Shown here piece by piece: positions 1 through 64,000 of a stretch of DNA of 64,000 nucleotides. Position 1 is the stretch's first letter; each line of letters opens with the position of its first letter. The stretch is from a virus. The translations under genes were made by a program, and so were the position numbers. Under the pieces are notes generated by a model. That model searched no databases and was not told where the DNA came from. It saw nothing but the letters and a program-made list of their open reading frames with translations. The DNA lies in the IMG/VR virus record IMGVR_UViG_3300048924_000619, positions 1 through 64,000 of that record; one strand, given 5' to 3'.

Positions 1-1296
1 ATGATCACGGAAGCCGCCATCAAGGCCGCTATGAAGAAGCTGCCGGCCACGGGAAAAAAGAGCGTCGAGTTGCGCGACGGTGGGGCGCGCGGAGGCGGTC
101 GCCTGGTGGTCGCGATCCGCATGAGGGATCAGACCTTCACCGCGGAATGGTACGCCGTGTGGTGGCGCGACGAGGCGCGCAAGACGCTCAAGATCGGCGT
201 CTTCCCGGACATGACCGTGGCGGAGGCCCGCCAGTCCTTCCAGAAGGACTATGCGCCGCAGATCCTCGCTGGCCTCGATCCTGTCGGCCCGAAGGCCCGG
301 CGCGAGCGGCGCGGCGTGACGGTCAAAGACCTGTTCGATGGGTACGTCGCTCATCTGAAGGGGCAGGGTAAGCCATCCCACAAGATGGCCAACCATGTCC
401 TGCTCGGGAACCTGGGCGCCGTCAACGACCTCGGCAAAACGAAGCGGGCGGCCGACGTCACGGTCGAGGACATCCGCGAGCACCTCGCCTCGATCTATGA
501 CCGCGGCGCGATCGTCCTGGCGCGGGACGCGCGCGCCTACCTTCATGCGGCCTACGCGTGGGCGCTGACGTCGGCGAACACATACACTAGCGACGTGGGC
601 CGGACCGATTGGGGGATCAAGGTCAACCCCGTTTCGGCGATTCCGACGGACAGGAGCGAGGAGGCGAACCGCGCGGGCGATCGCCACCTGACGCCGGCCG
701 AGCTGCGGCAGTTCTGGCAGTGGCTCGACAGCCGGCAAGAGCAATACGTGGCCGCGCCGGTTCTCATGTTGATCGCCGCAACCGGACAGCGGGTCACTGA
801 GATCCTGCAGCTGACCGACACGGCCTATGACCGGGCGGAGAAGATGTTGGATTGGTCGAAGACCAAGAACGGGATGCCGCACGCGATCCCCCTTCCCCCG
901 CAGGCGGTCACGCTCCTCGACGGCGTCGTTAAGCGGCCCAAGGCTCGGCCAATGCTCTTTCCGCACGTCACGAAGCCGGGCGAAAGCGCCTCGGTCGCGG
1001 CGATCGAGAAGATGGTGAAGCGGTATTTGAAGGACCATCCTGACGTGCCGCGCTTCACGCCGCGCGATCTCCGTCGGACTTGGAAGACGCTCTCCGGCGC
1101 CGCGGGGATCTCAAAGGAGGACCGCGACAGGCTCCAGAATCACGCGCGCAACGACATCTCAAGCCGGCACTACGACCGGTACGACTATCTGACGGAGAAG
1201 CGCGCGGCGATGGAGACGTGGTCTGCCTATCTGGATCGCATCCTCTCTGGTCAGCTGGACAATCCTGTCGCGCGCCTAGGGGTGGTAAATGGTTAA
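1..1296 (+). CDS. int: Tyrosine recombinase (phage integrase)
   Basis: This site-specific recombinase probably integrates and excises the phage. At 431 aa it has the size and layout of P4-type integrases: an N-terminal arm-binding region, a core-binding region, and a catalytic domain from about residue 225. Visible catalytic residues are Arg264 (TGQRVTEIL), probable Lys289, Arg358 in RDLRRT, His381 (QNHAR) and the nucleophile Tyr391 (RHYDRY). The usual His of the H-x-x-R box is Arg355 here. The window starts on the ATG, so the promoter and any attP upstream cannot be seen. A strong terminator follows the gene. It faces the leftward operon that encodes the excisionase-like protein. Confidence 0.95.
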   Translation: MITEAAIKAAMKKLPATGKKSVELRDGGARGGGRLVVAIRMRDQTFTAEWYAVWWRDEARKTLKIGVFPDMTVAEARQSFQKDYAPQILAGLDPVGPKARRERRGVTVKDLFDGYVAHLKGQGKPSHKMANHVLLGNLGAVNDLGKTKRAADVTVEDIREHLASIYDRGAIVLARDARAYLHAAYAWALTSANTYTSDVGRTDWGIKVNPVSAIPTDRSEEANRAGDRHLTPAELRQFWQWLDSRQEQYVAAPVLMLIAATGQRVTEILQLTDTAYDRAEKMLDWSKTKNGMPHAIPLPPQAVTLLDGVVKRPKARPMLFPHVTKPGESASVAAIEKMVKRYLKDHPDVPRFTPRDLRRTWKTLSGAAGISKEDRDRLQNHARNDISSRHYDRYDYLTEKRAAMETWSAYLDRILSGQLDNPVARLGVVNG

Positions 1297-1399
1297 GATT
1301 CCCTTAGCGCGCGAAGGGGCTGGACAGGGGAGCCCGAAGCGAGTTCTTCCTAGCGCTCGGCGAGAATTACCCTTTTCGCCTGAAGTTCCGATTGACTTA

Positions 1400-1429
1400 G
1401 CGCCTCCCTCCCCAGGGAGGCGCTTTTTT
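1400..1429 (+). terminator. Rho-independent terminator after the integrase
   Basis: A perfect 10-bp GC-rich stem with a 4-base loop is followed by six T on the + strand. It ends integrase transcription. No T-run follows on the other strand. Confidence 0.9.
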
Positions 1430-1626
1430 CATGGTCCGCAGGTGTCGATCACCTTGAGGATCGACCCGCGCCAAGCCGGACGATAGCCGAGCTGCGCTGC
1501 AGCGGCGTTCTCTGCTGCCTCGCGCCCCAAACCGCTGTCGGCCTCAATGATGGCGGCGCGCTCCTCCCAAGCAGCAATGTCCTCTGCCAGCCGACGGCGA
1601 TCCTCGGGCGTGGCGGGCAGCGTCAC
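1429..1626 (-). CDS. Small hypothetical protein
   Basis: This 65-aa product is of unknown function, with a charged helical N-terminal half (DRRRLAEDIAAWEERAAII) and an alanine-rich middle. The start would be a GTG with no clear Shine-Dalgarno. It is the last gene of the leftward recombination operon, and a hairpin lies between it and the HTH gene upstream. Its stop abuts the integrase terminator. It may be a real small phage gene; the evidence is only an open frame in the right orientation and spacing. Confidence 0.45.
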   Translation of the reverse strand: MTLPATPEDRRRLAEDIAAWEERAAIIEADSGLGREAAENAAAAQLGYRPAWRGSILKVIDTCGP

Positions 1627-1638
1627 GGACGCACAAAC

Positions 1639-1662
1639 GCCGGACCCTTTCGGGCCCGGCGC
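1639..1662 (-). terminator. Possible weak terminator of the leftward recombination operon
   Basis: Read on the minus strand, a near-perfect 10-bp stem closed by a GAAA tetraloop is followed by TTTG. The T-run is short, so it may only attenuate transcription. Confidence 0.35.
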
Positions 1663-1687
1663 TCGGCGTCACTGGTAGTGCGGTGGA

Positions 1688-1921
1688 TCACGCAGCGAGC
1701 GGCTGCTCGGGCCGCTTCCCGTAGTCGCGGGTGGTCCCGAACTGGTTGGCGTTCTCGTACTGCTCCACCAGGGAGACGGGGTAGAGGATCTTGTTCCCGA
1801 ACCGGCGGAACTTCGGGCCCTTGCCGATCGGGTCGCAGCGCCAGTTGGCGAGGGTCTTCACCGAGATCTTGCGCTCCCAGCGGTCGCTGAGTTCCTTGGG
1901 GGTGAGGTAAGAGTCGGCCAT
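1688..1921 (-). CDS. AlpA/excisionase-like HTH protein
   Basis: This 77-aa protein has the pattern of a MerR-like or excisionase-type HTH: LTPKELSDRW, then VKTLANWR, then GPKFRRFGNKILYPVSLVEQYE (recognition helix, wing and the typical R-x-G-x-x-x-x-Y ending). Such proteins are recombination directionality factors or regulators (AlpA, Xis). It sits 2 bases after the annealing-protein gene in the leftward operon and faces the integrase, which fits an excisionase role. No direct evidence separates Xis from a simple regulator. Confidence 0.75.
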   Translation of the reverse strand: MADSYLTPKELSDRWERKISVKTLANWRCDPIGKGPKFRRFGNKILYPVSLVEQYENANQFGTTRDYGKRPEQPLAA

Positions 1922-1923
1922 CT

Positions 1924-3006
1924 CTAGAACACCGCTTCTTCGCTGGCGGCCGCCGCTTGGGCGGGCTGCTGTTGCGGGGCAGGCTCGGCAGCGGCCTGGG
2001 CGGGCTCTTGCGCGGGCTGCTGGGCGGGCTGGGCGGCTTCCTGCGGCTTGGCGGCCTCAGTGGGCTTGTCTGCGGCCGGAGGGGCCTCCGCGGGCTTCTC
2101 CTGGGCCTTCGTCTCGCTCTTGGCCTCGGTCTTCGTCTCGGCCTTCGCCTGGCTGGCCGGCTTCTTCGGCGCTGCGTCGTCCTTGCCGGCGCTGGCCAGG
2201 GCGGCTGCAGCGTCGTTGTCCACCTTCTCTCCGCCGAAGAACTCGGAGGCCTTCGTCCCCTCGCGAATGGCGTTGAAGATGCCAGCGAGGTCGGCGAGTT
2301 CGTCGATGGTGGTCTCGTCGAGCTTGTGGGTGAGGTGCTTCTCCAGCATGGCGGCGGTCACGCCGATCTTGGAGAAGGCCACTGTCATGTCGACGATGCG
2401 CTGGCTGACCGGCTTCTCATTGCCGCCGGCGAGGGTTTTCTTGCATTCCGCCTTGCCGGCCGCCACGAGGGCTTTGGGCAATAGAGCCAGGATCCGGCCC
2501 CGGACCTGCTTGCTGGCGACGTTGGCGATGCGGTTGTCGATGTCCGCCTGGTCGCGGAGCACCTTCGGGCCGTTCTTCGTGTCGACCACATGCATGATCG
2601 TGATCTGGCGCCGGGCGAAGTTATTGCGCTCGACGTCCCACGCGTAGACTTCGACCTCGGACTTGCCGTCGCTGCGGGACAACTCGCGGTGGCCGAACTC
2701 GAAGTTGCCGTAACAGCGGGCGGCTTCCTCGGCGAACCGGATGGACTCGCCGCTACCGCGGTTCGGGACCGCGTAGAACGCCGCGGTCGCGAACTCGGGG
2801 CTCTTGCAGGCGTCGAGGAATTCGACCGTCACCTCGGCGTTGTTGCGGCGGAATTTCTTCGCGACAGCGATTTTCCCCTGGGCTTCAGCGACGGCGCGTT
2901 CCTGTTCGATCATCACCGCGCCGGCGTTCACGACGGCCGGCATGCCATGGCGAGGGAAGGCAGGCTCGATAACCTGCTCTTCCACCCTGACTACGTCTTG
3001 AGTCAT
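1924..3006 (-). CDS. Putative phage single-strand annealing (RecT-like) recombination protein
   Basis: At 360 aa, the first ~230 residues form a folded domain (for example AFYAVPNRGSGESIRFAEE, then NRIANVASKQVRGRILALLP). The rest is an Ala/Pro/Gln/Lys-rich low-complexity tail. I recognise the folded part as a phage family that accompanies RecE-type nucleases, so single-strand annealing is likely, but this rests mainly on context. The ATG has a good Shine-Dalgarno (AAGGG). Gene order on the minus strand is RecE-like nuclease, SMC-like ATPase, this gene, HTH protein. The acidic/proline-rich tail resembles the partner-binding tails of SSB-type proteins, which is inference. Confidence 0.65.
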   Translation of the reverse strand: MTQDVVRVEEQVIEPAFPRHGMPAVVNAGAVMIEQERAVAEAQGKIAVAKKFRRNNAEVTVEFLDACKSPEFATAAFYAVPNRGSGESIRFAEEAARCYGNFEFGHRELSRSDGKSEVEVYAWDVERNNFARRQITIMHVVDTKNGPKVLRDQADIDNRIANVASKQVRGRILALLPKALVAAGKAECKKTLAGGNEKPVSQRIVDMTVAFSKIGVTAAMLEKHLTHKLDETTIDELADLAGIFNAIREGTKASEFFGGEKVDNDAAAALASAGKDDAAPKKPASQAKAETKTEAKSETKAQEKPAEAPPAADKPTEAAKPQEAAQPAQQPAQEPAQAAAEPAPQQQPAQAAAASEEAVF

Positions 3007-3070
3007 CGATTACCCTTTTCGATATTGTTTTTGTTGAAGTTCCGTTGCGGGGTCTAACGCCCCATTTTCC

Positions 3071-4375
3071 TCAGCCCTCGGCGCGCACGGCGAATTCGCC
3101 GTCCGAGACGCGGGTGACGATCAGTTGCAGGCCGGAGGCGATCGCCTGGGCCTGGAATTCTGCGAAGTGCTCGCTGTCGAGCATCTCCAGGTCGTCGACG
3201 CAGATGAGCTTCAGCTCGCCCGCGCGCTTCTTGGCGATCTCGACGGCGATCTCGACCTGCTGGGCCTTGTTCAAGCGGTCGAAGGTCACGCCGTTGCGGT
3301 AGATCTCGCCGTCGCGCACCTCGAGGCCGGAGATGGGCAGGGCGCCGAGCAGCTCCGACTTGTAGGCGTCCAGGTCAGCGATGGCCTTCGTCTGGCGGGC
3401 GGAGTCCGCGCTCAGGTCTTCGACCTCCTCGCGCAGCTTGGCGAGGGTCTCGCGGGTCGTCTTGGCCCGCACGGCGGCCTCCCGATCGGCGCGGATGGCG
3501 GCGAGGGCGGCGACGTTGGGCGCGAGCTCCTGGTTGAAGCGGTCGGCCGAAATCTCGCGCTGCCTCGACGCCTTGGACTGGATGTCCGCGAAGGCCTGGG
3601 AAGTGGTCGCGATCTCGGCCTGCAGCTCGGCGATGGCGGCCCGGTAGCCGGCGACGGCTGTGTCGTGGTCCGAGCGCAGGCCGTCGAGCTTGTCGTCGAT
3701 CCGCTTCATCTCGGCCGCCTTCAGGGCCTCGATGTTCTGGACCCGCAACACGAGGGATTCCTCGGTCTCCAACTCGCCCGCCGGGCCGCGCTCCGGTGGG
3801 AGGGTGGCGGTCAACTGGCTGATCGTGGACTGCTTGTCCTTGAGCGCCCTGTTGGTGCCGGTGCGGTCGTCGTAGACCGTCGTACGAGCGTGGTCGATTT
3901 GACGAAGAGCGTGGTCGCCGACGGGCTCGAACGTGGCGTCGCCGATGATGGCCTGGATGCGGGTCGTCTCGGCCTGCATCGGCATGCTCTCCAGCATGAC
4001 GTTGACGCGGCGCTTGGGCTCGGCCCGTAGAAAATCTACCGGGTTCATGCTCAGCATGTCGAGCCAGCCCTTGATGGTCGTTTGGGCCTTCGGCTCCCGC
4101 TTGCCGTCCTTCTCGACGGTTACGGTCTGCGACTTCTCCGTGACACGCTTGCGGACCGTGGTCCCCTCGTCGAAGAGCCAGACGATTTCGCCCTCGGTGG
4201 CTCCGTTACGGAGGAGAGTGGCGTCCTCGCCGCCCTTGGCGACGGACTTGATGGCCTCCAGGGCGGAGGTCTTTCCCTTGCCGTTCGGGCCTTCGATCAC
4301 GGTGAAGGCGCCGGCGTCGAAGTCCAATTCTTCGATGCCGAGGATGTTGCGAATGCGGACATGTGTGAGGCGCAT
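3071..4375 (-). CDS. SMC/RecN-like AAA ATPase of the recombination module
   Basis: This ABC-type ATPase of 434 aa starts RLTHVRIRNILGIEELDFDA, has a Walker A motif GPNGKGKTS (residues ~29-37), a long coiled-coil middle (about residues 180-350), a degenerate signature LNKAQQ and a Walker B LKLICVDDLEML near the C-terminus. It has no CxxC zinc hook and is much shorter than SbcC. I chose the ATG two codons inside the open frame because GGAAG lies 7 bases upstream. Related ATPases accompany phage RecE/RecT-type systems and may manage DNA ends. An operator-like inverted repeat lies just upstream. Confidence 0.85.
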   Translation of the reverse strand: MRLTHVRIRNILGIEELDFDAGAFTVIEGPNGKGKTSALEAIKSVAKGGEDATLLRNGATEGEIVWLFDEGTTVRKRVTEKSQTVTVEKDGKREPKAQTTIKGWLDMLSMNPVDFLRAEPKRRVNVMLESMPMQAETTRIQAIIGDATFEPVGDHALRQIDHARTTVYDDRTGTNRALKDKQSTISQLTATLPPERGPAGELETEESLVLRVQNIEALKAAEMKRIDDKLDGLRSDHDTAVAGYRAAIAELQAEIATTSQAFADIQSKASRQREISADRFNQELAPNVAALAAIRADREAAVRAKTTRETLAKLREEVEDLSADSARQTKAIADLDAYKSELLGALPISGLEVRDGEIYRNGVTFDRLNKAQQVEIAVEIAKKRAGELKLICVDDLEMLDSEHFAEFQAQAIASGLQLIVTRVSDGEFAVRAEG

Positions 4376-4398
4376 GGCCAAGCTTCCTAACGTGGTTC

Positions 4399-4413
4399 GG
4401 TAGGTTGTCTACC
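4399..4413. promoter_or_regulatory. Operator-like inverted repeat (GGTAG-N5-CTACC)
   Basis: GGTAG and CTACC flank GTTGT, between the nuclease and SMC genes. The right half, TCTACCG, is a half site of the dispersed TCTACCGGTAGA motif. It may set internal control of the operon. Confidence 0.5.
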
Positions 4414-4466
4414 GTAATTTGTTCTGGAAGTGTTCTCGTTCTGGGCTACGTCCAGTTCGGACGCAG

Positions 4467-5378
4467 CTAGGCGGCTTCGCGCCTTGCGAAGGGGCGGATC
4501 CGCAACGGTTGCGGCCCCTTGTCGGCGGCGAAATCGGGCCAGGAATTGGCGGCCGTGCACTCCAGGATCCGCCGCAGGTCGCGCCGCCCCATCCGGCGGC
4601 CGAACGCCAGCTGCTCGGGCGTCGAGTAGTAGAGGCCCACCTGGAAGGGCGGCTTGGACTCGACGGCGACGAACCCGAACTTCTCGACCACGCCCTGCGT
4701 GCCAAGCGCGAGGTCGACGACGTCCCGATACCAGGGGTCCTGCACGTCGTAGCGGAACTTCGTCGCAGACCCGCCGAAGCCTTCCGGGCTGGCGTCCTGC
4801 GTCGACTTCACGTCGACAATCATGCCGTCGTAGTTCAGGCGGTCATAGTCCGGCCGACACTTCACCAGGGCGCCGGTTTCCGGGTCGATTCCGAAATAGC
4901 TGACCTCGGCCTCGCCGCGTGTGAACAAGCCCTTGACCGAGGGGTGCGTCAGCACGGCGTCGCGGGCGCCCAAGATGTTTGCCCAGGTCTCGGCCTCCAT
5001 GATGATCTTGCCGGCCGCTTCCTTCGTGAAGTCGGACCAGAACTCGATCGCCTTGATCGTGTCGGGCGAGGGCTTCTTGGCGTTGATCTGCCGGCTCGAC
5101 GGGCGGGGCGGCGCATCCTCCGGAGCGACCACATAGCCGGCCGCGAAGCTGTCCGGCTCCAGGATCGCCGCGTGAATCGCGGTCCCGATCACCATCGACT
5201 CGGTCGGCTCGAACGGCCTCCGGTCGGGGTCAACATGCTTAGCGTAGTAAGTGCGTGGCGAGTTGCCACACTCTGGCGCGATGTCATCGCACTTCGACTT
5301 CGATGTGCCCTTACCTTGATGGTAGGCGTCATTGCTCATGCCCCGGACGAGTCCGGGAGCGACAATTGCTTCTAACAC
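4467..5378 (-). CDS. RecE-like PD-(D/E)XK exonuclease
   Basis: This 303-aa protein matches the RecE/exonuclease VIII-like PDDEXK family found in phages. It has an early SNDAYHQ...SKSKCD segment, GTAIHAAILEPD, and the catalytic cluster KCRPDYDRLNYDGMIVDVKS (D, then D-x-K), followed by a C-terminal QLAFGRR helix region. It would resect double-stranded ends for the annealing protein two genes downstream. The annotated start is GTG; an ATG 13 codons inside (position 5339) follows a strong CCCGGAC-GA-GTCCGGG hairpin and is an alternative. It is first gene of the leftward operon, about 60 bases behind a conserved promoter-like box. Confidence 0.88.
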   Translation of the reverse strand: MLEAIVAPGLVRGMSNDAYHQGKGTSKSKCDDIAPECGNSPRTYYAKHVDPDRRPFEPTESMVIGTAIHAAILEPDSFAAGYVVAPEDAPPRPSSRQINAKKPSPDTIKAIEFWSDFTKEAAGKIIMEAETWANILGARDAVLTHPSVKGLFTRGEAEVSYFGIDPETGALVKCRPDYDRLNYDGMIVDVKSTQDASPEGFGGSATKFRYDVQDPWYRDVVDLALGTQGVVEKFGFVAVESKPPFQVGLYYSTPEQLAFGRRMGRRDLRRILECTAANSWPDFAADKGPQPLRIRPFARREAA

Positions 5379-5441
5379 TTGGGGTGTTCCCCGTTTTTTT
5401 GAGTTCCGATTGATGGAGAAGCTGCCCCAATTCCGTCACCC

Positions 5442-5495
5442 TGTATAGGCGGAATCCATCCAAGTTCCGGCGTATACCCCGGAGTTCCCGGAGCG
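5442..5495 (-). promoter_or_regulatory. Promoter-like box of the RecE-like operon
   Basis: On the minus strand the sequence ATTCCGCCTATACA lies 60 bases before the nuclease start. It shares TTCCGCCTA with two other leftward operon leaders (17718 and 25222). GAACTCC/GTTCCC-type repeats lie upstream in all three. The TATACA part is a plausible -10 element; no TTGACA-like -35 is evident. Confidence 0.55.
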
Positions 5496-5605
5496 CCATC
5501 AATACTCTCTAGTCACCCTCTATAATCACGTATTCGCCCGGCTTTGCTTAAGACGACTCCAATTGGATTCCGTAGGGTTGCGACGTCAGCCATGGATTAT
5601 TGGCG

Positions 5606-5617
5606 TCTACCGGCAGC
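5606..5617. promoter_or_regulatory. TCTACCGG operator-like site
   Basis: Reads TCTACCGGCAGC, a copy of the dispersed motif with a degenerate right half. It is the first of three sites ahead of the methylase operon. Confidence 0.45.
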
Positions 5618-5734
5618 CCTGCGATGCTCCTCCTTAGACGGAATACCACCCGAACGGGTACATTTACTCAGGCTCAGCCTTGGCTGTGCCCTGCGGATAG
5701 CTCCGCTTCGTTAGCGTTAATCCGGGATTTCTCG

Positions 5735-5746
5735 TCTACCGGTCGA
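5735..5746. promoter_or_regulatory. TCTACCGG operator-like site
   Basis: Reads TCTACCGGTCGA, one position short of the perfect palindrome apart from a swapped GA/AG. It is the middle of three sites. Confidence 0.5.
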
Positions 5747-5848
5747 CTTTATCCAACCCTGGAAAAGTGTGGTTCGAAGACCCACGCTCTGGTTGCGACG
5801 TTCGACCGCACACGCGGAACACCCCTTAGGTTACGTGCGCGGCGCGAA

Positions 5849-5860
5849 TCTACTGGTAGC
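5849..5860. promoter_or_regulatory. TCTACTGGTAGC operator-like site
   Basis: Differs from TCTACCGGTAGA at two positions and ends 11 bases before the methylase GTG start, so bound protein would block transcription or translation initiation there. Confidence 0.5.
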
Positions 5861-5871
5861 GGTGCGAATCA

Positions 5872-7095
5872 GTGACCGCTCCGGAGGACGTTCTCACCGT
5901 CTGTGACGGAATCGGGGCGGTGCATGAGGCGTGGTCGCCGCTGGGTTGGCGGTTCGTTCTCAGCTCCGAAATCGATGCTTTCCCACGCGCAGTCCTCGAG
6001 CAGCGCCAAGGCGCCGTCGATGCGCGGCTGACCGGCGTCGTCTGGCGGGGCTTGCCCCTTTGGGGCGATTTCACGGCAATTCGGGTGCGCCATTTGCGCC
6101 GGTTGGGCGTGACGCTTCCCTCTCTGCTGGCGGGCGGTACGCCCTGCCAGGCGTTCAGCGTCGCTGGCCTCCGCGAGTCCCTCGCTGATGCTCGCGGCAA
6201 CCTCACCCTCCAGTTCGTGAAGTTGGCCAATGCAATTGACGCTGTTCGGGTCCGAGCCGGCCTCAAGCCCCTCGTCATCGTCTGGGAGAACGTCCCCGGA
6301 GTCCTCAGCGTCGACGACAACGCCTTCGGCTGTTTCCTCGCGGGCCTGGTGGGAGCAGAAGCCCCCCTCGTTCCAGGCAAAGGACAGCGCTGGGACGACG
6401 CGGGTCTGGTTGTTGGGCCGCGAAGGGTCGCGGCGTGGCGCATCCTCGATGCTCAATACTTCGGCTTGGCCCAACGACGCCGCCGTGTGTTCGTTGTCTC
6501 AAGTGCTCGTGAAGGATTCGATCCCGCCGGGGTACTTTTTGAGCCCGAAGGCCTGCGCCGGCATTCTCCGCCGAGCCGAGATGCGGGGGGAAAACCTGCC
6601 GGCGACGCTCCGGTTGGCCTTGGAGTCGGCGTCGATCGTCCGTCAACGATAGCCTTCTCCAACAAGGATCATGGCCAGGACGCGGCCTTCGACCTATCGC
6701 CCACGCTGCGGGGCGGCAATGCGATCGAGCATGCCAACGCGGGCGTGCCACCGGCTATCGCATTCGCGCTGCGCGGCCGCGATGAAGGCGCCCTCCCGGA
6801 GGTCCACGGCGACGGCGACACGGTAGGCACGCTGCGCGCCGCCGACGGCGGGTCAAGCCGGGATTACGTGGCGGCCTCGGCCGTCCGCCGGCTCATGCCG
6901 GTCGAGTGCGAGCGCCTACAGGGCTATCGCGACGGCTACACGGCCATCGTCTGGAAGGGCCGGCTGCCGACGGAATGCCCGGACGGGCCTCGCTACAAGG
7001 CGCTCGGCAACTCCATGGCTATCCCCTGCATGCGGTGGATCGGCGAGCGCGTAGCGGTCGAAGAGACCCGCCGTCTCGCGGAGCTGGCGGCATGA
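5872..7095 (+). CDS. DNA (cytosine-5) methyltransferase
   Basis: The 407-aa protein carries the C5-methylase motifs in order: motif I CDGIGA, motif II EIDAFP, motif IV GGTPCQAFS with catalytic Cys92, motif VI WENVPG (Glu139), motif VIII QRRRRVFV, a variable target-recognition region (about 215-335), motif IX RLMPVECERLQGY and motif X YKALGNSMAIP. Motif I lacks the usual initial Phe. The start is GTG. It is first gene of an operon whose members overlap by 4 bases. No restriction enzyme is adjacent, so it is an orphan methylase, probably for protection against host restriction or for regulation. Confidence 0.95.
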   Translation: MTAPEDVLTVCDGIGAVHEAWSPLGWRFVLSSEIDAFPRAVLEQRQGAVDARLTGVVWRGLPLWGDFTAIRVRHLRRLGVTLPSLLAGGTPCQAFSVAGLRESLADARGNLTLQFVKLANAIDAVRVRAGLKPLVIVWENVPGVLSVDDNAFGCFLAGLVGAEAPLVPGKGQRWDDAGLVVGPRRVAAWRILDAQYFGLAQRRRRVFVVSSAREGFDPAGVLFEPEGLRRHSPPSRDAGGKPAGDAPVGLGVGVDRPSTIAFSNKDHGQDAAFDLSPTLRGGNAIEHANAGVPPAIAFALRGRDEGALPEVHGDGDTVGTLRAADGGSSRDYVAASAVRRLMPVECERLQGYRDGYTAIVWKGRLPTECPDGPRYKALGNSMAIPCMRWIGERVAVEETRRLAELAA

Positions 7096-7571
7096 GCCCC
7101 GGCCAATTCGCCCGCAAGTGGTATCGCCTGGACGCCCGCTTCCGCCAGCTGGTCGCGGAGGGCGAGCGGCCGGCCGAGATCGCTCGGCGCCTGGGCGTGA
7201 CCCTGTCGGCAGTCCGCTGCCGGGCGTCGGTGCTGGGCCTGAAGCTGAACAACGAGCCGGTGGCGCGCCCTGACCGCGCTGGGTCGCCGGCGCCGAACGT
7301 GATCCCGCTGGTCGAGCGCGCCATCGCCGAGGATCCGGCTGCCGCCCCGCCCGCGCGGGTCAAGCGCTCGGCCTGGCCGCTGCACGTCGCCGCCTACGTC
7401 GCGAACGTCGAGCTCAACTGTTCCACCCGGTCCGTCGGCCTGCTGATCGGTCGTGACCGGAAGCTCGTCCGCTACGCGGTGCGCCAGATCGAGGAGCGCC
7501 GCGACGAGGACCCCGCATTGGACGCCTTTTTGGATCGCCTCGGTGAGCGGGCGCGGGAGTTGGCCGCGTGA
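7092..7571 (+). CDS. Two-HTH protein with a DnaA C-terminal-like domain
   Basis: This 159-aa product starts at an ATG overlapping the methylase stop. Residues ~10-50 (LVAEGERPAEIARRLGVTLSAVRCRASVLGLKL) look like a GcrA-type or resolvase-type HTH. Residues ~95-159 (HVAAYVANVELN...VGLLIGRDRKLVRYAVRQIEERRDEDPALDAFLDRL) match the DnaA domain IV pattern, in which GRD-x-x-x-V-x-x-A contacts the DnaA box. There is no AAA+ domain. It may bind origin or cell-cycle sites, of phage or host. The role is inference; the domain likeness is clear. Confidence 0.7.
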   Translation: MSPGQFARKWYRLDARFRQLVAEGERPAEIARRLGVTLSAVRCRASVLGLKLNNEPVARPDRAGSPAPNVIPLVERAIAEDPAAAPPARVKRSAWPLHVAAYVANVELNCSTRSVGLLIGRDRKLVRYAVRQIEERRDEDPALDAFLDRLGERARELAA

Positions 7572-9004
7572 CGTTCACGCCGCATCCCCACCAAGTCGAG
7601 ATGATCCAGGAGGCCCGGCAGGCCTCGATCGAGCATTCCGGCGTCATCATCCAGTCGCCGACCGGCTCGGGGAAGACGGTCATCGGCTCGACGATTGCGC
7701 AATCGGCCGCCAGCAAGGGCGGCGGCGTCATCTTCACCGTCCACCGCGATTTCCTGATCGACCAGACCGCGCAGACCTTCCAGGCCGTCGGGCTCGACAA
7801 CTTCGGAATCATCGCCGCCGGCGTCACGCCGAACCCGCGGCCGCTCGCGCAAATCGCCGCGATCGACACGCTCAAGAACCGGCTCGACAAGGTGGCGGTC
7901 CCCAAGCTGCTGATCGTCGATGAGGCCCACCACTCCGTGGCCGCGGGCTGGGCGAAGGTGATCAACCACTTCAAGGCCCGCGGCACGAAGGTGCTCGGCC
8001 TGAGCGCCACGCCGATCCGGCTGGATGGCCGCGGCCTGGGCGAGCATTACGACTACATGGTCAAGGGGCCGTCGGTCCGTTGGCTGATCGACAACAAGTT
8101 CCTCTGCGACTACGAGGCCTACGTCCCCTCGAGCATCGACCTGTCCGGCGTGCACACGCGGATGGGCGACTTCGTCAAGGCTGAGGCCGAAGAGGTCGTC
8201 GACAAGCCGACGATCACCGGCGACGCGATCCGAGAATACAGCGCCAAGGCGCCGGGCAAGCGCGCGGTCGTCTTCTGCATCTCGATCGCCCACTCCGAGC
8301 ACGTGTGCGCGCAGTTCAATGCGGCCGGCATCCGGGCGGCGCACATCGACGGCACGACGCCGAAGGACGAGCGCAAGCGGATCCTGGCGGCGTTCCGGCG
8401 CGGCGAAATTCTGGTTCTCACGAGCGTCGACATCTTCGGCGAGGGCTTCGACCTGCCCGCGGTCGAGGTGGCGATCCTGCTACGGCCGACTCAGTCGCTG
8501 TCGCTTCACCTCCAGCAGATCGGCCGGGCGCTGCGCATGTTGGCCGGCAAGGACCGGGCGCTGATCCTGGATCACGTCGGCAACCTCATGCGCCTGGGCC
8601 TGCCCGACTCGGATTTCGACTGGTCGCTCGACGGCAAGAAGAAGCGGGCGAAGAAGCCAGGCGAGGAGCCGTCGGTCTTCGTGAAGCAGTGCGAGAGCTG
8701 CTACTCGGTGTTCTGGCCCCCGCCGCAATGCCCTCGCTGCGGCCACGTACACGAGACGCAGGCGCGCGAGATCGAGCACGTCGAGGGCGAGCTCCAGAAG
8801 ATCACGCCCGAGATGCGCAAGGCCATCTCCATGGCGAAGAAGCGCGAAGTCGGCATGGCCCAGTCCCTCGAGGATCTGGAGCGGATCGGCAAGGTGCGCG
8901 GCTACAAGGACGGGTGGGCCGAGAAGGTCTGGGCGTCGAAGGAGAATGCCGCGCAGCGCCGCGCAGAGGCTCAGGCCAGCGCCTACGGGAGGCTGAGCTA
9001 TTGA
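7568..9004 (+). CDS. SF2 DEAH-box DNA helicase with C-terminal zinc ribbon
   Basis: At 478 aa this has Walker A SPTGSGKT (~30-37), DEAH (~118), motif III LSATP, and motifs V/VI SVDIFGEGFDLPAVE and QQIGRALR. A CESC-(9)-CPRC zinc ribbon follows around residues 375-392, and then a charged helical tail. It resembles phage UvsW/type III-like helicases that remodel forks or recombination intermediates. The GTG start overlaps the previous stop (GTGA). Its neighbours are replication genes, which supports a replication role. Confidence 0.92.
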   Translation: MTFTPHPHQVEMIQEARQASIEHSGVIIQSPTGSGKTVIGSTIAQSAASKGGGVIFTVHRDFLIDQTAQTFQAVGLDNFGIIAAGVTPNPRPLAQIAAIDTLKNRLDKVAVPKLLIVDEAHHSVAAGWAKVINHFKARGTKVLGLSATPIRLDGRGLGEHYDYMVKGPSVRWLIDNKFLCDYEAYVPSSIDLSGVHTRMGDFVKAEAEEVVDKPTITGDAIREYSAKAPGKRAVVFCISIAHSEHVCAQFNAAGIRAAHIDGTTPKDERKRILAAFRRGEILVLTSVDIFGEGFDLPAVEVAILLRPTQSLSLHLQQIGRALRMLAGKDRALILDHVGNLMRLGLPDSDFDWSLDGKKKRAKKPGEEPSVFVKQCESCYSVFWPPPQCPRCGHVHETQAREIEHVEGELQKITPEMRKAISMAKKREVGMAQSLEDLERIGKVRGYKDGWAEKVWASKENAAQRRAEAQASAYGRLSY

Positions 9005-9426
9005 CGCCGCTTGAGCGTGAGAACGCCGCGCTGCGGCGCGAGCAGGCGCGTCTGTGTCGGCAGGTCGAGGAGCTGATCGCCCGAGTCGAAGATATGCGGC
9101 GGGAGCTGCGAATCGCTCCGCAGGCCCGCACGATCGATCGACTCCGGACGGCATTCCCGGTTCTGCAGCCGGGCGACGCTTGGATCCTGGCAACCCTCTA
9201 CGCCGCGCGCGGCGAGATCGTCTCGACCGAGACCCTGCTTTCCCACCTTCCCACGAAGGATCAGCAGGAAGAGCGCCAGCCTAAGATCATCGGCGTCCGC
9301 ATTGCTCAGGTGCGGCGGGCGCTCGGTCGTGAGGCGATCAAAAATAGCTTCAGCGTCGGTTACGCGCTGACCCCGGCCGGCATTCAGTTGTGCCGCGCCG
9401 CACTCCGCAGGAAGGCGTCCCGATGA
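9001..9426 (+). CDS. Coiled-coil plus winged-helix DNA-binding protein
   Basis: This 141-aa protein starts at a TTG overlapping the helicase stop. Residues ~1-38 (LERENAALRREQARLCRQVEELIARVEDMRRELR) form a leucine-zipper-like coiled coil. Residues ~55-130 resemble an OmpR-type C-terminal winged helix (AWILATLYAARGEIVSTETLL...IGVRIAQVRRAL...VGYAL). No receiver domain is present. A second protein with the same plan is encoded at 30965-31348. The fold suggests a dimeric regulator. Confidence 0.65.
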   Translation: MTPLERENAALRREQARLCRQVEELIARVEDMRRELRIAPQARTIDRLRTAFPVLQPGDAWILATLYAARGEIVSTETLLSHLPTKDQQEERQPKIIGVRIAQVRRALGREAIKNSFSVGYALTPAGIQLCRAALRRKASR

Positions 9427-9836
9427 AAGAGCAGAACGTCATGCATCGGGTGATGTTGGCGCTCTCGCAGGCGGGGGCGACCGTCTTCCGTCAGAACGTC
9501 GGCCAAGCCGTCGTGGGCGGCGTCGAGTGGATCCGCCAACGGAAGACCGTCACCGTGAACCCAGGCGACGCTGTCGTGCGCGGCGCTCGGGTTTTCCACG
9601 CGGGGTTCGTGGGACAGGGGGATGTCGTCGGCTGGTTCCCGATCGAGATCACGCCGGAGATGGTTGGCCGCAAGGTGGCGGTCGTGCTCTGGCCAGAGGT
9701 CAAGAAGGAAGAGGGCGGGCGCCGGCGTCCTGAGCAGGAGAAGTTCTGCGATCGCGTGGTGGAGGACGGCGGGATTTCCGGATTCGTCCGGAGTCCGGAA
9801 GAGGCTGTCGCCATGCTGCAGGAGTTCACGCGTTGA
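9423..9836 (+). CDS. VRR-NUC domain nuclease
   Basis: A 137-aa small phage nuclease. The recognisable elements are an N-terminal helix (MHRVMLALSQAGATVFRQN), GDVVGWFPIEITPEMVGRKVAVVLWPEVK (Asp then E-x-K-like core, with the WPEVKK lysine), and the C-terminal QEKFCDRVVEDGGISGFVRS ending in an EEAVAML helix. Virus-type replication-repair nucleases of this family cut branched DNA. The ATG overlaps the preceding stop. Confidence 0.85.
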   Translation: MKEQNVMHRVMLALSQAGATVFRQNVGQAVVGGVEWIRQRKTVTVNPGDAVVRGARVFHAGFVGQGDVVGWFPIEITPEMVGRKVAVVLWPEVKKEEGGRRRPEQEKFCDRVVEDGGISGFVRSPEEAVAMLQEFTR

Positions 9837-12685
9837 ACGCTCTCCTGACGCAGGAACAACTGGATAGCCTGCTCGATGCGATGCGCTCGCACGGCATCGT
9901 TTACAACACGAAGGAAAACGGCCCGATCCTGGCCGACGGAAAGCTGCACCGCTTCCAGGTCGACGGCGACCGAAACGACCGGCGCAACGGCTGGTACTGC
10001 GTCCACGTCGACGAGCGGCCGGCGGGCGCGTTCGGCTGCTACAAGCGGTGGGGCGACCAGCGCTTCGCCTGGACGGCCAAGGGCACGGCGCCGCTGACGC
10101 GCGAACAGCGCGAGGAGATTGCGCAGCGCCAGCGCGAACAGCGCGAGGCGAACGCGGCCGCTGAGGCCGAGCGCCAGGCGCACGCCGCGACCCGATCGCA
10201 GGCGATGTGGGACGCGGCGGCCGAATGTACGGAGCATCCGTACCTGACCCGCAAGGGCGTAGGCGCGTACGGCGTGCGGATCGGGGACTTCTGGAAAGAG
10301 CGCCGGGAAGACGGCAAGCCCTTCCTGGCCGCCAAGGGCGCGCTCCTGATTCGGATGCGCGACGGGACCGGGACAACCGGCCTGCAGGCGATCTATGCGC
10401 AGCCGCTCAAGATGGGCGACGAGGCGCGCGACAAGGATTTCGTCTACGGGGCCAAGAAGGCCGGAGCCTGGGCCACGATCGGCAAGCCGATGGAGCTCAA
10501 CGGGTGCGTCACGCTGCTCGTGGTCGAGGGCTATGCCACGGGCGCCAGCGTGCACGAGGCGACCGGCCTGGGCGTGATCGTCGCGTTTGACGCCGGGAAC
10601 CTGATGGCCGTCGGGCGCGAGGTCCGCCGGCTTATGCCCAAGGTCCGGCTCGTGTTCGCCGCGGACAATGACCAGTGGACGGACCGGCCGGTGCGGAACC
10701 CGGGCGTCACGAAGGCGCGCGACGCCGCGGCGGCCGTCGGCGGCGAGGTGATCGCGCCGGCGTTCGCTAACGTCGAGCTGAAGCCGACCGACTGGAATGA
10801 CATGCATGCCCAGTCGGGCCTGACTGAGGTCCGCCGCCAGCTCATGGCCGCGCTCGATCCTCAGCCGGAACCGGCGCCGGAGCCTGATTCGGAGCCGGAC
10901 GAGCCGCCGCCGATCGAGAACCTCGACGACTTCGGGCCGATCGATCGGGACGAACCCGCGGCCCTCTTGCCGGCTGATCTCCCGGAGCCGGAAGAGGAGG
11001 AGATCGACAACCCGTATTTCACAGTGCGCGGCCACGATCGGACGCAGATCTTTATCTATCAGCACGAAAAGAAGATGATCACGGCCCGCGGCGAGGCCGA
11101 TTGGTCCGAGTCAGCGCTGACGGCGATCGCCCCGTTGCACTGGTGGGAGCTGAACTTCCCCGGCGACAAGGGCCTGAACAGGAAGCTGGCCGTGAATTGG
11201 CTCCAGCGCATGGCGTTCAAGCGCGGCTACTTCGATCCGAACTCGCTCCGCGGCCGGGGCGCCTGGCGCGATGACGGGCGGTTCGTCTTCCACTTCGGCC
11301 ATCAGCTCTGGGTCGACGGCCAGATGATGGACGTGACCAAGATCGATTCGACCTACATCTATGAGCAGGGGCGCCGGCTGCGGCTGCCCGCTGAAGAACC
11401 GCTCTCCACCGCGGACGGCAAGAAGGTGTTCGAGACCTTCCAGGGGTTCGCCTGGACGCGGCCTGCCTCGGCGATCCTCATGGCCGGCTGGTGCGCGCTC
11501 GCGCCCGTCGGCGGGGCGTTGCGCTGGCGGCCGCACGTGTGGATCACGGGCGGCGCCGGGTCGGGCAAGACGACCATTCTGAACTTCACGCACTGGCTGT
11601 TGAACGGGTCGAACCTGTACGCGCAGGGCAACTCGACCGAGGCCGGGATCCGGCAATCGCTGCGGACTGATTCGCTCGGGGTGATTTTCGACGAGAGCGA
11701 ACAGAACAACGAGCGTGAGGCGCTGCGTATGCAGAACGTCCTCTCCCTTATCCGCCAGTCGTCGACGGAGTCGGACGCCAAGACGTTCAAGGGAACGCAG
11801 GGCGGCGACTCCATGCACTTCATTATCCGGTCCATGTTCTGCATGGGATCGATCCAGGTGGGCCTGAAGCAACAGGCGGACATGGAGCGCATCTCGATCC
11901 TGGCGCTGAAGCCAAAGCGCGAGGCTGTCGGCGAGGAGGAGAAGGCCGCGGCGGCCTGGAAGCGCATCAGCGCAAGCATGACCGCGCTCCGCTCCGACGC
12001 TGAGCTGCCGGCCAAGATGCTGCGCCGCACGCTCACCCTTCTGCCGATCATCGTCCAGAACGTCGAGGTGTTCGCGCAGGCGGCCGCGGAGACGTTCGGC
12101 TCGCAGCGCGACGGCGACCAGTACGGCGCCTTGCTGGCGGGCGCGTGGTCGCTCGTGTCGACTAAGCTGGCCACGATCGACGAGGCCCGCGCCATGATCG
12201 CGCGCTACGACTGGTCGGAATACCTCGAGGGCAGCGACACCGAGGAATCGGACAAGGCCCTGGCCGCTCTCATGGGCCGCCTGGTGCGCGTGAAGTCGCA
12301 GGAGGTCAGCCTCTACGAGCTGACCCAGCGCGCGGCCGGCGTGGACTGCGAGATGAAGGACATCAGCACGAAGGAGGCGGACAACGTCCTGCGCCGCCAT
12401 GGGCTGATGATCGAGTGGAACGGCGCGCGGCACGTCGAGAATGGGACGCTGCTCGTCGCCTACAAGCACGGCGAGTTGGATCGGCTGATGGAGGCGACCC
12501 CCTATGCCGCCGATCTGAAGGGCCAGCTGCTGCGCATCGCTGGCGCCGGCCGCACCGCCGGTTCGGTGCGGTTCCTGGGTACGCCCTCACGCGCCGTAAA
12601 GCTCCCCTTGACGCTCGTGCTCTCCGGCGCCGGCGATGAATTGCCGGTTCCTGATGACGAGGACTTTGACCGGATCTCATTCTAG
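9833..12685 (+). CDS. Toprim primase fused to SF3-like/DUF927-type helicase
   Basis: This 950-aa replication protein starts at a TTG overlapping the previous stop. The N-terminal ~200 residues hold a primase-associated region (HPYLTRKGVGAYG). A Toprim domain lies at ~225-285, with VVEGYATG (acidic Glu) and FAADND (D-x-D). An acidic/proline linker spans ~340-385. The ATPase half has Walker A GGAGSGKTT (~572-580) and an acidic IFDESEQN Walker B-like segment. It should prime and unwind phage DNA. It ends the rightward replication operon and faces the leftward operon's terminator. Confidence 0.92.
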   Translation: MNALLTQEQLDSLLDAMRSHGIVYNTKENGPILADGKLHRFQVDGDRNDRRNGWYCVHVDERPAGAFGCYKRWGDQRFAWTAKGTAPLTREQREEIAQRQREQREANAAAEAERQAHAATRSQAMWDAAAECTEHPYLTRKGVGAYGVRIGDFWKERREDGKPFLAAKGALLIRMRDGTGTTGLQAIYAQPLKMGDEARDKDFVYGAKKAGAWATIGKPMELNGCVTLLVVEGYATGASVHEATGLGVIVAFDAGNLMAVGREVRRLMPKVRLVFAADNDQWTDRPVRNPGVTKARDAAAAVGGEVIAPAFANVELKPTDWNDMHAQSGLTEVRRQLMAALDPQPEPAPEPDSEPDEPPPIENLDDFGPIDRDEPAALLPADLPEPEEEEIDNPYFTVRGHDRTQIFIYQHEKKMITARGEADWSESALTAIAPLHWWELNFPGDKGLNRKLAVNWLQRMAFKRGYFDPNSLRGRGAWRDDGRFVFHFGHQLWVDGQMMDVTKIDSTYIYEQGRRLRLPAEEPLSTADGKKVFETFQGFAWTRPASAILMAGWCALAPVGGALRWRPHVWITGGAGSGKTTILNFTHWLLNGSNLYAQGNSTEAGIRQSLRTDSLGVIFDESEQNNEREALRMQNVLSLIRQSSTESDAKTFKGTQGGDSMHFIIRSMFCMGSIQVGLKQQADMERISILALKPKREAVGEEEKAAAAWKRISASMTALRSDAELPAKMLRRTLTLLPIIVQNVEVFAQAAAETFGSQRDGDQYGALLAGAWSLVSTKLATIDEARAMIARYDWSEYLEGSDTEESDKALAALMGRLVRVKSQEVSLYELTQRAAGVDCEMKDISTKEADNVLRRHGLMIEWNGARHVENGTLLVAYKHGELDRLMEATPYAADLKGQLLRIAGAGRTAGSVRFLGTPSRAVKLPLTLVLSGAGDELPVPDDEDFDRISF

Positions 12686-12693
12686 CAGGCACG

Positions 12694-12717
12694 AAAAAGC
12701 CGCCCGAAAGGGCGGCT
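12694..12717 (-). terminator. Rho-independent terminator for the leftward RtcB operon
   Basis: An 8-bp stem AGCCGCCC/GGGCGGCT with a 4-base loop is followed on the minus strand by five T. It ends leftward transcripts and lies right after the primase stop. Confidence 0.88.
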
Positions 12718-12738
12718 GAGTTCGTTGGGAGGGGACGC

Positions 12739-12918
12739 TTAAGCGGTGATCGCGGACCGCGAGGAGCGCATCTCGGCGACGGCCTCCATCGCCCGATCGT
12801 AGCAGTCGTGTGTGTCGCTGACGTCCACCTCCATTCCCTCCTCGAGCATGTGGGTCATCTTCACTTCGCCCACCACGGCCGGGTGCCCGGTGGCGTCGAT
12901 GACGACATAGAATTTCAT
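12739..12918 (-). CDS. Small hypothetical protein
   Basis: A 59-aa protein starting MKFYVVIDATGHPAVVGEV, with a short beta-rich N-terminal half and a helical DCYDRAMEAVAEM segment. The ATG is chosen because it overlaps the preceding stop and has a purine-rich leader (GGAAG). A longer in-frame version would run through the upstream gene. It is last of the leftward operon. Its start, MKFYVV, is like that of the 62-aa protein at 18601-18789 (MKFYRI), but I see no further similarity. Function unknown. Confidence 0.7.
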   Translation of the reverse strand: MKFYVVIDATGHPAVVGEVKMTHMLEEGMEVDVSDTHDCYDRAMEAVAEMRSSRSAITA

Positions 12919-13142
12919 GCGGCGGCTTCCTTTGGCGGGAGTTGGGAAAGACGTTCCTGGACGGCGTCCACCAGCTGGCGGAGCACGGCGCGGAGGTGTT
13001 CCTTGAGCACGGCTCGGTGCTGAAGGGCCTCCGCGGCGTTCCAAGCGGATTCGAGCTCGGCCCGGCCCATAGTGTGGACGCGGATCGCGAGCGACCCGGC
13101 CCACGTCAGAGCCGGGTCATATTCACGGTCGAGCGGGCGCAC
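12915..13142 (-). CDS. Small helical hypothetical protein
   Basis: A 75-aa, mostly helical, alanine/arginine-rich protein (AELESAWNAAEALQHRAVLKEHLRAVLRQLVDAVQERL could form one or two long helices). The GTG start has GAGG upstream. It overlaps the next gene by 4 bases and begins 4 bases after the RtcB stop. No family recognised. Confidence 0.65.
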   Translation of the reverse strand: MRPLDREYDPALTWAGSLAIRVHTMGRAELESAWNAAEALQHRAVLKEHLRAVLRQLVDAVQERLSQLPPKEAAA

Positions 13143-13146
13143 GGCC

Positions 13147-14373
13147 TCAGCCCTTGACGCAGACGACCTGTCTGAGCGTGCTCACGATCTCAACGTGGTC
13201 GGCCTGGGCGGCCATCACGGCGTCGATCGACTTGTAGGCACCGGGCGTCTCGTCGATCACGTCGGCGTCCAGCCTGGCCTCAATCCCCCGCATCGCTACG
13301 GCGTGATCATCAAGAGTGAACCGGCGCTTCGCTTCGTTGCGGCTCATCGCCCGGCCGGCGCCGTGAGAGCATGAGCAGAAGGATTCCGCCAGCGGCGCGC
13401 CGGCCTTGCCGCGGACGATGAACGACTTCGCGCCCATCGATCCAGGAATGATCCCCAGCGTCTCGGGCGTAATCCGGACCGCGCCCTTGCGGGTGAGGTA
13501 GACGTCCTTCCCGAAGTGCTTCTCCTGGGCGACGTAGTTGTGGTGGCAGTTGACCGCCTCGCTGTCGCAGAAGAAGGGCTTGGCAACCGTGGCCTGCAGC
13601 GCGTCGACGGCGGCGCCCATCATCAGCGTGCGGTTGGCCTTGGCGAAGCGCTGGGCCCAGGACACCGCCTTCATGTAGTCGTTGAAGTGCTCGGTTCCCT
13701 CCGGGAGGTAGGCGAGATCCTGGTCCGGCAGGTTGACGAACCACTTCCGCATGTCGGCCTTCGCCAACTCGATGAAATAGGAGCCGATCCGGTTGCCGAT
13801 GCCGCGCGAGCCGGAGTGCAACATGATCCAGACCCGATCATCCTCGTCGAGGCACACCTCCACGAAATGGTTGCCGGTCCCAAGCGTACCGAGGTGGTTC
13901 GGCGCCTTCTCGGCGGCACGGGAGATCTTCGGATGTTTGGCGACGATGTCGGCCATCTCGCCGACGAGCGTCATCATCACCGTCGCGGCGGGCGACTGCA
14001 CTTCGCCCCAGGCGCCGCGGTCGCCAGTCTGGCCATCGTTGGTCCGGCCGTGGGGGATTCGCTTCTCAATGGCCGTCCGCAGGCCAAGCAGGTTGTCGGG
14101 CAGGTCGGCCGCCGTGAGGCTGGTCCGCATGGCCATCATCCCGCAGCCGATATCGACCCCGACGGCCGCCGGAATGACCGCGCCGGTCGTCGGGATCACA
14201 GAGCCGACGGTAGCGCCCATGCCCCAGTGGACGTCGGGCATGATCGCGACGTGGCGGTGGATGAACGGCATGGCCGCGATGTTGTCGAGCTGGGCGCGCG
14301 CGGTCTCCTCGACCTGAACACCTTCGACCCAGGCCTTGATGAGACCTCCGCGGCTACCTTGGATCACCTGCAT
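13147..14373 (-). CDS. rtcB: RNA-splicing ligase RtcB
   Basis: This is a full-length (408 aa) Mn-dependent, GTP-using RNA ligase that joins 2',3'-cyclic phosphate or 3'-phosphate ends to 5'-OH ends. Metal ligands are in VGVDIGCGM, LGTGNHFVEV, LHSGSRGIGN and NCHHNYV. The guanylate-accepting histidine lies in SCSHGAGR at His337. GSMGAKSFIVRG is also present. The ATG has GAAGGG upstream. Its operon holds small unknown genes and an ASCH protein, and no archease or RtcA is visible. Phage RtcB proteins are thought to mend tRNAs cut by host anticodon nucleases; for this one that is inference. Confidence 0.97.
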   Translation of the reverse strand: MQVIQGSRGGLIKAWVEGVQVEETARAQLDNIAAMPFIHRHVAIMPDVHWGMGATVGSVIPTTGAVIPAAVGVDIGCGMMAMRTSLTAADLPDNLLGLRTAIEKRIPHGRTNDGQTGDRGAWGEVQSPAATVMMTLVGEMADIVAKHPKISRAAEKAPNHLGTLGTGNHFVEVCLDEDDRVWIMLHSGSRGIGNRIGSYFIELAKADMRKWFVNLPDQDLAYLPEGTEHFNDYMKAVSWAQRFAKANRTLMMGAAVDALQATVAKPFFCDSEAVNCHHNYVAQEKHFGKDVYLTRKGAVRITPETLGIIPGSMGAKSFIVRGKAGAPLAESFCSCSHGAGRAMSRNEAKRRFTLDDHAVAMRGIEARLDADVIDETPGAYKSIDAVMAAQADHVEIVSTLRQVVCVKG

Positions 14374-14563
14374 TTTGTGCGCCCTTCTGCTTTGGCGGTG
14401 AGGTCTTCTTGTGGGCGATCAGATCCTCAAGGAATCCGATCGCCCGGCGGAGTTCCGCGCGGTCCGGTTCCGGCGTCTCGCCACTCGCCACGTGGGTCCG
14501 GAGGTAGCCAAGGGCGACCTCCAGGGCGGCGACGGTGAGACGGGTTACGGACGGACGGCGCAT
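14354..14563 (-). CDS. Small helical hypothetical protein
   Basis: A 69-aa protein: MRRPSVTRLTVAALEVALGYL, then RAELRRAIGFLEDLIAHKK and a lysine-rich tail. Probably two helices. The ATG has a good Shine-Dalgarno (GAGGGAG) and the 3' end overlaps the start of rtcB by 20 bases, suggesting translational coupling. Function unknown. Confidence 0.7.
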   Translation of the reverse strand: MRRPSVTRLTVAALEVALGYLRTHVASGETPEPDRAELRRAIGFLEDLIAHKKTSPPKQKGAQNAGDPR

Positions 14564-14835
14564 GAAAACTCCCTCAACCTGCGCTTCGGAGCACAGCGAG
14601 GGGTACGTGTGGCGCCGAGCCCGCGCAAGGTCTGGCGGAGTCCAGCGATCATGTTGTCGCGACCGCAGCCGCGTCGAAAACTCGGCGTGCCGGGGAACGC
14701 GAGGAACCGCGTCTGGCCGCCGAATTGGAGGATGAGGCGAGGATGCTTCGCGCCGCGCTCGAGCGAACACGAGACGCCAGGCCAATCGGCCAGCTCGCGT
14801 TCGAATGCCTGCTGCAGCTCGCGGACGTGGCTCAT
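14545..14835 (-). CDS. HicA-fold-like phage protein
   Basis: A 96-aa protein. The middle (WPGVSCSLERGAKHPRLILQFGGQTRFLAFPGTPS, then RDNMIAGLRQTLRGLGA) resembles the dsRBD-like fold of HicA and of small phage proteins usually left unnamed. The HicA catalytic His pattern (G-S-H) is not clear; KHPRLIL takes that place. There is no HicB-like partner next to it. The ATG overlaps the previous stop (ATGA). Treat as a fold guess, not a toxin call. Confidence 0.5.
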   Translation of the reverse strand: MSHVRELQQAFERELADWPGVSCSLERGAKHPRLILQFGGQTRFLAFPGTPSFRRGCGRDNMIAGLRQTLRGLGATRTPRCAPKRRLREFSCAVRP

Positions 14836-15257
14836 AGACCGAGCCTTTCCGCGCGCCGGCGCAGCCATGAGGCCAGCCAGCGGGGAGCCGCGCGCATCGC
14901 CGCCTCGGCCGCCAGCGCGCGTCCCTCCATGGATTCCCAAATCCACTTCAGGTCACGCACATCGTCCGTCAGGTGGACCCCCTGGCGCTTGGCCTCCCGC
15001 CGCACGATCTCGCGAACGTCCCAGCGCAGGTGGCTGTAGGCAGTGCCCGTCGCCTCATGATCGCGCTCGGACTCGAAGGCCCGTTCGCGCCACATACGGC
15101 GATCCTCAAGGATGGCGCGCTCGCCCTCAGTGAGGATCGCGACGCAGCCAGGGACCTCCAGTTCGTCCAGGCCGAAGTGATCGGCTGCCGACTGGCGCTC
15201 GATGAAGACCTCGTCGCAGTGGAAGCAGCGCCAGTGGAGGGCGGGGACGGCGTTCAC
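14832..15257 (-). CDS. Hypothetical protein with N-terminal zinc-finger-like motif
   Basis: A 141-aa protein. CFHCDEVFIERQSAADHFG near the N-terminus looks like a C2-H type zinc knuckle. A charged helical region follows (ILTEGERAILEDRRMWRERAFESERDHE and onward). The GTG start overlaps the upstream stop. This layout occurs in other alphaproteobacterial phages, but I do not know a function. Confidence 0.65.
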   Translation of the reverse strand: MNAVPALHWRCFHCDEVFIERQSAADHFGLDELEVPGCVAILTEGERAILEDRRMWRERAFESERDHEATGTAYSHLRWDVREIVRREAKRQGVHLTDDVRDLKWIWESMEGRALAAEAAMRAAPRWLASWLRRRAERLGL

Positions 15258-16111
15258 GCGCGCCTCCGCTTCGGCTTGGCCTTCGGGAGCTCGACGCCGA
15301 CCGACGACGCCATCTCCTCCACGGCCGCGCGCGTCTGGTCGAGGTGATGAATAAGGGAGTTGAGCGGGTTTCCCCATGACAGTGGGTCGGTCAGCCGCGT
15401 GGCTTTCAGCGCGGCGACGATCGATCCGACCTGCGAGCCGTTGGCGACCGTGAGGTATCCCCAGGTGGAATCCTCGTGCAGCAGGATGCCCGTCGCCTGT
15501 TCGAAGGCCTGGACCGTCTCCAGGAGCGCGCCGAGCTTGTCAGGGGTGCGCACCTTGAGGCGCTCCGCGACCCGCTTCTCAATGGTCGGCTCCATCTCGT
15601 CCCGGATTTCCCGGCGAGCGCGCTCCATGGCGCCTTCGGAGAGTCCGCCGGCGTTGCGCAGCAAGGACGCTAGGAACAGGCGGTTGACCGGCCTGGATTC
15701 CGTCCGGGCCGCCGCCTTCATGGTTTGCATCCGCTTGCCGTCCCAGACGCGCCAGCCCCAGGCCGGCGGGATCTCGGACTCGTCTTTGACGACGCCGGGT
15801 GAGGTGATCAGCCACCAGCGGTCGCAATGCTGAGCGATGTCCTCCGCCTTCTTCGGATTGCGGAGTTCGGACATCCAGTCGGAGCGCGAGACCTTGATCT
15901 CGACCCCGTGCAGCTCCAGTCCATCGGACGGCCAGCACGACATGATGACCGCATCGGCCGAGCGCGTGTGACTGGCGCCCGTGGCGTTGAGCACCTCGAA
16001 CAGGACCGCATACCGGCCGCCGGTCGCCTTGCCGCCGAACGTGGCCAGGATCCCGGCGCGCACGGCGTCGGCGGTGAGCTTGGCGGGCGGGGTTTGGATG
16101 ACGTCGCTCAC
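15254..16111 (-). CDS. MmcB-like PD-(D/E)XK nuclease-fold protein
   Basis: A 285-aa protein. The first ~110 residues carry a nuclease-like core, RSADAVIMSCW (Asp) then LHGVEIKVSRSDWMSEL (E-x-K), followed by CDRWWLITSPGVV. This matches the MmcB-type pattern (EIKVSR-x-D...CD-x-x-x). The rest is a helical region of unknown role (two long helices, then a KPKRRRA tail). The GTG start overlaps the stop of the ASCH gene. It may act in DNA repair or in damage of host DNA. Confidence 0.7.
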   Translation of the reverse strand: MSDVIQTPPAKLTADAVRAGILATFGGKATGGRYAVLFEVLNATGASHTRSADAVIMSCWPSDGLELHGVEIKVSRSDWMSELRNPKKAEDIAQHCDRWWLITSPGVVKDESEIPPAWGWRVWDGKRMQTMKAAARTESRPVNRLFLASLLRNAGGLSEGAMERARREIRDEMEPTIEKRVAERLKVRTPDKLGALLETVQAFEQATGILLHEDSTWGYLTVANGSQVGSIVAALKATRLTDPLSWGNPLNSLIHHLDQTRAAVEEMASSVGVELPKAKPKRRRA

Positions 16112-16776
16112 CGTTGCACCCGCTCGAATGAGAGCGCCCAAACCCACGGGTTGGCCGCCCAGCTGCCGGGGCCGTTGATCTCCTCCCAGAGGCCGCGGTA
16201 GGCGGCGACGGCGCTCGTGTAGCCGGCCTCGTGTCCGCCTTCCCAGCGGTAGACGGCGACCCCATCGTGTCCAGGCAGTCCGATGGCTTCGCGCTGGTAC
16301 GTGATCCCCTCCGCCAGGGCGTCGGCTTCGCTGATCTTCTGCAGGCGTTCGAGGCGAACCTCGGTGATCGCCAACAGCAGGCGGGAGCCCACGCGTGGCA
16401 TGTGGATGGACGGGCGGAGCTTGCCGTACAGAGATCCAGTCGTTCGGGGCGGACCGTCCGCCTCGAAGTGGATCTTGACGTTCTCCTTCACGCTCGTTGG
16501 GCGGTTGCCATCGAACTGCTCAGGAAAGCGGTAGGTCTCCTTGACCCAGAGCCGGTCGCCACCGAGGCCATAGGGACAACGCCACCAGCGGAGGCCGCGG
16601 GCGTCGGTGTCGTCAGGCCCAAACGAGATCTCGGGCAAGCCGCGGTTGAAGCTGAGGAGCGGCTTGTAGCCGACGCTTACGGGCTGTGGCTTCACGATCC
16701 GCCGCGTCTGGGTCTTCTGCCCGGCGAGGAGGGCGCGGACCATGGGCGCACTGAACAGGAGGGGACGCTCAGCCAT
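16108..16776 (-). CDS. ASCH-domain phage protein
   Basis: A 222-aa protein of the phage ASCH family, sometimes labelled morphogenetic protein. It begins RPLLFSAPMVRALLAGQKTQTRRIVKP, has GDRLWVKETYRF, and ends GLWEEINGPGSWAANPWVWALSFE. ASCH domains are PUA-like and expected to bind RNA or modified bases. It lies between an HD hydrolase and a nuclease-like gene, with 4- to 8-base overlaps. Ligand unknown. Confidence 0.85.
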   Translation of the reverse strand: MAERPLLFSAPMVRALLAGQKTQTRRIVKPQPVSVGYKPLLSFNRGLPEISFGPDDTDARGLRWWRCPYGLGGDRLWVKETYRFPEQFDGNRPTSVKENVKIHFEADGPPRTTGSLYGKLRPSIHMPRVGSRLLLAITEVRLERLQKISEADALAEGITYQREAIGLPGHDGVAVYRWEGGHEAGYTSAVAAYRGLWEEINGPGSWAANPWVWALSFERVQR

Positions 16777-17389
16777 GACGCGCCGCCATGAGGAGTTCGA
16801 AGTACCGGTCGAGGAACTGCCGGCGGGCGTACCGTGCGCCCCAGGCCCAAATCCGCTTTTCCAGCGGCGGGTATGCTTCCATCCCCGGCCAGGCGTGGTT
16901 GCGCGCGGTAGTGATGTCCCGCTTCTCGGTGTTGAGGAGGATGTAGTCCGCCCGCTTCACCAACGGGTCGAGCGTCTCCGGGAGGCCGAACTGCTTAAAG
17001 ATCGCGCGCTCGCCACGCTTCTCAACCGCCTTGTAGTCTGGGCAGAGCTGCTTGAGGGGCGAGACCATGTCTCCGCCAACCGATTCGAACGCGTCATGGA
17101 GGAGGCCCTGCAGCGCCAACTCCGGCGGCAGGATCTCCGAGACGTGCACGCTGTGCTGGGCCACGCTGTAGTGGTCGATGTGGTCCGGCAGTTGGCCGCT
17201 GTACCTGCAGCAGCGCGACAGGCCCGCGGCGATATCCTCGATCGTGAGCGGCGTGCTCTCCGGGTTGAGGAAGTCGAAGTAGGTGCCGCTGCGGGTGATG
17301 ATCGTCGCGCCGATGCAGCCGGGCGGAGACGTAAGGCCGGCGGCGGCGAACGGGCCGCTGTATGCCTCGGGGGTCTGGAGGGCGCTCAC
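16769..17389 (-). CDS. YfbR-like HD-domain phosphohydrolase
   Basis: A 206-aa protein with the HD-superfamily metal motif: RYSGQLPDHIDHYSVAQHSVHVSE (first His), LLHDAFESVGGDM (His-Asp), and a later RADYILLNTEKRD Asp. It is similar to YfbR-type 5'-deoxyribonucleotidases and phage HD hydrolases. It probably trims dNMPs or otherwise adjusts nucleotide pools during phage replication. The GTG start overlaps the preceding stop. Confidence 0.85.
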   Translation of the reverse strand: MSALQTPEAYSGPFAAAGLTSPPGCIGATIITRSGTYFDFLNPESTPLTIEDIAAGLSRCCRYSGQLPDHIDHYSVAQHSVHVSEILPPELALQGLLHDAFESVGGDMVSPLKQLCPDYKAVEKRGERAIFKQFGLPETLDPLVKRADYILLNTEKRDITTARNHAWPGMEAYPPLEKRIWAWGARYARRQFLDRYFELLMAARHG

Positions 17390-17658
17390 GCCCGGCCGCC
17401 GATCTGGCGGATGGTGGTCACGCGGCTCTCAAGCTCGGCGGCGAGCTTCTTTAGCGCGTCGCGGATCCCGGCCGGCACGGTAACGAGGTCGTCGCCTGAG
17501 AGGCTCAGAAGTTCGCCAGCCAAGTCGTCGGCAACGTCGAGGGCGCGGTTGATGCCCTCACTAGCGGTCATTGCCGCTTCCGCCTGGAGCCTACGAATTC
17601 TGTCGGCGCGTCGCTCGGTCGTCTGGGCTTCGGCGACTACGCTAAGTCGGGGTGCCAT
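17386..17658 (-). CDS. Small helical hypothetical protein
   Basis: A 90-aa, charged, helical protein (ADRIRRLQAEAAM, then IRDALKKLAAELESRVTTIRQI). The ATG has AGGAAG upstream. It is first gene of the leftward RtcB operon, about 60 bases downstream of the conserved promoter-like box. Function unknown. Confidence 0.75.
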   Translation of the reverse strand: MAPRLSVVAEAQTTERRADRIRRLQAEAAMTASEGINRALDVADDLAGELLSLSGDDLVTVPAGIRDALKKLAAELESRVTTIRQIGGRA

Positions 17659-17717
17659 GGGTGCTTCCTGTCTGGCCCGTGAGTGGGTGACAGGAGGGTG
17701 GCAGTGCCCCTAGTGCT

Positions 17718-17781
17718 ATTCTAGGCGGATTTCCGGGAGTTCGTGGGTAACTCCCGGAGTTTCCGGGAACTCCAGGGAACT
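17718..17781 (-). promoter_or_regulatory. Promoter-like box with GTTCCC/AACTCC repeats
   Basis: On the minus strand ATCCGCCTAGAAT lies about 60 bases before the first gene of the RtcB operon. It has three AACTCCCGG-like repeats upstream. Over 30 bases it matches the 25222 leader at 25 positions. TAGAAT is a likely -10; the repeats could be operator sites. Confidence 0.6.
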
Positions 17782-17791
17782 TGGCTCTTGC

Positions 17792-18100
17792 TTAGCTCTT
17801 CGGCTTGTCTCCGCGAGCGGCGGCCTCGGCCAACGCGTGAGTGATCGCTGCCTCGTTCGAGGCGAAGCCGAGTTTACGAAGCTTGCGAAGGTTTTCGACC
17901 GTATCGAACGGCAGCCACATAGTCACTTTCTTGTAGCCAGACTGCTTGAGGCGAGCAAAATAATCAGCCTGTACCTGAGAACGCGACTTCGGCACTTGGC
18001 GGTCCTCGACCTTGCCGGGCGATGATTCTTTGAGACGATCGCGATCGGAATCGTCTCTCGAACCACCGTCGTGTTGAAGGGAAGATAATGCCGAAACCAT
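17792..18100 (-). CDS. Ribbon-helix-helix-like protein
   Basis: A 102-aa protein. The C-terminal ~45 residues (YKKVTMWLPFDTVENLRKLRKLGFASNEAAITHALAEAA) fit a CopG/MetJ-type RHH: a beta strand VTMWLP, then two helices. The first ~50 residues are polar and probably disordered. The ATG has a strong GGAGG. It is transcribed away from the XRE regulator and could be its partner in a switch. Its own leader is AT-richer than the surroundings. Confidence 0.65.
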   Translation of the reverse strand: MVSALSSLQHDGGSRDDSDRDRLKESSPGKVEDRQVPKSRSQVQADYFARLKQSGYKKVTMWLPFDTVENLRKLRKLGFASNEAAITHALAEAAARGDKPKS

Positions 18101-18365
18101 ACTCCCTCCGATGCCGCTGACTAGATTTGTTTCCGCGGCGACACAAACACGTTAGCCGATTAAGCGATAGACGGGCATTAACGAATATTAACAGCTGTCG
18201 TTTTAAGCCGCTGACGCAGGCCCTGCCAAGAGGGCCTTAGAAGAACCTTGTGGAATTTGCCGAGGCTGCTCAAAGCCGGGCACTCCCGAAATTTCCGTCT
18301 GATCCCGATTTGGGCTCAACCCTCTATTGTTTTACTTGGCAACCGCGCTTGCACCTGCGGGATCA
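18101..18365. other. Divergent intergenic region between RHH-like and XRE-like genes
   Basis: No gene. It includes ATTAAC direct repeats (CATTAACGAATATTAACAG, 18176-18194) and a GGCCCT-N6-AGGGCC hairpin at 18219-18236. Its position between two small DNA-binding proteins makes it a candidate regulatory switch. Confidence 0.45.
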
Positions 18366-18626
18366 ATGCCATCTGCCCTTGCTGAACCCTCGTACGGTGC
18401 CTTTGTTCGTCGCATCATAGAGTTGAGGCGGAACAGTGGACTCACTCAACGAGAGGTAGCAGATCGCCTCGGGCGTCCGCAATCCTTCATTGCCAAGGTT
18501 GAGCGATTCGAGCGGAGACTCGACCCTGCAGAGTTCGCAGCTTTGGTGCAGGCACTAGGCTTCGATCCAGTCGAGGAGTTCGCGGCAGTGGTGGTCGAGC
18601 TTAGCGACGCCACACAGTCTCCTTGA
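18366..18626 (+). CDS. XRE-family HTH transcriptional regulator
   Basis: An 86-aa Cro/CI-type protein: FVRRIIELRRNSGLTQREVADRLGRPQSFIAKVERFERRLDPAEFAALVQALGFDP is a canonical HTH_3. There is no peptidase domain. The ATG at 18366 is preferred over an upstream TTG. It is the only rightward gene in a 12-kb leftward block, the usual layout for an immunity or control regulator. It is a candidate to bind the dispersed TCTACCGGTAGA palindromes; nothing in the sequence proves this. Its 3' end overlaps the convergent 62-aa gene. Confidence 0.85.
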   Translation: MPSALAEPSYGAFVRRIIELRRNSGLTQREVADRLGRPQSFIAKVERFERRLDPAEFAALVQALGFDPVEEFAAVVVELSDATQSP

Positions 18627-18789
18627 GGAACTTCAGTAAGCCGAGGCGATCGGTGGGAACGTCGAGGACCGTGACGCGCGACGTTGGCTCTTCTATGGCG
18701 ATGCTGTTGGCCTCGCGCTGATTGGTAGCCCAATCTACCGTCTGGGCCATGGGCTCGTCGTCTTCCCAGTCTATGCGGTAGAATTTCAC
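18601..18789 (-). CDS. Small acidic hypothetical protein
   Basis: A 62-aa protein (MKFYRIDWEDDEPMAQ..., then LDVPTDRLGLLKFLKETVWRR). The GTG start follows AAGGAGG at about 11 bases. It overlaps the end of the XRE gene by 26 bases, tail to tail. Function unknown. Confidence 0.6.
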   Translation of the reverse strand: MKFYRIDWEDDEPMAQTVDWATNQREANSIAIEEPTSRVTVLDVPTDRLGLLKFLKETVWRR

Positions 18790-18795
18790 GTGTGC

Positions 18796-19377
18796 TCAAG
18801 CCTCCTTCGCGGTGAGCGTGGTCTTCTTCGCCCACTCCCACGCGGCGTTCCACAAGGCGATGTCCGCCTCGGTCTCTGGCGAGGGGATCCCCTTCTCGTC
18901 CGTGCCATCCAGGAAACCCGGCTCGTGCCCCATGGTCTGGAAGAAAGCGTCGAGCATGATCATGTTCGCGTCGGCGAAGTCATGGGTGGCGCAGGCGCCA
19001 TCGTCGGCGTGGTCGACGTTGCGGCGCTTGACCTCCGCCATCTGATCCGCAGTGAACGCCTCGACACAGCGGGCGGTGAACGCGACGCCCAGGATCACGG
19101 CGAGTACCTCGTTCCAGTCGTCGGTCGCGGCAATGGGGTCATCGCTCAACGGCGCGCCACCATCGTCGATCCGGTAGAGCACGAACCGCGGCACATCCAC
19201 CGTGAACTCTCGGCGCTCGACGTCGACGTAATCGATCCAGACCCGCAAGCCTAAGGGCTTGCTCTCGAAATTCGGGCAGGCGTCGTTCTTCCAAGACGCG
19301 TCCACGAATCCCTCGGGCATCACGGGCATGTCGGCCTCAGGGAAGTCTGGGAATTCGGTCTGGTAGGTCACGCCCAT
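18796..19377 (-). CDS. Hypothetical acidic protein
   Basis: A 193-aa acidic protein, with beta-rich central strands (LGLRVWIDYVDVERREFTV, FVLYRIDD) and a C-terminal helix (IALWNAAWEWAKK). The Shine-Dalgarno GGAAGGAA supports the ATG. No family recognised. Tyr/Trp/Asp-rich composition is typical of small phage early proteins. Confidence 0.7.
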   Translation of the reverse strand: MGVTYQTEFPDFPEADMPVMPEGFVDASWKNDACPNFESKPLGLRVWIDYVDVERREFTVDVPRFVLYRIDDGGAPLSDDPIAATDDWNEVLAVILGVAFTARCVEAFTADQMAEVKRRNVDHADDGACATHDFADANMIMLDAFFQTMGHEPGFLDGTDEKGIPSPETEADIALWNAAWEWAKKTTLTAKEA

Positions 19378-19565
19378 TTCCTTCCGATTTGTTCACCGGC
19401 CATCTTTGCAACCAGAGCCGTGAGGGGGAAAGCCAGCATCGGGCCGGCCATGTGCGAGGCGAGGATCCCAAGCGCGGCGGCGCCCGCGACCGTCGCGATG
19501 CATGCCGCGTGCGGCTGCCAGAGCTGCGGGATCAGGGGGAGGGAATTCTTTCTCCAATCGTTCAT
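19368..19565 (-). CDS. Small membrane protein
   Basis: A 65-aa protein with a hydrophobic stretch AACIATVAGAAALGILASHMAGPMLAF (~20-46), probably one or two membrane spans, and a short basic tail (GRKWA). Strong AGGAGG before the ATG. Function unknown. Confidence 0.7.
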   Translation of the reverse strand: MNDWRKNSLPLIPQLWQPHAACIATVAGAAALGILASHMAGPMLAFPLTALVAKMAGEQIGRKWA

Positions 19566-19576
19566 CGTCGCGCCTC

Positions 19577-19960
19577 CTAAGCCGCGAAAAGGTCGATTTG
19601 GGCGGCGAGCACGGGGTCGAGCGCCTCGACCTCCTCGTCCTCCTCCACCACGGGGGCGGGGGGCGCTTCGATCGCGTCCACGCCCTCGGCGTCGAATTGG
19701 GCGAGGTGCGTCGGCCGGAACTCATCGACCTTCGCAGCCGCCTTGAGCTGAGCCTTCCAGACGTCGTCGTCGGCGATCCGGGCCGCGAGAACCCGCGAAT
19801 ATCCAGGCTCGCAGCCGTCACGGAAGGCGACCAAAACCCGGAGCGCCTCGTCCATAAATTCCACGGTCGAGACGCTGGTCTTGAGCAGCAGGCCGTTGAA
19901 GCGGCGCTCGCCCTTGCTGGGCCGGACCGCGAAAACCATGTCGATTTCGATGCGGAGCAT
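19577..19960 (-). CDS. Hypothetical protein under tandem palindromic operators
   Basis: A 127-aa protein: MLRIEIDMVFAVRPSKGERRFNG (beta), VSTVEFMDEALRVLVAFRDG (helix), and an acidic tail VVEEDEEVEALDPVLAAQIDLF. The ATG at 19960 is chosen because AAGGAG lies 7 bases upstream; a longer frame would run through the operators. Two perfect TCTACCGGTAGA palindromes lie 25 and 61 bases upstream, so its operon is probably under tight repression. It would be informative to know whether it acts early or in lysogeny; no function recognised. Confidence 0.75.
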   Translation of the reverse strand: MLRIEIDMVFAVRPSKGERRFNGLLLKTSVSTVEFMDEALRVLVAFRDGCEPGYSRVLAARIADDDVWKAQLKAAAKVDEFRPTHLAQFDAEGVDAIEAPPAPVVEEDEEVEALDPVLAAQIDLFAA

Positions 19961-19985
19961 TTCGGGCTCTCCTTTCGAAAGCCAA

Positions 19986-19997
19986 TCTACCGGTAGA
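19986..19997. promoter_or_regulatory. Perfect TCTACCGGTAGA palindrome
   Basis: 12-bp perfect palindrome, 25 bases before the 19960 start. A second copy lies 36 bases away centre to centre. Confidence 0.75.
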
Positions 19998-20021
19998 CGA
20001 CGCGGGCGCAACGAGAACCCG

Positions 20022-20033
20022 TCTACCGGTAGA
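20022..20033. promoter_or_regulatory. Perfect TCTACCGGTAGA palindrome
   Basis: Second perfect copy of the 12-bp palindrome. The two copies probably flank the promoter of the leftward 19.4-20.0 kb genes. Confidence 0.75.
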
Positions 20034-20257
20034 TCACGAATTGTTTCGGAGGAGCGCTCGACACTTAAGCGAGGGGTTTAATATCGGCATTTCGGAATTA
20101 ATTCCGCGCGCCTGGCTGTCGGCGCTGGGCGTCGTGAACGCAGGGTGATCGCGTACACCGCGGGTCGGCCTCTGCTTCGGCATGCTCCCGCGGTCAGTAT
20201 GTTGAGACCCTACCAAGGGCAGGCGGGATGGCCTCCGCCTTCAGCAGTGCGCTCGGT
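20034..20257. other. Intergenic region with palindromes
   Basis: No gene recognised. Contains the perfect palindrome CGGAATTAATTCCG (20093-20106) and an 8-bp inverted repeat ACCGCGGG/CCCGCGGT (20157-20194). It may hold the end of the upstream operon and the promoter of the 19960 gene. Confidence 0.4.
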
Positions 20258-20503
20258 TCACCGTAGGGGGGCCGGGCGTGCTGCGCTTGAGCCGGTTATA
20301 GCGCCACCGCGGCCGGATCGCTCGGCGATCAGCATGGCCTCGAGCTGCTCCACCTGCTCGCGGAGCTGCCAATTCTCCTGCAGCGTGAACTGCGGATCCC
20401 AATGGGTTTCGAGGTGCATGATGTAGCGCCGCAACGGATCGGGCAGGGCGTTGATTGTGTCGGCCGTGGGCGTCCAGTCGTCGGGGATCTCGATCGTGGT
20501 CAT
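20258..20503 (-). CDS. Small hypothetical protein with coiled coil
   Basis: An 81-aa protein: TTIEIPDDWTPTADTINALPDPLRRYIMHLETH, then a QENWQLREQVEQLEAMLIAE coiled coil and a Gly/Ala tail. The ATG overlaps the previous stop. Function unknown; similar short proteins occur among phage early genes. Confidence 0.7.
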   Translation of the reverse strand: MTTIEIPDDWTPTADTINALPDPLRRYIMHLETHWDPQFTLQENWQLREQVEQLEAMLIAERSGRGGAITGSSAARPAPLR

Positions 20504-20739
20504 GGCGCAGCCCGCTCCTCGCTGATCGATCTGGCGGCCGCCGCGGCGAGCTTCGCTTCCAGGATCTCCAGCAGCAGTTTGCGGGCGAGGTTGTCGGCCT
20601 TGTGCCGGCCGAGTTTGGCGCTGCGGCACCCATAGGCGCTTCCGACGTGAAGCTCGCCCGCTGCGATCGACCAATCGCCGCTCCAGCGCGTCGTACCGAG
20701 CTGCATGGAAAAGGCGATGTAGCGGGTCTCCAGTCTCAT
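20500..20739 (-). CDS. Small hypothetical protein
   Basis: A 79-aa protein (MRLETRYIAFSMQLGTTRWSGDWSIAAGELHVGSAYGCRSAKLGRHKADNLARKLLLEILEAKL). Beta-rich start, helical end. The ATG at 20739 is preferred over a TTG 19 codons upstream. Overlaps the next gene by 4 bases. Function unknown. Confidence 0.6.
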   Translation of the reverse strand: MRLETRYIAFSMQLGTTRWSGDWSIAAGELHVGSAYGCRSAKLGRHKADNLARKLLLEILEAKLAAAAARSISEERAAP

Positions 20740-20808
20740 GGCTCGCGGCTCAGTGCGGGGCGTGGAACTGATGTAGGCGCCCGCGCGCGGAGACAAGCGG
20801 GGCCGCGG

Positions 20809-21387
20809 TTATGACTGGGAGAACGGAGGCCAGTCACCCGTTCCCGCGGCGCGCTCCTCCATCTCCTCGGCGGCGATCCTGGTCAGGAAGTTGAGGATGG
20901 CCTCGGCGTCTTCAAGGCGCGGCTCCCATCCGCCGATGCGCCAGTTCATCGCGGCTGCGAGCATGGAGATCGCCATATATTTGGAACAGGTGATGGTGAA
21001 GCGTTCCTGCTTCAGGTGCTCAGCGGGTTCTGGCGGCGTGTAGCGCCTCGCGGCCCCAGCGTATGCCAGCGCGGCATCGAGCATCAGACCCTCAGACTGC
21101 AGAGTTCGGCTCTTTTGATGCTCCAACAGCGCTTCGTCGGCAAAGCTCCGCGCCGCCCTCACTTCATCCCAGCTGTCGGTCACTTCGGCTTCCTTCGTCG
21201 GTCGTAGGCTAGCGGTCACCCTGCGCAGATTATCCTGGAAGCCGTCCGGCCCGTCGAAGAAGACGGAACGCGAAGTATCGATCTCCAGGTGTTCGATGAT
21301 GTCGATCTCGCGCCCATCCGCTTCGTTGAGCCAGTAGTCAGTCCATTTGCCCGGCGGCGGGACGAGCGGCTTCGGTTCGTCGGTCAC
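20809..21387 (-). CDS. Hypothetical protein
   Basis: A 192-aa protein. GKWTDYWLNEADGREIDIIEHLEID, then a helical middle (EVRAARSFADEALLEHQKSRTLQSEGLMLDAALAYAG) and an acidic C-terminus. The GTG at 21387 overlaps the upstream stop and has GGGAGAG before it. No family recognised. Confidence 0.7.
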   Translation of the reverse strand: MTDEPKPLVPPPGKWTDYWLNEADGREIDIIEHLEIDTSRSVFFDGPDGFQDNLRRVTASLRPTKEAEVTDSWDEVRAARSFADEALLEHQKSRTLQSEGLMLDAALAYAGAARRYTPPEPAEHLKQERFTITCSKYMAISMLAAAMNWRIGGWEPRLEDAEAILNFLTRIAAEEMEERAAGTGDWPPFSQS

Positions 21388-21713
21388 TTGCTCTCTCCCG
21401 GTGCCTTCGGCATGTCGGCGTATGGATCGCAGATGCTGACAACCGGCTTGGTGGCCAGCACCTCGGATAGGTCGAGTTCGGGCCCCACCGGACCTGGGTC
21501 GCCGGTGTGGACCATCGCCAGCGGGTGGCCGCCGCACTTCGCGCATCCGACCGGGTTCGCTCCAGGGATCGAGCGGTCCTCGCTGTATTCGTGGGTGATG
21601 AAGGGAAAGGCGCCGGACGTTTGGTTCAACTCGGCGAAGCGCTCGCCTAGCGGCCTGATGCCCGCGGACTCAATCATGCCGCTGCCGGTCGTGTACTTCG
21701 GTTCGACGGTCAT
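21384..21713 (-). CDS. Hypothetical protein with CxxC motif
   Basis: A 109-aa protein. IRPLGERFAELNQTSGAFPF, then PVGCAKCGGHPLAMVHTGD, which looks like a zinc half-site, and a C-terminal strand region. GGAGGAG supports the ATG. Function unknown. Confidence 0.65.
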   Translation of the reverse strand: MTVEPKYTTGSGMIESAGIRPLGERFAELNQTSGAFPFITHEYSEDRSIPGANPVGCAKCGGHPLAMVHTGDPGPVGPELDLSEVLATKPVVSICDPYADMPKAPGESK

Positions 21714-21737
21714 GAGTAGAAGCTCCTCCGAAGCCTG

Positions 21738-21835
21738 CCGACTCGCTCATGACGAGTCGGACGTGAAAATTAAGTCGCGGAAATTGCTCGTGTTTGGAAT
21801 TTCCGCGAATTTTTACTGGCGGTTTTGCCGGCGGT
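21738..21835 (-). repeat. Composite repeat: CCGACTCG hairpin plus ACCGCC 20-mer
   Basis: A perfect 8-bp hairpin CCGACTCG-N7-CGAGTCGG (21738-21760), then CGCGGAAATTGCT (21776-21788), then the 20-mer (21816-21835) that on the coding strand reads ACCGCCGGCAAAACCGCCAG. The same three blocks recur at 24328-24411. The 20-mer encodes the C-terminus of the neighbouring gene. Confidence 0.75.
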
Positions 21836-22184
21836 CGCTCTCGGTTTTCCTCCAATAGAGCAGTGCGCGGCCCTTGAAAGTCCCGAGGTCGTCGCCGCCG
21901 AACCAGCGGCGCGACGCAAGCATGACGGCGCCGACGCGATAGTCGCAATCCAGGTCGGCGAGCGCAGCCGGCGAGTCGGTTCCCGTGACCGTCTCGGCGT
22001 GCCTGAGGATGCGCTCAAGGTCCCGCATCCGGATCCCTAGCGACTTGGCGGCTGCGGCCAGCTGGGCCAGCTCAAGCGCCTCGGCCGGCGTGGTCTCGGT
22101 GATTACGCCTCGACAGGTCAGGGCCGTGGCGAAGTTGATGGCCGCGTTCGTCACGATCATGCGGTGGACGGGATCCTCGTCCAT
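21813..22184 (-). CDS. Hypothetical protein
   Basis: A 123-aa, mostly helical protein (VTNAAINFATALTCRGVITETTPAEALELAQLAAAAKSLGIRMRDLERILRHAE). Its last residues, DRRQNRQ, come from a copy of the dispersed ACCGCC repeat, so the repeat has replaced or extended the original C-terminus. GGAGACC precedes the ATG. Function unknown. Confidence 0.7.
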   Translation of the reverse strand: MDEDPVHRMIVTNAAINFATALTCRGVITETTPAEALELAQLAAAAKSLGIRMRDLERILRHAETVTGTDSPAALADLDCDYRVGAVMLASRRWFGGDDLGTFKGRALLYWRKTESDRRQNRQ

Positions 22185-22185
22185 T

Positions 22186-22398
22186 TCAGGTCTCCATTGG
22201 CGGCTTACCGGTCATCTGCTCTTCCAGCTGGGCGAGTAGCGCCGAGGCGTCGGCCATCTCGTGCCGGCCGAAGGCCCGCTCTTCGGTGTGCTCGCTCCCA
22301 TCCGGCATGCGCCAGACGCACGTGATCGCGACAGCGCCGCCGGCGTCGCGATGGCTGAACCGGACGAGCACCCTTTCCAGCGGCGGCTTCGCGCTCAC
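22186..22398 (-). CDS. Small beta-rich hypothetical protein
   Basis: A 70-aa protein: RVLVRFSHRDAGGAVAITCVWRMPDGSEHTEERAF is a likely beta meander, then a C-terminal helix ADASALLAQLEEQM. The GTG start overlaps the upstream stop. Function unknown. Confidence 0.65.
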   Translation of the reverse strand: MSAKPPLERVLVRFSHRDAGGAVAITCVWRMPDGSEHTEERAFGRHEMADASALLAQLEEQMTGKPPMET

Positions 22399-22709
22399 GG
22401 ATTCAGCCTCTTCCGCATCGCCGCCGCCTTCCGCCGAAACGAGCCGGCGCCGAGCCGCAGCCCCTCGGCCTGGGCGGGCGACCGCGCGTCGGCGGCCTCC
22501 TGCTCCATCTGGCCAGCGCGGGCCTCGTAGAGGGTGGCGAGCTGCTCACTGTCCGGCTGCTCGGCCTCGGTGTCGACGTAGGGCGTGGGGATGTCGGTCA
22601 TGGGCGCAGGATAGCGCGCCGCGGCGGACCGCGACAGGCGCCGGCGGATCGCCTGGATGCGCGCGAACCGTTCGGCGACGCTCTGGCGGGGAAGGAACGG
22701 CGGCGACAT
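22395..22709 (-). CDS. Small helical hypothetical protein
   Basis: A 104-aa, basic, helical protein (SVAERFARIQAIRRRLSRSAAARY..., then SEQLATLYEARAGQMEQEAADARS). ATG overlaps the upstream stop as TGATG. An internal ATG (MTDIPTPYVDTEAEQ) is an alternative start. Function unknown. Confidence 0.6.
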   Translation of the reverse strand: MSPPFLPRQSVAERFARIQAIRRRLSRSAAARYPAPMTDIPTPYVDTEAEQPDSEQLATLYEARAGQMEQEAADARSPAQAEGLRLGAGSFRRKAAAMRKRLNP

Positions 22710-22957
22710 CAGACGGCCCGCGTGATGCGGTAGGGCACGTCAGCGTAGCGTTCGGCCATCAGCGCTCGCACGAAGTTCCATTCGGCGATGTTGAAGAGGT
22801 CGAAGTGCAGCGCGTCGTAGCGGCCGGCGTGAACCGCAGCCGCTCCGGCCGCGCACATGTCGGTGAGCTGCTGGCGTGGCGTGTATGGCTCTGCGGGGCG
22901 CGGGGGCCCGTCGTGAAGCGGTCGATCCAGGAACGCTGCCTGCGCCTCGGGGGTCAC
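22709..22957 (-). CDS. Small hypothetical protein
   Basis: An 82-aa protein (TPEAQAAFLDRPLHDGPPRP..., LTDMCAAGAAAVHAGRYDALHFDLFNIAEWNFVRALMAERYAD). The GTG overlaps the previous stop. Mostly helical C-terminal half. Function unknown. Confidence 0.65.
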   Translation of the reverse strand: MTPEAQAAFLDRPLHDGPPRPAEPYTPRQQLTDMCAAGAAAVHAGRYDALHFDLFNIAEWNFVRALMAERYADVPYRITRAV

Positions 22958-23181
22958 TTCTTCGCCCTCAGGATCTCGGTGCACCTGTCGAGCACGGCCT
23001 CGATATTATCCGCGGCGCGCTCGCCTTCGGTCTTCGGCCTGGTCGGCTGTTCCTCCGCCCGCGCCGCGTCGAGCAGTTTCGCGATGGCGCTGACCGTGAG
23101 CGTCACCTTCGGATCGCCGGCGGGGAGCGCGCGGCCGAATTTGCGCTCCAGGAGGGCGCGGTTGGCAGGGGAGATGGTCAT
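22954..23181 (-). CDS. Small helical protein, partial paralogue of its upstream neighbour
   Basis: A 75-aa protein beginning TISPANRALLERKFGRALP, with AIAKLLDAARAEEQ. The neighbour upstream contains ALSPANRKLFALIP and LNALLDSARAEGR in the same order, so the two look related by duplication. The ATG overlaps the neighbour's stop. Function unknown. Confidence 0.65.
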   Translation of the reverse strand: MTISPANRALLERKFGRALPAGDPKVTLTVSAIAKLLDAARAEEQPTRPKTEGERAADNIEAVLDRCTEILRAKK

Positions 23182-23660
23182 GCGTCGGACGCTCCCGTGA
23201 TCTTGACGAGGAGAGGCTCGCCGACATGCCGCCACCAGAGATCGTTGTAGGCGGCCCTCCAGGCGTCACGTTCTCCCTCCGCGACGACAGCGGCCCTCGA
23301 CCGGGCGCCGGCGTCGAGGATGAGCTCCCGAACCCGCATCACTGCCTCGTGCGAGCCGTACACGAACAGGCTGCCGGACCCGTCGCCGACGCCGATGGAG
23401 CAGCCGAGCTCGGCCTCCTTCTCGGCGCGGCCCTGCAGCCTCCCCTCGGCGCGGGCGGAGTCCAGGAGGGCGTTGAGCCTGTCGAAGCCCAACCTCGCCA
23501 GATCAACCACGCGCGTCTTCATGCCGACGTCGTGCTCGGGGATCAGGGCGAAGAGCTTCCGATTCGCCGGGCTGAGCGCCGCCTCGGGAACACGGGTGCA
23601 GGTCTCGCGCGGCCCAATGCACGCGCCGGCGCCGCAGGTGGGGCAGTCGGTCCAGCTCAC
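23178..23660 (-). CDS. Hypothetical protein with N-terminal cysteine cluster
   Basis: A 160-aa protein. WTDCPTCGAGACIGPRETCTR is a probable zinc-binding N-terminus. The middle, LSPANRKLF...LLDSARAEGR, is shared with the 75-aa neighbour. A C-terminal ERDAWRAAYNDLWWRHVGE helix follows. The GTG start overlaps the upstream stop. Function unknown. Confidence 0.65.
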   Translation of the reverse strand: MSWTDCPTCGAGACIGPRETCTRVPEAALSPANRKLFALIPEHDVGMKTRVVDLARLGFDRLNALLDSARAEGRLQGRAEKEAELGCSIGVGDGSGSLFVYGSHEAVMRVRELILDAGARSRAAVVAEGERDAWRAAYNDLWWRHVGEPLLVKITGASDA

Positions 23661-24022
23661 GGCTTCACCTCGGCCTCGGCCAGCACGGGCCGCAGGCAGG
23701 TCATCTCCCGCTCTTCCAGGATGATCGTGTGCGGCTCGACGCGCTCGGCCTGGGTGGCCAGGCGCTCCGCGGTCTCCAGCATGTGCGCCTCAAACCAGTA
23801 GGCGCCGCCGTGGCACTCGTCCGGCAGGTCCGAGAAATAGCCGGCTTCGAAGCACTGCTCAGCGAGGGCGCGGCCGATCGGCCGCTTGCGGAACACGCCG
23901 CGCTGCCGCTGGGCGACATCCTGGATCCACTTCTCCTTGCGGAGTTGGAATTCAGCGGACCAGTGATCGGCCGCGTCCAGGGCGGCCTTGCGCACGACGG
24001 CGCGGGGATAAATGCCGCGCAT
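23657..24022 (-). CDS. Hypothetical protein
   Basis: A 121-aa protein: VVRKAALDAADHWSAEFQLRKEKWIQDVAQRQRGVF, then RALAEQCFEAGYFSDLPDECHGGAYWFEAHMLETAERLATQ. Helical, with aromatic/acidic central part. Start ATG at 24022. Function unknown. Confidence 0.65.
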   Translation of the reverse strand: MRGIYPRAVVRKAALDAADHWSAEFQLRKEKWIQDVAQRQRGVFRKRPIGRALAEQCFEAGYFSDLPDECHGGAYWFEAHMLETAERLATQAERVEPHTIILEEREMTCLRPVLAEAEVKP

Positions 24023-24024
24023 GG

Positions 24025-24315
24025 TCAGACGCTCTCGACCTTGACGCCGACGATCTGAGCGAGCGCCTGCAGGAGGTCGCCGCCGTACGAGCAACCGGAG
24101 CCGTATCCGCCGTCGCCGAGTGGCGGGTCAAACGCGTCGCTGTCAGACGCGAGGAGGTTCCCCTCTTCCCATTCTTCGTAGTCGTTGGGGGCTTTGCTGT
24201 AGGGAAACGGATTTTTGGACGGGTGCAAACGGTGCAGCGTCCACCCGTCGTTATCGACGATCGCGACGCAGCCGGGGTTCGCCTTGATGATCTCGGCGAG
24301 GTTTTTCGTGGTCAC
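24025..24315 (-). CDS. Hypothetical acidic protein
   Basis: A 96-aa acidic protein (NLAEIIKANPGCVAIVDNDGWTLHRL, then DYEEWEEGNLLASDSDAFDPPLGDGGYGSGCSYGGDLLQALAQIVGVKVESV). The GTG start has GACAACGACTGTGACC-type leader without strong Shine-Dalgarno. A copy of the composite repeat lies just upstream. Function unknown. Confidence 0.65.
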   Translation of the reverse strand: MTTKNLAEIIKANPGCVAIVDNDGWTLHRLHPSKNPFPYSKAPNDYEEWEEGNLLASDSDAFDPPLGDGGYGSGCSYGGDLLQALAQIVGVKVESV

Positions 24316-24327
24316 AGTCGTTGTCTC

Positions 24328-24411
24328 CGAGTCGGACTGAAATTCCAGCCCGCGGAAATTGCTGAGAGATCAGGCGCGCTCGTCGACGCGGCTGGCGGTT
24401 TTGCTGGCGGT
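24328..24411 (-). repeat. Composite repeat copy 2
   Basis: CGAGTCGGAC (24328-24337), CGCGGAAATTGCT (24351-24363) and the 20-mer (24392-24411; ACCGCCAGCAAAACCGCCAG on the coding strand) lie in the same order and spacing as in the 21738-21835 copy. The 20-mer encodes TASKTAS near the C-terminus of the neighbouring gene. Confidence 0.75.
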
Positions 24412-24915
24412 TTCGTTGCCCCGGCAGCACCAATGAGAGCCATCCCGGCCTCTCCAAAGGCGCATGCAGCGACAGCGAATTCCGGCGGTGAGCTTGCGGT
24501 AGCCGTCGGGCGGATCCCATGCGAAGGGGCCTTCTTTCGGCGGCTCAGGCGGCTCTGGGATGCGGGCGCCGATCTCCAGCTCGTTCGGTTGGAAGCGATG
24601 CGAGTCGCCGGGGAGCAGGAACGTGCCGGCGTCGAATTGTGCGGGCTCCCACGGGCTAGGTTCACCTTCGCCGCCGAGCACCCTCACCCAATAGGTGCCG
24701 CCCTCGACGGGCGCGTTCGGGTCGACGACGCGCAACATGATGTGAGAGCCGGAGCCGGACATGATGCGCTCTAGCTGCAGGCCGGGCTTCACCTTGATCA
24801 TGTCGGACATGCGGAGCGTGGTTTCGCCGTCGGCCCGCAGCACGAGCGCAATTACGAGCTCGCGGAGCTGCTCACGCTCCTGCTCGGGCGTGGGGACGTA
24901 CAGAACACTGGCCAT
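24370..24915 (-). CDS. Hypothetical protein with TASKTAS repeat-encoded tail
   Basis: A 181-aa protein. N-terminal helix (PTPEQEREQLRELVIALVLRADGETTLRMSDM), a beta-rich middle (HIMLRVVDPNAPVEGGTYWVRVLG), then a Cys-rich GIRCRCMRLWRGRDGSHWCC segment and the repeat-derived tail TASKTASRVDERA. GGAGG precedes the ATG. Function unknown. Confidence 0.7.
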   Translation of the reverse strand: MASVLYVPTPEQEREQLRELVIALVLRADGETTLRMSDMIKVKPGLQLERIMSGSGSHIMLRVVDPNAPVEGGTYWVRVLGGEGEPSPWEPAQFDAGTFLLPGDSHRFQPNELEIGARIPEPPEPPKEGPFAWDPPDGYRKLTAGIRCRCMRLWRGRDGSHWCCRGNETASKTASRVDERA

Positions 24916-24966
24916 GTCGGCCTCCAGGAAGGGGACGCCAGGCGCGAGGCCCGGCGCCCGTGGGGC

Positions 24967-25161
24967 CTAGGCGGCGCGGAGAGTGCTGGGGCGGGTCTTG
25001 CGGGTCTGGCCGTCGTCGCCCTTTACGTGGGCCCAGATGCCGCCGCCGCGAGCCTTGCCGAGATCCTCAAGGCGCTCGACGGTGCCGGTCACGTCCTTCG
25101 GATAGCGGCCCGTGGTGGTATAGGCGACCCGGTCACCGGCCTTGAAGTTCACTTCGCTCAT
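24967..25161 (-). CDS. Small SH3/KOW-like protein
   Basis: A 64-aa protein: NFKAGDRVAYTTTGRYPKDVTGTVERLEDLGKARGGGIWAHVKGDDG is a small beta barrel pattern (G-D-R-V...G-T-V-E). It is first gene of the 25-kb leftward operon, about 60 bases behind the conserved promoter-like box. AAGGAAAG precedes the ATG. It may bind nucleic acid; this is inference. Confidence 0.7.
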   Translation of the reverse strand: MSEVNFKAGDRVAYTTTGRYPKDVTGTVERLEDLGKARGGGIWAHVKGDDGQTRKTRPSTLRAA

Positions 25162-25221
25162 CTGGACTTTCCTTGCATGCGTCTCTGAACGCTGCGCAAG
25201 GGTCGGGCGAATAGTTCCCGA

Positions 25222-25260
25222 ATTCTAGGCGGATACCGGGGACTTCGCGGGCAGTCGCGG
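25222..25260 (-). promoter_or_regulatory. Promoter-like box of the 25-kb leftward operon
   Basis: On the minus strand ATCCGCCTAGAAT lies about 60 bases before the 25161 start. It is near-identical to the 17718 leader over 30 bases, with GTTCCC/GAAGTCC-type repeats upstream. Confidence 0.6.
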
Positions 25261-25318
25261 GAACATGACCTCTGGAACCTTGACTTTTGGGCCCGCCTGT
25301 GAGCATATTGGGGCTTCG

Positions 25319-25376
25319 GGCCCCCTGGGTCTGTCCACATGCGGGCGTCGTAACCCGCGGGCAGATCCAGGGGGCC
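25319..25376. repeat. Long imperfect hairpin
   Basis: 15-base arms (25319-25333 and 25362-25376) pair with one G-T wobble. Inside, GCGGG (25341-25345) pairs with CCCGC (25354-25358). No T-run follows on either strand, so it is not a standard terminator. Confidence 0.7.
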
Positions 25377-25398
25377 TTCGCCGTTCCTGGATCCGGAC

Positions 25399-25769
25399 CG
25401 GTACACATCCGACCCTTGAATTAATTAGGGATTTCGAGATTTGTACCGGCCGCCCGGAAAGCGGTACAAAATCCGGTACACGCTAAGGCGTTGAACCGAA
25501 ACGCGAAATCGCGATTTGTACCGATGTACCGGCCATCTCCGAAAATATACCCAGCATGCGCGTGATGGATCCCCATCGCGTGATACCCCATGCCTGATAT
25601 ATCCCTCTCACGGGGGGTCTATATTTCTATTTATATCGGTACATCGGTACATATAGATAATAATAGAGCAAAAACAGATAGTTAGATTGTACCGCTTTTT
25701 GTACCGGTTTTTCGCTCCGTGGGACAAATGCAGAAAAGCCCAGCGAACTCTGAGGCTTGCACTGTACCG
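25399..25769. repeat. Iteron-like cluster of eleven TGTACCG heptamers
   Basis: Copies in either orientation start at 25399, 25442, 25462, 25474, 25517, 25525, 25637, 25645, 25688, 25700 and 25763. An extended form is GATTTGTACCGG. The perfect palindrome AAATCGCGATTT (25506-25517) abuts one copy. Chance would give well under one copy in this span. AT-rich DNA lies within the cluster. Confidence 0.85.
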
Positions 25770-26008
25770 GTCTGGCCTCGCAGGCCCATCAAGCCCCGCC
25801 AACCCGGCGAATATGCATCCCCCAGGTTCCCGCGACTTCCCAAGTATTCGCCTGCCGCTCTGCGAGTGCCCGCGAACGCCCGCCTATCCTTGAGACAATA
25901 AAGCCCGACGCGTGAGACCCCTTTTGGCAGGGGTAAGGCCGTCCAGTCTCCAGCGGCCCTCACCGGTCTAGTCAACCGGGCCCCCTCCACCTTCCGAGGG
26001 GTTCGCAC

Positions 26009-26611
26009 GTGGCTCACGCCCGCAAACAGGTCGAGACGCTTCCGCCGCCGCCGGGCCCCGCCCGCGACGCTGACGGCGTCTCGTACCTGGAGGACGCCAG
26101 CGCTCCGGGGCTGAAGTTCTTCCGGTGCGAACCCCACCGCGCCACGCTGTCGATGAAGGGGTGCGCCGGCCGCTGGATCGAGGCGCAGGTTGCGAGCGGG
26201 GAGGCCAGCGAGCGCCTCACAGCCTGCCGCAGCTGCCCGATCGGCGCCGCGCACGCCGGATATGCGCCGGTCCGATATTCCCCGTATTTCGGGACGTCGA
26301 TCTGTCCCCGCCACGGGGGCGGCACGACGCGCATGATCGGCAATCGGGTCTGCGTCAGCTGCTACAACCGCCAGCGGGAAATGAAGGCGGGGAAGAACGC
26401 TCGCGGCAATAAGCCCGTTGAGCTGCTCCAGAACCCGCTGCGCGCCCTCGAGCTTCGCCTCGAGGTCGACGGGACCGCGCGCCGCTTCCGCGACCGCGAG
26501 ACGTCCAGCTCCACCGAAACCATGGTCCAGGTGCTCCGCACGACGAAGGGCGAAATCGCCTTCGGCTTCTCGGGCTCGGACCGCCAACTCCGTCAAGGGA
26601 GGCTGTTTTGA
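26009..26611 (+). CDS. Cysteine-rich hypothetical phage protein
   Basis: A 200-aa protein, first gene of the rightward middle operon. It has FFRCEPHRATLSMKGCAGRW, LTACRSCPIGAAHAGY, TSICPRHGGGTTRMIGNRVCVSCYNRQRE, which together could bind two zinc ions. The C-terminal ~50 residues are beta-rich. GAGGGG lies 8 bases before the GTG start. Similar proteins occur in other phages, without a function known to me. It borders the candidate origin. Confidence 0.75.
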   Translation: MAHARKQVETLPPPPGPARDADGVSYLEDASAPGLKFFRCEPHRATLSMKGCAGRWIEAQVASGEASERLTACRSCPIGAAHAGYAPVRYSPYFGTSICPRHGGGTTRMIGNRVCVSCYNRQREMKAGKNARGNKPVELLQNPLRALELRLEVDGTARRFRDRETSSSTETMVQVLRTTKGEIAFGFSGSDRQLRQGRLF

Positions 26612-26778
26612 GCCTGTCAGATCAGGCCGACGCGCTCGCGTCGTTCTTCGCTATCGCCATCGCGGTCGGGGCCTTCGTCAAGGCCGTGATCGACACGGTG
26701 GCCGGGCGCCTGACGCCCATGGTGGTTGCGCTCTTCCTCATCGGCCTGGCGGTCGTCTTGCGCTGGATCGGCGAATAA
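26608..26778 (+). CDS. Small two-span membrane protein
   Basis: A 56-aa product reading SLSDQADALASFFAIAIAVG..., then AGRLTPMVVALFLIGLAVVLRWIGE. Two hydrophobic segments (~11-28 and ~39-52) are separated by a short loop. The TTG start overlaps the previous stop and is preceded by AGGGAGG. The stop overlaps the next start as TAATG. It could be holin-like by size and topology, but it is far from the lysis genes expected elsewhere. Confidence 0.65.
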   Translation: MSLSDQADALASFFAIAIAVGAFVKAVIDTVAGRLTPMVVALFLIGLAVVLRWIGE

Positions 26779-26936
26779 TGGCGGCCGTCCTCACCCTGGC
26801 GATGCTGTTCGTCTTCGCCGGCGCGGCGACCGCCTGGTCGCTGTTCGTCTGGCTCCTAGTCGCGATCATGTTCTGGGTCATCGCCCTGCTGGCGGCGGCC
26901 TGGGAGCGGGTCGCCCGGACCTTCCGCCGTGGCTGA
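26778..26936 (+). CDS. Small two-span membrane protein
   Basis: A 52-aa, almost wholly hydrophobic protein (MAAVLTLAMLFVFAGAATAW, SLFVWLLVAIMFWVIALLAAA) with a basic end WERVARTFRRG. The ATG overlaps the preceding TAA. Together with the gene before it, it forms a pair of small membrane proteins. Function unknown. Confidence 0.65.
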   Translation: MAAVLTLAMLFVFAGAATAWSLFVWLLVAIMFWVIALLAAAWERVARTFRRG

Positions 26937-27198
26937 ACACGTCTGGGCCATCACGGACCATGTGTGCCTGAGCTGCTTCGGCCGGGTGCTGGAGTCCAAG
27001 CCCAAGGACGGTCCGCGGAAATTCCGCTGCTCGAATTGCGGTGTCGAGGGCGAGGGGCGGCAAGGCCTCTCGCACCCGCCGATCTGCGCGTGCGGGTCGA
27101 GGCTCGGGAAGCGCGACGCCGGGATCCGCTGCGTCCGCAATGAGCGGCCGCGGCCCGAATTTCCCTCTGAAATTATTGCTCGCGAGGTCCGCTCATGA
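26929..27198 (+). CDS. Double zinc-ribbon protein
   Basis: An 89-aa protein with VCLSCFGRVLESKP...FRCSNCGVEGEG (first ribbon) and ICACGSRLGKRDAGIRC (second). Such small ribbons often bind nucleic acid or act as adaptors. The GTG start lies within the previous gene. Function unknown. Confidence 0.65.
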   Translation: MAEHVWAITDHVCLSCFGRVLESKPKDGPRKFRCSNCGVEGEGRQGLSHPPICACGSRLGKRDAGIRCVRNERPRPEFPSEIIAREVRS

Positions 27199-27392
27199 AT
27201 TTCGGAAAAATCCTCTTGGGCGTGGCGGCCGTGGTCGCAGCCTGGAAATTCGGCGAGGCGGCCAAGTCGGTCGGCCGGGCGCAGGAGATCCGCGCCCACG
27301 GCTATGCGGAGCTGGCCGAAGCGCATGCCACGGCGATCATCGACGAAATCGGCCTCGGCGCCGATGACGACGAAGAGCCGACGGTGCACTGA
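27195..27392 (+). CDS. Small membrane-anchored protein
   Basis: A 65-aa protein: MNFGKILLGVAAVVAAWKFGEAAKSVGRAQEIR is an N-terminal membrane anchor, followed by a helix and an acidic tail (GLGADDDEEPTVH). Overlaps both neighbours by 1-4 bases. Function unknown. Confidence 0.65.
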   Translation: MNFGKILLGVAAVVAAWKFGEAAKSVGRAQEIRAHGYAELAEAHATAIIDEIGLGADDDEEPTVH

Positions 27393-27808
27393 TGCGCACC
27401 CGGTTCGAGCCGATGCGCCCCTGGACGCGGTCGCACGAGAAATTCGCCGACGCCTGGGGCGAGCTCGGAATTGCGTGCGCGGCGAGCCCCTGGTGGGCCG
27501 GTGGCAAGCTGTCGAATTGGCTGTTCGTCCGCTGGGGCGTCCACACGATCCGGGAGTTGACGCCGGCGCAAGCGCGGGCCGGCTGCCGTCAGCTGAACGC
27601 GTGGCGCGCCAGCGTCGAGGGGCGGACGCAGGGCTTTCGCGAATATCCCCGCCAGTGGCGGCGTAACCGTCGGGTGGCTGCAGCGTACCGGACCGCCAGC
27701 AAAACCGCCGGTGCCACCCTCGAGAAATCCGAAAACCTCATTGTTGGCGTGGCCTTAGCGGGCCTTGGCCGACTCATGCCGACCGAGTCTGATCATGCTG
27801 AACGCTGA
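27392..27808 (+). CDS. Hypothetical protein with repeat-encoded segment
   Basis: A 138-aa basic protein (HEKFADAWGELGIACAASPWWAGGKLSNWLFVRWGVHTIRELTPAQA...). TASKTAGATLEK near the C-terminus is encoded by a copy of the ACCGCC 20-mer. Trp-rich. Function unknown. Confidence 0.65.
   Translation: MRTRFEPMRPWTRSHEKFADAWGELGIACAASPWWAGGKLSNWLFVRWGVHTIRELTPAQARAGCRQLNAWRASVEGRTQGFREYPRQWRRNRRVAAAYRTASKTAGATLEKSENLIVGVALAGLGRLMPTESDHAER
27692..27711 (+). repeat. ACCGCC 20-mer copy
   Basis: Reads ACCGCCAGCAAAACCGCCGG and encodes TASKTAG. A degenerate CCGACTC...CGAGTC hairpin follows near 27770. Confidence 0.75.
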
Positions 27809-28052
27809 AGACCTCCGCCGGATCGGCGAAGCCGCGCACGCTGCTCCCTTCCATACGCGCGTCGAGATCTGGCCCAGCGGGCTGGAAATCCGCGCGGTCA
27901 GTCGCAGCATCCCGGACGCCAAGTTCGTGACGGCGGCGAAAATGGTCGCCCACGATTGGATCTCGACGCTCAGCTGTCCTGTCGACGTCGTGCTCAAGGA
28001 AATCGAAAGCGTCAACGCTCAGGTCGCTGCCGAGCTGAGGGCGGCGCGCTGA
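27795..28052 (+). CDS. Small hypothetical protein
   Basis: An 85-aa protein (LNAEDLRRIGEAAHAAPFHTRVEIWPSGLEIRAVSRSIPDAKF, then a helix VDVVLKEIESVNAQVAAELRAA). It overlaps its upstream neighbour by 14 bases and the next start by 1 base (TGATG). Function unknown. Confidence 0.65.
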   Translation: MLNAEDLRRIGEAAHAAPFHTRVEIWPSGLEIRAVSRSIPDAKFVTAAKMVAHDWISTLSCPVDVVLKEIESVNAQVAAELRAAR

Positions 28053-28798
28053 TGCCCCACGGCAAAAACATCGCCGGCCGGACGTTCGGCGGCCTGACCG
28101 CGGTCGCTCCGACCCCGCGCCGCACCCATGGGTCCGTGGTCTGGCAACTCCGCTGCGGATGCGGAACGTCGGTAGAGCGGGCCATGCGCTACCTCTCGGC
28201 GTCCGAGGAAAAGGGGTGGGCGCCAAGCTGCGGCTGCCTCACCCGCGGACGAGCAAGTGCATTTGCGATCGACCTGACCGGTGCACGCTACGGCCGGCTC
28301 AAGGTGATCTCCTGCGAGGACGCGAAGGGGCAGGGCCTCCGCTGGCGCTGCGAATGCGACTGCGGAAATTTCACGATCGCCCGGACCAAGGATCTCCGCG
28401 CCGAGACGACGACCAGCTGCGGGTGCGGTCGAGGTGCGGGCGCCCGCCGCCGCCAGCCGGCCGAGTGGCGCGGCGGCACGATCGAGAACGGCGAGAAATT
28501 CGGCCGCCTGACGGTCGGTTTCTTGGTCTGCCTGGAAAATGGCGCGCGCCACTACTGGTGCGACTGCGCCTGCGGCGGGGGGAAGGTCGTCCGCGGCGGC
28601 CTTCTGGTCAGCGGTCAAACGAAATCCTGCGGCTGCCTGCGCGGCCGGCCGGCGGCGGCGAAAAAGGCCGAAGCCCGCCAGCGCGCCATTCAAACCGCCG
28701 GCAAAACCGCCAGCTCCCTGAAGGCTGACGCCAAAACCCGCTTGGAACTCAACGCGGAAATGGGCCGCGGCCGATTCACCTCCAGCGAGTCCGCCTGA
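28052..28798 (+). CDS. Protein with three tandem Cys-rich (zinc-knuckle) repeats
   Basis: A 248-aa protein with three copies of one unit: FGGLTAVAP...WQLRCGCG...SCGCL, YGRLKVISC...WRCECDCGNF...SCGCG, and FGRLTVGFL...YWCDCACGG...SCGCL. Single or double copies of this unit occur in phage AP2/HNH-type DNA-binding proteins. Here no nuclease or AP2 domain is attached. The tail contains TAGKTASSL from an ACCGCC repeat copy. Probably DNA- or RNA-binding; inference. Confidence 0.75.
   Translation: MPHGKNIAGRTFGGLTAVAPTPRRTHGSVVWQLRCGCGTSVERAMRYLSASEEKGWAPSCGCLTRGRASAFAIDLTGARYGRLKVISCEDAKGQGLRWRCECDCGNFTIARTKDLRAETTTSCGCGRGAGARRRQPAEWRGGTIENGEKFGRLTVGFLVCLENGARHYWCDCACGGGKVVRGGLLVSGQTKSCGCLRGRPAAAKKAEARQRAIQTAGKTASSLKADAKTRLELNAEMGRGRFTSSESA
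28692..28711 (+). repeat. ACCGCC 20-mer copy
   Basis: Reads ACCGCCGGCAAAACCGCCAG and encodes TAGKTAS near the end of the triple-repeat protein. Confidence 0.75.
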
Positions 28799-29355
28799 TG
28801 TTCACGGTCCCCGCAAAAGACGAGGCCGGCTCGCCCTGGCCGATTTTCGAGGCGCTGCTGCGCTCAACCGACGAGCTCTCCGAGCTGTCCGCCATGATGG
28901 AGTCGGAAATCACCGTCGCCTTCATGTTCCGCTTCGGCGAGTGGAGCAGCCAGGGCCGGGAAATTCTCGGCAAGTGCTACTGCGGCCCGTCGGCGCAAGG
29001 CGACCTGCGGCCGCTGTTCGAGCAGCTGCTCGAGGATACGCTCGGCTATTACCCGAATTTCCTGATCCTGCTGAACGGCCAGTGGTGGGAAGACGCCAGC
29101 GATCTGCAGCGGGAAATCCTGGTCTGCCACGAGGCGCTCCACGCCGGGCACGCCAAGGACAAATTCGGGTCGCCGCGCTTTCACCGCGAGACCGGCCAGC
29201 CGATCCCGTGCATCCGCCCGCACGACGTCGAGGAATTCACCTCGATCGCTGAGCGCTACGGCCCGTGGAAATCCGACGTGGCCGAATTCGCGGCGGCGCT
29301 CGCCCGCCATGCCCAACCCAAAGCTCCGTCGGCGCCGCCGGCGGACGTGTTCTGA
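28798..29355 (+). CDS. Putative phage metallopeptidase
   Basis: A 185-aa protein that matches the phage metallopeptidase family. The zinc motif is CHEALHAGH with His111, Glu112 and His115, followed by KDKFGSPRFHRETGQPIPC and HDVEEFTSIAERYG. An early segment, FMFRFGEWSSQGREILGKCY, is also typical. The substrate is unknown; such proteins are widespread in phages and may remove host factors. The ATG overlaps the previous stop. Confidence 0.85.
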   Translation: MFTVPAKDEAGSPWPIFEALLRSTDELSELSAMMESEITVAFMFRFGEWSSQGREILGKCYCGPSAQGDLRPLFEQLLEDTLGYYPNFLILLNGQWWEDASDLQREILVCHEALHAGHAKDKFGSPRFHRETGQPIPCIRPHDVEEFTSIAERYGPWKSDVAEFAAALARHAQPKAPSAPPADVF

Positions 29356-29387
29356 AGCGGTGACACGGGTGTCAGCGTCACCTCTGG

Positions 29388-29395
29388 GTCGTGAC
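29388..29395 (+). promoter_or_regulatory. GTCGTGAC motif
   Basis: Leftmost intergenic copy of the late-region motif, in a gap rich in GTGAC/GTCAC inverted repeats (GTGACA-CGGG-TGTCA, 29370-29384). Confidence 0.5.
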
Positions 29396-29449
29396 ACTCC
29401 CTTGTCACCTGGAGGCGCGGCCGATTCGGCCCGCCAAGGGAAATTCCAG

Positions 29450-29596
29450 GTGCGTACGAAAAATCCCCCAAAGCCCCCGGCGAATAATCCGTACCGGCTG
29501 CGCGCCATGCTGCTGGCCAGCCATTCGCGGGGCGCGATGCTCCACTGTCTCGGCGCCTACCAGATGCTCGCCGACATGAAGGCGACCGCCCAATGA
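29450..29596 (+). CDS. Small hypothetical protein
   Basis: A 48-aa basic protein (RTKNPPKPPANNPYRLRAMLLASHSRGAMLHCLGAYQMLADMKATAQ). The GTG start has AAGGG about 8 bases upstream. It ends 1 codon inside the next start. Its short length leaves doubt. Confidence 0.5.
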   Translation: MRTKNPPKPPANNPYRLRAMLLASHSRGAMLHCLGAYQMLADMKATAQ

Positions 29597-29964
29597 GCGG
29601 CCGCACGGAAGATTACGTCCGCGTCGAGGGTGCGGCGATGCGCCAGAATATTTCGAGGGTGGCGCTGTCGCATGGGTCTGAGATCGCCCTCCTGGTGGCC
29701 AAGCGGGTCGTCTGGGAATTGGCCGATCTGATCGGCGAGACCCACGGCCCGACCGTGGTTCACGAAATGCTGGGCGAGGCCAAGGCGGGGTTCCAGCTCG
29801 ACATGGCGCCGCCGATCAAGTTGGACCGCGGCCCCGATACGATCGAGCTGCTCGTCAACGCGGTCGAGGGCCTCTCGACCATCACCAACCAGAACCGCGA
29901 AGTCATCGTGACCCTGGCTTCGGCGATCGGCGCGCTCGCGGACGAGGTGCGCCGTGGTCGCTAA
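29593..29964 (+). CDS. Helical hypothetical protein
   Basis: A 123-aa, mostly helical protein (MRQNISRVALSHGSEIALLVAKRVVWELADLIGETHGPTVVHEML, then TIELLVNAVEGLSTITNQNREVIVTLASAIGALADEVRR). ATG overlaps the previous stop. Function unknown. Confidence 0.7.
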   Translation: MSGRTEDYVRVEGAAMRQNISRVALSHGSEIALLVAKRVVWELADLIGETHGPTVVHEMLGEAKAGFQLDMAPPIKLDRGPDTIELLVNAVEGLSTITNQNREVIVTLASAIGALADEVRRGR

Positions 29965-30136
29965 GTACCTCGCGGACCATTGCGCCGGCGAATGCCTCTA
30001 CCCGCTGCCGGTCGCGGATGACCCGCCGGACCGCGACATGAGCCGCCAGCTGTTCTGCTGCGAGCCGGTCGAGGCCAAGGGCGAGCGCTACTGCCGCACC
30101 CACAACCAGATTTCTTACCCGGGGCGCCGGCGGTGA
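29954..30136 (+). CDS. GcrA C-terminal-like zinc-motif protein
   Basis: A 60-aa protein. GECLYPLPVADDPP...QLFCCEPVEAKGERYCRTHNQISYPG follows the pattern at the C-terminus of alphaproteobacterial GcrA (C-x-x-P...FC...YC-x-x-H...Y). The GcrA N-terminal HTH is missing. In GcrA this end is the sigma-contacting side, so the protein could compete with host GcrA. That role is inference; the motif is plainly visible. Confidence 0.6.
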   Translation: MVAKYLADHCAGECLYPLPVADDPPDRDMSRQLFCCEPVEAKGERYCRTHNQISYPGRRR

Positions 30137-30165
30137 ACCCGCCTGCCATTCAGGAGACGCATAGC

Positions 30166-30987
30166 ATGCGCAAGGTCAAAAAGATGGCCATGCCGGGAAT
30201 TGAACCCGGCATGGCAGACACGCCGGAGCCGATTTTCGAGGACGTGGATCCGACCACGCTCCTGGTGGACGAGGTCTATCAGCGCAAGCTGTCCGAACGG
30301 TCCGTCTCGCTGATCCGGAAGATGGTCGGCACGTGGGATTGGCGGAAGTTCCAGCCGCCGACCGTGGCGAAGACCGACGCTGGTCTGATGGTGCTCGACG
30401 GCCAGCACACGGCGATCGCTGCTGCGTCGCACCCGATGATTTCCAAGATCAAGGTCAAGGTGGTCGCGGCGCCTGACGTCCAGGCTCAGGCTAAGGCCTT
30501 CGTCGGCCTGAACCGCGACCGCATTAACCTGACGACGACGCAGATGCACCAGGCGGCCGTCGCCGCCGGCGACGAGGACGCGCTGACCATCAAGCAGGTT
30601 TGCGAGCGGGCTGGCGTTAGGGTGCTGAATTGCCCGCCGGGCGGCGGCGCGTTCAAGCCCGGCGACACGATGGCCGTGACGGCGATCGGCGCACTGATCA
30701 GCCGCCGCGGGGCGAAGGGCGCGCGCGAGGTGCTCGAGGTACTCGCCAACGCCCGCTGTGCGCCGGTGAGCCAATCCGGGATCCGCGCTGTCGAGTGCCT
30801 GCTGTACGATCCGGAATATGCGGGACAGGTTCTGGCGCCGGACATCACATCAGCGCTGCTGAAGCTCGGCCAGGCGGCCGACCAGGAAGCGCGCGTGTTC
30901 GCGGCCGCCCACAACGTCCAGATCTGGCGCGCCTTGACCGTGGTGCTCTTCAAGGGAGCTCGCCGTGGACGTCGCCGCGCGGCTTGA
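30166..30987 (+). CDS. ParB-like nuclease-fold protein
   Basis: A 273-aa protein. TTLLVDEVYQRKLSERSVSLIRKMVGTWDWRKFQPPTVAKTDAGLMVLDGQHTAIAA is the ParB/sulfiredoxin-type domain, with DGQH in place of the usual GERR-type box. The helical rest could bind DNA. Three starts are possible: GTG 30133 (overlap with previous gene), ATG 30166 (AGGAG upstream, used here) and ATG 30211. A tRNA-T-arm-like hairpin lies between the last two. A possible binder of the TGTACCG cluster; not shown. Confidence 0.75.
   Translation: MRKVKKMAMPGIEPGMADTPEPIFEDVDPTTLLVDEVYQRKLSERSVSLIRKMVGTWDWRKFQPPTVAKTDAGLMVLDGQHTAIAAASHPMISKIKVKVVAAPDVQAQAKAFVGLNRDRINLTTTQMHQAAVAAGDEDALTIKQVCERAGVRVLNCPPGGGAFKPGDTMAVTAIGALISRRGAKGAREVLEVLANARCAPVSQSGIRAVECLLYDPEYAGQVLAPDITSALLKLGQAADQEARVFAAAHNVQIWRALTVVLFKGARRGRRRAA
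30187..30215 (-). other. tRNA 3'-end-like stem-loop, antisense
   Basis: A perfect 11-bp stem with a 7-base loop. On the minus strand it reads CCGGG-TTCAATT-CCCGG flanked by GCCATG/CATGGC, which is a canonical T-arm running into an acceptor-like strand ending GGCCA, then CTTTTT. No other tRNA parts are found nearby. It may be an attachment-site remnant or an antisense terminator. Confidence 0.6.
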
Positions 30988-31348
30988 GGGCCTCGAGGCG
31001 GAGAACGAGCGGCTCCAGTTCCGGGTGGAGGAATTGGAGCGCTGCCTCGGCATGGATGACGACTCCTGCCGGTTCCCCGTCGAATGGCTGCTGACAGCAT
31101 CCGAGTCGAGGCTGCTCGGATTTCTGATGACGCGCGAGATGGCCTCCAAGGAGGCGATCCTGCTGGCGCTCTACAGCCTGCGGGCTGACGACGCGCCGGA
31201 CATCAAGATCGTCGACGTCTTCGTGTGCAAGGCTCGGAAGAAGCTGAGCCGGTTCGGCGTCCAGATCGAGACGATTTGGGGGCAGGGCTACCGCCTCTGC
31301 AGGGCTTCGAAGGACCACATCCGGGCCCTCAAGGAGGACTCGGTGTGA
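30965..31348 (+). CDS. Coiled-coil plus OmpR-type winged-helix protein
   Basis: A 127-aa protein. Coiled coil AARLEGLEAENERLQFRVEELERCL (~3-28) is followed by a winged helix (WLLTASESRLLGFLMTREMASKEAILLALY...IKIVDVFVCKARKKLSRFGVQIETIWGQGYRL), a good match to the OmpR/CtrA C-terminal domain. No receiver domain. Same architecture as the 9001-9426 protein. AAGGGAG precedes the GTG start, which overlaps the ParB-like gene. Possibly competes at host CtrA-type sites or controls phage promoters. Confidence 0.75.
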   Translation: MDVAARLEGLEAENERLQFRVEELERCLGMDDDSCRFPVEWLLTASESRLLGFLMTREMASKEAILLALYSLRADDAPDIKIVDVFVCKARKKLSRFGVQIETIWGQGYRLCRASKDHIRALKEDSV

Positions 31349-31353
31349 CGCCT

Positions 31354-31494
31354 CCCGCCAGCAAAACCGCCAGCGTTGCGGTCGAGGAGTCGGCCTCCCA
31401 CTCGGAGGATGGGGCGGAGGTCCGACTCGTGGGGGGCGAGTCGGCCGGTCTGTTGGCGGCCGGCCGCGGCGGTCGTGACGGCGCAATAGTCCGC
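31354..31494 (+). other. Composite intergenic cassette
   Basis: In order: the 20-mer variant CCCGCCAGCAAAACCGCCAG (31354-31373), a perfect CCGACTCG-N7-CGAGTCGG hairpin (31422-31444), and GTCGTGAC (31472-31479), 15 bases before an ATG. The stretch is also open in frame from a GTG at 31345, but its make-up looks non-coding. Confidence 0.65.
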
Positions 31495-31737
31495 ATGACG
31501 AATCACTCCGGGTCCTTCCCGCTGATGGCGATCGCCGCGGAGCACGGCGTCGAATACGGCGACGTGCTGCTGATGGCGGACCTCTATCGGTGTACCGTCC
31601 AACGCCTGCACGTCCCGCGTGGTCGCGCGGTGCTGGCCAGCCGGGCGGCGTATCGCGTTCAGAAGGCGGGCGGGGTCCGCGCGCTGGTGAGCCTCCGCAC
31701 GACTTTGGTGCGCCATGCGCTGGGCCGTTGGTCGTGA
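31495..31737 (+). CDS. Small helical hypothetical protein
   Basis: An 80-aa protein (MTNHSGSFPLMAIAAEHGVEYGDVLLMADLYRCTVQRLHVPRGRAVLASRAAYRVQKAGGVRALV), likely with an HTH-like helical core. I chose the ATG that lies 15 bases after GTCGTGAC; a GTG at 31345 overlapping the previous gene would add 50 residues encoded by the repeat cassette. Function unknown. Confidence 0.6.
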   Translation: MTNHSGSFPLMAIAAEHGVEYGDVLLMADLYRCTVQRLHVPRGRAVLASRAAYRVQKAGGVRALVSLRTTLVRHALGRWS

Positions 31738-32039
31738 GTTGCTGCCCGCATTGCGGCGGCGTCCTCCCGCCTGTCATCGCCAGCAAGGGCGGCGGGAATC
31801 CGTCGCTCCCGGAAGAACTGCGCCGCGCCGGCCAAGAGGCCGGTGAGGTTGCGGTTCGGTTGGGCGATGATCTGGTCGGCTGGCGCGGCATGGTCTGGAG
31901 CCGGTGCTTGGCGCGCAAGCCAGCAGAATGCTGGGTCACGGGCGTCACGATCCCTGTGAGCGGGCCCGCGTGGCGGCCGATCACGAACGGTAAGGACCGA
32001 CCGCGGCGCGTGGCGGCGTCCGTCTGGGCGGCGATATGA
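31734..32039 (+). CDS. Small zinc-motif hypothetical protein
   Basis: A 101-aa protein beginning SCCPHCGGVLPPVI, a zinc half-site, followed by helices and strands (VGWRGMVWSRCLARKPAECWVTGVTIPVSGP). The GTG overlaps the previous stop, and its own stop overlaps the helicase ATG. Function unknown. Confidence 0.65.
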   Translation: MSCCPHCGGVLPPVIASKGGGNPSLPEELRRAGQEAGEVAVRLGDDLVGWRGMVWSRCLARKPAECWVTGVTIPVSGPAWRPITNGKDRPRRVAASVWAAI

Positions 32040-33196
32040 CCCCGACGCCAGCACAGGCCGCGGCCATCCGCGCCATCGTCGAGTGGTACAAGGGCGGCCG
32101 GCGGACGCCTCAGGTGTTCTACCTCGCTGGCTACGCTGGCACGGGCAAGTCGACGATCTTCAAGGCCGCGCTCGAGGAGCTGCGCGAAAAGGGGGGCCTG
32201 AAAAAGCACGCCCTCGCGACATTCACCGGCAAGGCCGCGTCGGTGCTGCGGAAGAAGGGGAACTACGAGGCCCGCACGATCCACTCGCTGATCTACATCC
32301 GTGACGAGTCCGCGGACTCGAAGTGGATCCTCAACTGGGCGGGCGAAGCCGCGGACGTCGATCTGATCGCACTCGACGAATGCTCCATGGTCGATGAGGC
32401 GATGGGGCGCGACGTGCTGGCCTTCGGCAAGAAGGTGCTCGTCATGGGCGACCCTGGCCAGCTGCCGCCGATCCGTGGCCAGGGGTTCTTTACCACTCGC
32501 GAGCCGGACGTCTTCCTGGAGGAGGTGCACCGCCAGGCCGCGGAGTCGCCGATCATCCGGCTCGCCACGATGGCGCGCGAGGGGAAGCAACTCCCGCTCG
32601 GCGAATGGGACGCTGGCGAGCTCGGCTGCGCCCGGGTGCTCAAGCACGGGCCCGAGACGCAGCGCGAGCTGTATCGGGAGGAGACGCAGGCGCTCTGTGG
32701 CCTCCACCGCGTCCGCATCGGCTACACGCAGCGCATCCGCCGGATCCGTGGCTTTGAGGGCCCGCGGCCGATGGCTGGCGAGACGCTGCTCGTCCGCAAG
32801 AACGATCGCGAGCTGGCGATTTTCAACGGGACGTTCGCCGGGCTGCGCGCGGATCCGCGGCCGTACAAGCGCCGCGCCGGCGACGACGAGTCCGACGCGG
32901 CGCTGATCCGCCTCGACATCGAGCCCGAGGACGGCGCGCCGATCGAAGGCATGCTGACCGACCCGTACCTGTTCGACCGCCACTTCCGAGACGTCCAGGA
33001 GCCGCGGTTCCGCAAGGGCATCCAGTGGGTCGACTGGGGCAACGTCATCACCATGCACTCGGCGCAGGGCTCCGAGTGGCCGGACGTGACCGTCGTCGAT
33101 GACGGCGGCTCGTTCCGCGAAGACCAGCACCGTTGGCGCTACGTCGGCCTCACCAGGGCGAGCGAGCGCGTGACGTTTTTGGGGAGGATGGGATGA
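32036..33196 (+). CDS. SF1 RecD-like/Dda-type DNA helicase
   Basis: A 386-aa helicase. Walker A is GYAGTGKST (~39-47), motif Ia is TFTGKAASVL, Walker B is LIALDECSMVD, motif III is VLVMGDPGQLPP, and the C-terminal motifs are VITMHSAQGSEWPDV and YVGLTRASERV. The 1A/1B/2A/2B layout is that of Dda/RecD2. It probably acts in phage replication or recombination together with SSB downstream. Confidence 0.92.
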   Translation: MTPTPAQAAAIRAIVEWYKGGRRTPQVFYLAGYAGTGKSTIFKAALEELREKGGLKKHALATFTGKAASVLRKKGNYEARTIHSLIYIRDESADSKWILNWAGEAADVDLIALDECSMVDEAMGRDVLAFGKKVLVMGDPGQLPPIRGQGFFTTREPDVFLEEVHRQAAESPIIRLATMAREGKQLPLGEWDAGELGCARVLKHGPETQRELYREETQALCGLHRVRIGYTQRIRRIRGFEGPRPMAGETLLVRKNDRELAIFNGTFAGLRADPRPYKRRAGDDESDAALIRLDIEPEDGAPIEGMLTDPYLFDRHFRDVQEPRFRKGIQWVDWGNVITMHSAQGSEWPDVTVVDDGGSFREDQHRWRYVGLTRASERVTFLGRMG

Positions 33197-33429
33197 GGGG
33201 AATTGTGCGAGCGGTCGCGGCCGCAGCTCTTGCGATGGCGACGGGCGTTGGTCAGCCCTATCGGCCGGGCGCCCCGCGGAACTACGACCTGGACGAGCCC
33301 ATGGAGGCTTACGTGACGCGTCGCGCGCGCCGCAATGGTGGCAAGCGTCACAAGGTCGGCGCCTACAAGGGCTCGCGGTTCGCGAAGCGCGCGTCGAAGC
33401 GCGGCGGCAACCCGGCGGCGCACGGGTGA
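33193..33429 (+). CDS. Small basic protein
   Basis: A 78-aa protein with a hydrophobic N-terminus (MRGIVRAVAAAALAMATGVG, possibly a signal) and a strongly basic rest (VTRRARRNGGKRHKVGAYKGSRFAKRASKRGG). May bind nucleic acid. ATG overlaps the helicase stop. Function unknown. Confidence 0.6.
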   Translation: MRGIVRAVAAAALAMATGVGQPYRPGAPRNYDLDEPMEAYVTRRARRNGGKRHKVGAYKGSRFAKRASKRGGNPAAHG

Positions 33430-33662
33430 TGGCTATCGAGACGATGATGCGCACCGTCGAGCGCAGCGATGGATGGTGGATCGTCCAGAAGGGCTGGAAG
33501 GACTACGGCCCGTTCGGAAGCGAATCTGACGCCGAGGCTTGGGGTGACAAGCACATCGACGACCAAGTCTTTGGGGATCCGAACTCCTTCGCTCCGGAAC
33601 TCCGGACGCGCGCCGAAGAGCCGGTCGTCTTGCTCTTCACCGCCGGCAATACCGCCAGCTGA
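33429..33662 (+). CDS. Small hypothetical protein
   Basis: A 77-aa protein (RTVERSDGWWIVQKGWKDYGPFGSESDAEAWGDKHIDDQVFGD), with a GWW-x-V...Y-G-P-F-x-S-x-x-x-A pattern seen in small phage proteins. It ends TAGNTAS, encoded by an ACCGCC repeat copy. TGATG overlap with the previous gene. Confidence 0.65.
   Translation: MAIETMMRTVERSDGWWIVQKGWKDYGPFGSESDAEAWGDKHIDDQVFGDPNSFAPELRTRAEEPVVLLFTAGNTAS
33639..33658 (+). repeat. ACCGCC 20-mer copy
   Basis: Reads ACCGCCGGCAATACCGCCAG and ends at the stop of the upstream gene. The following gap also carries CGAGTC and GTCGTGAC. Confidence 0.7.
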
Positions 33663-33755
33663 CCGCGCGGCCGCCGTGCTCGACAGAGGGAGTGGCGGCC
33701 GGCATCAGAATCAGTGGGAACGAGTCTGCCCGCCTGAAACCGCCGCGGCCGACCG

Positions 33756-33763
33756 GTCGTGAC
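33756..33763 (+). promoter_or_regulatory. GTCGTGAC motif before ssb
   Basis: Lies 32 bases before the ssb ATG. This gene has its own Shine-Dalgarno (AAGGGAAG). Confidence 0.6.
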
Positions 33764-33795
33764 CGGACGATGCGACCCGAACAAGGGAAGTACGC

Positions 33796-34257
33796 ATGGC
33801 TGGTAGCCTCAACAAGGTCACGCTGATCGGGAACGTCGGCGCCGATCCGGAGATCAAGTCGCTCAACAGCGGCGACCGGGTCGCGAACATCAGGCTCGCC
33901 ACCTCCGAGACCTGGAAGGACAAGGGCTCCGGCGAGAAGAAAGAGCGTACGGAGTGGCATCGCATCGTCGTCTTCGGCGACGGCCTGGTCCGGGTGATCG
34001 AGAGCTACGTCCGCAAGGGCTCCAAGATCTACATCTCGGGCGCGCTGCAGACGCGCAAGTGGAACGACCAAGCCGGCGTCGAGAAGTCCTCCACCGAGAT
34101 CGTGCTCAAGCCGTACAACGGCGAGCTGATCCTGCTCAGCGGCAAGGCTGAGGGCGGTTCCGACCATGGCGGCGGCTACAGCGGCGGCCAGTCGAGCGGC
34201 GCAGCCTCGGGCGGCGCCAACGCGGGCCCGGACGTCGACGACACGATTCCGTTCTGA
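33796..34257 (+). CDS. ssb: Single-stranded DNA-binding protein
   Basis: A 153-aa protein with the OB fold of bacterial SSB: NKVTLIGNVGADPEIKSL, VANIRLATSE, TEWHRIVVFG, VRKGSKIYISGALQTRKW. A Gly/Ser-rich linker leads to the acidic tip DVDDTIPF that docks repair and replication proteins. First gene after a GTCGTGAC motif. It protects ssDNA during phage replication. Confidence 0.97.
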   Translation: MAGSLNKVTLIGNVGADPEIKSLNSGDRVANIRLATSETWKDKGSGEKKERTEWHRIVVFGDGLVRVIESYVRKGSKIYISGALQTRKWNDQAGVEKSSTEIVLKPYNGELILLSGKAEGGSDHGGGYSGGQSSGAASGGANAGPDVDDTIPF

Positions 34258-34264
34258 GTCCCAC

Positions 34265-34960
34265 ATGGCGGAGGCGTCCCCCGATCTGAAAGACCGGATC
34301 CTCGCGGAGATCGCGGCCCATGTGCGCGTCTACGGGCGCACGCAGTGGGACCGCGTCCGCGAGCGGCCGGAGTTCGCGCCCATCATCGGCAAGGAGTCCG
34401 GGGCCGGCGGCCGGCGGAAGTTCTTCCGCTGGGTCGACGTGGTCTGCGCGCCCCGGCCGGATGACGCCGTCGGCGCCGGCCGGCCGCATGAGGGGCGGGA
34501 CGTCGCCGCGGAGGCGCTGAGCGATGCGCAGCGGCGCGCGCTGCTCGCGGCCCAGAAGAACATCCCGGCCGCGCCGTCGCCGTCGTACATGATGCGCAAG
34601 GGTGCCCAGGCGGAAAACCAGATCAACTTCCTGGCGATCGTGCACGAGCTGATGGCCGACGTCGGCAAGCTGCGCGGAATGTCCGTCGTCGCGGACGAGG
34701 CGGCGGCTGACGGCGAGCGGGTCAAGAATCCGCACCTGTTCGGCCAGGCGATCGACAAGCGGCTCCGCGTGATGGAGACCGCGCTGAAGGTCATGCAGGA
34801 AATCTGGGACCTGCAGTACCAGCAGCGGTTCTACGACGAGATCACTGAGATCATCGTCACGGAGCTGGCGGCGATCCCTGACGTGCAGGAGCGCGTCATC
34901 CGGCGCCTCGCTGACCTGAACAACCGGCGGGGCATGACGCTCTACGCCGAGCCGACCTGA
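34265..34960 (+). CDS. Probable terminase small subunit
   Basis: A 231-aa protein. N-terminal DLKDRILAEIAAHVRVYGRTQWDRVRERPEFAPIIG could be an HTH-like DNA-binding helix set. A long helical middle follows (AENQINFLAIVHELMADVGKLRG..., KRLRVMETALKVMQEIWDLQYQQRFYDEITEIIVTEL). Its position directly before the large subunit, with TGATG overlap, supports a small-subunit role. I do not recognise a named family. Confidence 0.6.
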   Translation: MAEASPDLKDRILAEIAAHVRVYGRTQWDRVRERPEFAPIIGKESGAGGRRKFFRWVDVVCAPRPDDAVGAGRPHEGRDVAAEALSDAQRRALLAAQKNIPAAPSPSYMMRKGAQAENQINFLAIVHELMADVGKLRGMSVVADEAAADGERVKNPHLFGQAIDKRLRVMETALKVMQEIWDLQYQQRFYDEITEIIVTELAAIPDVQERVIRRLADLNNRRGMTLYAEPT

Positions 34961-37062
34961 TGGCGGGCCGGCCGCCGTCGCCATTCAACCGCCGCAAGCC
35001 GCGCCCGATCCCGCAAACGGACGCGCTGTCGGCGGCGATCGCCCAGCTCGAGGCGCGCACCGGGCACAAGGTGACGCCGGACCAGAAGGCGATCCCGGAC
35101 GGGATGACGTTCCGCCAGTGGTGCGAGAAGCTCGGGGCCGAGGGCCTCGAGGTGGACGGCAAGCCGTTCACGCTCCACGACCGGCCGGCGATGGCCTGGA
35201 TCTACGACCAGATCCCGTCGACGGCGGACGAGGCCTACAACCTCGTGCTCGTCCTGATGAAGTGCGCGCAGGTCGGGTTCACCGTCATGGAGATGCTGGC
35301 CACGGTCTACCTGGGGCTCAAGTTTGGGCCCTGCACGGTCGGCATGTTCCTGCCGGACATCAACTTGGCGGGCATGAAGTCAACTGAGCGCTTCATGCCC
35401 ATCATCCGGTCGATTCCGGATGTGCACGCGCTGATGACGCAGGACGCCGCCGACGGCTCCGGCAAGAAGCGGGGCGAGGGCAACGTCAACCGCCGGCGCA
35501 TCGCCAAGGCCCTGTTCGTCTTCTCCTGGACGTCCGGCAAGGCGTCGACCGAGTCCGTCCCGATGGACATCCTCTCCTTCGACGAAGTGCAGGAGATGAC
35601 GAAGGAGCAGCTGGAAAAGACCCAAGAGCGCCTGAGCGCCTCGCCGGTCCGCTTCACGCTGATGGGCTCGACGGCCAACTGGCCAGACGAAGACATCCAC
35701 TTCTGGTACAAGAAGGGGTCGCAGCACCAGTTTCACACCGAATGCCCGACGTGCCGGGTGAAGAAACCGCTCGACGACTATTTCCCGAGGTGCATCCAGT
35801 GGGATGCGGCGCGCCGGGTCTATCGCTACGTCTGCGAGGCCGGACATTGGATCGACGACCCTCAGATCGGCGAGTGGGTGGCCTTCAACGAGGAGGCTGA
35901 CCCGGCGATCGACTACACGATCCCGAAGAAGCACTGGCCGAAGCGGATCCGGTCCATCCACTTCCCCCAGTTCCTGTCGCCGACGATCAGCGCCTCGGAC
36001 ATGATGACCGCCTACAACGAGGCGAGCGACCTCAAGAACTACCACAACCGGAAGCTTGGGAAGCCGTTCCTCGACCCGACCGTCACGCCCGTGACGCTCG
36101 AGCATTGTGCGCGCGCCGTCGAGCTCGGCCGCGCCGCCGGCGTCCAGTGGAAGACTCGGGCGCGCGGGACCTTCATGGGCATCGACCAGATGGGCCAGTT
36201 CAACGTGCACATCATCAAGGAGCGCCTGCCCGACGGCCGCCAGGCCGTGATCCACTACGAGGAGACGTACGCGGAGGATCCGTTCGCACGCTCGAGCGAG
36301 CTCATGGAGGCCTACGGCGTCCAGGCCTGCGTCGTCGAGATCAACCCGAATTTCAACGACGCGCACAAATTCGCGAAGCGCCACCCGGGCAAGGTGTTCC
36401 TCTGCGACGGGTTCAAGGCGATCGAGGGCGACATGATCGTCTGGGGCGACGGGCCGAAGCTCGACGTATCGGACCGGCGAACCGATGAGGACTCACGGAC
36501 GCGCTACACGGTCAAGGCCGACCAGTACAAATGCATGCAGACGTCTCTCGCGCGCATCGTGAAGGGCCACTGCCTGTTCCCGGACCCGAAGGAGCTTATC
36601 CAGGAGGTCGTCGACAAGGGCGTTCGCCAGCTGGTGCCCATCCTGCCGCGGCTGTTCCTGCACTTCACGCGCACGGCGCTCGTCGCCGAGAAGGACAAGG
36701 AAACCAACAAGTACAAGCGCTCCGTCAAGAAGGTGGGGCTGGATCCACACGGTTCGTACGCTAACCAATTGTGCGACGTCGCCTGGGCGCGGGCCCACGG
36801 CACGGCGAGCTTCATCCTCCCGGAGACTGGCGACGTGGCAACTGATCAAGCTAAGCAATCTGCCGAAATGGGCATGGTCGGCCTTCCGAACCACGTCGTC
36901 AGCATGCTCAACGACCTGCCGCCTGGCGTCTGCGGCCGCTGCTCGGCCTATCCCTTCGGCGACGACAACGGGCCGCCGGCGCGCGGGATGTGCGCGGAGC
37001 GCGGGTTCGAGGTCGCCGCGGCGGATCCGGCCTGCCCGATGTTCGCGGCGGTCGAGGGCTAA
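34960..37062 (+). CDS. Terminase large subunit, GpA type
   Basis: A 700-aa packaging ATPase/nuclease of the lambda GpA class. The ATPase has a Walker A-like KCAQVGFT, TVGMFLPD, a SWTSGKASTESVPMDILSFDEVQEM Walker B, and LMGSTANWPDEDIHFWY. A CPTC zinc half-site follows. The nuclease domain begins near MGIDQMGQFNVHII and has CVVEINPNFND. The C-terminus carries an extra Cys-rich end (GVCGRCSAYPFGDDNG). GpA-type enzymes cut at cos or similar ends. Confidence 0.95.
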   Translation: MAGRPPSPFNRRKPRPIPQTDALSAAIAQLEARTGHKVTPDQKAIPDGMTFRQWCEKLGAEGLEVDGKPFTLHDRPAMAWIYDQIPSTADEAYNLVLVLMKCAQVGFTVMEMLATVYLGLKFGPCTVGMFLPDINLAGMKSTERFMPIIRSIPDVHALMTQDAADGSGKKRGEGNVNRRRIAKALFVFSWTSGKASTESVPMDILSFDEVQEMTKEQLEKTQERLSASPVRFTLMGSTANWPDEDIHFWYKKGSQHQFHTECPTCRVKKPLDDYFPRCIQWDAARRVYRYVCEAGHWIDDPQIGEWVAFNEEADPAIDYTIPKKHWPKRIRSIHFPQFLSPTISASDMMTAYNEASDLKNYHNRKLGKPFLDPTVTPVTLEHCARAVELGRAAGVQWKTRARGTFMGIDQMGQFNVHIIKERLPDGRQAVIHYEETYAEDPFARSSELMEAYGVQACVVEINPNFNDAHKFAKRHPGKVFLCDGFKAIEGDMIVWGDGPKLDVSDRRTDEDSRTRYTVKADQYKCMQTSLARIVKGHCLFPDPKELIQEVVDKGVRQLVPILPRLFLHFTRTALVAEKDKETNKYKRSVKKVGLDPHGSYANQLCDVAWARAHGTASFILPETGDVATDQAKQSAEMGMVGLPNHVVSMLNDLPPGVCGRCSAYPFGDDNGPPARGMCAERGFEVAAADPACPMFAAVEG

Positions 37063-37128
37063 CCGCCCTCAGAACCGCCGGCGCCAGCGGCCTCGCATGG
37101 CGATCGCCGAGAGCGCGCGGCCGCTAAT

Positions 37129-37159
37129 CCGACTCGGGAGCGACGAGTCTGTCGTGACG
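37129..37159 (+). promoter_or_regulatory. CCGACTCG hairpin followed by GTCGTGAC
   Basis: An imperfect copy of the hairpin (CCGACTCG...CGAGTCTG, 37129-37152) runs into GTCGTGAC (37152-37159). A CACCC-TTTCC-GGGTG hairpin follows. Upstream at 37072 a degenerate ACCGCC element completes the composite cassette. Confidence 0.6.
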
Positions 37160-37212
37160 CCACCCTTTCCGGGTGACGGGCAGGAGCCCGCGCATCTGGA
37201 AAGGATGAACCC

Positions 37213-37911
37213 ATGAAGTATGCCTCTGAGCATGCGGGCGTGCTCACGTCCGTGCACCAGTGGAAGCCGGTCCCAGCCGACCGCTTCGCTCAACTCCTCC
37301 ACCACTATTCCACGTTCGTCGCTGATCTGAACGGCAAGGACGCCCTGTCGATCACAGCGATCGCGCTCGACCGCGACGCCACGGCGACCATCTACTACCG
37401 TCGCAAGGAGCGCGGCTCGCCCGTCTACTGCCCGGTCCTGATGACCATGGAAGGCGCCGGCGGAAAGACGCTCTGTTTTGAGACGACCAACCAGGATTCC
37501 GCCCTGGACCCTCAGCAGCCGGCGCTCGTGATCCGCTCGGCGATGGCCGCGCGGGACGTCTACAAGGCTGAGCGCATGAGTGAGGTCGCCCAGCGCGCCG
37601 CGGCGTCCCGCAGCGTCGTCGCCATTACCCCACGCAAGGCCGCGTTTGATGAGATCCGCCGCGCCTACGAGCGCGCAGGCGGCGAGCGCATCAACCTCGG
37701 CATCCACCTTTCGACGCAACTCGACCAGCTGCGCGCGATCAAGGGGCGGATCGATGGCGTCTGGCTGCACGACGCTGGCCATATCGGTGCCCTGGGCGAG
37801 GTCATGGACGTCATCGCCGAGCTGATGGGCGGCAAGGGCTGGATGGGGATGACCGGCCACACGCCCATGGGCTGGCCGGCGCCGGACGGATTGCCGGGAG
37901 AGCGCGCCTGA
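37213..37911 (+). CDS. Hypothetical protein downstream of terminase
   Basis: A 232-aa protein. N-terminal HHYSTFVADLNGKDALSITAIALDRDATATIYYRRKERGSPVY is beta-rich. The middle is helical (AARDVYKAERMSEVAQRAAASRS), and the C-terminal part ends in IAELMGGKGWMGMTGHTPMGWPAPDG. AAAGGATG precedes the ATG. No family recognised. It is alone between GTCGTGAC copies. Confidence 0.75.
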   Translation: MKYASEHAGVLTSVHQWKPVPADRFAQLLHHYSTFVADLNGKDALSITAIALDRDATATIYYRRKERGSPVYCPVLMTMEGAGGKTLCFETTNQDSALDPQQPALVIRSAMAARDVYKAERMSEVAQRAAASRSVVAITPRKAAFDEIRRAYERAGGERINLGIHLSTQLDQLRAIKGRIDGVWLHDAGHIGALGEVMDVIAELMGGKGWMGMTGHTPMGWPAPDGLPGERA

Positions 37912-37923
37912 GCGCTCCGGCCC

Positions 37924-37931
37924 GTCGTGAC
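37924..37931 (+). promoter_or_regulatory. GTCGTGAC motif
   Basis: Lies 13 bases after the 37213 gene and far (233 bases) before the next ATG, so it may drive a leader RNA. A CCGCTG-N9-CAGCGG hairpin lies later in the gap. Confidence 0.5.
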
Positions 37932-38164
37932 GGCAGGCTGAGGCCTCATCACCGGGGCGGCGACTCCCGCCCAACAGAACCCACGAGCTCAACCATGAAG
38001 CTCTGAACCTGATCGGCGTCACCTGCCGCCCCTCTTGGGGAAAGTGGTCGAGCCGCCCGGAAGCAGAGCCGGCGCCTGAGGCCTAAGGCGAAACGATTTG
38101 GTTCCCTGCCGCTGGGGGTCAGTCAGCGGCGTGAGCACGGACGATACCGGCCGAGAGGGGTGAA

Positions 38165-38752
38165 ATGCCCCCACTCCCTTTCCCTCAAATCGGGTGCTCC
38201 ATGTTCCCTGTGCTGCCGATCTGGCTCGCGCTGCTGTTATCCGCCCTATTCATCCCCCTGTTCAGCTTCTCCGACCGCGAAGTCGGCGACGGCAAAGAGG
38301 GACTCGTCTCACGCGTCCCGGCCATGGACATCGCCATCATCGGCGGCGGCATCCTCGGCGTCCTGGCATTCGGGCCGTCATTCGTCGCGGTAGGCGCGCT
38401 CTGGGCCGCAAGCCGGTCGATCGGCTTTGGTGACGGGGACCTCGACCCATCGACCCTCAAGGACGCGCTCCAGTGCGCCAAGCGCTACGTGATCTGGCTT
38501 CCTCTGTCGCTGCAGGCGTATTGGCGCGGCGACGACTGGCGGTTGCTCGCTGGGCCCCTGGCCGTGGCGATTGTGCTGATCATGCTCATGCGCCTGCACT
38601 TCGGCGCGATGACCCGCATGGCCCGGGCCGGCGGCTATGCACTGGTGGGCGACGAGAACGCCATCATCGAGAGGGTCGGCGGCGGCGTGTTTGGCGCCGC
38701 GCTCTTCGCCTACGGCCTGCTGAGGTCGGGCTTGCTGCACCTTCCAGGGTAG
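38165..38752 (+). CDS. Multi-span membrane protein
   Basis: A 195-aa protein with probable membrane helices at ~14-34 (PVLPIWLALLLSALFIPLF), ~54-85, ~125-142 (LLAGPLAVAIVLIMLMRL) and ~170-190 (GGGVFGAALFAYGLLRSGLL). GAGAGGGG lies before the ATG. It could be a holin or an exclusion-type protein by context, but no family is recognised. Confidence 0.65.
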   Translation: MPPLPFPQIGCSMFPVLPIWLALLLSALFIPLFSFSDREVGDGKEGLVSRVPAMDIAIIGGGILGVLAFGPSFVAVGALWAASRSIGFGDGDLDPSTLKDALQCAKRYVIWLPLSLQAYWRGDDWRLLAGPLAVAIVLIMLMRLHFGAMTRMARAGGYALVGDENAIIERVGGGVFGAALFAYGLLRSGLLHLPG

Positions 38753-38822
38753 CGCGGGAACCTCCGGGTATACGGGGGACATGGGGTTGAGACGGCCGCT
38801 GGGGGGAGGGTAGCTTCCTCTC

Positions 38823-38899
<77 letters not shown>

Positions 38900-38903
38900 A
38901 TTC

Positions 38904-38916
38904 GCCCTTTCAGGGC
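38904..38916 (+). repeat. TTCGCCC hairpin copy 1
   Basis: GCCCT-TTC-AGGGC preceded by AATTC, immediately after the tRNA. Confidence 0.7.
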
Positions 38917-39203
38917 ATCCGAGATGCGGACCACGCTCGAATAGGTGGCAATCCCTCCGGGGCCTGCGGACCGAAAGACTGGCGAGCATGGCGCTAAAGG
39001 CAAGCTTCTGGCCCGCGCCGGCTGAAAGGCCGGCAACAAGATCCCGTGCGAACGGGGCGCGCTTGATGGGAGGCCCGCGGAAGGGCCGAACGTAGCACCC
39101 CTAGTAGGCCGGCCCCGAGGCGGTTCGGGTGCCCGTTGGCGCCGGCGGTTACGGCGTCAGAGGCCCAATGGGCCGCAGTTGGTGGAAGCCCGGCGCCAGT
39201 TTC

Positions 39204-39216
39204 GCCCCTTCGGGGC
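39204..39216 (+). repeat. TTCGCCC hairpin copy 2
   Basis: GCCCC-TTC-GGGGC preceded by GTTTC. It follows a 62-base element closed by a 9-bp stem. Confidence 0.65.
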
Positions 39217-39400
39217 GTCCGATGCGTCTTGTTGCAGGTGCAAGAGCCGGCTGCGGTTGCCCGACGGGGCCACCTAGCGAGTGCCGGACGTGGTTGGTGG
39301 TTTGGTCGCCCTAGGCGGCCTCGTCCGCCAGCGATCAAAACCTGAGGGGTTAATGGGCGGTCACCGACGGGAGACCGCCCAAGACTTCCAAATGAGAATT

Positions 39401-39461
39401 CGCCCTTGCAGGGCACACAAGCTTTGGTTCGGACCCGGGTGCAATTCCCGGCGGCTCCACC
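39401..39461 (+). ncRNA. ssrA: tmRNA acceptor piece (permuted, two-piece type)
   Basis: The 3' part of tmRNA, encoded first. T-arm CCGGG-TGCAATT-CCCGG (39435-39451) is followed by acceptor strand CGGCTCC (39452-39458), discriminator A and CC. It pairs with GGGGCCG at 39540-39546, giving a G3:U70 wobble, the alanyl-tRNA synthetase signal. CGCCCTTG (39401-39408) can pair with CAGGGGCG (39563-39570) as helix P2. The terminal A is not encoded and must be added. Confidence 0.9.
39402..39414 (+). repeat. TTCGCCC hairpin copy 3
   Basis: GCCCT-TGC-AGGGC preceded by AATTC. It overlaps the 5' part of the tmRNA acceptor piece, where the same bases can instead form helix P2. Confidence 0.65.
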
Positions 39462-39539
39462 CAAGCCCATCGACCGCCGCGAGAGCGGGCGGCGCCCGGA
39501 GCGAAGGGGCGTTGATGCTAACGGGACGATGGGCTTCGG
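39462..39539 (+). ncRNA. Intervening segment of the tmRNA precursor
   Basis: Joins the two tmRNA pieces in the precursor. AAGCCCATCG (39463-39472) pairs perfectly with CGATGGGCTT (39527-39536), extending the acceptor stem. An inner CCGCC/GGGCGG stem follows. This is the expected form of a segment to be cut out. Confidence 0.85.
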
Positions 39540-39775
39540 GGGGCCGATCAGGATCGACGAGCCAGGGGCGCGGTGAAAGCCGCATTTGATAACTCTGAAC
39601 GACAACTATCCCATCGCTCAGGCCATCGCGGCCTAGCAGGAGCCCGGCGGGGGCTTGGCAACAGAACCCCGCCACCCAGAGGCCTAGGCGGGCCAACCGA
39701 TCACCGAAAGGGACCACGGCGGCGCCGATCGTGGCGACTCCCCCGGCCGGTTGGTTCGACCCTAGGCCTCTGGGC
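39540..39775 (+). ncRNA. ssrA: tmRNA coding piece with peptide-tag frame
   Basis: Begins GGGGCCGATCAGGATCGACG, close to the conserved tmRNA 5' end. The tag frame ends AAC-GAC-AAC-TAT...GCG-GCC-TAG (39598-39636) and encodes NDNYPIAQAIAA, like alphaproteobacterial tags (NDN-x start, small hydrophobic AA end). The resume codon is uncertain; CTG (39595) directly precedes. Downstream, GGCGGGG/CCCCGCC pairs, and a perfect 14-bp helix joins 39675-39688 to 39761-39774, with CCAACCG/CGGTTGG and CCACG/CGTGG inside. The 3' end is not exactly known. Confidence 0.92.
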
Positions 39776-40113
39776 CAACGAGAAGACCGACAGCGCGCCA
39801 GCGTACCAGTCTTAGTAAATGGGTGAATCTGGTGGGAGCCTGACCGCTCCCGTTCCTGAGGGCTGGGGGGGAAGCGATTGATCGTCGCTGATACCGAAGC
39901 TCAAGGGCGACAAGATCAGGTTGGCTAGCCCGAACGCGCCGCAGCACCGCCGGCGCCAGTACGGAGGTCCCGGACCGGTTGCGCGTGCTGGCGCAGCCGC
40001 GGAATCCCCGCCCATCGTGGCTTCGGCCTTGAACGTGGGAAAGTCACCCCGGCTGCGTTCCACGCGGTCGGGCAGGCCCTTCCGGGGGATCCTGATGACC
40101 GGGGCATGAATTC

Positions 40114-40125
40114 GCCCGAACGGGC
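40114..40125 (+). repeat. TTCGCCC hairpin copy 4
   Basis: GCCC-GAAC-GGGC preceded by AATTC. Confidence 0.65.
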
Positions 40126-40291
40126 AACAGAGGTCTGTGCCGACAGACGGTCAGGGGCGGCCCCCGCGAGGTTTCGACTTCAGCGACGGGATCGTAAGTC
40201 CTTGGGCATCGGCCCGTGCGGTGTGCCGGCGGTTATCCGGTTGTCCGGGGGCAATTGACTGAACCCCCTCAACAAAGCTGTCAGGAGTTGC

Positions 40292-40303
40292 GCCCGAAGG
40301 GGC
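40292..40303 (+). repeat. TTCGCCC hairpin copy 5
   Basis: GCCC-GAAG-GGGC preceded by GTTGC. Confidence 0.6.
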
Positions 40304-40529
40304 ACACGAGTTGTCGGCGGGGAGGCGGTTAGCGCCGCTTCCAGCCAAGGTTGGCCAACCGGGTCAATGCTCTGCGCAGGGCGGCGACCTTAAGCGTGAA
40401 TGGCATCGCGGTTCGAGTCCGTGGCGCGCACATGGCAACCGCCGGCGAAACCATCTGGCGGCGGGGCATCCGAGCTATCGGAGTAGGGCCCCGCCGCTGG
40501 GGCAGACTTCCCCCGCCCCTCCCAATTCG

Positions 40530-40537
40530 GTCGTGAC
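40530..40537 (+). promoter_or_regulatory. GTCGTGAC motif before the portal gene
   Basis: Exactly 14 bases before the portal ATG, with a CGCC/GGCG hairpin in between and no Shine-Dalgarno. Confidence 0.7.
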
Positions 40538-40551
40538 GCCAGTATCGGCGC

Positions 40552-42297
40552 ATGGCCGACAATCCCGCCGCCGTTGCGACAGATCCGAACGCGCCCGCGT
40601 CGGAGCGCCACGACGCGCAGGCTGAGTTCCAGAAGTCGCACGGCACGGCCGGGATCGCGTCCGAGCTGTTTCCATCCGCGGCGATGGAGCCGGTCATTGC
40701 CCGGATCCAAGAGGTTCTGTTCGAGCAGGATCTCAACAAGGCCGCGCAGGGAAACCTGATCGTCGGCCCCTGGAAGAACAAGCGGCCGCAAGACGGCGGC
40801 CAGTCCGTCTTCCTCGACAATTTCCAGATCCAGACGCAGGGCCCCTACTGGGATCGGCCTGGCGTCCTGGGCTTCGACGCCATGCGGTCGATGGTCGAGC
40901 AAACGCCGATCCTCAACAGCATCGTGCTCACGCGCATCCGCCAGGTCCGCCGCTTCTGCCGGCCGCGGATGGGCAACACGGGCCCCGGCTTCGTGATCGA
41001 ACACGTTGATCCGCAGGTCGAGCTCAACGACGACCAGCAAGCATCGATCCAACGCCTGACGCAGTTCGTGATCAACTCCGGTTGGGAAACGGACGCCAGG
41101 GCCCGCAAGCGCAAGAAGCGCGACCCGTTCGCGGCGATGATGGCGAAGCTCGTGCGCGACACGCTCACGATGGACGCCTGCCCGATCGAGACCGAGTTCA
41201 AGCGGTCGCGGAGCCTGGGCCTGGACGGTCTCTATGCGCTGGACGGCGCCACGATCCGCCTGTGCACCGAGGAGGGCTACAACGGTGACGACGAGTTCTT
41301 CGCCCTGCAGGTCATCCAGGGCAACATCCGGACCGCCTACACCTACGACGACCTGATCTATGAGGTGCGGAACCCGCGCACCGACGTGACCGCCTGCGGC
41401 TACGGCTACTCCGAGACGGAGATGCTGATCCGCATCGTCACCTACCTGCTGAACACGATGACGTTCAATGGGTCGTTCTTCGACAAGAACTCGATCCCGC
41501 GCGGCATCCTCAACGTCTACGGTCAGTTCACGAACGAAGACGTCGCGGCGTTCAAGCGCCAGTGGAACGCCATGGTTCGCGGGGTCCAGAACTCCCACAA
41601 CCTGCCCGTTCTGGTTTCCAAGGACCAGGAGTCCGGGACCAACTTCACCGAGGTCGGCGGCCAGCTCAACGAGATGGCCTTCGGGAAATGGCTCTCCTTC
41701 CTGACGTCGATCGCGTGCGCGATCTTCGGCGTCGCCCCCGAAGAAATCTCCATGGAGTCGTTTGCCACGACGAGCCGCGGGCTCGGCGGGAACGACACCG
41801 AGGAGAAGCTCGTCTCAGCGAACGACAAGGGCCTCGTGCCGCTGCTCAACTTCGTCGAGGACATCTACTCCGATTTCATCCTCCAGCCCTTCTCGCCGCA
41901 GTACCGGCTGACCTTCAAGGGCCTCGACGATGAGGACGAGGACAAGCGCTGGGAGCGTCAGAAGCTCTCGCTCACCTGGAACGAGGTGCGCGCGGTCGAC
42001 AGCATGGACCCGATCGATGGGCCGCTGGGCGACGCGCCCATGAACCCCACGCTGATCGGCATCTGGGCTCAGGAGTCCGGCGTCGGCCAGCCAGAAGAGC
42101 CGGAAGAGGACTTCGGCGACCCGGACGCCGCCGGCGCCGATGATGGCGTGCCCGCCAGCGGAGAGCTGGAGGCAGGCCCGCCCGAACAGCAGACAGAAGA
42201 CGCAGGCGCGCCGGATCTCGGTTCGCCTGCCGGCGGCGACGAAGTGGCCAAGGCCCTCGATTTCGGCCTGCCGATCTACGTCCTCGACCTGTCGTGA
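40552..42297 (+). CDS. Phage portal protein
   Basis: A 581-aa portal: AMRSMVEQTPILNSIVLTRIRQV near the N-terminus, a central beta region (YALDGATIRLCTEEGYNGDDEFFALQVIQGNIR...YDDLIYEVRNPRTD), NTMTFNGSFFDKNSIPRGILNVYGQF, and the stem/wing helices to ~460. The last ~110 residues are acidic and low-complexity, then end ALDFGLPIYVLDLS. It forms the ring through which DNA enters the head. Transcribed behind GTCGTGAC, and its own stop codon lies inside the next copy of that motif. Confidence 0.93.
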   Translation: MADNPAAVATDPNAPASERHDAQAEFQKSHGTAGIASELFPSAAMEPVIARIQEVLFEQDLNKAAQGNLIVGPWKNKRPQDGGQSVFLDNFQIQTQGPYWDRPGVLGFDAMRSMVEQTPILNSIVLTRIRQVRRFCRPRMGNTGPGFVIEHVDPQVELNDDQQASIQRLTQFVINSGWETDARARKRKKRDPFAAMMAKLVRDTLTMDACPIETEFKRSRSLGLDGLYALDGATIRLCTEEGYNGDDEFFALQVIQGNIRTAYTYDDLIYEVRNPRTDVTACGYGYSETEMLIRIVTYLLNTMTFNGSFFDKNSIPRGILNVYGQFTNEDVAAFKRQWNAMVRGVQNSHNLPVLVSKDQESGTNFTEVGGQLNEMAFGKWLSFLTSIACAIFGVAPEEISMESFATTSRGLGGNDTEEKLVSANDKGLVPLLNFVEDIYSDFILQPFSPQYRLTFKGLDDEDEDKRWERQKLSLTWNEVRAVDSMDPIDGPLGDAPMNPTLIGIWAQESGVGQPEEPEEDFGDPDAAGADDGVPASGELEAGPPEQQTEDAGAPDLGSPAGGDEVAKALDFGLPIYVLDLS

Positions 42298-42298
42298 C
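42291..42298 (+). promoter_or_regulatory. GTCGTGAC motif overlapping the portal stop
   Basis: The portal TGA is part of the motif. It lies 32 bases before the next ATG, which has a Shine-Dalgarno (GAGGGG). Confidence 0.6.
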
Positions 42299-42330
42299 GG
42301 GATAGTGGAGCTCTCATCCGAGGGGATCGC

Positions 42331-42612
42331 ATGGCTGTTTGGACGCCCGAAGGCCACGTCACGCTGAGTGCAACCTGGACCAAGCTTCTCGACGCGAACC
42401 CTCTGCGCCGCTTCCTCAAGTTTGCGCCGTCGACCTCCTTCTACGACGCCTACTGGACGACCGACGCGAGCGCCGCCGGCACGGCGAACGTCGAGGGCTT
42501 TCCCCTGACCGCGGGCGAAGATTTCGGCCTGCAGCCCGGCGTCTGCCCGACTGACGCGATCTACATGCGCAGTCCATCGGGCGAGGTCGTGACCTTCCGC
42601 GAGGGCTTCTAA
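42331..42612 (+). CDS. Small virion-region hypothetical protein
   Basis: A 93-aa protein (MAVWTPEGHVTLSATWTKLLDANPLRRFLKFAPSTSFYDAYWTTDASAAG...VVTFREGF). It ends in a VTFREGF-like tail also seen at the end of its large neighbour (VFTFQEDF), hinting at a shared capping or assembly motif. Function unknown. Confidence 0.7.
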   Translation: MAVWTPEGHVTLSATWTKLLDANPLRRFLKFAPSTSFYDAYWTTDASAAGTANVEGFPLTAGEDFGLQPGVCPTDAIYMRSPSGEVVTFREGF

Positions 42613-42615
42613 CCG

Positions 42616-45600
42616 GTGTCCAAGCTCCCTCCGTTCGGTCTTTTCCCGACCCCCATCCGGCTGCTCGGAAACAAGGTCGCAGCCGGCGCCGCAGCAAACA
42701 CGCGAGTCGGCCACCTGCTCTGCAGTGTGTCGGGCGTGGCGCTGACTGTTGTCTCGGGTCCGTTCTCGATCAGCGGTGGCGACCTCTATACCACCGGCGT
42801 CACGGGGGCTGCGGGGACCACGCAGACCGCTCGTATTCGCGCGACCGGCAGTCCGTTCATCGAGATCGATCAGGACTTCGTCATCTCGGCAGTGGGAGTC
42901 GCTGGTCCCCCCGACACGACGCCTGTCGCTTTTGATTTCGCCGACGTCTCGAACGCCGAGCTGTCCACCGACTATATCTACAGCTTCGTGGTCGCGGGCG
43001 TCGACGCGCCCTGTGCGGTCACGGCGACCGGGGCGGTTCAGGTCAAGATTAGTGGAGGAGCCTACGGGCAAGCTCCGGGAAATGCCGTCCTTGGCGATAC
43101 GATCACCGTCAAGGTTACTTCGTCGAATAGTTATTCCACGCCGGTAAGTGGTTCGTACACAGTCGGAACGCTAACCGATAGTGTCACGATTACGACGAAA
43201 CTGTCGAGCACGTCAGTCTATGGCGTCGAAATCGGTGCTACAGGAACCGGCCTCTACGCCGGAATGGCGCTCGATGTCGGCAGTGAATTCACCCAAATGC
43301 CGCAGCGGTGGCACCCGTCGAAGAACCCGGATGGGTTCTTCAAGAGCGGTCCGCTTTACACCTCAACTCTCGGCTTTCCGAGCCCGTGGTGCGCCGCCAT
43401 CGACCCCTATTGGTTGGGCGCGCGCTCTGAGGTCCCGGACGGCTTCGGTCTCGACGCCGTCACGCTGATCCCAGGCGGCGGCGCGAACCTGAACATGCGC
43501 GTGCCTGACGCCGCGCTGGTTCCCACCCTCCCGACGGTTTTCACCGGCGCCGGCGGCAAGCCCAACCTCTTGGCTGCGCAACTCTACTCGGCGCCTGGAT
43601 ACCTGATCTCGGCCAAGGGCGACTTCATCGTCGAGGCGATCATCCAGACGCCGGCGGGCAACCTCCTGGGGATGTGGTCCTCGTTTTGGACCTCGGGCCA
43701 GTTCTGGCCGAACGAGGCCGAGATCGACGTTCCGGAGTTCTTCAAGGCCCTGGCGATCGATACCGGGCCTGGCTCGTCGTCGCGCGCCGATGGCCAGACC
43801 TACATCCGGTACAACTCGATCACCAACGGGTCCGACGGCGGCGGCGCGGGCTCGGAAACACCGGCCTTCCTCGATATCTCGGACAGCCGACCCTACTGGT
43901 TTATGGCCAAGAAGACGTCGACCGGGGTCGCCTTCTACGACGACTTCGATGTTCAAGGGACGCTTGCCCTTCGCGGAACCGCCGTCAACAACATCAACCG
44001 GTACTCCGGTGCGCACGATATCCGCATCGGTATGGGCGCGGCGCCGTATGGCGCGTCCGGAGCGGCGACGCGGACCTTCGACGCTTCGCAATGGGCGGGC
44101 GGCAAGGATCATAAGATCCTCATGTTCCGCGCCTGGACGCCTGCCAGCCGGCCGCGCAACTTCCCGACCGTCGATCTGGGCACGGTGAACGTCGCGCCTG
44201 GCCAAACGGGCGTGACATTCCAGGTTCCCGCCGCAGCGACGCTGTGGGCCGGCAAGGTGCTGCCGAACCTCGAGGAGGTCATTGGCGGCTTCTATTCCTA
44301 CGACAGCCCCGGCGCGCCGACACGCAACGGCACGACCAAGCTTCCCGGCGGGATGACCTATAGCGCGACGACGCGTCAGATCACTTGGGATGTCCCGTCG
44401 ACCGAGGGCGGAACGGTCTGCGCTTACATCGTCGGGTCCTACACCGCCGGCGGCGCAGCGACGCGCGCCCGGGTCACTTTCAAGGTTGCGCCTGCGAAGC
44501 AGGGGACCTTCCCGTCGGTGATCGGGATGAACTCGGGGTCAGTCCTGAACCAGGCGGTCGCGTACACGGACTTCCACTCCGGCGACCTCACCCACTCCTA
44601 CCAGAGCGTCAGCGCCGACCAGTCCTGGGTCACGGTGACGATGGGGGCGAACAACCGCTCCTTCACCCTCACCGGGACAGCACCGGGGGTTGATCAAATC
44701 GTGACGGTATCAGGACAGGCGATTAACGGCGCGGGCCAAGTCACGCCGTTCACGACGACAATCAACGTCTCTTCGGCCTGGAGTTCGTCGGCTTGGTCGG
44801 CGCTGAAGCACGACTGGGATTTCACCGACACGACCAAGGTCTACTCGAACACCACGGGTAGCACGCTCGCCGATCCGACGGCGGGGACCGTCGCGATTGC
44901 GATGGTGAAAGACAAGAAGGGCACTGCGGACCTTACGAATGCCACGGCGAGCACGCGGCCGGTCTACATGAACATCGGCGGCATCCCGATGGCCAAGTTC
45001 ACCAAGGCCACGCCGACCCATCTCGACAGCGCCAACGCCGCGATCTCCTCGGAGTTCGGCGGCGTGAACAAGCCCTTCACCGTGGTCATGGCGGTCAAGC
45101 GCGGAACGGCCGGCGTCAGCGTGCGGCCTATGTCGCTCCAGGTCTCCGCGAACTCCTCGCCCGTGGCGGTCCTATACGGCAGCTCCAACTCCTTCGGCTA
45201 CCAGCGGAACGACGGCACGAACAACCGCACAATCGCCAGTGCGGGCGGCGTCGCGGCGGTCGATGAAATCCACGTCTGGACGCTCTGCTTCGACGGGACC
45301 AACCTCACGCTCCGGAAGGATGGCGTCGAGATCTTGGCGCCGACGCTCGTCAATGCGCCGCTCTCGATTGCGCTTGTCGGGATCTGCCTGGGGACCCTTC
45401 GGTCCAACGCGACGACCTGGGATACCGCCCTGGCCTTCGACGGGGCGATCGGCCGCGTCTTCGTGTCGACGGACACCTCGATCTCGACCGACGTGGTCCA
45501 GGCCGAAAACCTGCTCATGGCGCAGTTCGGCCTGGGCGGCACGCCGCCGGTCACGGTCACGGACAACACCCCGGTCATCACCGGGACCGTTGGAGCCAAC

Positions 45601-47316
45601 TACATCAGCTCCACCCCCGTCGCTTCGGGCGGCATCGGTCCATACACCTGGGACCTCGACCTCACTCTGGGGGGCCCGATCCCGGACGGGTCCACGATGG
45701 ATCCCGCGACGGGCATCATCAGCGGTGTCCTGACGACCGCGGCGACCTACGCGAACATCATCCGCCGCGCCACCGACAGTAGCCCGACGGCGAAGCAAGG
45801 GAGCGCGCCGGCGTTCACTGTCACCGTCGCTGCGGCGAGCTGGACTCCGGCAGCCTGGACGGCGCTCAAGCACGTCTACGACCCTTCCGATGCGACGGCG
45901 GTCTTCACCGACACCGCCGGCACGACCGCGGCCAGCCCGACGGCCGGGACCGACAAGGTCGCGCTGCTGAAGGACAAGAAGGGGACCGCGGACCTCTCCA
46001 ACGCGACCTCGACAACCCGGCCGGTCTATCAGCTGCTCAACGGCGTCCCGATGGTGAAATACACCAAGGCGACCCCGACGCACCTGGACAGCACCGCTTC
46101 GAACTGGGCGACCGAAATCGCCGGGACAAACACCCCGTACGCGATCGTCATGGCCGTTAAGCGCGGAACCTCCGGGGTCAGCGTCCGACCGCTCGCATGG
46201 TCGACCTCGGCCGGAAGCACGCCGATCCAGCATGTCATCGGTTCCAGCGGTGGCTTCGGCTGCCAGCGGAACGACGGCACGACCCGCACAGTCACGACGA
46301 GTTTCGGCGAGGCAAACCTCGACGAACTCCACATCTGGACGTTCATCTACGACGGCACGAACTACATCATCCGCAAGGATGGGGTGGCTGTTGCTGAAAG
46401 CCCTCTGGCGGCGCTGACGACGGCGGCGATCACCATCGCCAACTTCACCGTCGGCACGACCAAGAGCGCCGCCGCGACCTGGGATACGGCCTTCGCCTTT
46501 GATGGCGCCTTCGGGGCTATCTACTTCTCGACCGACACGACGGTGACCTCGGACATCGTCAACGCCGAGAAATACCTGATGGCGCGCCACGGGATCACGG
46601 TCGTGACCCCGACCGAGCTGGTCCCGGGCGCCGCGGTCCACGCAACGGCGGCGAACGCCAACGTCGACGTTCTTCCGAGCGCCTCGATCGTCGCCGGCGC
46701 GCTGGAGCAGTTGATCGTTCGCACTCCCAATCAGCCGATCGCAACACCTTCAGGTTGGACCCTCAAGGCCGCCATCGACAACCGCGGCACCCCCGGAGCT
46801 GCGGGGTCGGTCGCGGAGCAGCTGTTCGTGAAGTTCAGCACCGGCTCCGCCGCGGCTCTGACGATCACCGGCACCTACAACAACCTGACGGCGCGGCGCT
46901 ATGCGACCCTCGGAGTTGATCCCACCAATCCGATCGTCGGGATCTCGGCCAGCATCTCCGGAGACCCCATCAGCGGCGCGTCCGTCGCAACGACGGCGGT
47001 CACGGCCCCGGGGACCACGACACCGTCGGACCATTGCTTGGTCCGCACCTTCGTGGGTCTCGCTCTCGATGCGACGGCGGCGGGTCAATCGGGCTTCACG
47101 AACAGCAGCCTGTCGAACGTCCAGACGGCGGTCTCCTATGGGACCCAGATCGGCGTCGGCGGCGTGATCGCGACCAACATCGGCGAGAAGTCGGTGGCTG
47201 GGCACGTCAACCCCTGGGCCGGCGCCTTCACCAGCTCGAAGCAGGTGGCGATCACCTACGCGCTCACGCCTTCGCCGACGGCGGCTGACGTCTTCACCTT
47301 CCAAGAGGATTTCTGA
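42616..47316 (+). CDS. Giant GH16/lectin-domain virion or adhesion protein
   Basis: 1566 aa. After a beta-rich start, residues ~290-510 look like a GH16-type concanavalin fold with EIDVPE (369-374), the E-x-D-x-x-E catalytic pattern. Bacterial Ig-like segments follow. Two long repeats, ~722-970 and ~1076-1330, each have W...W(S/T)ALKH, KDKKGTADL, KATPTHLDS, VMAVKRGT and a WDTA(L/F)AFDG block, and look like LamG-type lectin domains. A He_PIG-like domain (~980-1070) separates them. The tail ends VFTFQEDF. It probably binds or degrades surface polysaccharide. GTG start. Confidence 0.8.
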   Translation: MSKLPPFGLFPTPIRLLGNKVAAGAAANTRVGHLLCSVSGVALTVVSGPFSISGGDLYTTGVTGAAGTTQTARIRATGSPFIEIDQDFVISAVGVAGPPDTTPVAFDFADVSNAELSTDYIYSFVVAGVDAPCAVTATGAVQVKISGGAYGQAPGNAVLGDTITVKVTSSNSYSTPVSGSYTVGTLTDSVTITTKLSSTSVYGVEIGATGTGLYAGMALDVGSEFTQMPQRWHPSKNPDGFFKSGPLYTSTLGFPSPWCAAIDPYWLGARSEVPDGFGLDAVTLIPGGGANLNMRVPDAALVPTLPTVFTGAGGKPNLLAAQLYSAPGYLISAKGDFIVEAIIQTPAGNLLGMWSSFWTSGQFWPNEAEIDVPEFFKALAIDTGPGSSSRADGQTYIRYNSITNGSDGGGAGSETPAFLDISDSRPYWFMAKKTSTGVAFYDDFDVQGTLALRGTAVNNINRYSGAHDIRIGMGAAPYGASGAATRTFDASQWAGGKDHKILMFRAWTPASRPRNFPTVDLGTVNVAPGQTGVTFQVPAAATLWAGKVLPNLEEVIGGFYSYDSPGAPTRNGTTKLPGGMTYSATTRQITWDVPSTEGGTVCAYIVGSYTAGGAATRARVTFKVAPAKQGTFPSVIGMNSGSVLNQAVAYTDFHSGDLTHSYQSVSADQSWVTVTMGANNRSFTLTGTAPGVDQIVTVSGQAINGAGQVTPFTTTINVSSAWSSSAWSALKHDWDFTDTTKVYSNTTGSTLADPTAGTVAIAMVKDKKGTADLTNATASTRPVYMNIGGIPMAKFTKATPTHLDSANAAISSEFGGVNKPFTVVMAVKRGTAGVSVRPMSLQVSANSSPVAVLYGSSNSFGYQRNDGTNNRTIASAGGVAAVDEIHVWTLCFDGTNLTLRKDGVEILAPTLVNAPLSIALVGICLGTLRSNATTWDTALAFDGAIGRVFVSTDTSISTDVVQAENLLMAQFGLGGTPPVTVTDNTPVITGTVGANYISSTPVASGGIGPYTWDLDLTLGGPIPDGSTMDPATGIISGVLTTAATYANIIRRATDSSPTAKQGSAPAFTVTVAAASWTPAAWTALKHVYDPSDATAVFTDTAGTTAASPTAGTDKVALLKDKKGTADLSNATSTTRPVYQLLNGVPMVKYTKATPTHLDSTASNWATEIAGTNTPYAIVMAVKRGTSGVSVRPLAWSTSAGSTPIQHVIGSSGGFGCQRNDGTTRTVTTSFGEANLDELHIWTFIYDGTNYIIRKDGVAVAESPLAALTTAAITIANFTVGTTKSAAATWDTAFAFDGAFGAIYFSTDTTVTSDIVNAEKYLMARHGITVVTPTELVPGAAVHATAANANVDVLPSASIVAGALEQLIVRTPNQPIATPSGWTLKAAIDNRGTPGAAGSVAEQLFVKFSTGSAAALTITGTYNNLTARRYATLGVDPTNPIVGISASISGDPISGASVATTAVTAPGTTTPSDHCLVRTFVGLALDATAAGQSGFTNSSLSNVQTAVSYGTQIGVGGVIATNIGEKSVAGHVNPWAGAFTSSKQVAITYALTPSPTAADVFTFQEDF

Positions 47317-48122
47317 TGACCATCCTCCCGAAGCTCTGGCACCCGACTGCGCGGCCCAGCGGGACCTGGGAAACCTGCATGTGGGAGAACGATCCCTATG
47401 TGGGCTACGGGCACGCCGCCCACGGCCGTGCCCGGCCGATGGAGTGGCAGATCTTCGCCGATCCGACGGAACAGGCACTCAACGTCTTCTCCAACCCGGT
47501 CGCGGGCGAGTTGGCGATCACGCCGGCGGCGATCAGCGGCACTGGCGGGAACTTCGTCGCGCCGTTCCCACCGGGATCTGGACCTGGCGGGATCGACCCC
47601 ATCCTCGCGCAGGGTACGCCCTTCACCCGCGCCAGCGGCCTGATCACCTCGCGCCGCACCTTCTCCCAGACCAACGGCACATTCTCGTACGAGGCAATCT
47701 TTCCCCAGGTTGGAGACGGCGGGGCCTTCTCTGCCGGGTGGCTCGTCAATCTGGACACCCACAAGGAGATCGACATGCCGGAGGTGCTCTCGGGGCGTCC
47801 TCGGCAAATAGAATACAATATCCTGAGCGGCGGTAATCAGTTCGGGACGGTGATCAGCGGGAACCGCATCATCGTCATGCCGTCGACGTGGGATCCGAGC
47901 GTCTATCACGAACACAAGATCCTCTGGGACGCGACGCTTGTGGCCTTCTTCCTCGACGGGATCGAGCGCTACCGGATCAATCACGGCGGCGTTCTCATCG
48001 ACCCGCTGTACTGGGTCTTCAACAACTCGGCGCTCTATGACTGGGGCGACTACGTCACGCCCCCCGCGGCCGGCTTCATCGGAACGCCGATGAAGGTCCG
48101 CAAGGTGCGCGTCAAAGCGTAG
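47316..48122 (+). CDS. GH16-like beta-glucanase-fold protein
   Basis: A 268-aa protein. LITSRRTFSQTNGTFSYEAIFPQVGDGGAFSAGWLVN, then KEIDMPEVLSG with EIDMPE (151-156) as the GH16 E-x-D-x-x-E motif, and YHEHKILWDATLVAFFLDGIERYR, a typical GH16 strand. TGATG overlap with the giant gene suggests co-translation. It looks like a free enzyme version of the domain in that protein. A depolymerase for capsule or matrix sugar is likely. Confidence 0.8.
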   Translation: MTILPKLWHPTARPSGTWETCMWENDPYVGYGHAAHGRARPMEWQIFADPTEQALNVFSNPVAGELAITPAAISGTGGNFVAPFPPGSGPGGIDPILAQGTPFTRASGLITSRRTFSQTNGTFSYEAIFPQVGDGGAFSAGWLVNLDTHKEIDMPEVLSGRPRQIEYNILSGGNQFGTVISGNRIIVMPSTWDPSVYHEHKILWDATLVAFFLDGIERYRINHGGVLIDPLYWVFNNSALYDWGDYVTPPAAGFIGTPMKVRKVRVKA

Positions 48123-48139
48123 GCGTAGGCGAGGCGGAT

Positions 48140-49219
48140 CTAAGCGACCGCCTCGTCCGCCGCCCGGCCGACCTGCGGCTGGCGCTGACCGTACCGGAAC
48201 CGGTCCTTCAGCTTCAGAATGGGTTGCTCGAGCACCACCCACGACAGCGACGCGATAGCGACGGCGACAAGGAAGCATGCCGCGATGCGCGGGTAGATGG
48301 TCAGGCTGTCGTGGCTAAGCCGATCGACCAGCAGGGCGGCCACGCCATGATAGAGGTAGAGGCCGTAGGAGCGGCGACCGAGGTACTGCAGCGGCGCCCA
48401 GTTCAGCCAAGCAAAGCGGCGCTCATGCTGGCGCTGGACAACCGCGCCGAGGATAGCGAACGAGAACAGCCCGACTGCGAGGTTGAAGCCGACGCCGATG
48501 AGCGGCAGGTGGGACCGGCCCACCGTGATGGCCGCGTATCCAAGCAGGCCCGACACACCGATTAGCGCCAGCGTCTTGGTCGGAATACGATCGGTCTGCG
48601 TGATCGACGCGAGCAGGGCGCCCAAGCACAAGGTGTCCAGGCAGGACGGGAGCAGCACAGCGCTCTGGGTCTGGAGGTCGAAGCCTGCGAGGCCAAGGCC
48701 GAGGCGGAACGCGAGCGAGATCCCGATCAGGCCGAAGAGCAGGGGCCGAAACGCGGCGCGCGGCGTTAGGAACACGACCGCAGGCCACAGAAGATAGAAC
48801 TGCTCTTCGACGGCCAGGGACCAGAGGTGGCCGGTGGCGTGACCCCATTCCGCATTCTTGAAGACGTAGAAGTTGGAGAGGTAGGCTAGGTGCCACGGCA
48901 TGCCGGATGCGAGGTGGTGGCCGAGTAGGCCTGCCACGATGAACACCGCCAGCAGAGCGTAGTAGGGCGGGAAGATCCGCAGCGTTCGGCGGGCGTAGAA
49001 GGTCTTCATCTCCTCCCAGAAGCTGTCGCCGGCGTCGAGCCGGCCTCGACCCTTCAGCAAGATACCGGTGATCAGGAAGCCGGAGATCACGAAGAATAGG
49101 CGGACGCCGAAGCCGCCGGGGCTGAACTGCTGGATCCAGGAGGGACCCCAATGGGTCAGCATCACGCCTGAGACCGCTAGGGCCCTGAGCCCGTCGATTT
49201 CGGTCCACTTCTTTTCCAC
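48140..49219 (-). CDS. Acyltransferase-3 family membrane protein
   Basis: A 359-aa integral membrane O-acyltransferase (OafA/NodX type): TEIDGLRALAVSGVMLTHW with the catalytic His, GVRLFFVISGFLITGIL, FYARRTLRIFPPYYAL, GHLWSLAVEEQFYLLWP, and about ten membrane spans. It lies on the minus strand among + strand late genes, with its own promoter-like sequence overlapping a TCTACCGG site. Such genes in prophages alter surface polysaccharide (lysogenic conversion) and block related phages. GTG start. Confidence 0.92.
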   Translation of the reverse strand: MEKKWTEIDGLRALAVSGVMLTHWGPSWIQQFSPGGFGVRLFFVISGFLITGILLKGRGRLDAGDSFWEEMKTFYARRTLRIFPPYYALLAVFIVAGLLGHHLASGMPWHLAYLSNFYVFKNAEWGHATGHLWSLAVEEQFYLLWPAVVFLTPRAAFRPLLFGLIGISLAFRLGLGLAGFDLQTQSAVLLPSCLDTLCLGALLASITQTDRIPTKTLALIGVSGLLGYAAITVGRSHLPLIGVGFNLAVGLFSFAILGAVVQRQHERRFAWLNWAPLQYLGRRSYGLYLYHGVAALLVDRLSHDSLTIYPRIAACFLVAVAIASLSWVVLEQPILKLKDRFRYGQRQPQVGRAADEAVA

Positions 49220-49237
49220 GCGACGCCCCCGAAAATG

Positions 49238-49249
49238 TCTACCGGCATA
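49238..49249 (-). promoter_or_regulatory. TCTACCGG operator over acyltransferase promoter
   Basis: Plus strand TCTACCGGCATA. On the minus strand a TTGCGA-N16-TAGTAT promoter-like pair reads into it, so the operator overlaps the -10. It shares AATGTCTACCGG with the 50994 site. Confidence 0.6.
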
Positions 49250-49315
49250 CTAACCGCGCGAATGGCGATCGCAACCAAAAATTCAACCTTCGGCAGAGTG
49301 CCGACGATAAGGCCT

Positions 49316-49323
49316 GTCGTGAC
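49316..49323 (+). promoter_or_regulatory. GTCGTGAC motif
   Basis: 17 bases before the ATG of the zeta-like kinase gene; no Shine-Dalgarno. Confidence 0.65.
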
Positions 49324-49340
49324 CGCATATTCGGATTGCG

Positions 49341-50984
49341 ATGGTCAAGTCGACGAATTCCAAAAAACAGATGGCGGCCGATCTCTCGGAGGCTCCTGAT
49401 GTCGAGCGCCATGACGAGATCTATTTCCGCCATGCGTCGGGTCCCAAAACAGGGAAGGTGCTCTCCCGCGGCGCGCACGGCTGCGTCATCGAAGCGGACG
49501 GCTCCAGACACAAGGTGCGGTGGGAGAACTTCCTCGGCCACAAGGTGCGCGTCCGGCCCGACGTAAGGGTCGTCGATAAGGGCGAGGATGGGTTCCTGGT
49601 CGAGAGCCGCGCCGGCGAGCGCCGGTTCGTGCGCGACCCGATGGGCGAGGTGAAGGCCGACGGCCCGGCGATGCGGAAGGCGCTGCGTCCTACCGTCCTG
49701 TTCTTTGCTGAGCCCGAAGTGCTCGCGAAAGCCATGGGAAGGGGGATCAAGAATCGGCCGGGCCTGAGCCTGCAGGACGTGACCGATAAGAGCGGCCGGC
49801 ACACCAAGCGCTGGAAGCGCTCCGGGGGCGATGCGGGCGGCGCCGATGGAGACGACGGCGAGGCCGGAGCTGAGCACGGCTATGGCACGCACAACCTGCG
49901 GCCCGGCGACCACGTGCAGTTCGAGGCGGGCGACTTCAGCGGTGAAGGCGAGATTGTCGGCGCGCCCGGCCGCGATGGCGCCTATGTCCGCGACAAGTCC
50001 GGGCGTGATCACCGCGTCCTTTGGTCAGAGGTGCGTGCCCACCGGCCGCAGCCAGGCGCGGCCGGCCCGAAGGCCGAGCACGAGGTGCGCGGCAGTCAGG
50101 ACCCCATCGAGCCCGACAAGTTCAGCGCCGCCGACTACGCGCGGTCGCACGACGACGACAAGGTGACGCCGGAGAGTGTGCTCAGCCACTTCCCGCCGGA
50201 CACCGGCGAAAAGATCCACGCGGCGCAGGATCGGCTGGCCACCCTCGAGGAGACCTACAAGACGCACCGCCTGACCGGCGAGGGCGAGGACTCGATCTAC
50301 GCCGACAGCCGGGCGCCCGTGCACGCCAGTGTGCTGTTCGAGCCCTGGACCGACCCGAAGGGGAAAACGCACCCGGGCATCCTGTCTCCGGAGGAGGTGG
50401 AGCGGGCGACTCCGAAGGACGGCGAACAGCCTACCTTCATGCTGCTTGGCGGCCGCGGCGGGTCCGGCAAGAGCAAGCTCAAGGGGCGCGTCTACGACCC
50501 GAGCAAGTACCTCGTCCTGGACGCCGACGAGTTCAAGCAGCGCCTCCCGGAATATGAGGGCTGGAACGCCGGGCAGGTGCACGAGGAGTCGTCCGACCTG
50601 TTGGAGCGCGCACTCTCGTTCGCGAAGCTGCACGGGCTGAACGTCGTGCTCGACGCGACCATGAAAACCTCCAAGGGCGCGATGAAGAAGGTCGATGCGT
50701 TCAAGGAGGCTGGATACCGGATCGAGGCGCATTACATGCACCTGCCGCGTCAGGAGGCCGCCAAGCGGGCCGTTTCCCGATTCCTGGGGGCAACGCAGCG
50801 CTACGTGCCGGTGGACGTCGTGCTTGGGAACACGTCCAACGAGCAGACATTTGACGAAGTGCGTAAGCACGCCGATGCTTGGTCCTTCCACGACAACAAC
50901 GTCGGCGAGAAGGACGAGCCAAAGCTCATTTCCAAGGGTGAGCAGTCCGCGGCCGTTGCGGCCGGGCGCCGCCATCGGTCTTGA
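49341..50984 (+). CDS. Zeta-toxin-like kinase with SH3-like N-terminal domains
   Basis: A 547-aa protein. Two small SH3-like barrels lie at ~35-100 (GKVLSRGAHGCVIEADG...) and ~185-235 (LRPGDHVQFEAGDFSGEGEIVG). The C-terminal ~185 residues are a zeta-toxin/PNK-type P-loop kinase: LLGGRGGSGKS (~368-378), LVLDADEFKQRL, VVLDATMKTSKGAMKK, YRIEAHYMHLPRQEAAKRAVSR. Zeta enzymes phosphorylate UDP-amino sugars, others RNA or nucleotides. Fusion to such domains next to MuF is typical of phage polyvalent proteins that may be packaged and injected. Confidence 0.8.
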   Translation: MVKSTNSKKQMAADLSEAPDVERHDEIYFRHASGPKTGKVLSRGAHGCVIEADGSRHKVRWENFLGHKVRVRPDVRVVDKGEDGFLVESRAGERRFVRDPMGEVKADGPAMRKALRPTVLFFAEPEVLAKAMGRGIKNRPGLSLQDVTDKSGRHTKRWKRSGGDAGGADGDDGEAGAEHGYGTHNLRPGDHVQFEAGDFSGEGEIVGAPGRDGAYVRDKSGRDHRVLWSEVRAHRPQPGAAGPKAEHEVRGSQDPIEPDKFSAADYARSHDDDKVTPESVLSHFPPDTGEKIHAAQDRLATLEETYKTHRLTGEGEDSIYADSRAPVHASVLFEPWTDPKGKTHPGILSPEEVERATPKDGEQPTFMLLGGRGGSGKSKLKGRVYDPSKYLVLDADEFKQRLPEYEGWNAGQVHEESSDLLERALSFAKLHGLNVVLDATMKTSKGAMKKVDAFKEAGYRIEAHYMHLPRQEAAKRAVSRFLGATQRYVPVDVVLGNTSNEQTFDEVRKHADAWSFHDNNVGEKDEPKLISKGEQSAAVAAGRRHRS

Positions 50985-51007
50985 CAGCGAATGTCTACCG
51001 GTATACG
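50981..51007 (+). promoter_or_regulatory. Promoter with embedded TCTACCGGTATA operator
   Basis: TTGACA (50981-50986) and TATACG (51002-51007) are 15 bases apart, with operator TCTACCGGTATA (50994-51005) overlapping the -10. It would serve the 51035 and 51184 genes. Confidence 0.6.
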
Positions 51008-51034
51008 CGTGAATTGAGGCCAAGGGTTAGAGAG

Positions 51035-51184
51035 ATGGATAGGCCAGAAATCTACGACGACTACGACGTGCGGCCCGGCCCGGATAAGGTCCGGCCTGAA
51101 GCCGACGCCTACTGGGCGAAGGTCATGGCGGCGGCCAAGAAGCCTGCCGAGACCAAGCCCCAGAAGAAGCGGCGGGCGGCCTGA
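51035..51184 (+). CDS. Small charged protein
   Basis: A 49-aa protein (MDRPEIYDDYDVRPGPDKVRPEADAYWAKVMAAAKKPAETKPQKKRRAA): acidic start, lysine-rich end. AAGGG lies upstream. It is co-transcribed with the HD hydrolase (TGATG overlap). Function unknown. Confidence 0.65.
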   Translation: MDRPEIYDDYDVRPGPDKVRPEADAYWAKVMAAAKKPAETKPQKKRRAA

Positions 51185-51747
51185 TGCTGTCGAGCCGGTA
51201 CGCAGACGCCGTCGCCTACGCGACCGACGCGCACGCCGGACAGGTCCGCAAAGGGACCTCGATCCCCTACATCACGCACCCCATCGCGGTTTCTGCGCTC
51301 GTCCTGGAGTTCGGCGGCGACGAGGACTTGGCCATAGCGGGCGTTCTGCACGACGTGGTCGAGGACTGCGGCGTGACGGTGGACGACCTGATGGGGAAGT
51401 TCGGTGAACGGGTCGCGGACCTCGTTGAGGCCTGCACCGACGGCGTACCGGACGAGACCGGCCGCAAGCCAGCATGGCGGACCCGCAAGGAGACCTACCT
51501 TAGCCACCTGCAGACCGCATCCGCCGACCTCCTGCTCGTCTCGATCTGCGACAAGATCCACAATGCACGGGCTATCGAAGCGGATCGGTCCACCATCGGC
51601 GACGCGGTGTTCGACCGCTTCACAGCCGGCCGGGCCGGGACCTACTGGTACTATTGGGCCCTGCACGACGTCTTCAAGGCGCGGCTTGGTGAGATGGCGG
51701 CGCCGGTCGTCGCGCTGCGCACGGCGCTGAACCGCACCTACAACTAA
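51184..51747 (+). CDS. MESH1/SpoT-like (p)ppGpp hydrolase
   Basis: A 187-aa protein with the HD hydrolase half of Rel/SpoT only: AYATDAHAGQVRKGTSIPYITHPIAVS (His32), AGVLHDVVEDCGVTVDDL (His56-Asp57, Glu60-Asp61), and SICDKIHNARAI. This is the size and order of small alarmone hydrolases. No synthetase domain is present. It would lower (p)ppGpp and keep translation and replication running. It has its own promoter with an operator, so it may be made under different control from the head genes. Confidence 0.88.
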   Translation: MLSSRYADAVAYATDAHAGQVRKGTSIPYITHPIAVSALVLEFGGDEDLAIAGVLHDVVEDCGVTVDDLMGKFGERVADLVEACTDGVPDETGRKPAWRTRKETYLSHLQTASADLLLVSICDKIHNARAIEADRSTIGDAVFDRFTAGRAGTYWYYWALHDVFKARLGEMAAPVVALRTALNRTYN

Positions 51748-51756
51748 GCCTCTCCT

Positions 51757-51764
51757 GTCGTGAC
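51757..51764 (+). promoter_or_regulatory. GTCGTGAC motif before MuF gene
   Basis: Exactly 14 bases before the ATG, with no Shine-Dalgarno. Confidence 0.7.
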
Positions 51765-51778
51765 CTTAGCGTCGGCTC

Positions 51779-52939
51779 ATGGGCCGACCGCTTCTTCTCG
51801 ACATCGCCTGCCTTTGCGACGAGCACAGCGACGCTGCGCTTGAGGGGATCTACAAGGCGATCGGCGAAGAGCCGCCTGACGGCGACATCTGGGCCGAGCA
51901 TCCGAATCCCTTCGTCCGACGCATCGTCGAGCTCTTTACGCAGCGTGGCCTCGACCGCATCCAGGGCCTGCGCGCCGAGCTGACGCGCTGGCTGCGTGGC
52001 GAAGAGCATCAATCGACGCCTGAAGCTCCAACCCTGCGCCCCGATGGCGCGATGCGCCGCTGGGACGCGACCGAGCTTGGCGTCGTCCGCCTCTATCTCC
52101 GCAACCTGCCGGCCGGCGAGTTCGCGATCGACGACTGGATGCTGCTCGTTGACTACCTCGTGCAGCGCTACCTGCCGGAGGCGGACCTCCGCAGCGAAGC
52201 CGACTGGTTGGCCACGCGCTCCGGGCTCATGGGTCGCGTGCAGGCTGCGATGGGCGAGGCCAAGCCGGAGCAAGTGGACGTCATCCTGGCGACGCTCCCG
52301 AGCCTTGAGGACGCTATCGCCAGCTGGGGCATGACGGCGCCGCAGCGAGCGGCCATCGACTACGGGCGGGCGCGCTGCGCCGAGAGCGTCACGGGCCTCG
52401 CCGATTCCACCCGCCACCGGCTCCGGCGGATGGTGGTCGACCATCAAGAGGCGATCCACCTCGGCGATCGCGCCGCCGCAGCGCACGACATCCAGACGAA
52501 GCTGCTCGACGAATTCGGCCTCCTATCGCGCGACTGGCGGCGCATCGCCGTCACAGAGGCCACCGAAAACACCAATCAGGGCTTCATCGCCTCCATGCCG
52601 CCAGGCGCGCGGGTGCGCCGCGTCGAAAAGTACCGCGGGGCCTGCCCGTTCTGCCGCTCAATCGACGGGAAGGTCGTCACGGTCGTCTCGCCGACGGCGC
52701 CGGACAAGGACGGCGAGACGCAGATCTGGGTCGGAAAGACGAACGTCGGCCGGTCGGCCAGCCCGCGCAAGCGCGCCGGCGGAGCGCTCGTCGAGCGGGA
52801 GCCTCACGAAATGTGGTGGGTCGCCGCTGGCGCGATGCATCCGCACTGCCGCGGGGCCTGGGTCAAGGCCGGCGGTGCGTCGGCGGATCCAGAGTTTGAA
52901 GCCTTCCTCGAAAACCTCGGAAAGCGGAAGTCCACATGA
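51779..52939 (+). CDS. MuF-type head morphogenesis protein
   Basis: A 386-aa protein. The MuF (Mu gp30/SPP1 gp7) core is at ~255-365: RIAVTEATENTNQGFIASMPPGARVRRVEKY, CPFCRSIDGKVVTV, EMWWVAAGAMHPHCRGAW. The N-terminal ~230 residues are helical. MuF proteins sit at the portal, aid head assembly and can carry ejected effectors. Confidence 0.9.
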   Translation: MGRPLLLDIACLCDEHSDAALEGIYKAIGEEPPDGDIWAEHPNPFVRRIVELFTQRGLDRIQGLRAELTRWLRGEEHQSTPEAPTLRPDGAMRRWDATELGVVRLYLRNLPAGEFAIDDWMLLVDYLVQRYLPEADLRSEADWLATRSGLMGRVQAAMGEAKPEQVDVILATLPSLEDAIASWGMTAPQRAAIDYGRARCAESVTGLADSTRHRLRRMVVDHQEAIHLGDRAAAAHDIQTKLLDEFGLLSRDWRRIAVTEATENTNQGFIASMPPGARVRRVEKYRGACPFCRSIDGKVVTVVSPTAPDKDGETQIWVGKTNVGRSASPRKRAGGALVEREPHEMWWVAAGAMHPHCRGAWVKAGGASADPEFEAFLENLGKRKST

Positions 52940-53178
52940 GGAACAACGTCAACGGCGACGATATCAAGGTGAGCCGCGGGTCGCTCGCCGACCACATGGA
53001 CGCATACGACGCCCTGCCTCCGCGCATCCGCTGCCTTCTGGCAGGAATGTCGATCAACTGGAATGGTCACAACGTCCTGAAGGTCTACGACCTCCACGGC
53101 GAGCAGACGACGGCTGCGCTGCTGATGAAGACGGAAGCAGACGTCCAGAACGCCTACCGCGAACGGCTCCGCCTGTGA
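52936..53178 (+). CDS. Small hypothetical protein
   Basis: An 80-aa protein (MRNNVNGDDIKVSRGSLADHMDAYDALPPRIRCLLAGMSINWNGHNVLKVYDLHGEQTTAALLMKTEADVQNAYRERLRL), helical. Overlaps MuF (ATGA) and the next gene (GTGA). Function unknown. Confidence 0.7.
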   Translation: MRNNVNGDDIKVSRGSLADHMDAYDALPPRIRCLLAGMSINWNGHNVLKVYDLHGEQTTAALLMKTEADVQNAYRERLRL

Positions 53179-53687
53179 GCCTCCCCGTTGTCTTGCTTCG
53201 GCTGGATCTGACCGAACCCAGTCAGGCCCAACTGCGGTCTGGGCGCTACCCGAAGCGGCGCGTGCAGTGGAAGGGGCTGACGCTCGCGATCGAGAACGAG
53301 GCGGGGACCTATCGGCGCGGCCGCAAGCCGGACGGGGCCGAATGGGAAACGCTGATGCACTTCGCCTACGGCGAGGTGCTGCGGACCGAGGGCGTCGACG
53401 GAGATCCGGTTGACGTGTTCCTCGGGCCCTTCATGGAAGTCGCGCCGCTGGTCTACGTCATCCACCAGCGCAAGGTCGGCGCCTGGGACGAATACGACGA
53501 GGATAAGTGCATGCTCGGCTTCATGTCAGAGCAGGACGCGATTGACGCCTTCCTGTCGTCCTATGATGACCCGCGGTTCCTGGGCCCGATTACCCCGATG
53601 CCAGTGGCGGAGTTCGTAGCGAAGGCGAGGGCGACCCGCACGGCGCCGGCGATGATCAAGGCCGCGCCTCTTCTCATTTTCCCCTGA
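53175..53687 (+). CDS. Inorganic-pyrophosphatase-like phage domain protein
   Basis: A 170-aa protein. WKGLTLAIENEAGTYRRGRKPDGAEWETLMHFAYGEVLRTEGVDGDPVDVFLGP, VYVIHQRKVGAWDEYDEDKCMLGF, RFLGPITPMPVAEF match the phage InPase domain found as part of MuF/polyvalent proteins; here it stands alone. The DGDPVDVF and DEYDEDK acids could bind metal. GTG start overlaps the previous stop. A terminator follows. Confidence 0.85.
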   Translation: MSLPVVLLRLDLTEPSQAQLRSGRYPKRRVQWKGLTLAIENEAGTYRRGRKPDGAEWETLMHFAYGEVLRTEGVDGDPVDVFLGPFMEVAPLVYVIHQRKVGAWDEYDEDKCMLGFMSEQDAIDAFLSSYDDPRFLGPITPMPVAEFVAKARATRTAPAMIKAAPLLIFP

Positions 53688-53697
53688 ACAAAGAAAA

Positions 53698-53723
53698 AGC
53701 CGGGCGAGGTGACTCGCCCGGCT
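53698..53723. terminator. Bidirectional terminator
   Basis: An 11-bp perfect stem with a GTGA loop. On the minus strand it is followed by TTTTTCTTT, a strong terminator of the leftward acidic-protein gene; on the plus strand the T-run is poor (TTCTGCTT). Confidence 0.88.
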
Positions 53724-53746
53724 TCTGCTTGCGCGCTGTCCGCTGA

Positions 53747-54304
53747 TTAGGCGGCGGCAGGCTCCGCGGCCGGATCGGCGTCGGCAGGGGCTTCCGGAGC
53801 CGGATCGGCGACCGGAGCTTCCTCGGGGGCGTCGGCCGGAGCGTCCGCGACCGGGGTTTCCACCGGAGCTTCAACCGGGGCGTCGACCGGGGCCGGCTCG
53901 GGCGCCGGTTCCGGGGCGGGCTCGGGGGCCGGGGTGGGTTCCGGCGTCGGGACCACGTCGGACCCGGAGCTGCCGGCGACCGTATCGCTGCCCGCGGGGG
54001 CGGCCACGGTGTCTTCGCCTTCGATCAGGCCGTCGATGGTCTTCAGGCCGGCGTCGACGTCGTCGGCGCGGCTTTCGAGGGCGCCCGTACGCGCCTCCAC
54101 GGCGGCGAGGCGGGCTTCCACCGCGCCAAGGGCGGCGGCGACGGCGTCTTCAGCCTGGGCGGTGATCGAGGCGGTGATAGTGCCTTCGAACTGTTGGAGC
54201 TCGTTGGTCAGTTCGAGGATCTCGCTGCGCGCGACGTCGTCGACGCTCGAGGCGTGCAGGATCTTCTGCAGGGCGACGCCGATGCGGGTGTAGATGCTGG
54301 GCAT
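53747..54304 (-). CDS. Helical protein with long Pro/Glu/Ala-rich acidic tail
   Basis: A 185-aa protein. SIYTRIGVALQKILHASSVDDVARSEILELTNELQQFEGTITASITAQAEDAVAAALGAVEARLAAVEARTGALESRADDVDAGL suggests a helical/coiled-coil first half; the second half is PEPTPAPEPAP-type and Ala/Pro/Glu/Asp-rich. It lies on the minus strand among late genes, but has its own reverse GTCGTGAC upstream, so it seems to be a late gene. Function unknown; perhaps a decoration or scaffold-like protein. Confidence 0.7.
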   Translation of the reverse strand: MPSIYTRIGVALQKILHASSVDDVARSEILELTNELQQFEGTITASITAQAEDAVAAALGAVEARLAAVEARTGALESRADDVDAGLKTIDGLIEGEDTVAAPAGSDTVAGSSGSDVVPTPEPTPAPEPAPEPAPEPAPVDAPVEAPVETPVADAPADAPEEAPVADPAPEAPADADPAAEPAAA

Positions 54305-54365
54305 GTGGTGAAATTCTCCGGGATGGAATCGGGTGAGGGGCCCCCTCAGGCCGACCGACCTTCCT

Positions 54366-54373
54366 GTCACGAC
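54366..54373 (-). promoter_or_regulatory. GTCGTGAC motif in reverse orientation
   Basis: The only reverse copy noticed, and it precedes the only minus-strand gene near it by 61 bases. The motif therefore follows gene direction. Confidence 0.65.
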
Positions 54374-54405
54374 GCTCTGGTCTAGGTGTCGCGTGTAGCT
54401 GAGCG

Positions 54406-54413
54406 GTCGTGAC
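54406..54413 (+). promoter_or_regulatory. GTCGTGAC motif with start-codon hairpin
   Basis: Exactly 14 bases before the ATG of the giant gene. GACCCGA-ATC-TCGGGTC forms a perfect hairpin directly touching the ATG. Confidence 0.75.
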
Positions 54414-54427
54414 CCGAATCTCGGGTC

Positions 54428-57400
54428 ATGCTGCTGCTCCTGATGAAGGCCGATCAGCTCGGCCTGTTCGAAAAGCTCGTGCCCGTGAAGGCGAGCATCA
54501 GCTCGTCTGGCCGTCTGATCTCCGCGCACACGGCGATCCGGCACGTCCGGCGCGTCGAGCCGACGAAGCGCCATGCCGAGGTGCTCGACCTCTTCGGACA
54601 CGCGCCGCAGCCGAAGCCGGCCCTGGTCACGCCGAAGAAGCCCGCGCCGGCACCGCAGGCGGACCTGTTCGAGCATCGGCCGGATCCGCCGAAAGCCGAC
54701 CTCAACGGCATGATGGCGCGGTCGCGCGATCAGCGCTTGGCGCGCGAGGCCAAGGCGAAGGAGATCGGTGCCGGCGTCGGGTCGGTCAAGCTGAAGCATG
54801 CTGACGGTCGCGCCGCGCTGCTTTCCCCGGATCTGCAACGCGACGGCGGCTGGCGATTCACCCGCCTGGATGCCGACGGGCCGGTGGGCCACTCCGAGTA
54901 CGACAGCAAGGAGGCCGCCGCTGCGGAGGCGCTGCGTGCCGGGTACTCAACCGACGCGCCGGAAGCGATCCAGCCGCACGCGCCGTTAGAACCGGCGGTC
55001 AGCCTCCAAAATCAATTACCCGCCTCCGGAATCGATTACTCCGAGGGCCTGCCGGCCGAGCTTCCTGCTTTCGGCGTCGCGCCGGGGACGACCAAGGGCG
55101 AGCGACGGGCGATCAATGCGCTGGCCGCCTCAATGGTCAACGGCCGGAAGTCCCTGCTCGACGAGGCGCCGGCACCGGTCAATCCGGAGGTGCTCCGTCA
55201 ATATTCGGGCTGGGGCGGCTGCGGCGACAGCCTGAACGAGTTCTACACCGATCCGAACGTGGCCGCGGCCATGTGGTCCGTCCTCCATCGCATGGGCCTG
55301 GGGGAGGGCGCGAGCGTCCTGGAGCCGTCCTGCGGCACGGGCGTCTTCCTCGAGCTGGCGCCGAAGGGCGTCAAGGTCACAGGAGTCGAGCTCGACGAAA
55401 CCAGCTCCAAGATCGCGGCCACCCTGCACCCGACCCACGAGGTGGTGAATTCCGCCCTCGAGGCTTTCGCGACGACCGACACGCGCCAGTTCGACGCGGT
55501 GATCGGCAACCCGCCGTTCGGCGATAGCCGTGGCTCCCTGGTTGCGGCCGACAAGCCGGACATCAGCCGGCCCGAGCAATATTTCGTCGATACCGCGCTG
55601 GACAAGGCGCGCGCCGGCGGCCTGGTCGCGCTCGTGCTGCCGACCGGGATCTTGGACAGTCGGTCTGCGCGCAAGCTGCGGGATCGCTGGATCCGCAAGG
55701 GCCAATTCCTCGGCGCCCTGCGCATGCCGAACACCGCGTTCGAGGCCAGCCACACGGGCGTGACCACGGACGTCGTGTTCTTCCGCAAGCGGCCAGACGA
55801 GGTCGCCGGCGCGCTGTCCGTGGTCGATCGCGACACCCTGAAACTGCTCGGCGCCTGGGACGAGGAATTCGTCGGCGGCGGCTACTTCAGCGGCCGCGGT
55901 GAGGGCAACATCCTTGGCACGCTGGAAGCCGGGTGGCGCTCCAAGGCCGGCATGGGCGACGACATCACCGTGGCAGGGTCGATGGTGGGCGTCCCGGAGG
56001 CGATCGCCAGCTTTGAGCCTGAACAGCCGTCGGGCCCGACGGGCGTGGAGGAGGTGCTCGGCGCCGTCCAGGACCAGGATCTGAAGGCTCGCATCCGCGG
56101 CGCGGCCGCGCGCAAGCCCTACGATCAGGCGAAGCGCGGCGACACCCGGGTCATCGACGGCGTGACGTACGTCCTGGAGGGCTCGCCGCTCCGCTGGCAT
56201 CGCGTGGACGAGTTCATGGCGGAGCAGGCCGTCGTCGACGCCGGCGCGCTCGGCGCCGACATCGAACGCGCGGTGCAGGGCGAAGACGTGCCCGGCCTGG
56301 CGGACCGCGTTCGCGCCTATGTCTCGGCGCACGGGATCCCGGCGAAGAATCCGAACCTCGTCATAGCGGCAAAGCAGGACAAGGCGATATATCGCCTGCT
56401 CGGCGCCGTTAAGCAGGACGGCTCGCTCTCTGACGTTGTCGAGGGCCGTCGCGAGTCCGCCGCCGTCTCCAACTTTGACACGGCGGCGAAGACCCTCGCC
56501 CTGGAAGTCGGCTACTTCTCGCCCTCCATGGTCGCCGGCCGCTGGCATGGCGGGACCGAGGATGTGGTGCTCGACCACCTCTATGCCTCGCCAGACTATG
56601 CGATCGATCCGCGCAGCGGGACCTGGACGAGCCTCGACCAGTACCTCTCCGGCGAGCTCTGGCCGAAGTACGACGACGCGAAAGCGGCGCTGGCCGAATC
56701 CGACTTGAAGCCGGAAGACCGGGCGAAGATCGAACGCCAGCTGGCCGCGCTGGACGAGGCGATTGCGCCGAAGTCGCTGGAGGACGTCGAGATCCAGGTG
56801 AATAGCGGCTTCGTGCCGCTGAACGTCGTGTCGGCTTTCTTCAACGAGGTCCACCCGTCGAGCTACGGCGACAAGACGCCGATGACCATCACCTATGACG
56901 AGGGCGTCTTCGCCGTCATGGGTGGCGGCTACGAGGCGCACACGCTGCGCAAGTACCTGAACCGCGACGGCGTGCGGAAGGACGACGATCTGCCGACGAT
57001 CGAACGGTGGAACCGGGCATTCAAGGAGTGGCTCTGCGCCTCCGCCTATCGCGACGAGGTCGAGGAGCTCTACAACCGGAAATTCCGAGGCTTCCGCCAG
57101 AAGGCCTATTCGGAGGAAGCGTTCGAGGTTCCAGGCCTGCGGTCCGACGGCCTGAAGAGCTACCAGTGGAGCGGGCTGCGCTGGGCTCTGGAGGCCGGCA
57201 AGGGGATCATCGCGGCCGACGTTGGCCTGGGGAAGACGGCCCGCGCGCTGATCCTCAACAAGCTGATGAAGATCACGGGGCAGGCCAAGCGCCCCATGAT
57301 CGTGGTCCCGAAGTCCGTGGCGGCCAACTGGATGCGCGAGGCGGAGAAGTGGTTCCCCGGCTCGTCCGTCATGGTGATCGGCGAGACCTACAGCCGCGAC

Positions 57401-60400
57401 AAGAACGGCGAGCTCAAGGGGCGTGGCGATACCGAGGCGGAGCGGAATCAGAAGTTCCACGACATCCGGCAGAACGACTACGACTTCATCCTGATCACGC
57501 AGCCGGCCTGGAATGCGCTCGACCTGGATCCGGAGACCAAAGAAAAATACGCCAGCTCCGACTTCTGGGAGAAGCGGAAGGAAGGCCTGGGCAAGGGCCC
57601 GAGCGCCAAACAGCTCGCCCGCCAGAAGGAAGCCCACGACGCCAAGATCGCGAAGCAGGACTTCCAAAGCCGCTCGGACGCGCTCTACTTCAATGACCTG
57701 GGCGTCGACGCCCTCATCTCCGACGAGATGCACGCCTACAAGAACCTGTTCGAGGCGCGGGACCGCTTCGGCCAGCAACCGAAGTTCCTCGGCGGTTCGT
57801 CCAGCTCAAAGCGGGCGGCGGACATGCGCTGGAAGACGGACTGGCTGCGCGACCAGACCGGCGGTCGCAACGTCTATGGCCTGACGGCCACGCCGACGAA
57901 GAATAGCCCGCTTGAGGTCTATTCGATGCTCTCGCATATCGCCCCTGAGGCGTTCCTGAACATCGGAATCCGGAACTCCGAAGACTTCCTCGACCGCTTC
58001 TGCGAGTTCAAGGAGGAGAACGTCCTGGACACGAATGGGCGGATGACCCGCTCGCTCTGCGTCAAGGGCTTCAAGAACCTGTCCGAGCTGCGCGAGATCA
58101 TGCGCCGCTACATCGACCGGAAGACGGCTGAGGACGTCGGCCTGCAGCTGCCGGCGAAGGACGATCGGCAACACCTCGTCGATATCTCGGCCTCCCAGAA
58201 GGAAGTCTACGCCGAGTTGCGCGAGCTTGCGGAGAAGGCGAAGCAGGCCGGCAACGACGCCAGCGGCGAGGCGCACCCGTTCTCCATCATGCACAAGATG
58301 GACCGGGCGACGCTCGACCTGGAGCTCTACGACCCGGTCCGCTACGCTGGCGCCCGGTCGCCCAAGCTGGAGCAGGCCGTCACCAACATCACATCGGGCA
58401 TCAAGGAAGGCGGCCAGATCGTCTTCTGCGACGCGATCGAGACCCATGACAAGCTGGTCGGCCTCCTCGTCGCAGCGGGGATTCCCCGCGATCAGATCGG
58501 AGTCCTGAACGCCAAGGTCGCGCCCACCTCGGCCAAGCGCCAGAACATCGCGGAGGCCTACCGGGCGAAGAAGCTGCGCGTGGTCATCGGCAACTCGACG
58601 ATGGAAGAGGGCGTCGATGGCCTGCAGGCCGACACGACCGACATTCACCACCTCAACATCCCCTGGACGCCGGCGGCCATCCAGCAGCGGAACGGTCGCG
58701 GCCTTCGCCAGGGCAACACCGCAGAGGCCGTGCGCCTGCACAACTACCTCGCGAAGGGCACGTTCGACGGCTACCGCTATCAGACGATCTCGGCGAAGAA
58801 GGACTGGCAGACCCTCCTCTGGGACGGCGGCGACCGCGTTGAGAACCTCGCGTTCGAAGGCGGCATGAACCACGAGGAGATGTTGATCGCGCTCGCCGAG
58901 GATCCGGACAAGGCGCGCGAGGAGTTGACGAAGAACAAGGAGTTGGCGCAGGCCAAGCTCGACGCGCAACAGTACGCCGACGCGGCGGAAGCGTACCGGG
59001 CCTATCGGAAGATGCGCGCCAGCCTCAAGAAGCTGGACGCGGGCTCGCGCGCCAAGGCCTCGGGCCAGCGCCTCGAGCACAAGCTGAGCATGATGCGGAC
59101 CTCGCTGGAGGCGAACCCGTACTTCAAAGCCAAATCCGCGATCGACGCCGACCATGAAATCATGATCGCGCCGGGGTCTGGCGACGCCATCGCGCCTGGC
59201 GCGGGCCTCGACGTGCCGCCCGAGGGCAAGATCACCACGGGCAGATATGTGGTCGAGAAGGTGTCGCCGGATCACGGTTGGGTTGAGCTGCGGCGCTGGG
59301 GCGAAACCGGGAAGGCCGGGCGCATGCTCGTCGATCTGGCCGACCTCTCCCACGCGAAGGTGACGGAGCACGACAAGGCGGCGGAGGACGCGCACATCAC
59401 GGCGAAGACGGCTGAGGTGCTCGCGGCCGGCGCCAAGGATCTCGACAGCTACAAGAAGCTGCGGGAGTTCCCGTCGGCGGCGATCGAGGCCAACCGGGAA
59501 GCGATCAGCCACACGGTCAAGCGCGGCCTGAAGGAATACAAATTCCGCGACGGCTACGAGGCGCGGATCGGGATCATCCGGCCAGAGGGCGCGCGAGCGC
59601 TGCCGAGTTACGAGGCCGGCAAGCTGACGGACGCCGACCTGCCCATGCTGCCGATCGACGAGCACAAGAAGCTCGCGTTCGACGCCTACGCTGCGGACGA
59701 GGCCGGCAAGAAGTTCACGAAGGTGCCCGAGACCGGTCGCCGCGGCGCCTCCACGGGGCGGTATCGCGATGAGCTGCGCTACCCGGGCGACCACTATAAC
59801 GGCGAGACGAAGAACCGCTGGGCGAGCGTGATCGAGAATCTCTGGGGCCCGGAGGGGTTGTCGGAGGCCCACCGCCAGTTTGAGTCTCGGCAAATGGAGG
59901 CCGCGCGCCGCGCACCGGACTTGAAGACGGCGATCGCCCACGCCCTGCCGACATCCATCCGGAAGGAAGGCTACATGCCGACGGTGAAGAGCAAGTGGGG
60001 CCGCAAGGCCTTGGCCACGCTCTACGCGAAGGCGAAGGCTGGCGGCCACCTGCGTACGCCGCTGCTCGACCACCTGGAGACCAAGGAGGTGCGTCAGGGC
60101 TACGGGCTCAGTGAGCGCCGCTACCAGACGCCAGTCGTCAGCGAGGATCACTTCTCCGATGGACGCACCTACGGATCCGTCGTCAAGGAGCCGGTCGGCT
60201 CGGCCCTTGCCAAGCTCGCCGTCGCCAACGGTCACGTCGACCTTGCATCGGCCATGGCCGTCGATCACGCCGAGACGCCGGAAGAGGCCATGTCCAACCT
60301 TGGCCGGCTGCCCGAGCACCCGGCGCGCGAGGACGCCAAGCGCCACCTGATCGCCAAGCATCCTCACCTGGGCCAACTCGAGGAGGCGCCGCGTGCAGCC

Positions 60401-60403
60401 TGA
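54428..60403 (+). CDS. DarB-like methyltransferase-helicase polyvalent protein
   Basis: 1991 aa. N-terminal ~200 residues hold small domains. An N6-adenine methylase follows with EPSCGTG (299-305) and NPPF (361-364). An SNF2-type helicase then has ADVGLGKTA (~929-937), ISDEMHAYKNL (~1097), VYGLTATPTKNSP, and NGRGLRQGN (~1424). The last ~500 residues include further polyvalent domains. This is the order seen in P1 DarB and related antirestriction proteins, carried in the capsid to shield incoming DNA. The start lacks a Shine-Dalgarno and sits on a hairpin behind GTCGTGAC. Confidence 0.9.
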   Translation: MLLLLMKADQLGLFEKLVPVKASISSSGRLISAHTAIRHVRRVEPTKRHAEVLDLFGHAPQPKPALVTPKKPAPAPQADLFEHRPDPPKADLNGMMARSRDQRLAREAKAKEIGAGVGSVKLKHADGRAALLSPDLQRDGGWRFTRLDADGPVGHSEYDSKEAAAAEALRAGYSTDAPEAIQPHAPLEPAVSLQNQLPASGIDYSEGLPAELPAFGVAPGTTKGERRAINALAASMVNGRKSLLDEAPAPVNPEVLRQYSGWGGCGDSLNEFYTDPNVAAAMWSVLHRMGLGEGASVLEPSCGTGVFLELAPKGVKVTGVELDETSSKIAATLHPTHEVVNSALEAFATTDTRQFDAVIGNPPFGDSRGSLVAADKPDISRPEQYFVDTALDKARAGGLVALVLPTGILDSRSARKLRDRWIRKGQFLGALRMPNTAFEASHTGVTTDVVFFRKRPDEVAGALSVVDRDTLKLLGAWDEEFVGGGYFSGRGEGNILGTLEAGWRSKAGMGDDITVAGSMVGVPEAIASFEPEQPSGPTGVEEVLGAVQDQDLKARIRGAAARKPYDQAKRGDTRVIDGVTYVLEGSPLRWHRVDEFMAEQAVVDAGALGADIERAVQGEDVPGLADRVRAYVSAHGIPAKNPNLVIAAKQDKAIYRLLGAVKQDGSLSDVVEGRRESAAVSNFDTAAKTLALEVGYFSPSMVAGRWHGGTEDVVLDHLYASPDYAIDPRSGTWTSLDQYLSGELWPKYDDAKAALAESDLKPEDRAKIERQLAALDEAIAPKSLEDVEIQVNSGFVPLNVVSAFFNEVHPSSYGDKTPMTITYDEGVFAVMGGGYEAHTLRKYLNRDGVRKDDDLPTIERWNRAFKEWLCASAYRDEVEELYNRKFRGFRQKAYSEEAFEVPGLRSDGLKSYQWSGLRWALEAGKGIIAADVGLGKTARALILNKLMKITGQAKRPMIVVPKSVAANWMREAEKWFPGSSVMVIGETYSRDKNGELKGRGDTEAERNQKFHDIRQNDYDFILITQPAWNALDLDPETKEKYASSDFWEKRKEGLGKGPSAKQLARQKEAHDAKIAKQDFQSRSDALYFNDLGVDALISDEMHAYKNLFEARDRFGQQPKFLGGSSSSKRAADMRWKTDWLRDQTGGRNVYGLTATPTKNSPLEVYSMLSHIAPEAFLNIGIRNSEDFLDRFCEFKEENVLDTNGRMTRSLCVKGFKNLSELREIMRRYIDRKTAEDVGLQLPAKDDRQHLVDISASQKEVYAELRELAEKAKQAGNDASGEAHPFSIMHKMDRATLDLELYDPVRYAGARSPKLEQAVTNITSGIKEGGQIVFCDAIETHDKLVGLLVAAGIPRDQIGVLNAKVAPTSAKRQNIAEAYRAKKLRVVIGNSTMEEGVDGLQADTTDIHHLNIPWTPAAIQQRNGRGLRQGNTAEAVRLHNYLAKGTFDGYRYQTISAKKDWQTLLWDGGDRVENLAFEGGMNHEEMLIALAEDPDKAREELTKNKELAQAKLDAQQYADAAEAYRAYRKMRASLKKLDAGSRAKASGQRLEHKLSMMRTSLEANPYFKAKSAIDADHEIMIAPGSGDAIAPGAGLDVPPEGKITTGRYVVEKVSPDHGWVELRRWGETGKAGRMLVDLADLSHAKVTEHDKAAEDAHITAKTAEVLAAGAKDLDSYKKLREFPSAAIEANREAISHTVKRGLKEYKFRDGYEARIGIIRPEGARALPSYEAGKLTDADLPMLPIDEHKKLAFDAYAADEAGKKFTKVPETGRRGASTGRYRDELRYPGDHYNGETKNRWASVIENLWGPEGLSEAHRQFESRQMEAARRAPDLKTAIAHALPTSIRKEGYMPTVKSKWGRKALATLYAKAKAGGHLRTPLLDHLETKEVRQGYGLSERRYQTPVVSEDHFSDGRTYGSVVKEPVGSALAKLAVANGHVDLASAMAVDHAETPEEAMSNLGRLPEHPAREDAKRHLIAKHPHLGQLEEAPRAA

Positions 60404-60749
60404 ACACGTCATGCGCAACGATGGCTTGGACCCGATTGGTTTCGCGGCGAATGCCCGGACGCTGATCCTGGAGCAGCCGCGGAATTACACCGCGTTCGGC
60501 GCCTACTGGTTCCTCGTCAAGGCTCTGCTCCGGCGCGTCTACGAGCCGGCGGAAATTCCCCTGCTCGGCGTCTACGAGGATCCGAGCGTCATCGACCGCA
60601 TGCCCAAGGGCCTGGGTCTGGCGGATCTTCTGCAGCTCGCCGGCGAGGAGTATGCCGTCAACCGCTCGCTGGGCACGCCGCCCGACAAGCTGGAGGATCC
60701 GCGGGATGGCGAGTTCTTCACCTTGAGCGATCCCGACATGGGCGGCTGA
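60393..60749 (+). CDS. Hypothetical protein
   Basis: A 118-aa protein (MRNDGLDPIGFAANARTLILEQPRNYTAFGAYWFLVKALLRRVYEPAEIPLLGVYEDPSVIDRMPKGLGLADLLQLAGEEYAVNRS), helical. The GTG start overlaps the giant gene by 11 bases; an internal ATG six codons in is an alternative. Function unknown; such small genes sit between polyvalent genes in related phages. Confidence 0.7.
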   Translation: MQPEHVMRNDGLDPIGFAANARTLILEQPRNYTAFGAYWFLVKALLRRVYEPAEIPLLGVYEDPSVIDRMPKGLGLADLLQLAGEEYAVNRSLGTPPDKLEDPRDGEFFTLSDPDMGG

Positions 60750-60750
60750 T

Positions 60751-60758
60751 GTCGTGAC
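60751..60758 (+). promoter_or_regulatory. GTCGTGAC motif with start-codon hairpin
   Basis: Exactly 14 bases before the ATG of the next giant gene. GACCGCA-GCA-TGCGGTC is a perfect hairpin touching the ATG. Confidence 0.75.
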
Positions 60759-60772
60759 CGCAGCATGCGGTC

Positions 60773-63700
60773 ATGCTTCAGAAGCCGCGCGTCATTCTGT
60801 TCGCCAGCACGGCGATGCTGAAAGCGACGGCGGCCGGCGAACGGTGGGTCACGGTCCACCCGCACGGCCCTGACTCCAAGGGTCAGCCGATACTGATCCA
60901 GCCACAGCCGGACGGCTCGGCCAAGGTAATCGGCGGCGCCGGCGGATCGCTGAACCATATGCGGCTCACCGGGATCAAACCGAAGACGGAATACACCGAG
61001 ACCCTCAAGGAGCGCGCGCGGGACCGCCGCGCCGCCCGGAAGCGACAGCGGGACCGTGACAAGGCGCTCGGTCTGCAGCAGGCCAAAGCCGACGCGCACA
61101 AGAAGGTCACGGAGAAGACCCAGGCCGCGCAGAGGGATTTCGTGAGCGGCGTCGCGCAGGCGATGGGTTGGGCGCCGGAGGACTATAAGTTCCAGCCGCC
61201 AGAGGGGCAGGCTGACCACGTCGTCGCGAAGATGCACGCGGCCCACCTGAAGGAGATGGTGAAGCGCGCCGAAGCCGCGGTGAAGCTGAACCGTGAGCGC
61301 ATCCTGGCCGACGCGTCGACCCGCGCGCACGAGGAGCTCGGCGAAGTCCCGCTGGACTCCGAGGATGCGAACACCCTGTCCGTTCAGGATCTCGACCCGG
61401 TCAGGACGGCCCCGCTCGGGCTGGGCTTCGCGACGGAATACAAGGCCCGCGCGGAGGCCAACGGCGCCGACGAGGCGGCCATCAAGGGCGAGGCCGCCGA
61501 GAACAGGCGCGAGCAGACGGAGGCCCAACGCAAGGCCGCCGTCCAGAACGGCGAGACCGCGCGGCTCGTCGCCGAAAACGTCGCCCTCCTGCGCGAGCCA
61601 GATCAGGTCGAGAAGCTCGCGCCCAAGCTAGTCGAGGCGAAACAGGCGCTCGACCTCTTGAAGCTGGAGAAGAAGCGCAAGATGGCGGAGCGCCAGGCCA
61701 AGCAGGCGCGTAAGCAGATCGACGACGCGATCGAGGCGCCCAAGGCCTATATCGTCGAGGTGGACGATGCGAAGGTCGACGCGAAGGTGGCGGAGGACGT
61801 CGCCAACGACCTTCGCACGATCTCCACGCGCGCCTTCCTGTCAGAGGTCGAGAAGACGGTCCCGGACGCGGCCGTCACGCTGCGCCGTCACGTGGGCGCC
61901 GGCGCGTACAATTCGGTCAACGCCCTGGCCCTGGCCGCCGGCGGCGCGGCGCTCGTCGACCGTAGCGTCGTGGATGTCCTGGGCATCGCCGGCGCGGCGG
62001 AGGTACTCGCCCGGCGGCTGCACGCCGATCTGACGCCCGACGAACTGCGCGACGTCTCCGAGGGCATGACCGCCTATCACCTCCATCATTACATGGAGGC
62101 GTCGGAGGAGGCGATCGGCCGGGCCCGTGAGCTTCAGGCGCAGGCGCGCGAGATGGAACTCGGCGCCGCGGAGAACGGTGAGGATCTCGCGGCGCTCCAG
62201 GAAATCAACCGCCAGCGCGGCGCGGCGCTGGGCGAGTCCCGAAAGGTGCTGGGCACGGCGCTGGGCGAGATGGAGGCGAACGCCGCGCTCGTCTATGCGC
62301 TCGGCCGCGGAAAGTCCGAGAAGCCGTTCGTCGTCCCGCTCGGCGACGTGTCGATGGAGTCGGCGATCGCGCAGGTTCGGGCCATCGGCCTCCAGCGCGG
62401 CGATTATTCGATCGAGACCGCCGCGGGCAACCGTGTGCTCAAAGTGAACCCACAGGGCCTTGACCGCTTGGCTGCGCCGGTCAACCGGGCCGACCTGGAG
62501 CAGGTGCGGCGCAACCTCGACATCATTTCCGGACGGTTCGACGAAGACGATTGGATGCCGCAAGGCATTTCGGACCGGCCGGACCTGGATATGAAGGCCA
62601 AGCCGGGCGTCGCTCCGCAGCTGGCCGAACCGTTCGCGCCGGGCGCTGACCTGGAGGCGTCCGTCCGCGACTACATTGGCGGGCGGGCGGCCGACGGCGA
62701 CGCGCCGGCGGACATCGTGGCCGACCTGCAGTCGGCTGATTTCATGCGCAAGGTCGGCGCGGACCGCGTCGATGACTACCGCGCGGCGCTGGATCGGCTG
62801 GCCCCGCTGGCCGACGACAAGGGCAACCTCCGCCAGCCGGAGGCCCTGCGGCCATCGTTCGAGGAGATGGCCGACGCCTTCGCCAGCGCCCGCGGCGCCG
62901 TCGAGCCGCTCCATCGCCAGAACTTCCACGTCGATGAAACCTCGATCGACGCGTTGCACCGCGCGCTCACGTCGGAGCCGACAGGCGTGGCCGCCTACAA
63001 GCCGGTCGGTGAGTTGACGCCGCAGGATCAGGGCGCGCTGCGGGACTTTTTCGCCAAGCACGTCGCGAAGGAATCGCCGGAAGTGGCTGGCCACCGCGCG
63101 GAGCTGGGCAAGCTGGAGGCCAGGGAGCCGGAGCGCCACGTCGAGGATATGTTCGGCGAGCAGGCGACGAATCCGGAGTGGTCGGATTGGCGCAACCGGC
63201 GCGACGAACTGCGCGGCCATGTGAACGCCGGGTCGATGACCTGGGCGAAGTATGTGGAGGCGATGCGCTCGCCGCAGGCGGCCTACGCGGCGACGCAGGA
63301 TCTTGTCCGGAGCCAGATCACGCGCGGTTTCGCGGACGCCTACAATACCCTGAAGCCGGCCTCACCGCTGAAGGTCGGTCGCTCGGTCATCCGCTCGAAC
63401 CTTGACCACCTGGACGCGGTCGATCCGGCCGCCCGGGACGCGCGCCTCGCGAAAGAGCGGGCGCTGTCGGACTCGCTGCGCAATCGCGTTGCTGGTCGGT
63501 ATGCCTCCGGTTCGGTGCGCGACCGGCTTGACGCTGCGCGTGAGGAGCAAGCAGGCCTCGAGGCGGCGCAGATGGGCTTCTTCGCGGACGAGCCCGCGCC
63601 GGCGACGGAGAAGCCCCTCGGTGGCGATGAGCGCTGGACGATCGGCCACGAGGCGGAGCGCCGCATTGCGGAAATGATGCCGCAGGTCGGCGCCAACTTC

Positions 63701-64000
63701 CGGCCCGGCCAGCCTGTGCACCTCTTCCGGCCGTCGATGAGCGGCGGGAAGAATTACCCGCGCCAGCGCGCGATCAAGATGCTCGAGGCGAACAAGCGCG
63801 TCGTGCTCTCGTTCGGCACAGGCTCCGGCAAGACGTTGATCGGCCTCGGCGGGTTCACGCAGCTGCACTCCAAGGGTGCCGTGAAGCGCGGGCTGTTCCT
63901 GGTCCCGTCGATCGCGCAGGGTGGCTTCGGGGCGGAGTCGCTGCGCTTCCTGAAGCCAGGCGCGTACCGCTGGCATGCCAAGCCGGGCGCGTCGCGTTCA
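60773..64000 (+). CDS. Second giant polyvalent protein (partial, runs off the window)
   Basis: At least 1076 aa, open to the end of the window. N-terminus: VILFASTAMLKATAAGERWVTVHPHGPDSKGQPILIQPQPDGSAKVIGGAGGSLNHMRL, a known polyvalent-associated start. Then a long charged helical region (~75-560), further helical domains, and near the end a helicase Walker A, VVLSFGTGSGKTLIGLGG (~1015). Motifs after that lie outside the window. Like its neighbour, it is probably a virion-carried antirestriction or DNA-processing protein. Confidence 0.85.
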   Translation, partial: MLQKPRVILFASTAMLKATAAGERWVTVHPHGPDSKGQPILIQPQPDGSAKVIGGAGGSLNHMRLTGIKPKTEYTETLKERARDRRAARKRQRDRDKALGLQQAKADAHKKVTEKTQAAQRDFVSGVAQAMGWAPEDYKFQPPEGQADHVVAKMHAAHLKEMVKRAEAAVKLNRERILADASTRAHEELGEVPLDSEDANTLSVQDLDPVRTAPLGLGFATEYKARAEANGADEAAIKGEAAENRREQTEAQRKAAVQNGETARLVAENVALLREPDQVEKLAPKLVEAKQALDLLKLEKKRKMAERQAKQARKQIDDAIEAPKAYIVEVDDAKVDAKVAEDVANDLRTISTRAFLSEVEKTVPDAAVTLRRHVGAGAYNSVNALALAAGGAALVDRSVVDVLGIAGAAEVLARRLHADLTPDELRDVSEGMTAYHLHHYMEASEEAIGRARELQAQAREMELGAAENGEDLAALQEINRQRGAALGESRKVLGTALGEMEANAALVYALGRGKSEKPFVVPLGDVSMESAIAQVRAIGLQRGDYSIETAAGNRVLKVNPQGLDRLAAPVNRADLEQVRRNLDIISGRFDEDDWMPQGISDRPDLDMKAKPGVAPQLAEPFAPGADLEASVRDYIGGRAADGDAPADIVADLQSADFMRKVGADRVDDYRAALDRLAPLADDKGNLRQPEALRPSFEEMADAFASARGAVEPLHRQNFHVDETSIDALHRALTSEPTGVAAYKPVGELTPQDQGALRDFFAKHVAKESPEVAGHRAELGKLEAREPERHVEDMFGEQATNPEWSDWRNRRDELRGHVNAGSMTWAKYVEAMRSPQAAYAATQDLVRSQITRGFADAYNTLKPASPLKVGRSVIRSNLDHLDAVDPAARDARLAKERALSDSLRNRVAGRYASGSVRDRLDAAREEQAGLEAAQMGFFADEPAPATEKPLGGDERWTIGHEAERRIAEMMPQVGANFRPGQPVHLFRPSMSGGKNYPRQRAIKMLEANKRVVLSFGTGSGKTLIGLGGFTQLHSKGAVKRGLFLVPSIAQGGFGAESLRFLKPGAYRWHAKPGASRS

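Follow-up and report, generated by a model that had tools for sequence, protein, structure and literature searches.

To our knowledge, origins of replication have yet to be mapped in most phages that encode a fused primase-helicase, and the closest described systems are those of the SaPI and SCCmec elements and of satellite phage P4. In SaPI origins an AT-rich core is flanked on each side by iterons, which are specific to the element. The alpha protein of P4 has an origin-binding C-terminus, the short repeats that accompany it occur in both orientations (TGTTCACC), and P4 replication requires two sites, ori plus crr. SaPI Rep and SCCmec Cch2 are reported to bind their iteron origins through a C-terminal domain, and SaPI origins sit directly behind the initiator gene (PMC7581432).

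We describe here an array of short repeats that is very probably a phage replication origin of the P4/SaPI type, read by the phage's own primase-helicase. It lies in a stretch of 64,000 nucleotides (hereafter the window) that is part of a 94,137-bp IMG/VR virus record. A sequence-only reading of the window had drawn attention to eleven TGTACCG heptamers in both orientations around AT-rich DNA, in a divergent gap of about 370 bases, and had proposed a phage origin or a centromere. Our recount agrees, giving 11 exact copies of TGTACCG/CGGTACA in both orientations at 25399-25769, which account for 11 of the 13 copies in the window (2.5 expected; 0 of 100 shuffles reach 13), while the remainder of the 94-kb record holds two more. 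When all 7-mers were scanned, this was by far the strongest cluster in the window, with a log10P of -22 compared to -7 for the next unrelated word. The array sits between the divergent genes 24967-25161(-) and 26009-26611(+), both transcribed away from it, and this gene order, diverging from the array, is in keeping with an origin. So is the AT-rich DNA, which was correctly noted: the 80-mer at 25620-25699, within the array, has the lowest GC content in the window (27.5%; next 42.5%), and 25652-25687 is 78% AT. Of 105 arrays, 53 contain the GC minimum of their locus, against 4.5 expected.

The heptamers form three exact inverted pairs, CGGTACA-N36-TGTACCG, each 43 bp from start to start, a feature that the sequence-only reading had missed, as it had the tandem pair 25637/25645 next to the AT-rich stretch; the threefold equal spacing is of modest significance (P about 0.025 by simulation), and further copies sit 8 or 12 bp from the pairs (Table 1). 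A 43-bp gap is also found in the array of phage PHB04, at the place equivalent to the third pair. The spacer is capable of forming a hairpin, CGCGTGATGG-ATCC-CCATCGCGTG at about 25559-25582, with a weak DNA fold z of -1.8. A DNA-similarity search of the array region against phages returned no match.

Table 1. Features of the array, its proposed initiator and their surroundings (window coordinates), with the repeat words of relatives.
Feature	Position	Strand	Remark
Array of 11 TGTACCG heptamers, proposed initiator-binding iterons	25399..25769	.	count beyond 100 shuffles
Heptamer copies	25399, 25462, 25474, 25637, 25645	-	
Heptamer copies	25442, 25517, 25525, 25688, 25700, 25763	+	
Inverted pair 1, CGGTACA-N36-TGTACCG	25399..25448	.	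43 bp start to start
Inverted pair 2	25474..25523	.	43-bp spacing; extra copies 25462 and 25525 flank
Inverted pair 3	25645..25694	.	43-bp spacing; encloses AT-rich stretch; extra copies 25637 and 25700
Spacer, about 105 bp	25532..25636	.	left block to tandem pair
Tandem heptamer pair (25637/25645)	25637..25651	-	abuts AT-rich stretch; recurs in relatives
AT-rich presumed unwinding element	25620..25699	.	lowest-GC 80-mer of window
CCCGCGA repeats, left flank	25244..25263	-	possible divergent promoter/regulator sites
CCCGCGA repeats, right flank	25827..25876	+	mirror left flank
First gene of divergent leftward operon	24967..25161	-	family search: no match
200-aa cysteine-rich conserved protein	26009..26611	+	adjoins array in 90-kb clade; Pfam, PHROG: no match
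Primase-helicase, 950 aa, proposed initiator reading array	9833..12685	+	TOPRIM primase half, residues ~1-390; AAA+ helicase half and C-terminal DNA-binding domain, residues ~392-950
Arg913 codon	12569..12571	+	residue covarying with word base 6
Repeat words			window CGGTACA; PHB04 GGATACC; ST4 GGCTACC; Touem01 GGTAAC; Dolphis CGGTTACC; fHe-Yen8-01 CTGGAACA; phiT5282EW CTGTCACA

The position and layout of the array are kept across relatives that each have their own word, and this argues for an origin. Homologs of the 26009 protein occur in nine records representing eight phages of about 90 kb (PHB04, Dolphis, Jeremy, Touem01, fHe-Yen8-01, ST4, phiT5282EW and Mecenats66), all eight of which encode the window primase, Dolphis and Jeremy its C-terminal half only. 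A repeat array stands upstream of the 26009 homolog in seven of the eight, and is weak in Mecenats66. As a lone query the 26009 protein matched nothing in a translated IMG/VR search; an alignment of its family did find homologs there, and many of the phages concerned show the same arrangement. Nearly every lineage uses its own repeat word (GGTTACC, GGATACC, GGCTACC, CCGTTAC and TGGAACA among them), and the common layout has two blocks of sites; between them come, in order, a spacer, roughly 90-135 bp long at the equivalent place in most relatives, and a tandem pair at an AT-rich stretch. The closest relative is a syntenic Parvibaculum contig (L186 in our numbering of loci), whose primase is 53% identical and whose array, likewise upstream of the 26009 homolog, is built of CCGTTAC/GTAACGG, a word that alignment by eye puts one base away from CCGGTAC of the window. 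The inter-block spacer is alternating purine-pyrimidine (GCGCGCATG...) in L186 at about 17945-18000 and in L010 at 3640-3690; alternating sequence of this kind is prone to form left-handed DNA.

As to which protein reads the repeats, we fetched phages having only replication genes in common with the window; our searches as a whole covered INPHARED, IMG/VR and GTDB samples, with up to 80 loci per scan. Acjo_20 has nine copies of TGTAACA directly upstream of the initiator gene, KLER1-1 five of GCTTACA directly behind it, and MQ-4 five of CGGTAAC 1.7 kb behind it. Scoring a 7-mer cluster of log10P <= -10 in the 900 bp behind the gene as an array, we found one directly 3' of the primase-helicase gene at 68 of 196 nonredundant loci (gene present, at least 400 bp behind it), compared to 7 of 588 control regions drawn from the same loci; many of the 196 loci without an array behind the gene belong to the 90-kb clade, where the array lies elsewhere. 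The C-terminal half and the array are kept while the primase half is exchanged, for AEP/PriCT_2 in Acjo_20 and for a different N-terminus in Dolphis. (Loci that show the exchange are the window at 9833-12685, L026 at 3650-6172 and L019 at 7723-10635.) The arrays accompany the C-terminal helicase half, and do not follow the genes for the terminase or for the DnaA-like or ParB-like protein; the link to the helicase half, seen in many phages, again favours an origin.

Of the proteins that the sequence-only reading had listed for binding assays, none gained support. The DnaA-like 7092 protein has only a sub-threshold Bac_DnaA_C match, and none of 50,697 phage records yielded a homolog; the 26009 protein is a conserved neighbour of the array in the 90-kb clade, and no homolog of it turned up at the array-bearing loci of compact phages; the ParB-like 30166 protein is absent from the eight named clade phages. 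The primase-helicase, correctly noted as encoded by the same phage, is the protein that travels with the arrays and covaries with their word.

A second phage group has 8-15 copies of the word TCGGTACA at the 3' end of a different protein, in which a related TOPRIM half is joined to a RecA-type AAA_25 helicase in place of the SaPI-like one; the TOPRIM half may perhaps contribute to word recognition. This group was picked by its word, so its coincidence with the word of the window is a selected one. Between 8 and 15 copies of TGTACCG are found at or near the 3' end of the AAA_25-type gene in about 45 of the 67 loci L479-L545, for example at L493 5267-7500. Another locus, L007, has 31 copies of CGCAGCA in 290 bp (9108-9399), upstream of a distant primase homolog; these look like a tandem repeat and not like an origin array.

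Within the compact phages, the repeat word and the initiator vary together. Among 82 nonredundant proteins whose words fit the frame C-G-T-N-A-N-R, base 6 (C or G) is predicted best, of all alignment columns, by fragment residue 522, which corresponds to Arg913 of the window protein: Arg or Lys goes with C in 45 of 49 cases and Tyr, Trp or His with G in 27 of 30, for a leave-one-out accuracy of 0.90 (next column, 0.78). The neighbouring residues 911, 912 and 923 likewise score well for bases 4 or 6. With the protein tail left out of tree building, a minimum of 11 changes at base 6 and of 13 in the class of residue 913 was counted; the roughly nine independent pairs that have support comprise 7.1 concordant and 0.6 discordant changes, for which a sign test is marginal (median p 0.04). 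The window itself fits the rule, having Arg913 and C at base 6, and its word is unusual at base 3. An earlier, mixed set of 61 phages, analysed for covariation with word base 3 and, domain by domain, with partial Mantel tests, showed no clear covariation and no winged-helix signal. The covariation of base 6 with residue 913 fits the origin reading, and lends indirect support to the view that the C-terminal domain of the primase-helicase may set iteron specificity.

The predicted fold of the initiator points the same way. The helicase half (residues 392-950) was modelled as an AAA+ helicase with a pLDDT of 92; its best Foldseek match is the SaPI5 primase-helicase (7ola, E 6e-7), with further matches to NrS-1, AsfvPrimPol and MCM, while its best match in VIA is SCCmec Cch (5dgk; 413 residues superposed at an rmsd of 6.7, Z 15.4), on a par with MCM helicases. 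The model thus predicts an AAA+ core of the SaPI Rep/Cch type, and this likeness to SaPI5 and Cch supports reading the array as an origin. The C-terminal domain (residues ~783-950, pLDDT 90) is predicted to be winged-helix-like, followed by a small sheet that would carry residues 913 and 923; alone against the PDB it gives weak matches, with Z at most 5.2, to a Salmonella DUF1528 C-terminal domain, TcpK-oriT and HSF/IRF winged helices.

The locus resembles the SaPI (SaPIbov1, SaPI5 PriRep1) and SCCmec (Cch/Cch2) systems in its short iterons and in the fold of the helicase half, and P4 (alpha with ori1/crr) in having a single primase-helicase protein. As in SaPI and P4 origins, several short repeats lie in both orientations around an AT-rich core. 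The differences from SaPI and SCCmec are that the helicase carries a fused TOPRIM primase, that the carrier is a phage of ~94 kb, that a search against solved structures by sequence found no relative of the window protein, and that the array lies 12.7 kb from the gene, where theirs are directly behind it. That separation, also seen in the 90-kb clade, counts against an origin here; in the compact relatives the array does lie directly beside the initiator gene. The array probably works like a SaPI/P4 origin, but at a distance from its initiator gene. No sequence match to P4 alpha was detected for the window protein.

There is also an apparent likeness to bacterial oriC and its DnaA-trio basal unwinding system, in the tandem box pair at the AT-rich stretch and in the trio-like trinucleotide runs of several relatives, such as ST4 (CTACTACTACTA) and PHB04 (CTTCTTCTTCTA). 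In L013 (3776-3850), L010 (3717-3760) and L012 (3758-3860), runs of CTA, CTT, TTA and CTAA abut the tandem pair, and such tri- and tetranucleotide runs occupy the place of DnaA-trios in bacterial origins. In contrast to oriC, the window contains no DnaA boxes (TTATNCACA), and no Bac_DnaA AAA+ domain was found in the 94-kb record. A host DnaA could nevertheless act.

Other functions for such an array have to be weighed. An operator array, where a phage repressor or activator on the heptamers would control the two divergent early operons, suits the placement between those operons and the flanking CCCGCGA repeats, which resemble paired promoter or regulator sites; however, the array is present in fHe-Yen8-01 and phiT5282EW, where the gap is not divergent, compact phages carry it behind the primase gene, and a search for a regulator gene common to array carriers found none. 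We regard this explanation as very unlikely, although the site may have regulation as an additional function. We hold it to be about as improbable that the array is a packaging site of pac or cosB type, bound by the small terminase subunit to start packaging. In favour of this, Mecenats66 has a verified preferred packaging start at its record ends (PMC9503643), and this start falls inside the 26009 homolog (L015 3968-4457), less than about 1 kb from the array position; the Touem01 record ends 12 bp past its 26009 homolog (L011 3989-4546); and in KLER1-1 the array would lie between the primase and terminase genes if the record ends were joined. Yet the arrays follow the primase-helicase in phages with differing packaging genes, the terminase of ST4 is tens of kb from the array, the cut in Mecenats66 misses it by several hundred bp, and the word covaries with a primase residue. 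The Mecenats66 start suggests that this neighbourhood may hold a packaging site too; taken with the end of the Touem01 record, it raises the possibility that in the 90-kb clade packaging begins next to the origin.

Whereas the origin half of the sequence-only proposal is strengthened by the arrays of relatives and their linkage to the primase-helicase, the centromere half has lost ground, and we give it scarcely any credence. On that proposal ParB-like 30166 would bind the array and segregate a plasmid-prophage, and a ParB-like (DUF6551) protein is indeed encoded both here and in L186. But its absence from the named clade phages means that ParB is not conserved wherever the array is; moreover, 30166 matches its family in the N-terminal ParB-like region only, a ParA-type AAA_31 ATPase was not found in the 94-kb record, and the phage encodes an integrase. 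GC skew, suggested earlier as a check on the origin, says little here: it shows no clean origin signal in the 94-kb record, and in ST4 the minimum is 5 kb from the array and is confounded by gene strand. This lack of a clean signal counts against the origin reading, as do the marginal sign test, the base-3 result and the weak PDB matches of the C-terminal domain.

If the array is an origin, we infer a sequence of steps running from binding to bidirectional replication. The C-terminal domain of the primase-helicase would bind the heptamers and recognise the word by its strand around Arg913; helicase rings would assemble on both site blocks, and the AT-rich segment would melt; the helicase would then load itself, prime and start forks, which would set out, probably bidirectionally, from between the two divergent operons. 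Beyond this single locus, we lean towards the view that these arrays belong to an extensive and so far unrecognised family of phage origins, whose iteron words and initiator reading strands around residue 913 have repeatedly been rewritten together, and in which, as modelled, that strand would lie outside the canonical winged-helix recognition helix. If true, this would be a natural protein-DNA specificity code, and phages with different words would be mutually non-interfering replicons; the family would offer a set of origins with their cognate initiators in which the evolution of replicon specificity could be followed. For the ~90-kb clade (PHB04, Dolphis, ST4, Mecenats66 and others) and many IMG/VR phages, the analysis supplies a testable origin, names a likely initiator and points to a single residue that seems to take part in selecting the word.

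Some further features of the window deserve mention. In L186, TTCCCGC repeats and AAGTATTCG at about 18205-18275 occupy the same place as the right-flank repeats of the window, and this second repeat family (TTCCCGC/CCCGCGA, AAGTATTCG) perhaps marks the divergent early promoters on either side of the array. Rfam matches in the gap were to sub-threshold miRNA models and were attributed to chance. Between the left operon and the array, at 25319-25376, is a GC-rich hairpin with 18-bp arms (GGCCCCCTGGGTCTGTCC / GGGCAGATCCAGGGGGCC) and a 22-nt gap. Elsewhere, 54428-60403 encodes a 1991-aa protein that matches DNA methyltransferase/helicase and DarB-like antirestriction families.

What the first reader, a model, noticed from the sequence alone, without database searches (positions are those of the whole stretch)
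39401..39775. Phage-carried, circularly permuted two-piece tmRNA with its own degradation tag
Seen directly: T-arm and acceptor strand come first. A 78-base intervening segment closed by a perfect 10-bp stem follows, then the conserved 5' end GGGGCCGATCAGGATCGACG and a tag frame coding NDNYPIAQAIAA-stop. The acceptor halves pair with a G3:U70 wobble and an A discriminator (alanine identity). Known: two-piece permuted tmRNA is an alphaproteobacterial form, and one-piece tmRNA genes are known in some mycobacteriophages. Inference: between terminase and portal, this is a phage gene that could rescue ribosomes or redirect proteolysis during infection.
Basis: partly seen in the sequence, partly recalled or inferred. 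Interest (0 to 1): 0.92.

Follow-up and report, generated by a model that had tools for sequence, protein, structure and literature searches.

The report
Phage-borne two-piece tmRNA gene
A bacterial virus carries its own working-looking copy of tmRNA, the RNA that frees stuck ribosomes and tags unfinished proteins for destruction; the kind is already known from other phages, but here it is a shortened version with its own tag, probably taken long ago from Caulobacter-like bacteria.

Summary
Window 39417-39636 matches Rfam's permuted tmRNA family above its cut-off (58.6 vs 47 bits), with all named parts at the given coordinates. Comparison with an independent phage copy (L188, 71% identical) shows about eight paired double changes and no broken pair in the compared stems. 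The tag frame is kept (LNDNYPIAQAIAA vs VNDNQDLSYAVAA). The tRNA-like core is of Caulobacterales type. It is not an attachment-site copy: both gene halves are present, 38 kb from the integrase gene, and 398 Caulobacterales genomes match only in short conserved pieces. The window belongs to a 94-kb phage of the Dolphis/PHB04 kind. Two-piece phage tmRNAs are already published (PMC9004378), so this is a new member of a known kind. New here: a compact form with a hairpin where PK1 should be, no encoded CCA, missed by ARAGORN, in a variable terminase-portal interval where a relative holds a betaproteobacterial-type tmRNA. Most likely it does trans-translation with host SmpB and proteases (inferred, untested). 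Two side findings may be more novel: small ORFs inside the intervening segment of other phage tmRNAs, and an uncatalogued conserved motif at 38.9 kb.

The parts
39397..39415 (+). AATTCGCCC-hairpin directly upstream of the acceptor piece; near-copy (95%) of one at 38899-38917 directly after the tRNA-Met
   Evidence: the repeat finder family D1; possible processing or border hairpin, inference
39425..39461 (+). tmRNA acceptor piece: P2 strand TGGTTC 39425-39430, T-arm 39435-39451, acceptor 3' strand 39452-39458, A73 39459, CC 39460-39461 (position 76 is C, so CCA is not encoded)
   Evidence: Rfam alignment; pairing check
39462..39539 (+). Intervening segment removed from the mature RNA; closed by perfect 10-bp stem 39463-39472 / 39527-39536
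   Evidence: (inverted repeat I2); most other phage copies have 7-19 bp stems of different sequence at about the same offsets
39540..39594 (+). tmRNA 5' piece up to the tag: acceptor 5' strand GGGGCCG 39540-39546, D-loop-like part, P2 strand GAGCCA 39559-39564, hairpin GCGG-TGAAAG-CCGC 39570-39583 in place of pseudoknot 1
   Evidence: alignment; hairpin read from the sequence; L188 keeps GCGG/CCGC with a different loop
39595..39636 (+). Tag reading frame LNDNYPIAQAIAA, stop TAG (likely resume codon CTG)
   Evidence: Rfam alignment; L188 VNDNQDLSYAVAA in register; 58 distinct tags compared
39639..39674 (+). 3' structured part of the coding piece (GGCGGGG...CCCCGCC hairpin with conserved UGGCAACAGAA loop), identical in phage L188 over the 36 bases
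   Evidence: also in Caulobacter phages and Caulobacterales tmRNAs
39675..39774 (+). Separate 100-nt hairpin with perfect 14-bp terminal stem, downstream of the tmRNA, not shared with relatives
   Evidence: I3; fold of 39640-39800, z -4.25
38823..38899 (+). Initiator-like tRNA-Met in the same non-coding stretch
   Evidence: ARAGORN, RF00005 63 bits

Best explanation
It is a genuine permuted (two-piece) tmRNA gene of alphaproteobacterial, Caulobacterales-like type, carried by a phage and kept by selection. The single transcript folds so that the 10-bp stem holds the future 3' and 5' ends together. Host RNase P and 3' processing would cut out the intervening segment, and the host CCA-adding enzyme would restore the tail, since CCA is not encoded. 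AlaRS would charge the RNA through G3:U70. With host SmpB it would enter stalled ribosomes, switch translation to the phage tag and release the ribosome, and host proteases would degrade the tagged product. Shown here: gene anatomy, pairing conservation, intact tag frame, no phage SmpB found. Inferred: expression, processing, activity and benefit to the phage.
For: RF04321 over cut-off. All 12 T-stem and acceptor pairs are kept in 24/24 sequences, with 32 double-changed cells against a shuffle mean of 8.1 (0/500 as high); G3:U70 is invariant. Window vs L188 has double changes in the T-stem, acceptor, P2 and half of the intervening-segment stem pairs, none broken. The tag keeps the NDN start and a hydrophobic residue before Ala-Ala, as in the other listed tags (the listing required Ala-Ala, so only the hydrophobic residue is informative). 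The T-arm 31-mer occurs in Asticcacaulis, Maricaulis and Hyphomonadaceae genomes. No SmpB in the 94-kb record. Many other phage contigs carry alpha-type permuted tmRNAs with the same layout.
Against: CCA is not encoded. PK1 is replaced by a 4-bp hairpin and the upstream part of the acceptor piece is not recognisable, so activity could be reduced. Only a small minority of the phage family carries a tmRNA. No expression data. The actual host is unknown.
Confidence: 0.75

Rival explanations
1. A decoy: the phage tmRNA mainly competes for SmpB and AlaRS and damps host trans-translation, like the tRNA-like-domain-only RNA of mycobacteriophage DS6A.
For: The tRNA-like domain is the best conserved part while the upstream structure is reduced; a TLD-only molecule is reported to inhibit tmRNA (PMC4131195, PMC11915505).
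Against: A full tag frame with stop and hydrophobic-Ala-Ala end is kept in register with L188, and the 36-base 3' structured part is identical; a decoy would not need them.
Confidence: 0.12
2. An inert att-site copy or relic of the host gene left by integration or imprecise excision.
For: The record has a tyrosine integrase with an Arm-DNA-binding domain at 1-1296, most near-complete relatives have one too, and tmRNA genes are common integration sites (PMC11915505).
Against: The tmRNA is 38 kb from the integrase, between terminase and portal. It has both gene halves in order, with a new intervening segment and compensating changes. Among 398 sampled Caulobacterales genomes the best-scoring match covers only 36 bases.
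Confidence: 0.06
3. A tag-switching device: the phage tag differs from the host tag so that rescued products are handled differently (spared or sent to another protease).
For: The phage tag LNDNYPIAQAIAA differs from Caulobacterales tags such as ANDNFAQDVAVAA and ANDNYAEEVALAA, and other family members have other tags (ANDDYIRAAA, ANDSVYEMRMAA).
Against: Both ends thought to matter for degradation (NDN, hydrophobic-Ala-Ala) are kept, as in bacterial tags; mid-tag divergence is also usual among bacteria.
Confidence: 0.07

Closest known systems
Two-piece tmRNAs of marine phages (Methylophilales phage Melnitz and others; PMC9004378)
   Same: Phage-encoded, circularly permuted, Melnitz's being alpha-type, with own tag
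   Different: Those are mostly marine or aquatic; this one is GC-rich, compact, lacks encoded CCA and sits in another phage family, between terminase and portal
Alphaproteobacterial two-piece tmRNA (Rfam RF01849; Caulobacter, Keiler et al. 2000) and merged model RF04321
   Same: Segment order, alpha-type T-arm, G3:U70, A73, 5' piece start GGGGCCGATCAGGATCGAC identical to Asticcacaulis and Maricaulis
   Different: About 25 nt fewer before the tag, 78-nt intervening segment against 30-33 nt in these bacteria, no recognisable PK1, own tag, CCA not encoded
Permuted tmRNAs of Caulobacter phages CcrColossus, phiCbK and relatives (not annotated in the GenBank stretches read)
   Same: Close to tRNA-Met genes; long perfect stem in the intervening segment; similar 3' part (GGCAACAGAA or GTCAACAGAA)
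   Different: Longer PK1 region and longer tags (VNDNDAPVMEQLLAA, VAANDNDVVAFASAREAIAA); jumbo phages
tmRNA of Bordetella phage PHB04 and IMG/VR contig L080 (same phage family)
   Same: Permuted tmRNA in a family member; L080 has it in the same terminase-portal interval
   Different: Betaproteobacterial type (RF01850 best in its clan) with tags ANDDYIRAAA and ANDSVYEMRMAA; probably separate acquisitions
One-piece tmRNAs of mycobacteriophages such as Bxz1 and the TLD-only RNA of DS6A (PMC4131195)
   Same: Phage-carried tmRNA
   Different: Not permuted; DS6A lacks a tag

Membership tests
Permuted (two-piece) tmRNA, RF04321 | Covariance-model score over the gathering cut-off | tested here: met
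   58.6 vs 47 bits
Permuted (two-piece) tmRNA, RF04321 | Acceptor piece precedes the 5' coding piece, with an intervening segment | tested here: met
Permuted (two-piece) tmRNA, RF04321 | Alanine identity: G3:U70 in a 7-bp acceptor stem and A73 | tested here: met
Permuted (two-piece) tmRNA, RF04321 | Short tag frame ending in hydrophobic-Ala-Ala and stop | tested here: met
   LNDNYPIAQAIAA-TAG
Permuted (two-piece) tmRNA, RF04321 | Encoded CCA (usual, not defining: PMC11915505 says not always encoded) | tested here: not met
   ACCC at 39459-39462; for the paper
Permuted (two-piece) tmRNA, RF04321 | Cleavage into two RNAs, aminoacylation, SmpB binding, tagging | not testable with these tools
   needs RNA and protein experiments
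Alpha subtype, RF01849 | Score over the subtype's gathering cut-off (50 bits) | tested here: not met
   48.3 bits, partial match to model 82-172 of 355; alpha origin rests on T-arm and 5' end identity
Alpha subtype, RF01849 | Pseudoknot 1 upstream of the tag | tested here: inconclusive
   only a possible hairpin seen; the fold program cannot predict pseudoknots; a stable hairpin can replace PK1 in E. coli (Tanner 2006, cited in PMC3968760)
Attachment-site copy | Partial gene, near-identical to the host end, next to the integrase | tested here: not met

The most novel reading that the evidence does not exclude
The terminase-portal interval of this phage family is a docking place where permuted tmRNAs from different bacterial classes are captured repeatedly, and in this phage it has become a translation-takeover RNA block: an altered initiator tRNA, an unknown conserved structured RNA, and a stripped-down tmRNA with a phage tag, all processed from one transcript.
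Probability: 0.2. Interest if true: 0.65.

Novelty: new member of a known kind. Interest (0 to 1): 0.42.

Why it matters
It extends phage-encoded two-piece tmRNA to a GC-rich family of phages with isolated relatives (Dolphis, PHB04). It shows how far a two-piece tmRNA can be reduced while keeping its pairing and tag, and gives a natural compact form for testing what trans-translation really needs. It also suggests that phage copies are missed by ARAGORN-based annotation (this one) or simply left unannotated in GenBank (phiCbK, CcrColossus, PHB04).

Tried and rejected
1) Att-site copy: rejected (position, full gene, no near-identical sequence among 398 sampled Caulobacterales genomes). 2) Phage SmpB: none found. 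3) Conservation across the phage family: 50 records were searched; three pass the cut-off, of which one (Caulobacter phage CcrColossus, W04) is outside the family; the other two (PHB04, L080) hold tmRNAs of another type, so this is not an ancestral family gene. 4) Weak hits in the records of L055/L056 (13.6 bits) were dropped as chance. 5) An ORF in the window's own intervening segment (TTG/ATG at about 39512): not conserved in L188, rejected. 6) 38,895-39,400 and 39,675-40,550 against phage GenBank records: no meaningful match. 7) A custom covariance model was not built: a model of roughly 300 positions would exceed the calibration limit.

Full report
Observation. Rfam's permuted tmRNA model matches 39417-39636 with 58.6 bits against a cut-off of 47. 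The alpha-specific model gives 48.3 bits, just below its cut-off of 50, matching only the acceptor piece and 5' end. ARAGORN, which much phage annotation relies on, does not call it. The acceptor stem pairs 7/7 with G3:U70 and A73, the T-stem 5/5, and the intervening segment is closed by a perfect 10-bp stem. The genome encodes ACCC rather than ACCA, so the tail must be completed after transcription. PMC11915505 notes that CCA is not always encoded in tmRNA genes.

Setting. The window is part of a 94,137-base virus record with terminase (34960-37062) and portal (40552-42297) genes. Its terminase is 65% identical to those of Pseudomonas phages Dolphis and Jeremy and 45% to that of Bordetella phage PHB04. 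From about 38.76 to 40.5 kb there is no codon periodicity: this is a long non-coding stretch with a tRNA-Met, the tmRNA and other strongly folding sequence. The record has a tyrosine integrase, as do 15 of 21 near-complete records of the family, so temperate life is possible.

Homologues. A 31-base pattern from the window's T-arm and acceptor occurs in only seven genome contigs: Asticcacaulis, Maricaulis, a Hyphomonadaceae bacterium and an unclassified alphaproteobacterial MAG. The first 19 bases of the 5' piece are identical to Asticcacaulis and Maricaulis. Yet among 398 sampled Caulobacterales genomes the best-scoring DNA match covers just 36 bases of the T-arm region. The gene is therefore of Caulobacterales type but not a recent copy. 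The closest relative found is another phage contig, L188, 71% identical over 258 alignment columns, lying among head genes of an apparently different phage (those gene names are from my reading of the translations, not a search). Between the two, the stems carry paired double changes: one in the T-stem, one in the acceptor, one in P2 and five in the intervening-segment stem. P2 also has an A:U to G:U change, and no pair is broken (counted by eye from those outputs). The compact hairpin GCGG...CCGC before the tag is kept with a different loop. A 36-base stretch after the tag is identical, and the tag is in register: LNDNYPIAQAIAA vs VNDNQDLSYAVAA.

Test of pairing. On 24 distinct alpha-type sequences (phages plus three bacterial genomes), all 288 cells of the T and acceptor stems form standard pairs, with 32 double-changed cells against a shuffled mean of 8.1, and slid controls collapse. 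These sequences were picked with a pattern that fixed many inner positions, so the invariant pairs say nothing; the variable outer T-stem pairs and acceptor pair 5 carry the signal.

The intervening segment. In most phage copies it is closed by a long stem (7-19 bp) of varied sequence at nearly constant offsets, mostly 0-2 nt after the ACC and 3-5 nt before G1. In the Caulobacterales genomes compared it is 30-33 nt with 5-6 bp. The window (78 nt, 10 bp) follows the phage pattern. Some phage copies, mainly with short segments, lack the stem.

Reduction. The window and L188 have 55-56 nt between G1 and the tag, against about 80 in the Caulobacterales genomes. There is no visible PK1. A stable hairpin in place of PK1 still allows tagging in E. 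coli (Tanner 2006, cited in PMC3968760), so this does not argue against function. Several other phages are similarly short (59-66 nt). The free-energy fold of the whole precursor pairs this region differently, so the small hairpin rests on comparison with L188, not on the fold.

Distribution in the family. Of 50 records searched, only PHB04 (104.5 bits) and L080's record (133.2 bits) have one, besides CcrColossus, which is not of this family. Both are best matched, within the tmRNA/tRNA clan, by the betaproteobacterial model RF01850. In L080 the tmRNA lies in the terminase-portal interval, as in the window. That interval ranges from about 35 to 9400 bp across relatives and holds tRNA genes in several. 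I read this as repeated, separate capture of tmRNAs in a variable cargo interval; two cases at one locus are few, so this is tentative.

Mechanism. Nothing found here encodes SmpB, so the RNA would depend on host SmpB, AlaRS, RNase P, CCA-adding enzyme and proteases. Best reading: a working tmRNA that adds rescue capacity during infection, when mRNA is being broken. A decoy role (as suggested for the DS6A TLD-only RNA) and a tag-switching role cannot be excluded; the intact tag argues against a pure decoy.

Prior knowledge. Two-piece phage tmRNAs are published: PMC9004378 lists 53 suggested by ARAGORN in a 2021 phage collection, 50 of them from marine or aquatic samples, and discusses similar functions. 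PMC11915505 holds 79 unique bacteriophage tmRNA sequences and built RF04321. The finding is real but of a known kind.

Side findings. (a) In at least 18 viral contigs the intervening segment of the permuted tmRNA encodes a conserved peptide of about 38 residues, MK(N/T)PLVREVSKWMFKAYILWSICADITLLAGIIYLVFF, ending one base before the 5' piece, with a Shine-Dalgarno-like AGGAG inside the closing stem. Differences by codon position are 778/354/1237, as expected for a selected protein. Unrelated peptides sit in the same slot in other contigs. None of the three tested matches PHROGs; the 38-residue peptide has no match in phage GenBank records. I did not find it described in the papers read. (b) A conserved motif at 38,899-39,045 recurs in further viral lineages, has no Rfam match and is absent from 398 Caulobacterales genomes by exact pattern.

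Noticed in passing
L128:3965-4081 (+); also in the intervening segments of L110, L111, L115, L123, L127, L137, L144, L153, L156-L158, L162, L163, L165, L173, L182, L197, L213: The intervening segment of phage permuted tmRNAs encodes a conserved ~38-residue membrane-like peptide (MKNPLVREVSKWMFKAYILWSICADITLLAGIIYLVFF-type); a Shine-Dalgarno-like sequence lies in the arm of the segment-closing stem and the stop is one base before the mature 5' end. Third-position bias supports selection on the protein.
   Followed up: partly
L138 and L212 (next to the T-arm), L143 about 1984-2070 (+), L211: Other, unrelated short ORFs in the same tmRNA intervening slot (MKKKRVGKRGR..., MDGHHIFLTFVIFGSAAIFIWVMEAVLL, MNDKELIELISHN...).
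   Followed up: partly
window 38899-39045; L037:4687-4850; L038 about 5400-5560; L221 about 1950-2100 (-); L223 about 11780-11930: Conserved non-coding motif: AATTCGC-hairpin, GRUGCGGAC, CUGGCGAGCAYGGCGYUAAAGGCAAGCWUCUGGCCCGCG, second hairpin. In about four viral lineages, no Rfam match, no exact match in 398 Caulobacterales genomes.
   Followed up: partly
window 38823-38899: tRNA-Met that looks like an alphaproteobacterial initiator tRNA (CUCAUAA loop, AGG/CCU stem) but has an A1:U72 pair and C73 instead of the usual bacterial C1xA72 mismatch and A73 (comparison from memory).
   Followed up: no
window 39675-39774: 100-nt hairpin with a perfect 14-bp end stem just after the tmRNA; not shared with any relative.
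   Followed up: partly
window 39780-40540: Non-coding, strongly folding stretch (z -3.3) between tmRNA and portal, with a further AATTCGCCC hairpin at 40108; no homologue found in phage records.
   Followed up: partly
L085:1166-1549 and L086:1121-1560: Permuted tmRNAs in Caulobacter phages CcrColossus and phiCbK that carry no annotation in the GenBank stretches read; ARAGORN finds the one in phiCbK (tag VAANDNDVVAFASAREAIAA).
   Followed up: yes
L086:177-663 (-): GOLLD RNA (RF02032, 165 bits) in Caulobacter phage phiCbK, enclosing a tRNA-Gly, close to the tmRNA.
   Followed up: no
L087:1462-1833 (MF663786.1) and L080:13506-13818: Betaproteobacterial-type permuted tmRNAs in Bordetella phage PHB04 (unannotated in the stretch read) and in a related IMG/VR contig, tags ANDDYIRAAA and ANDSVYEMRMAA.
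   Followed up: yes
window 1-1296: Tyrosine integrase with Arm-DNA-binding domain exactly at the record's left edge; most relatives, including Dolphis and PHB04, also carry one.
   Followed up: partly
window 54428-60403: 1991-residue protein with N6 methylase and SNF2 helicase domains, perhaps a DarB-like antirestriction protein.
   Followed up: no
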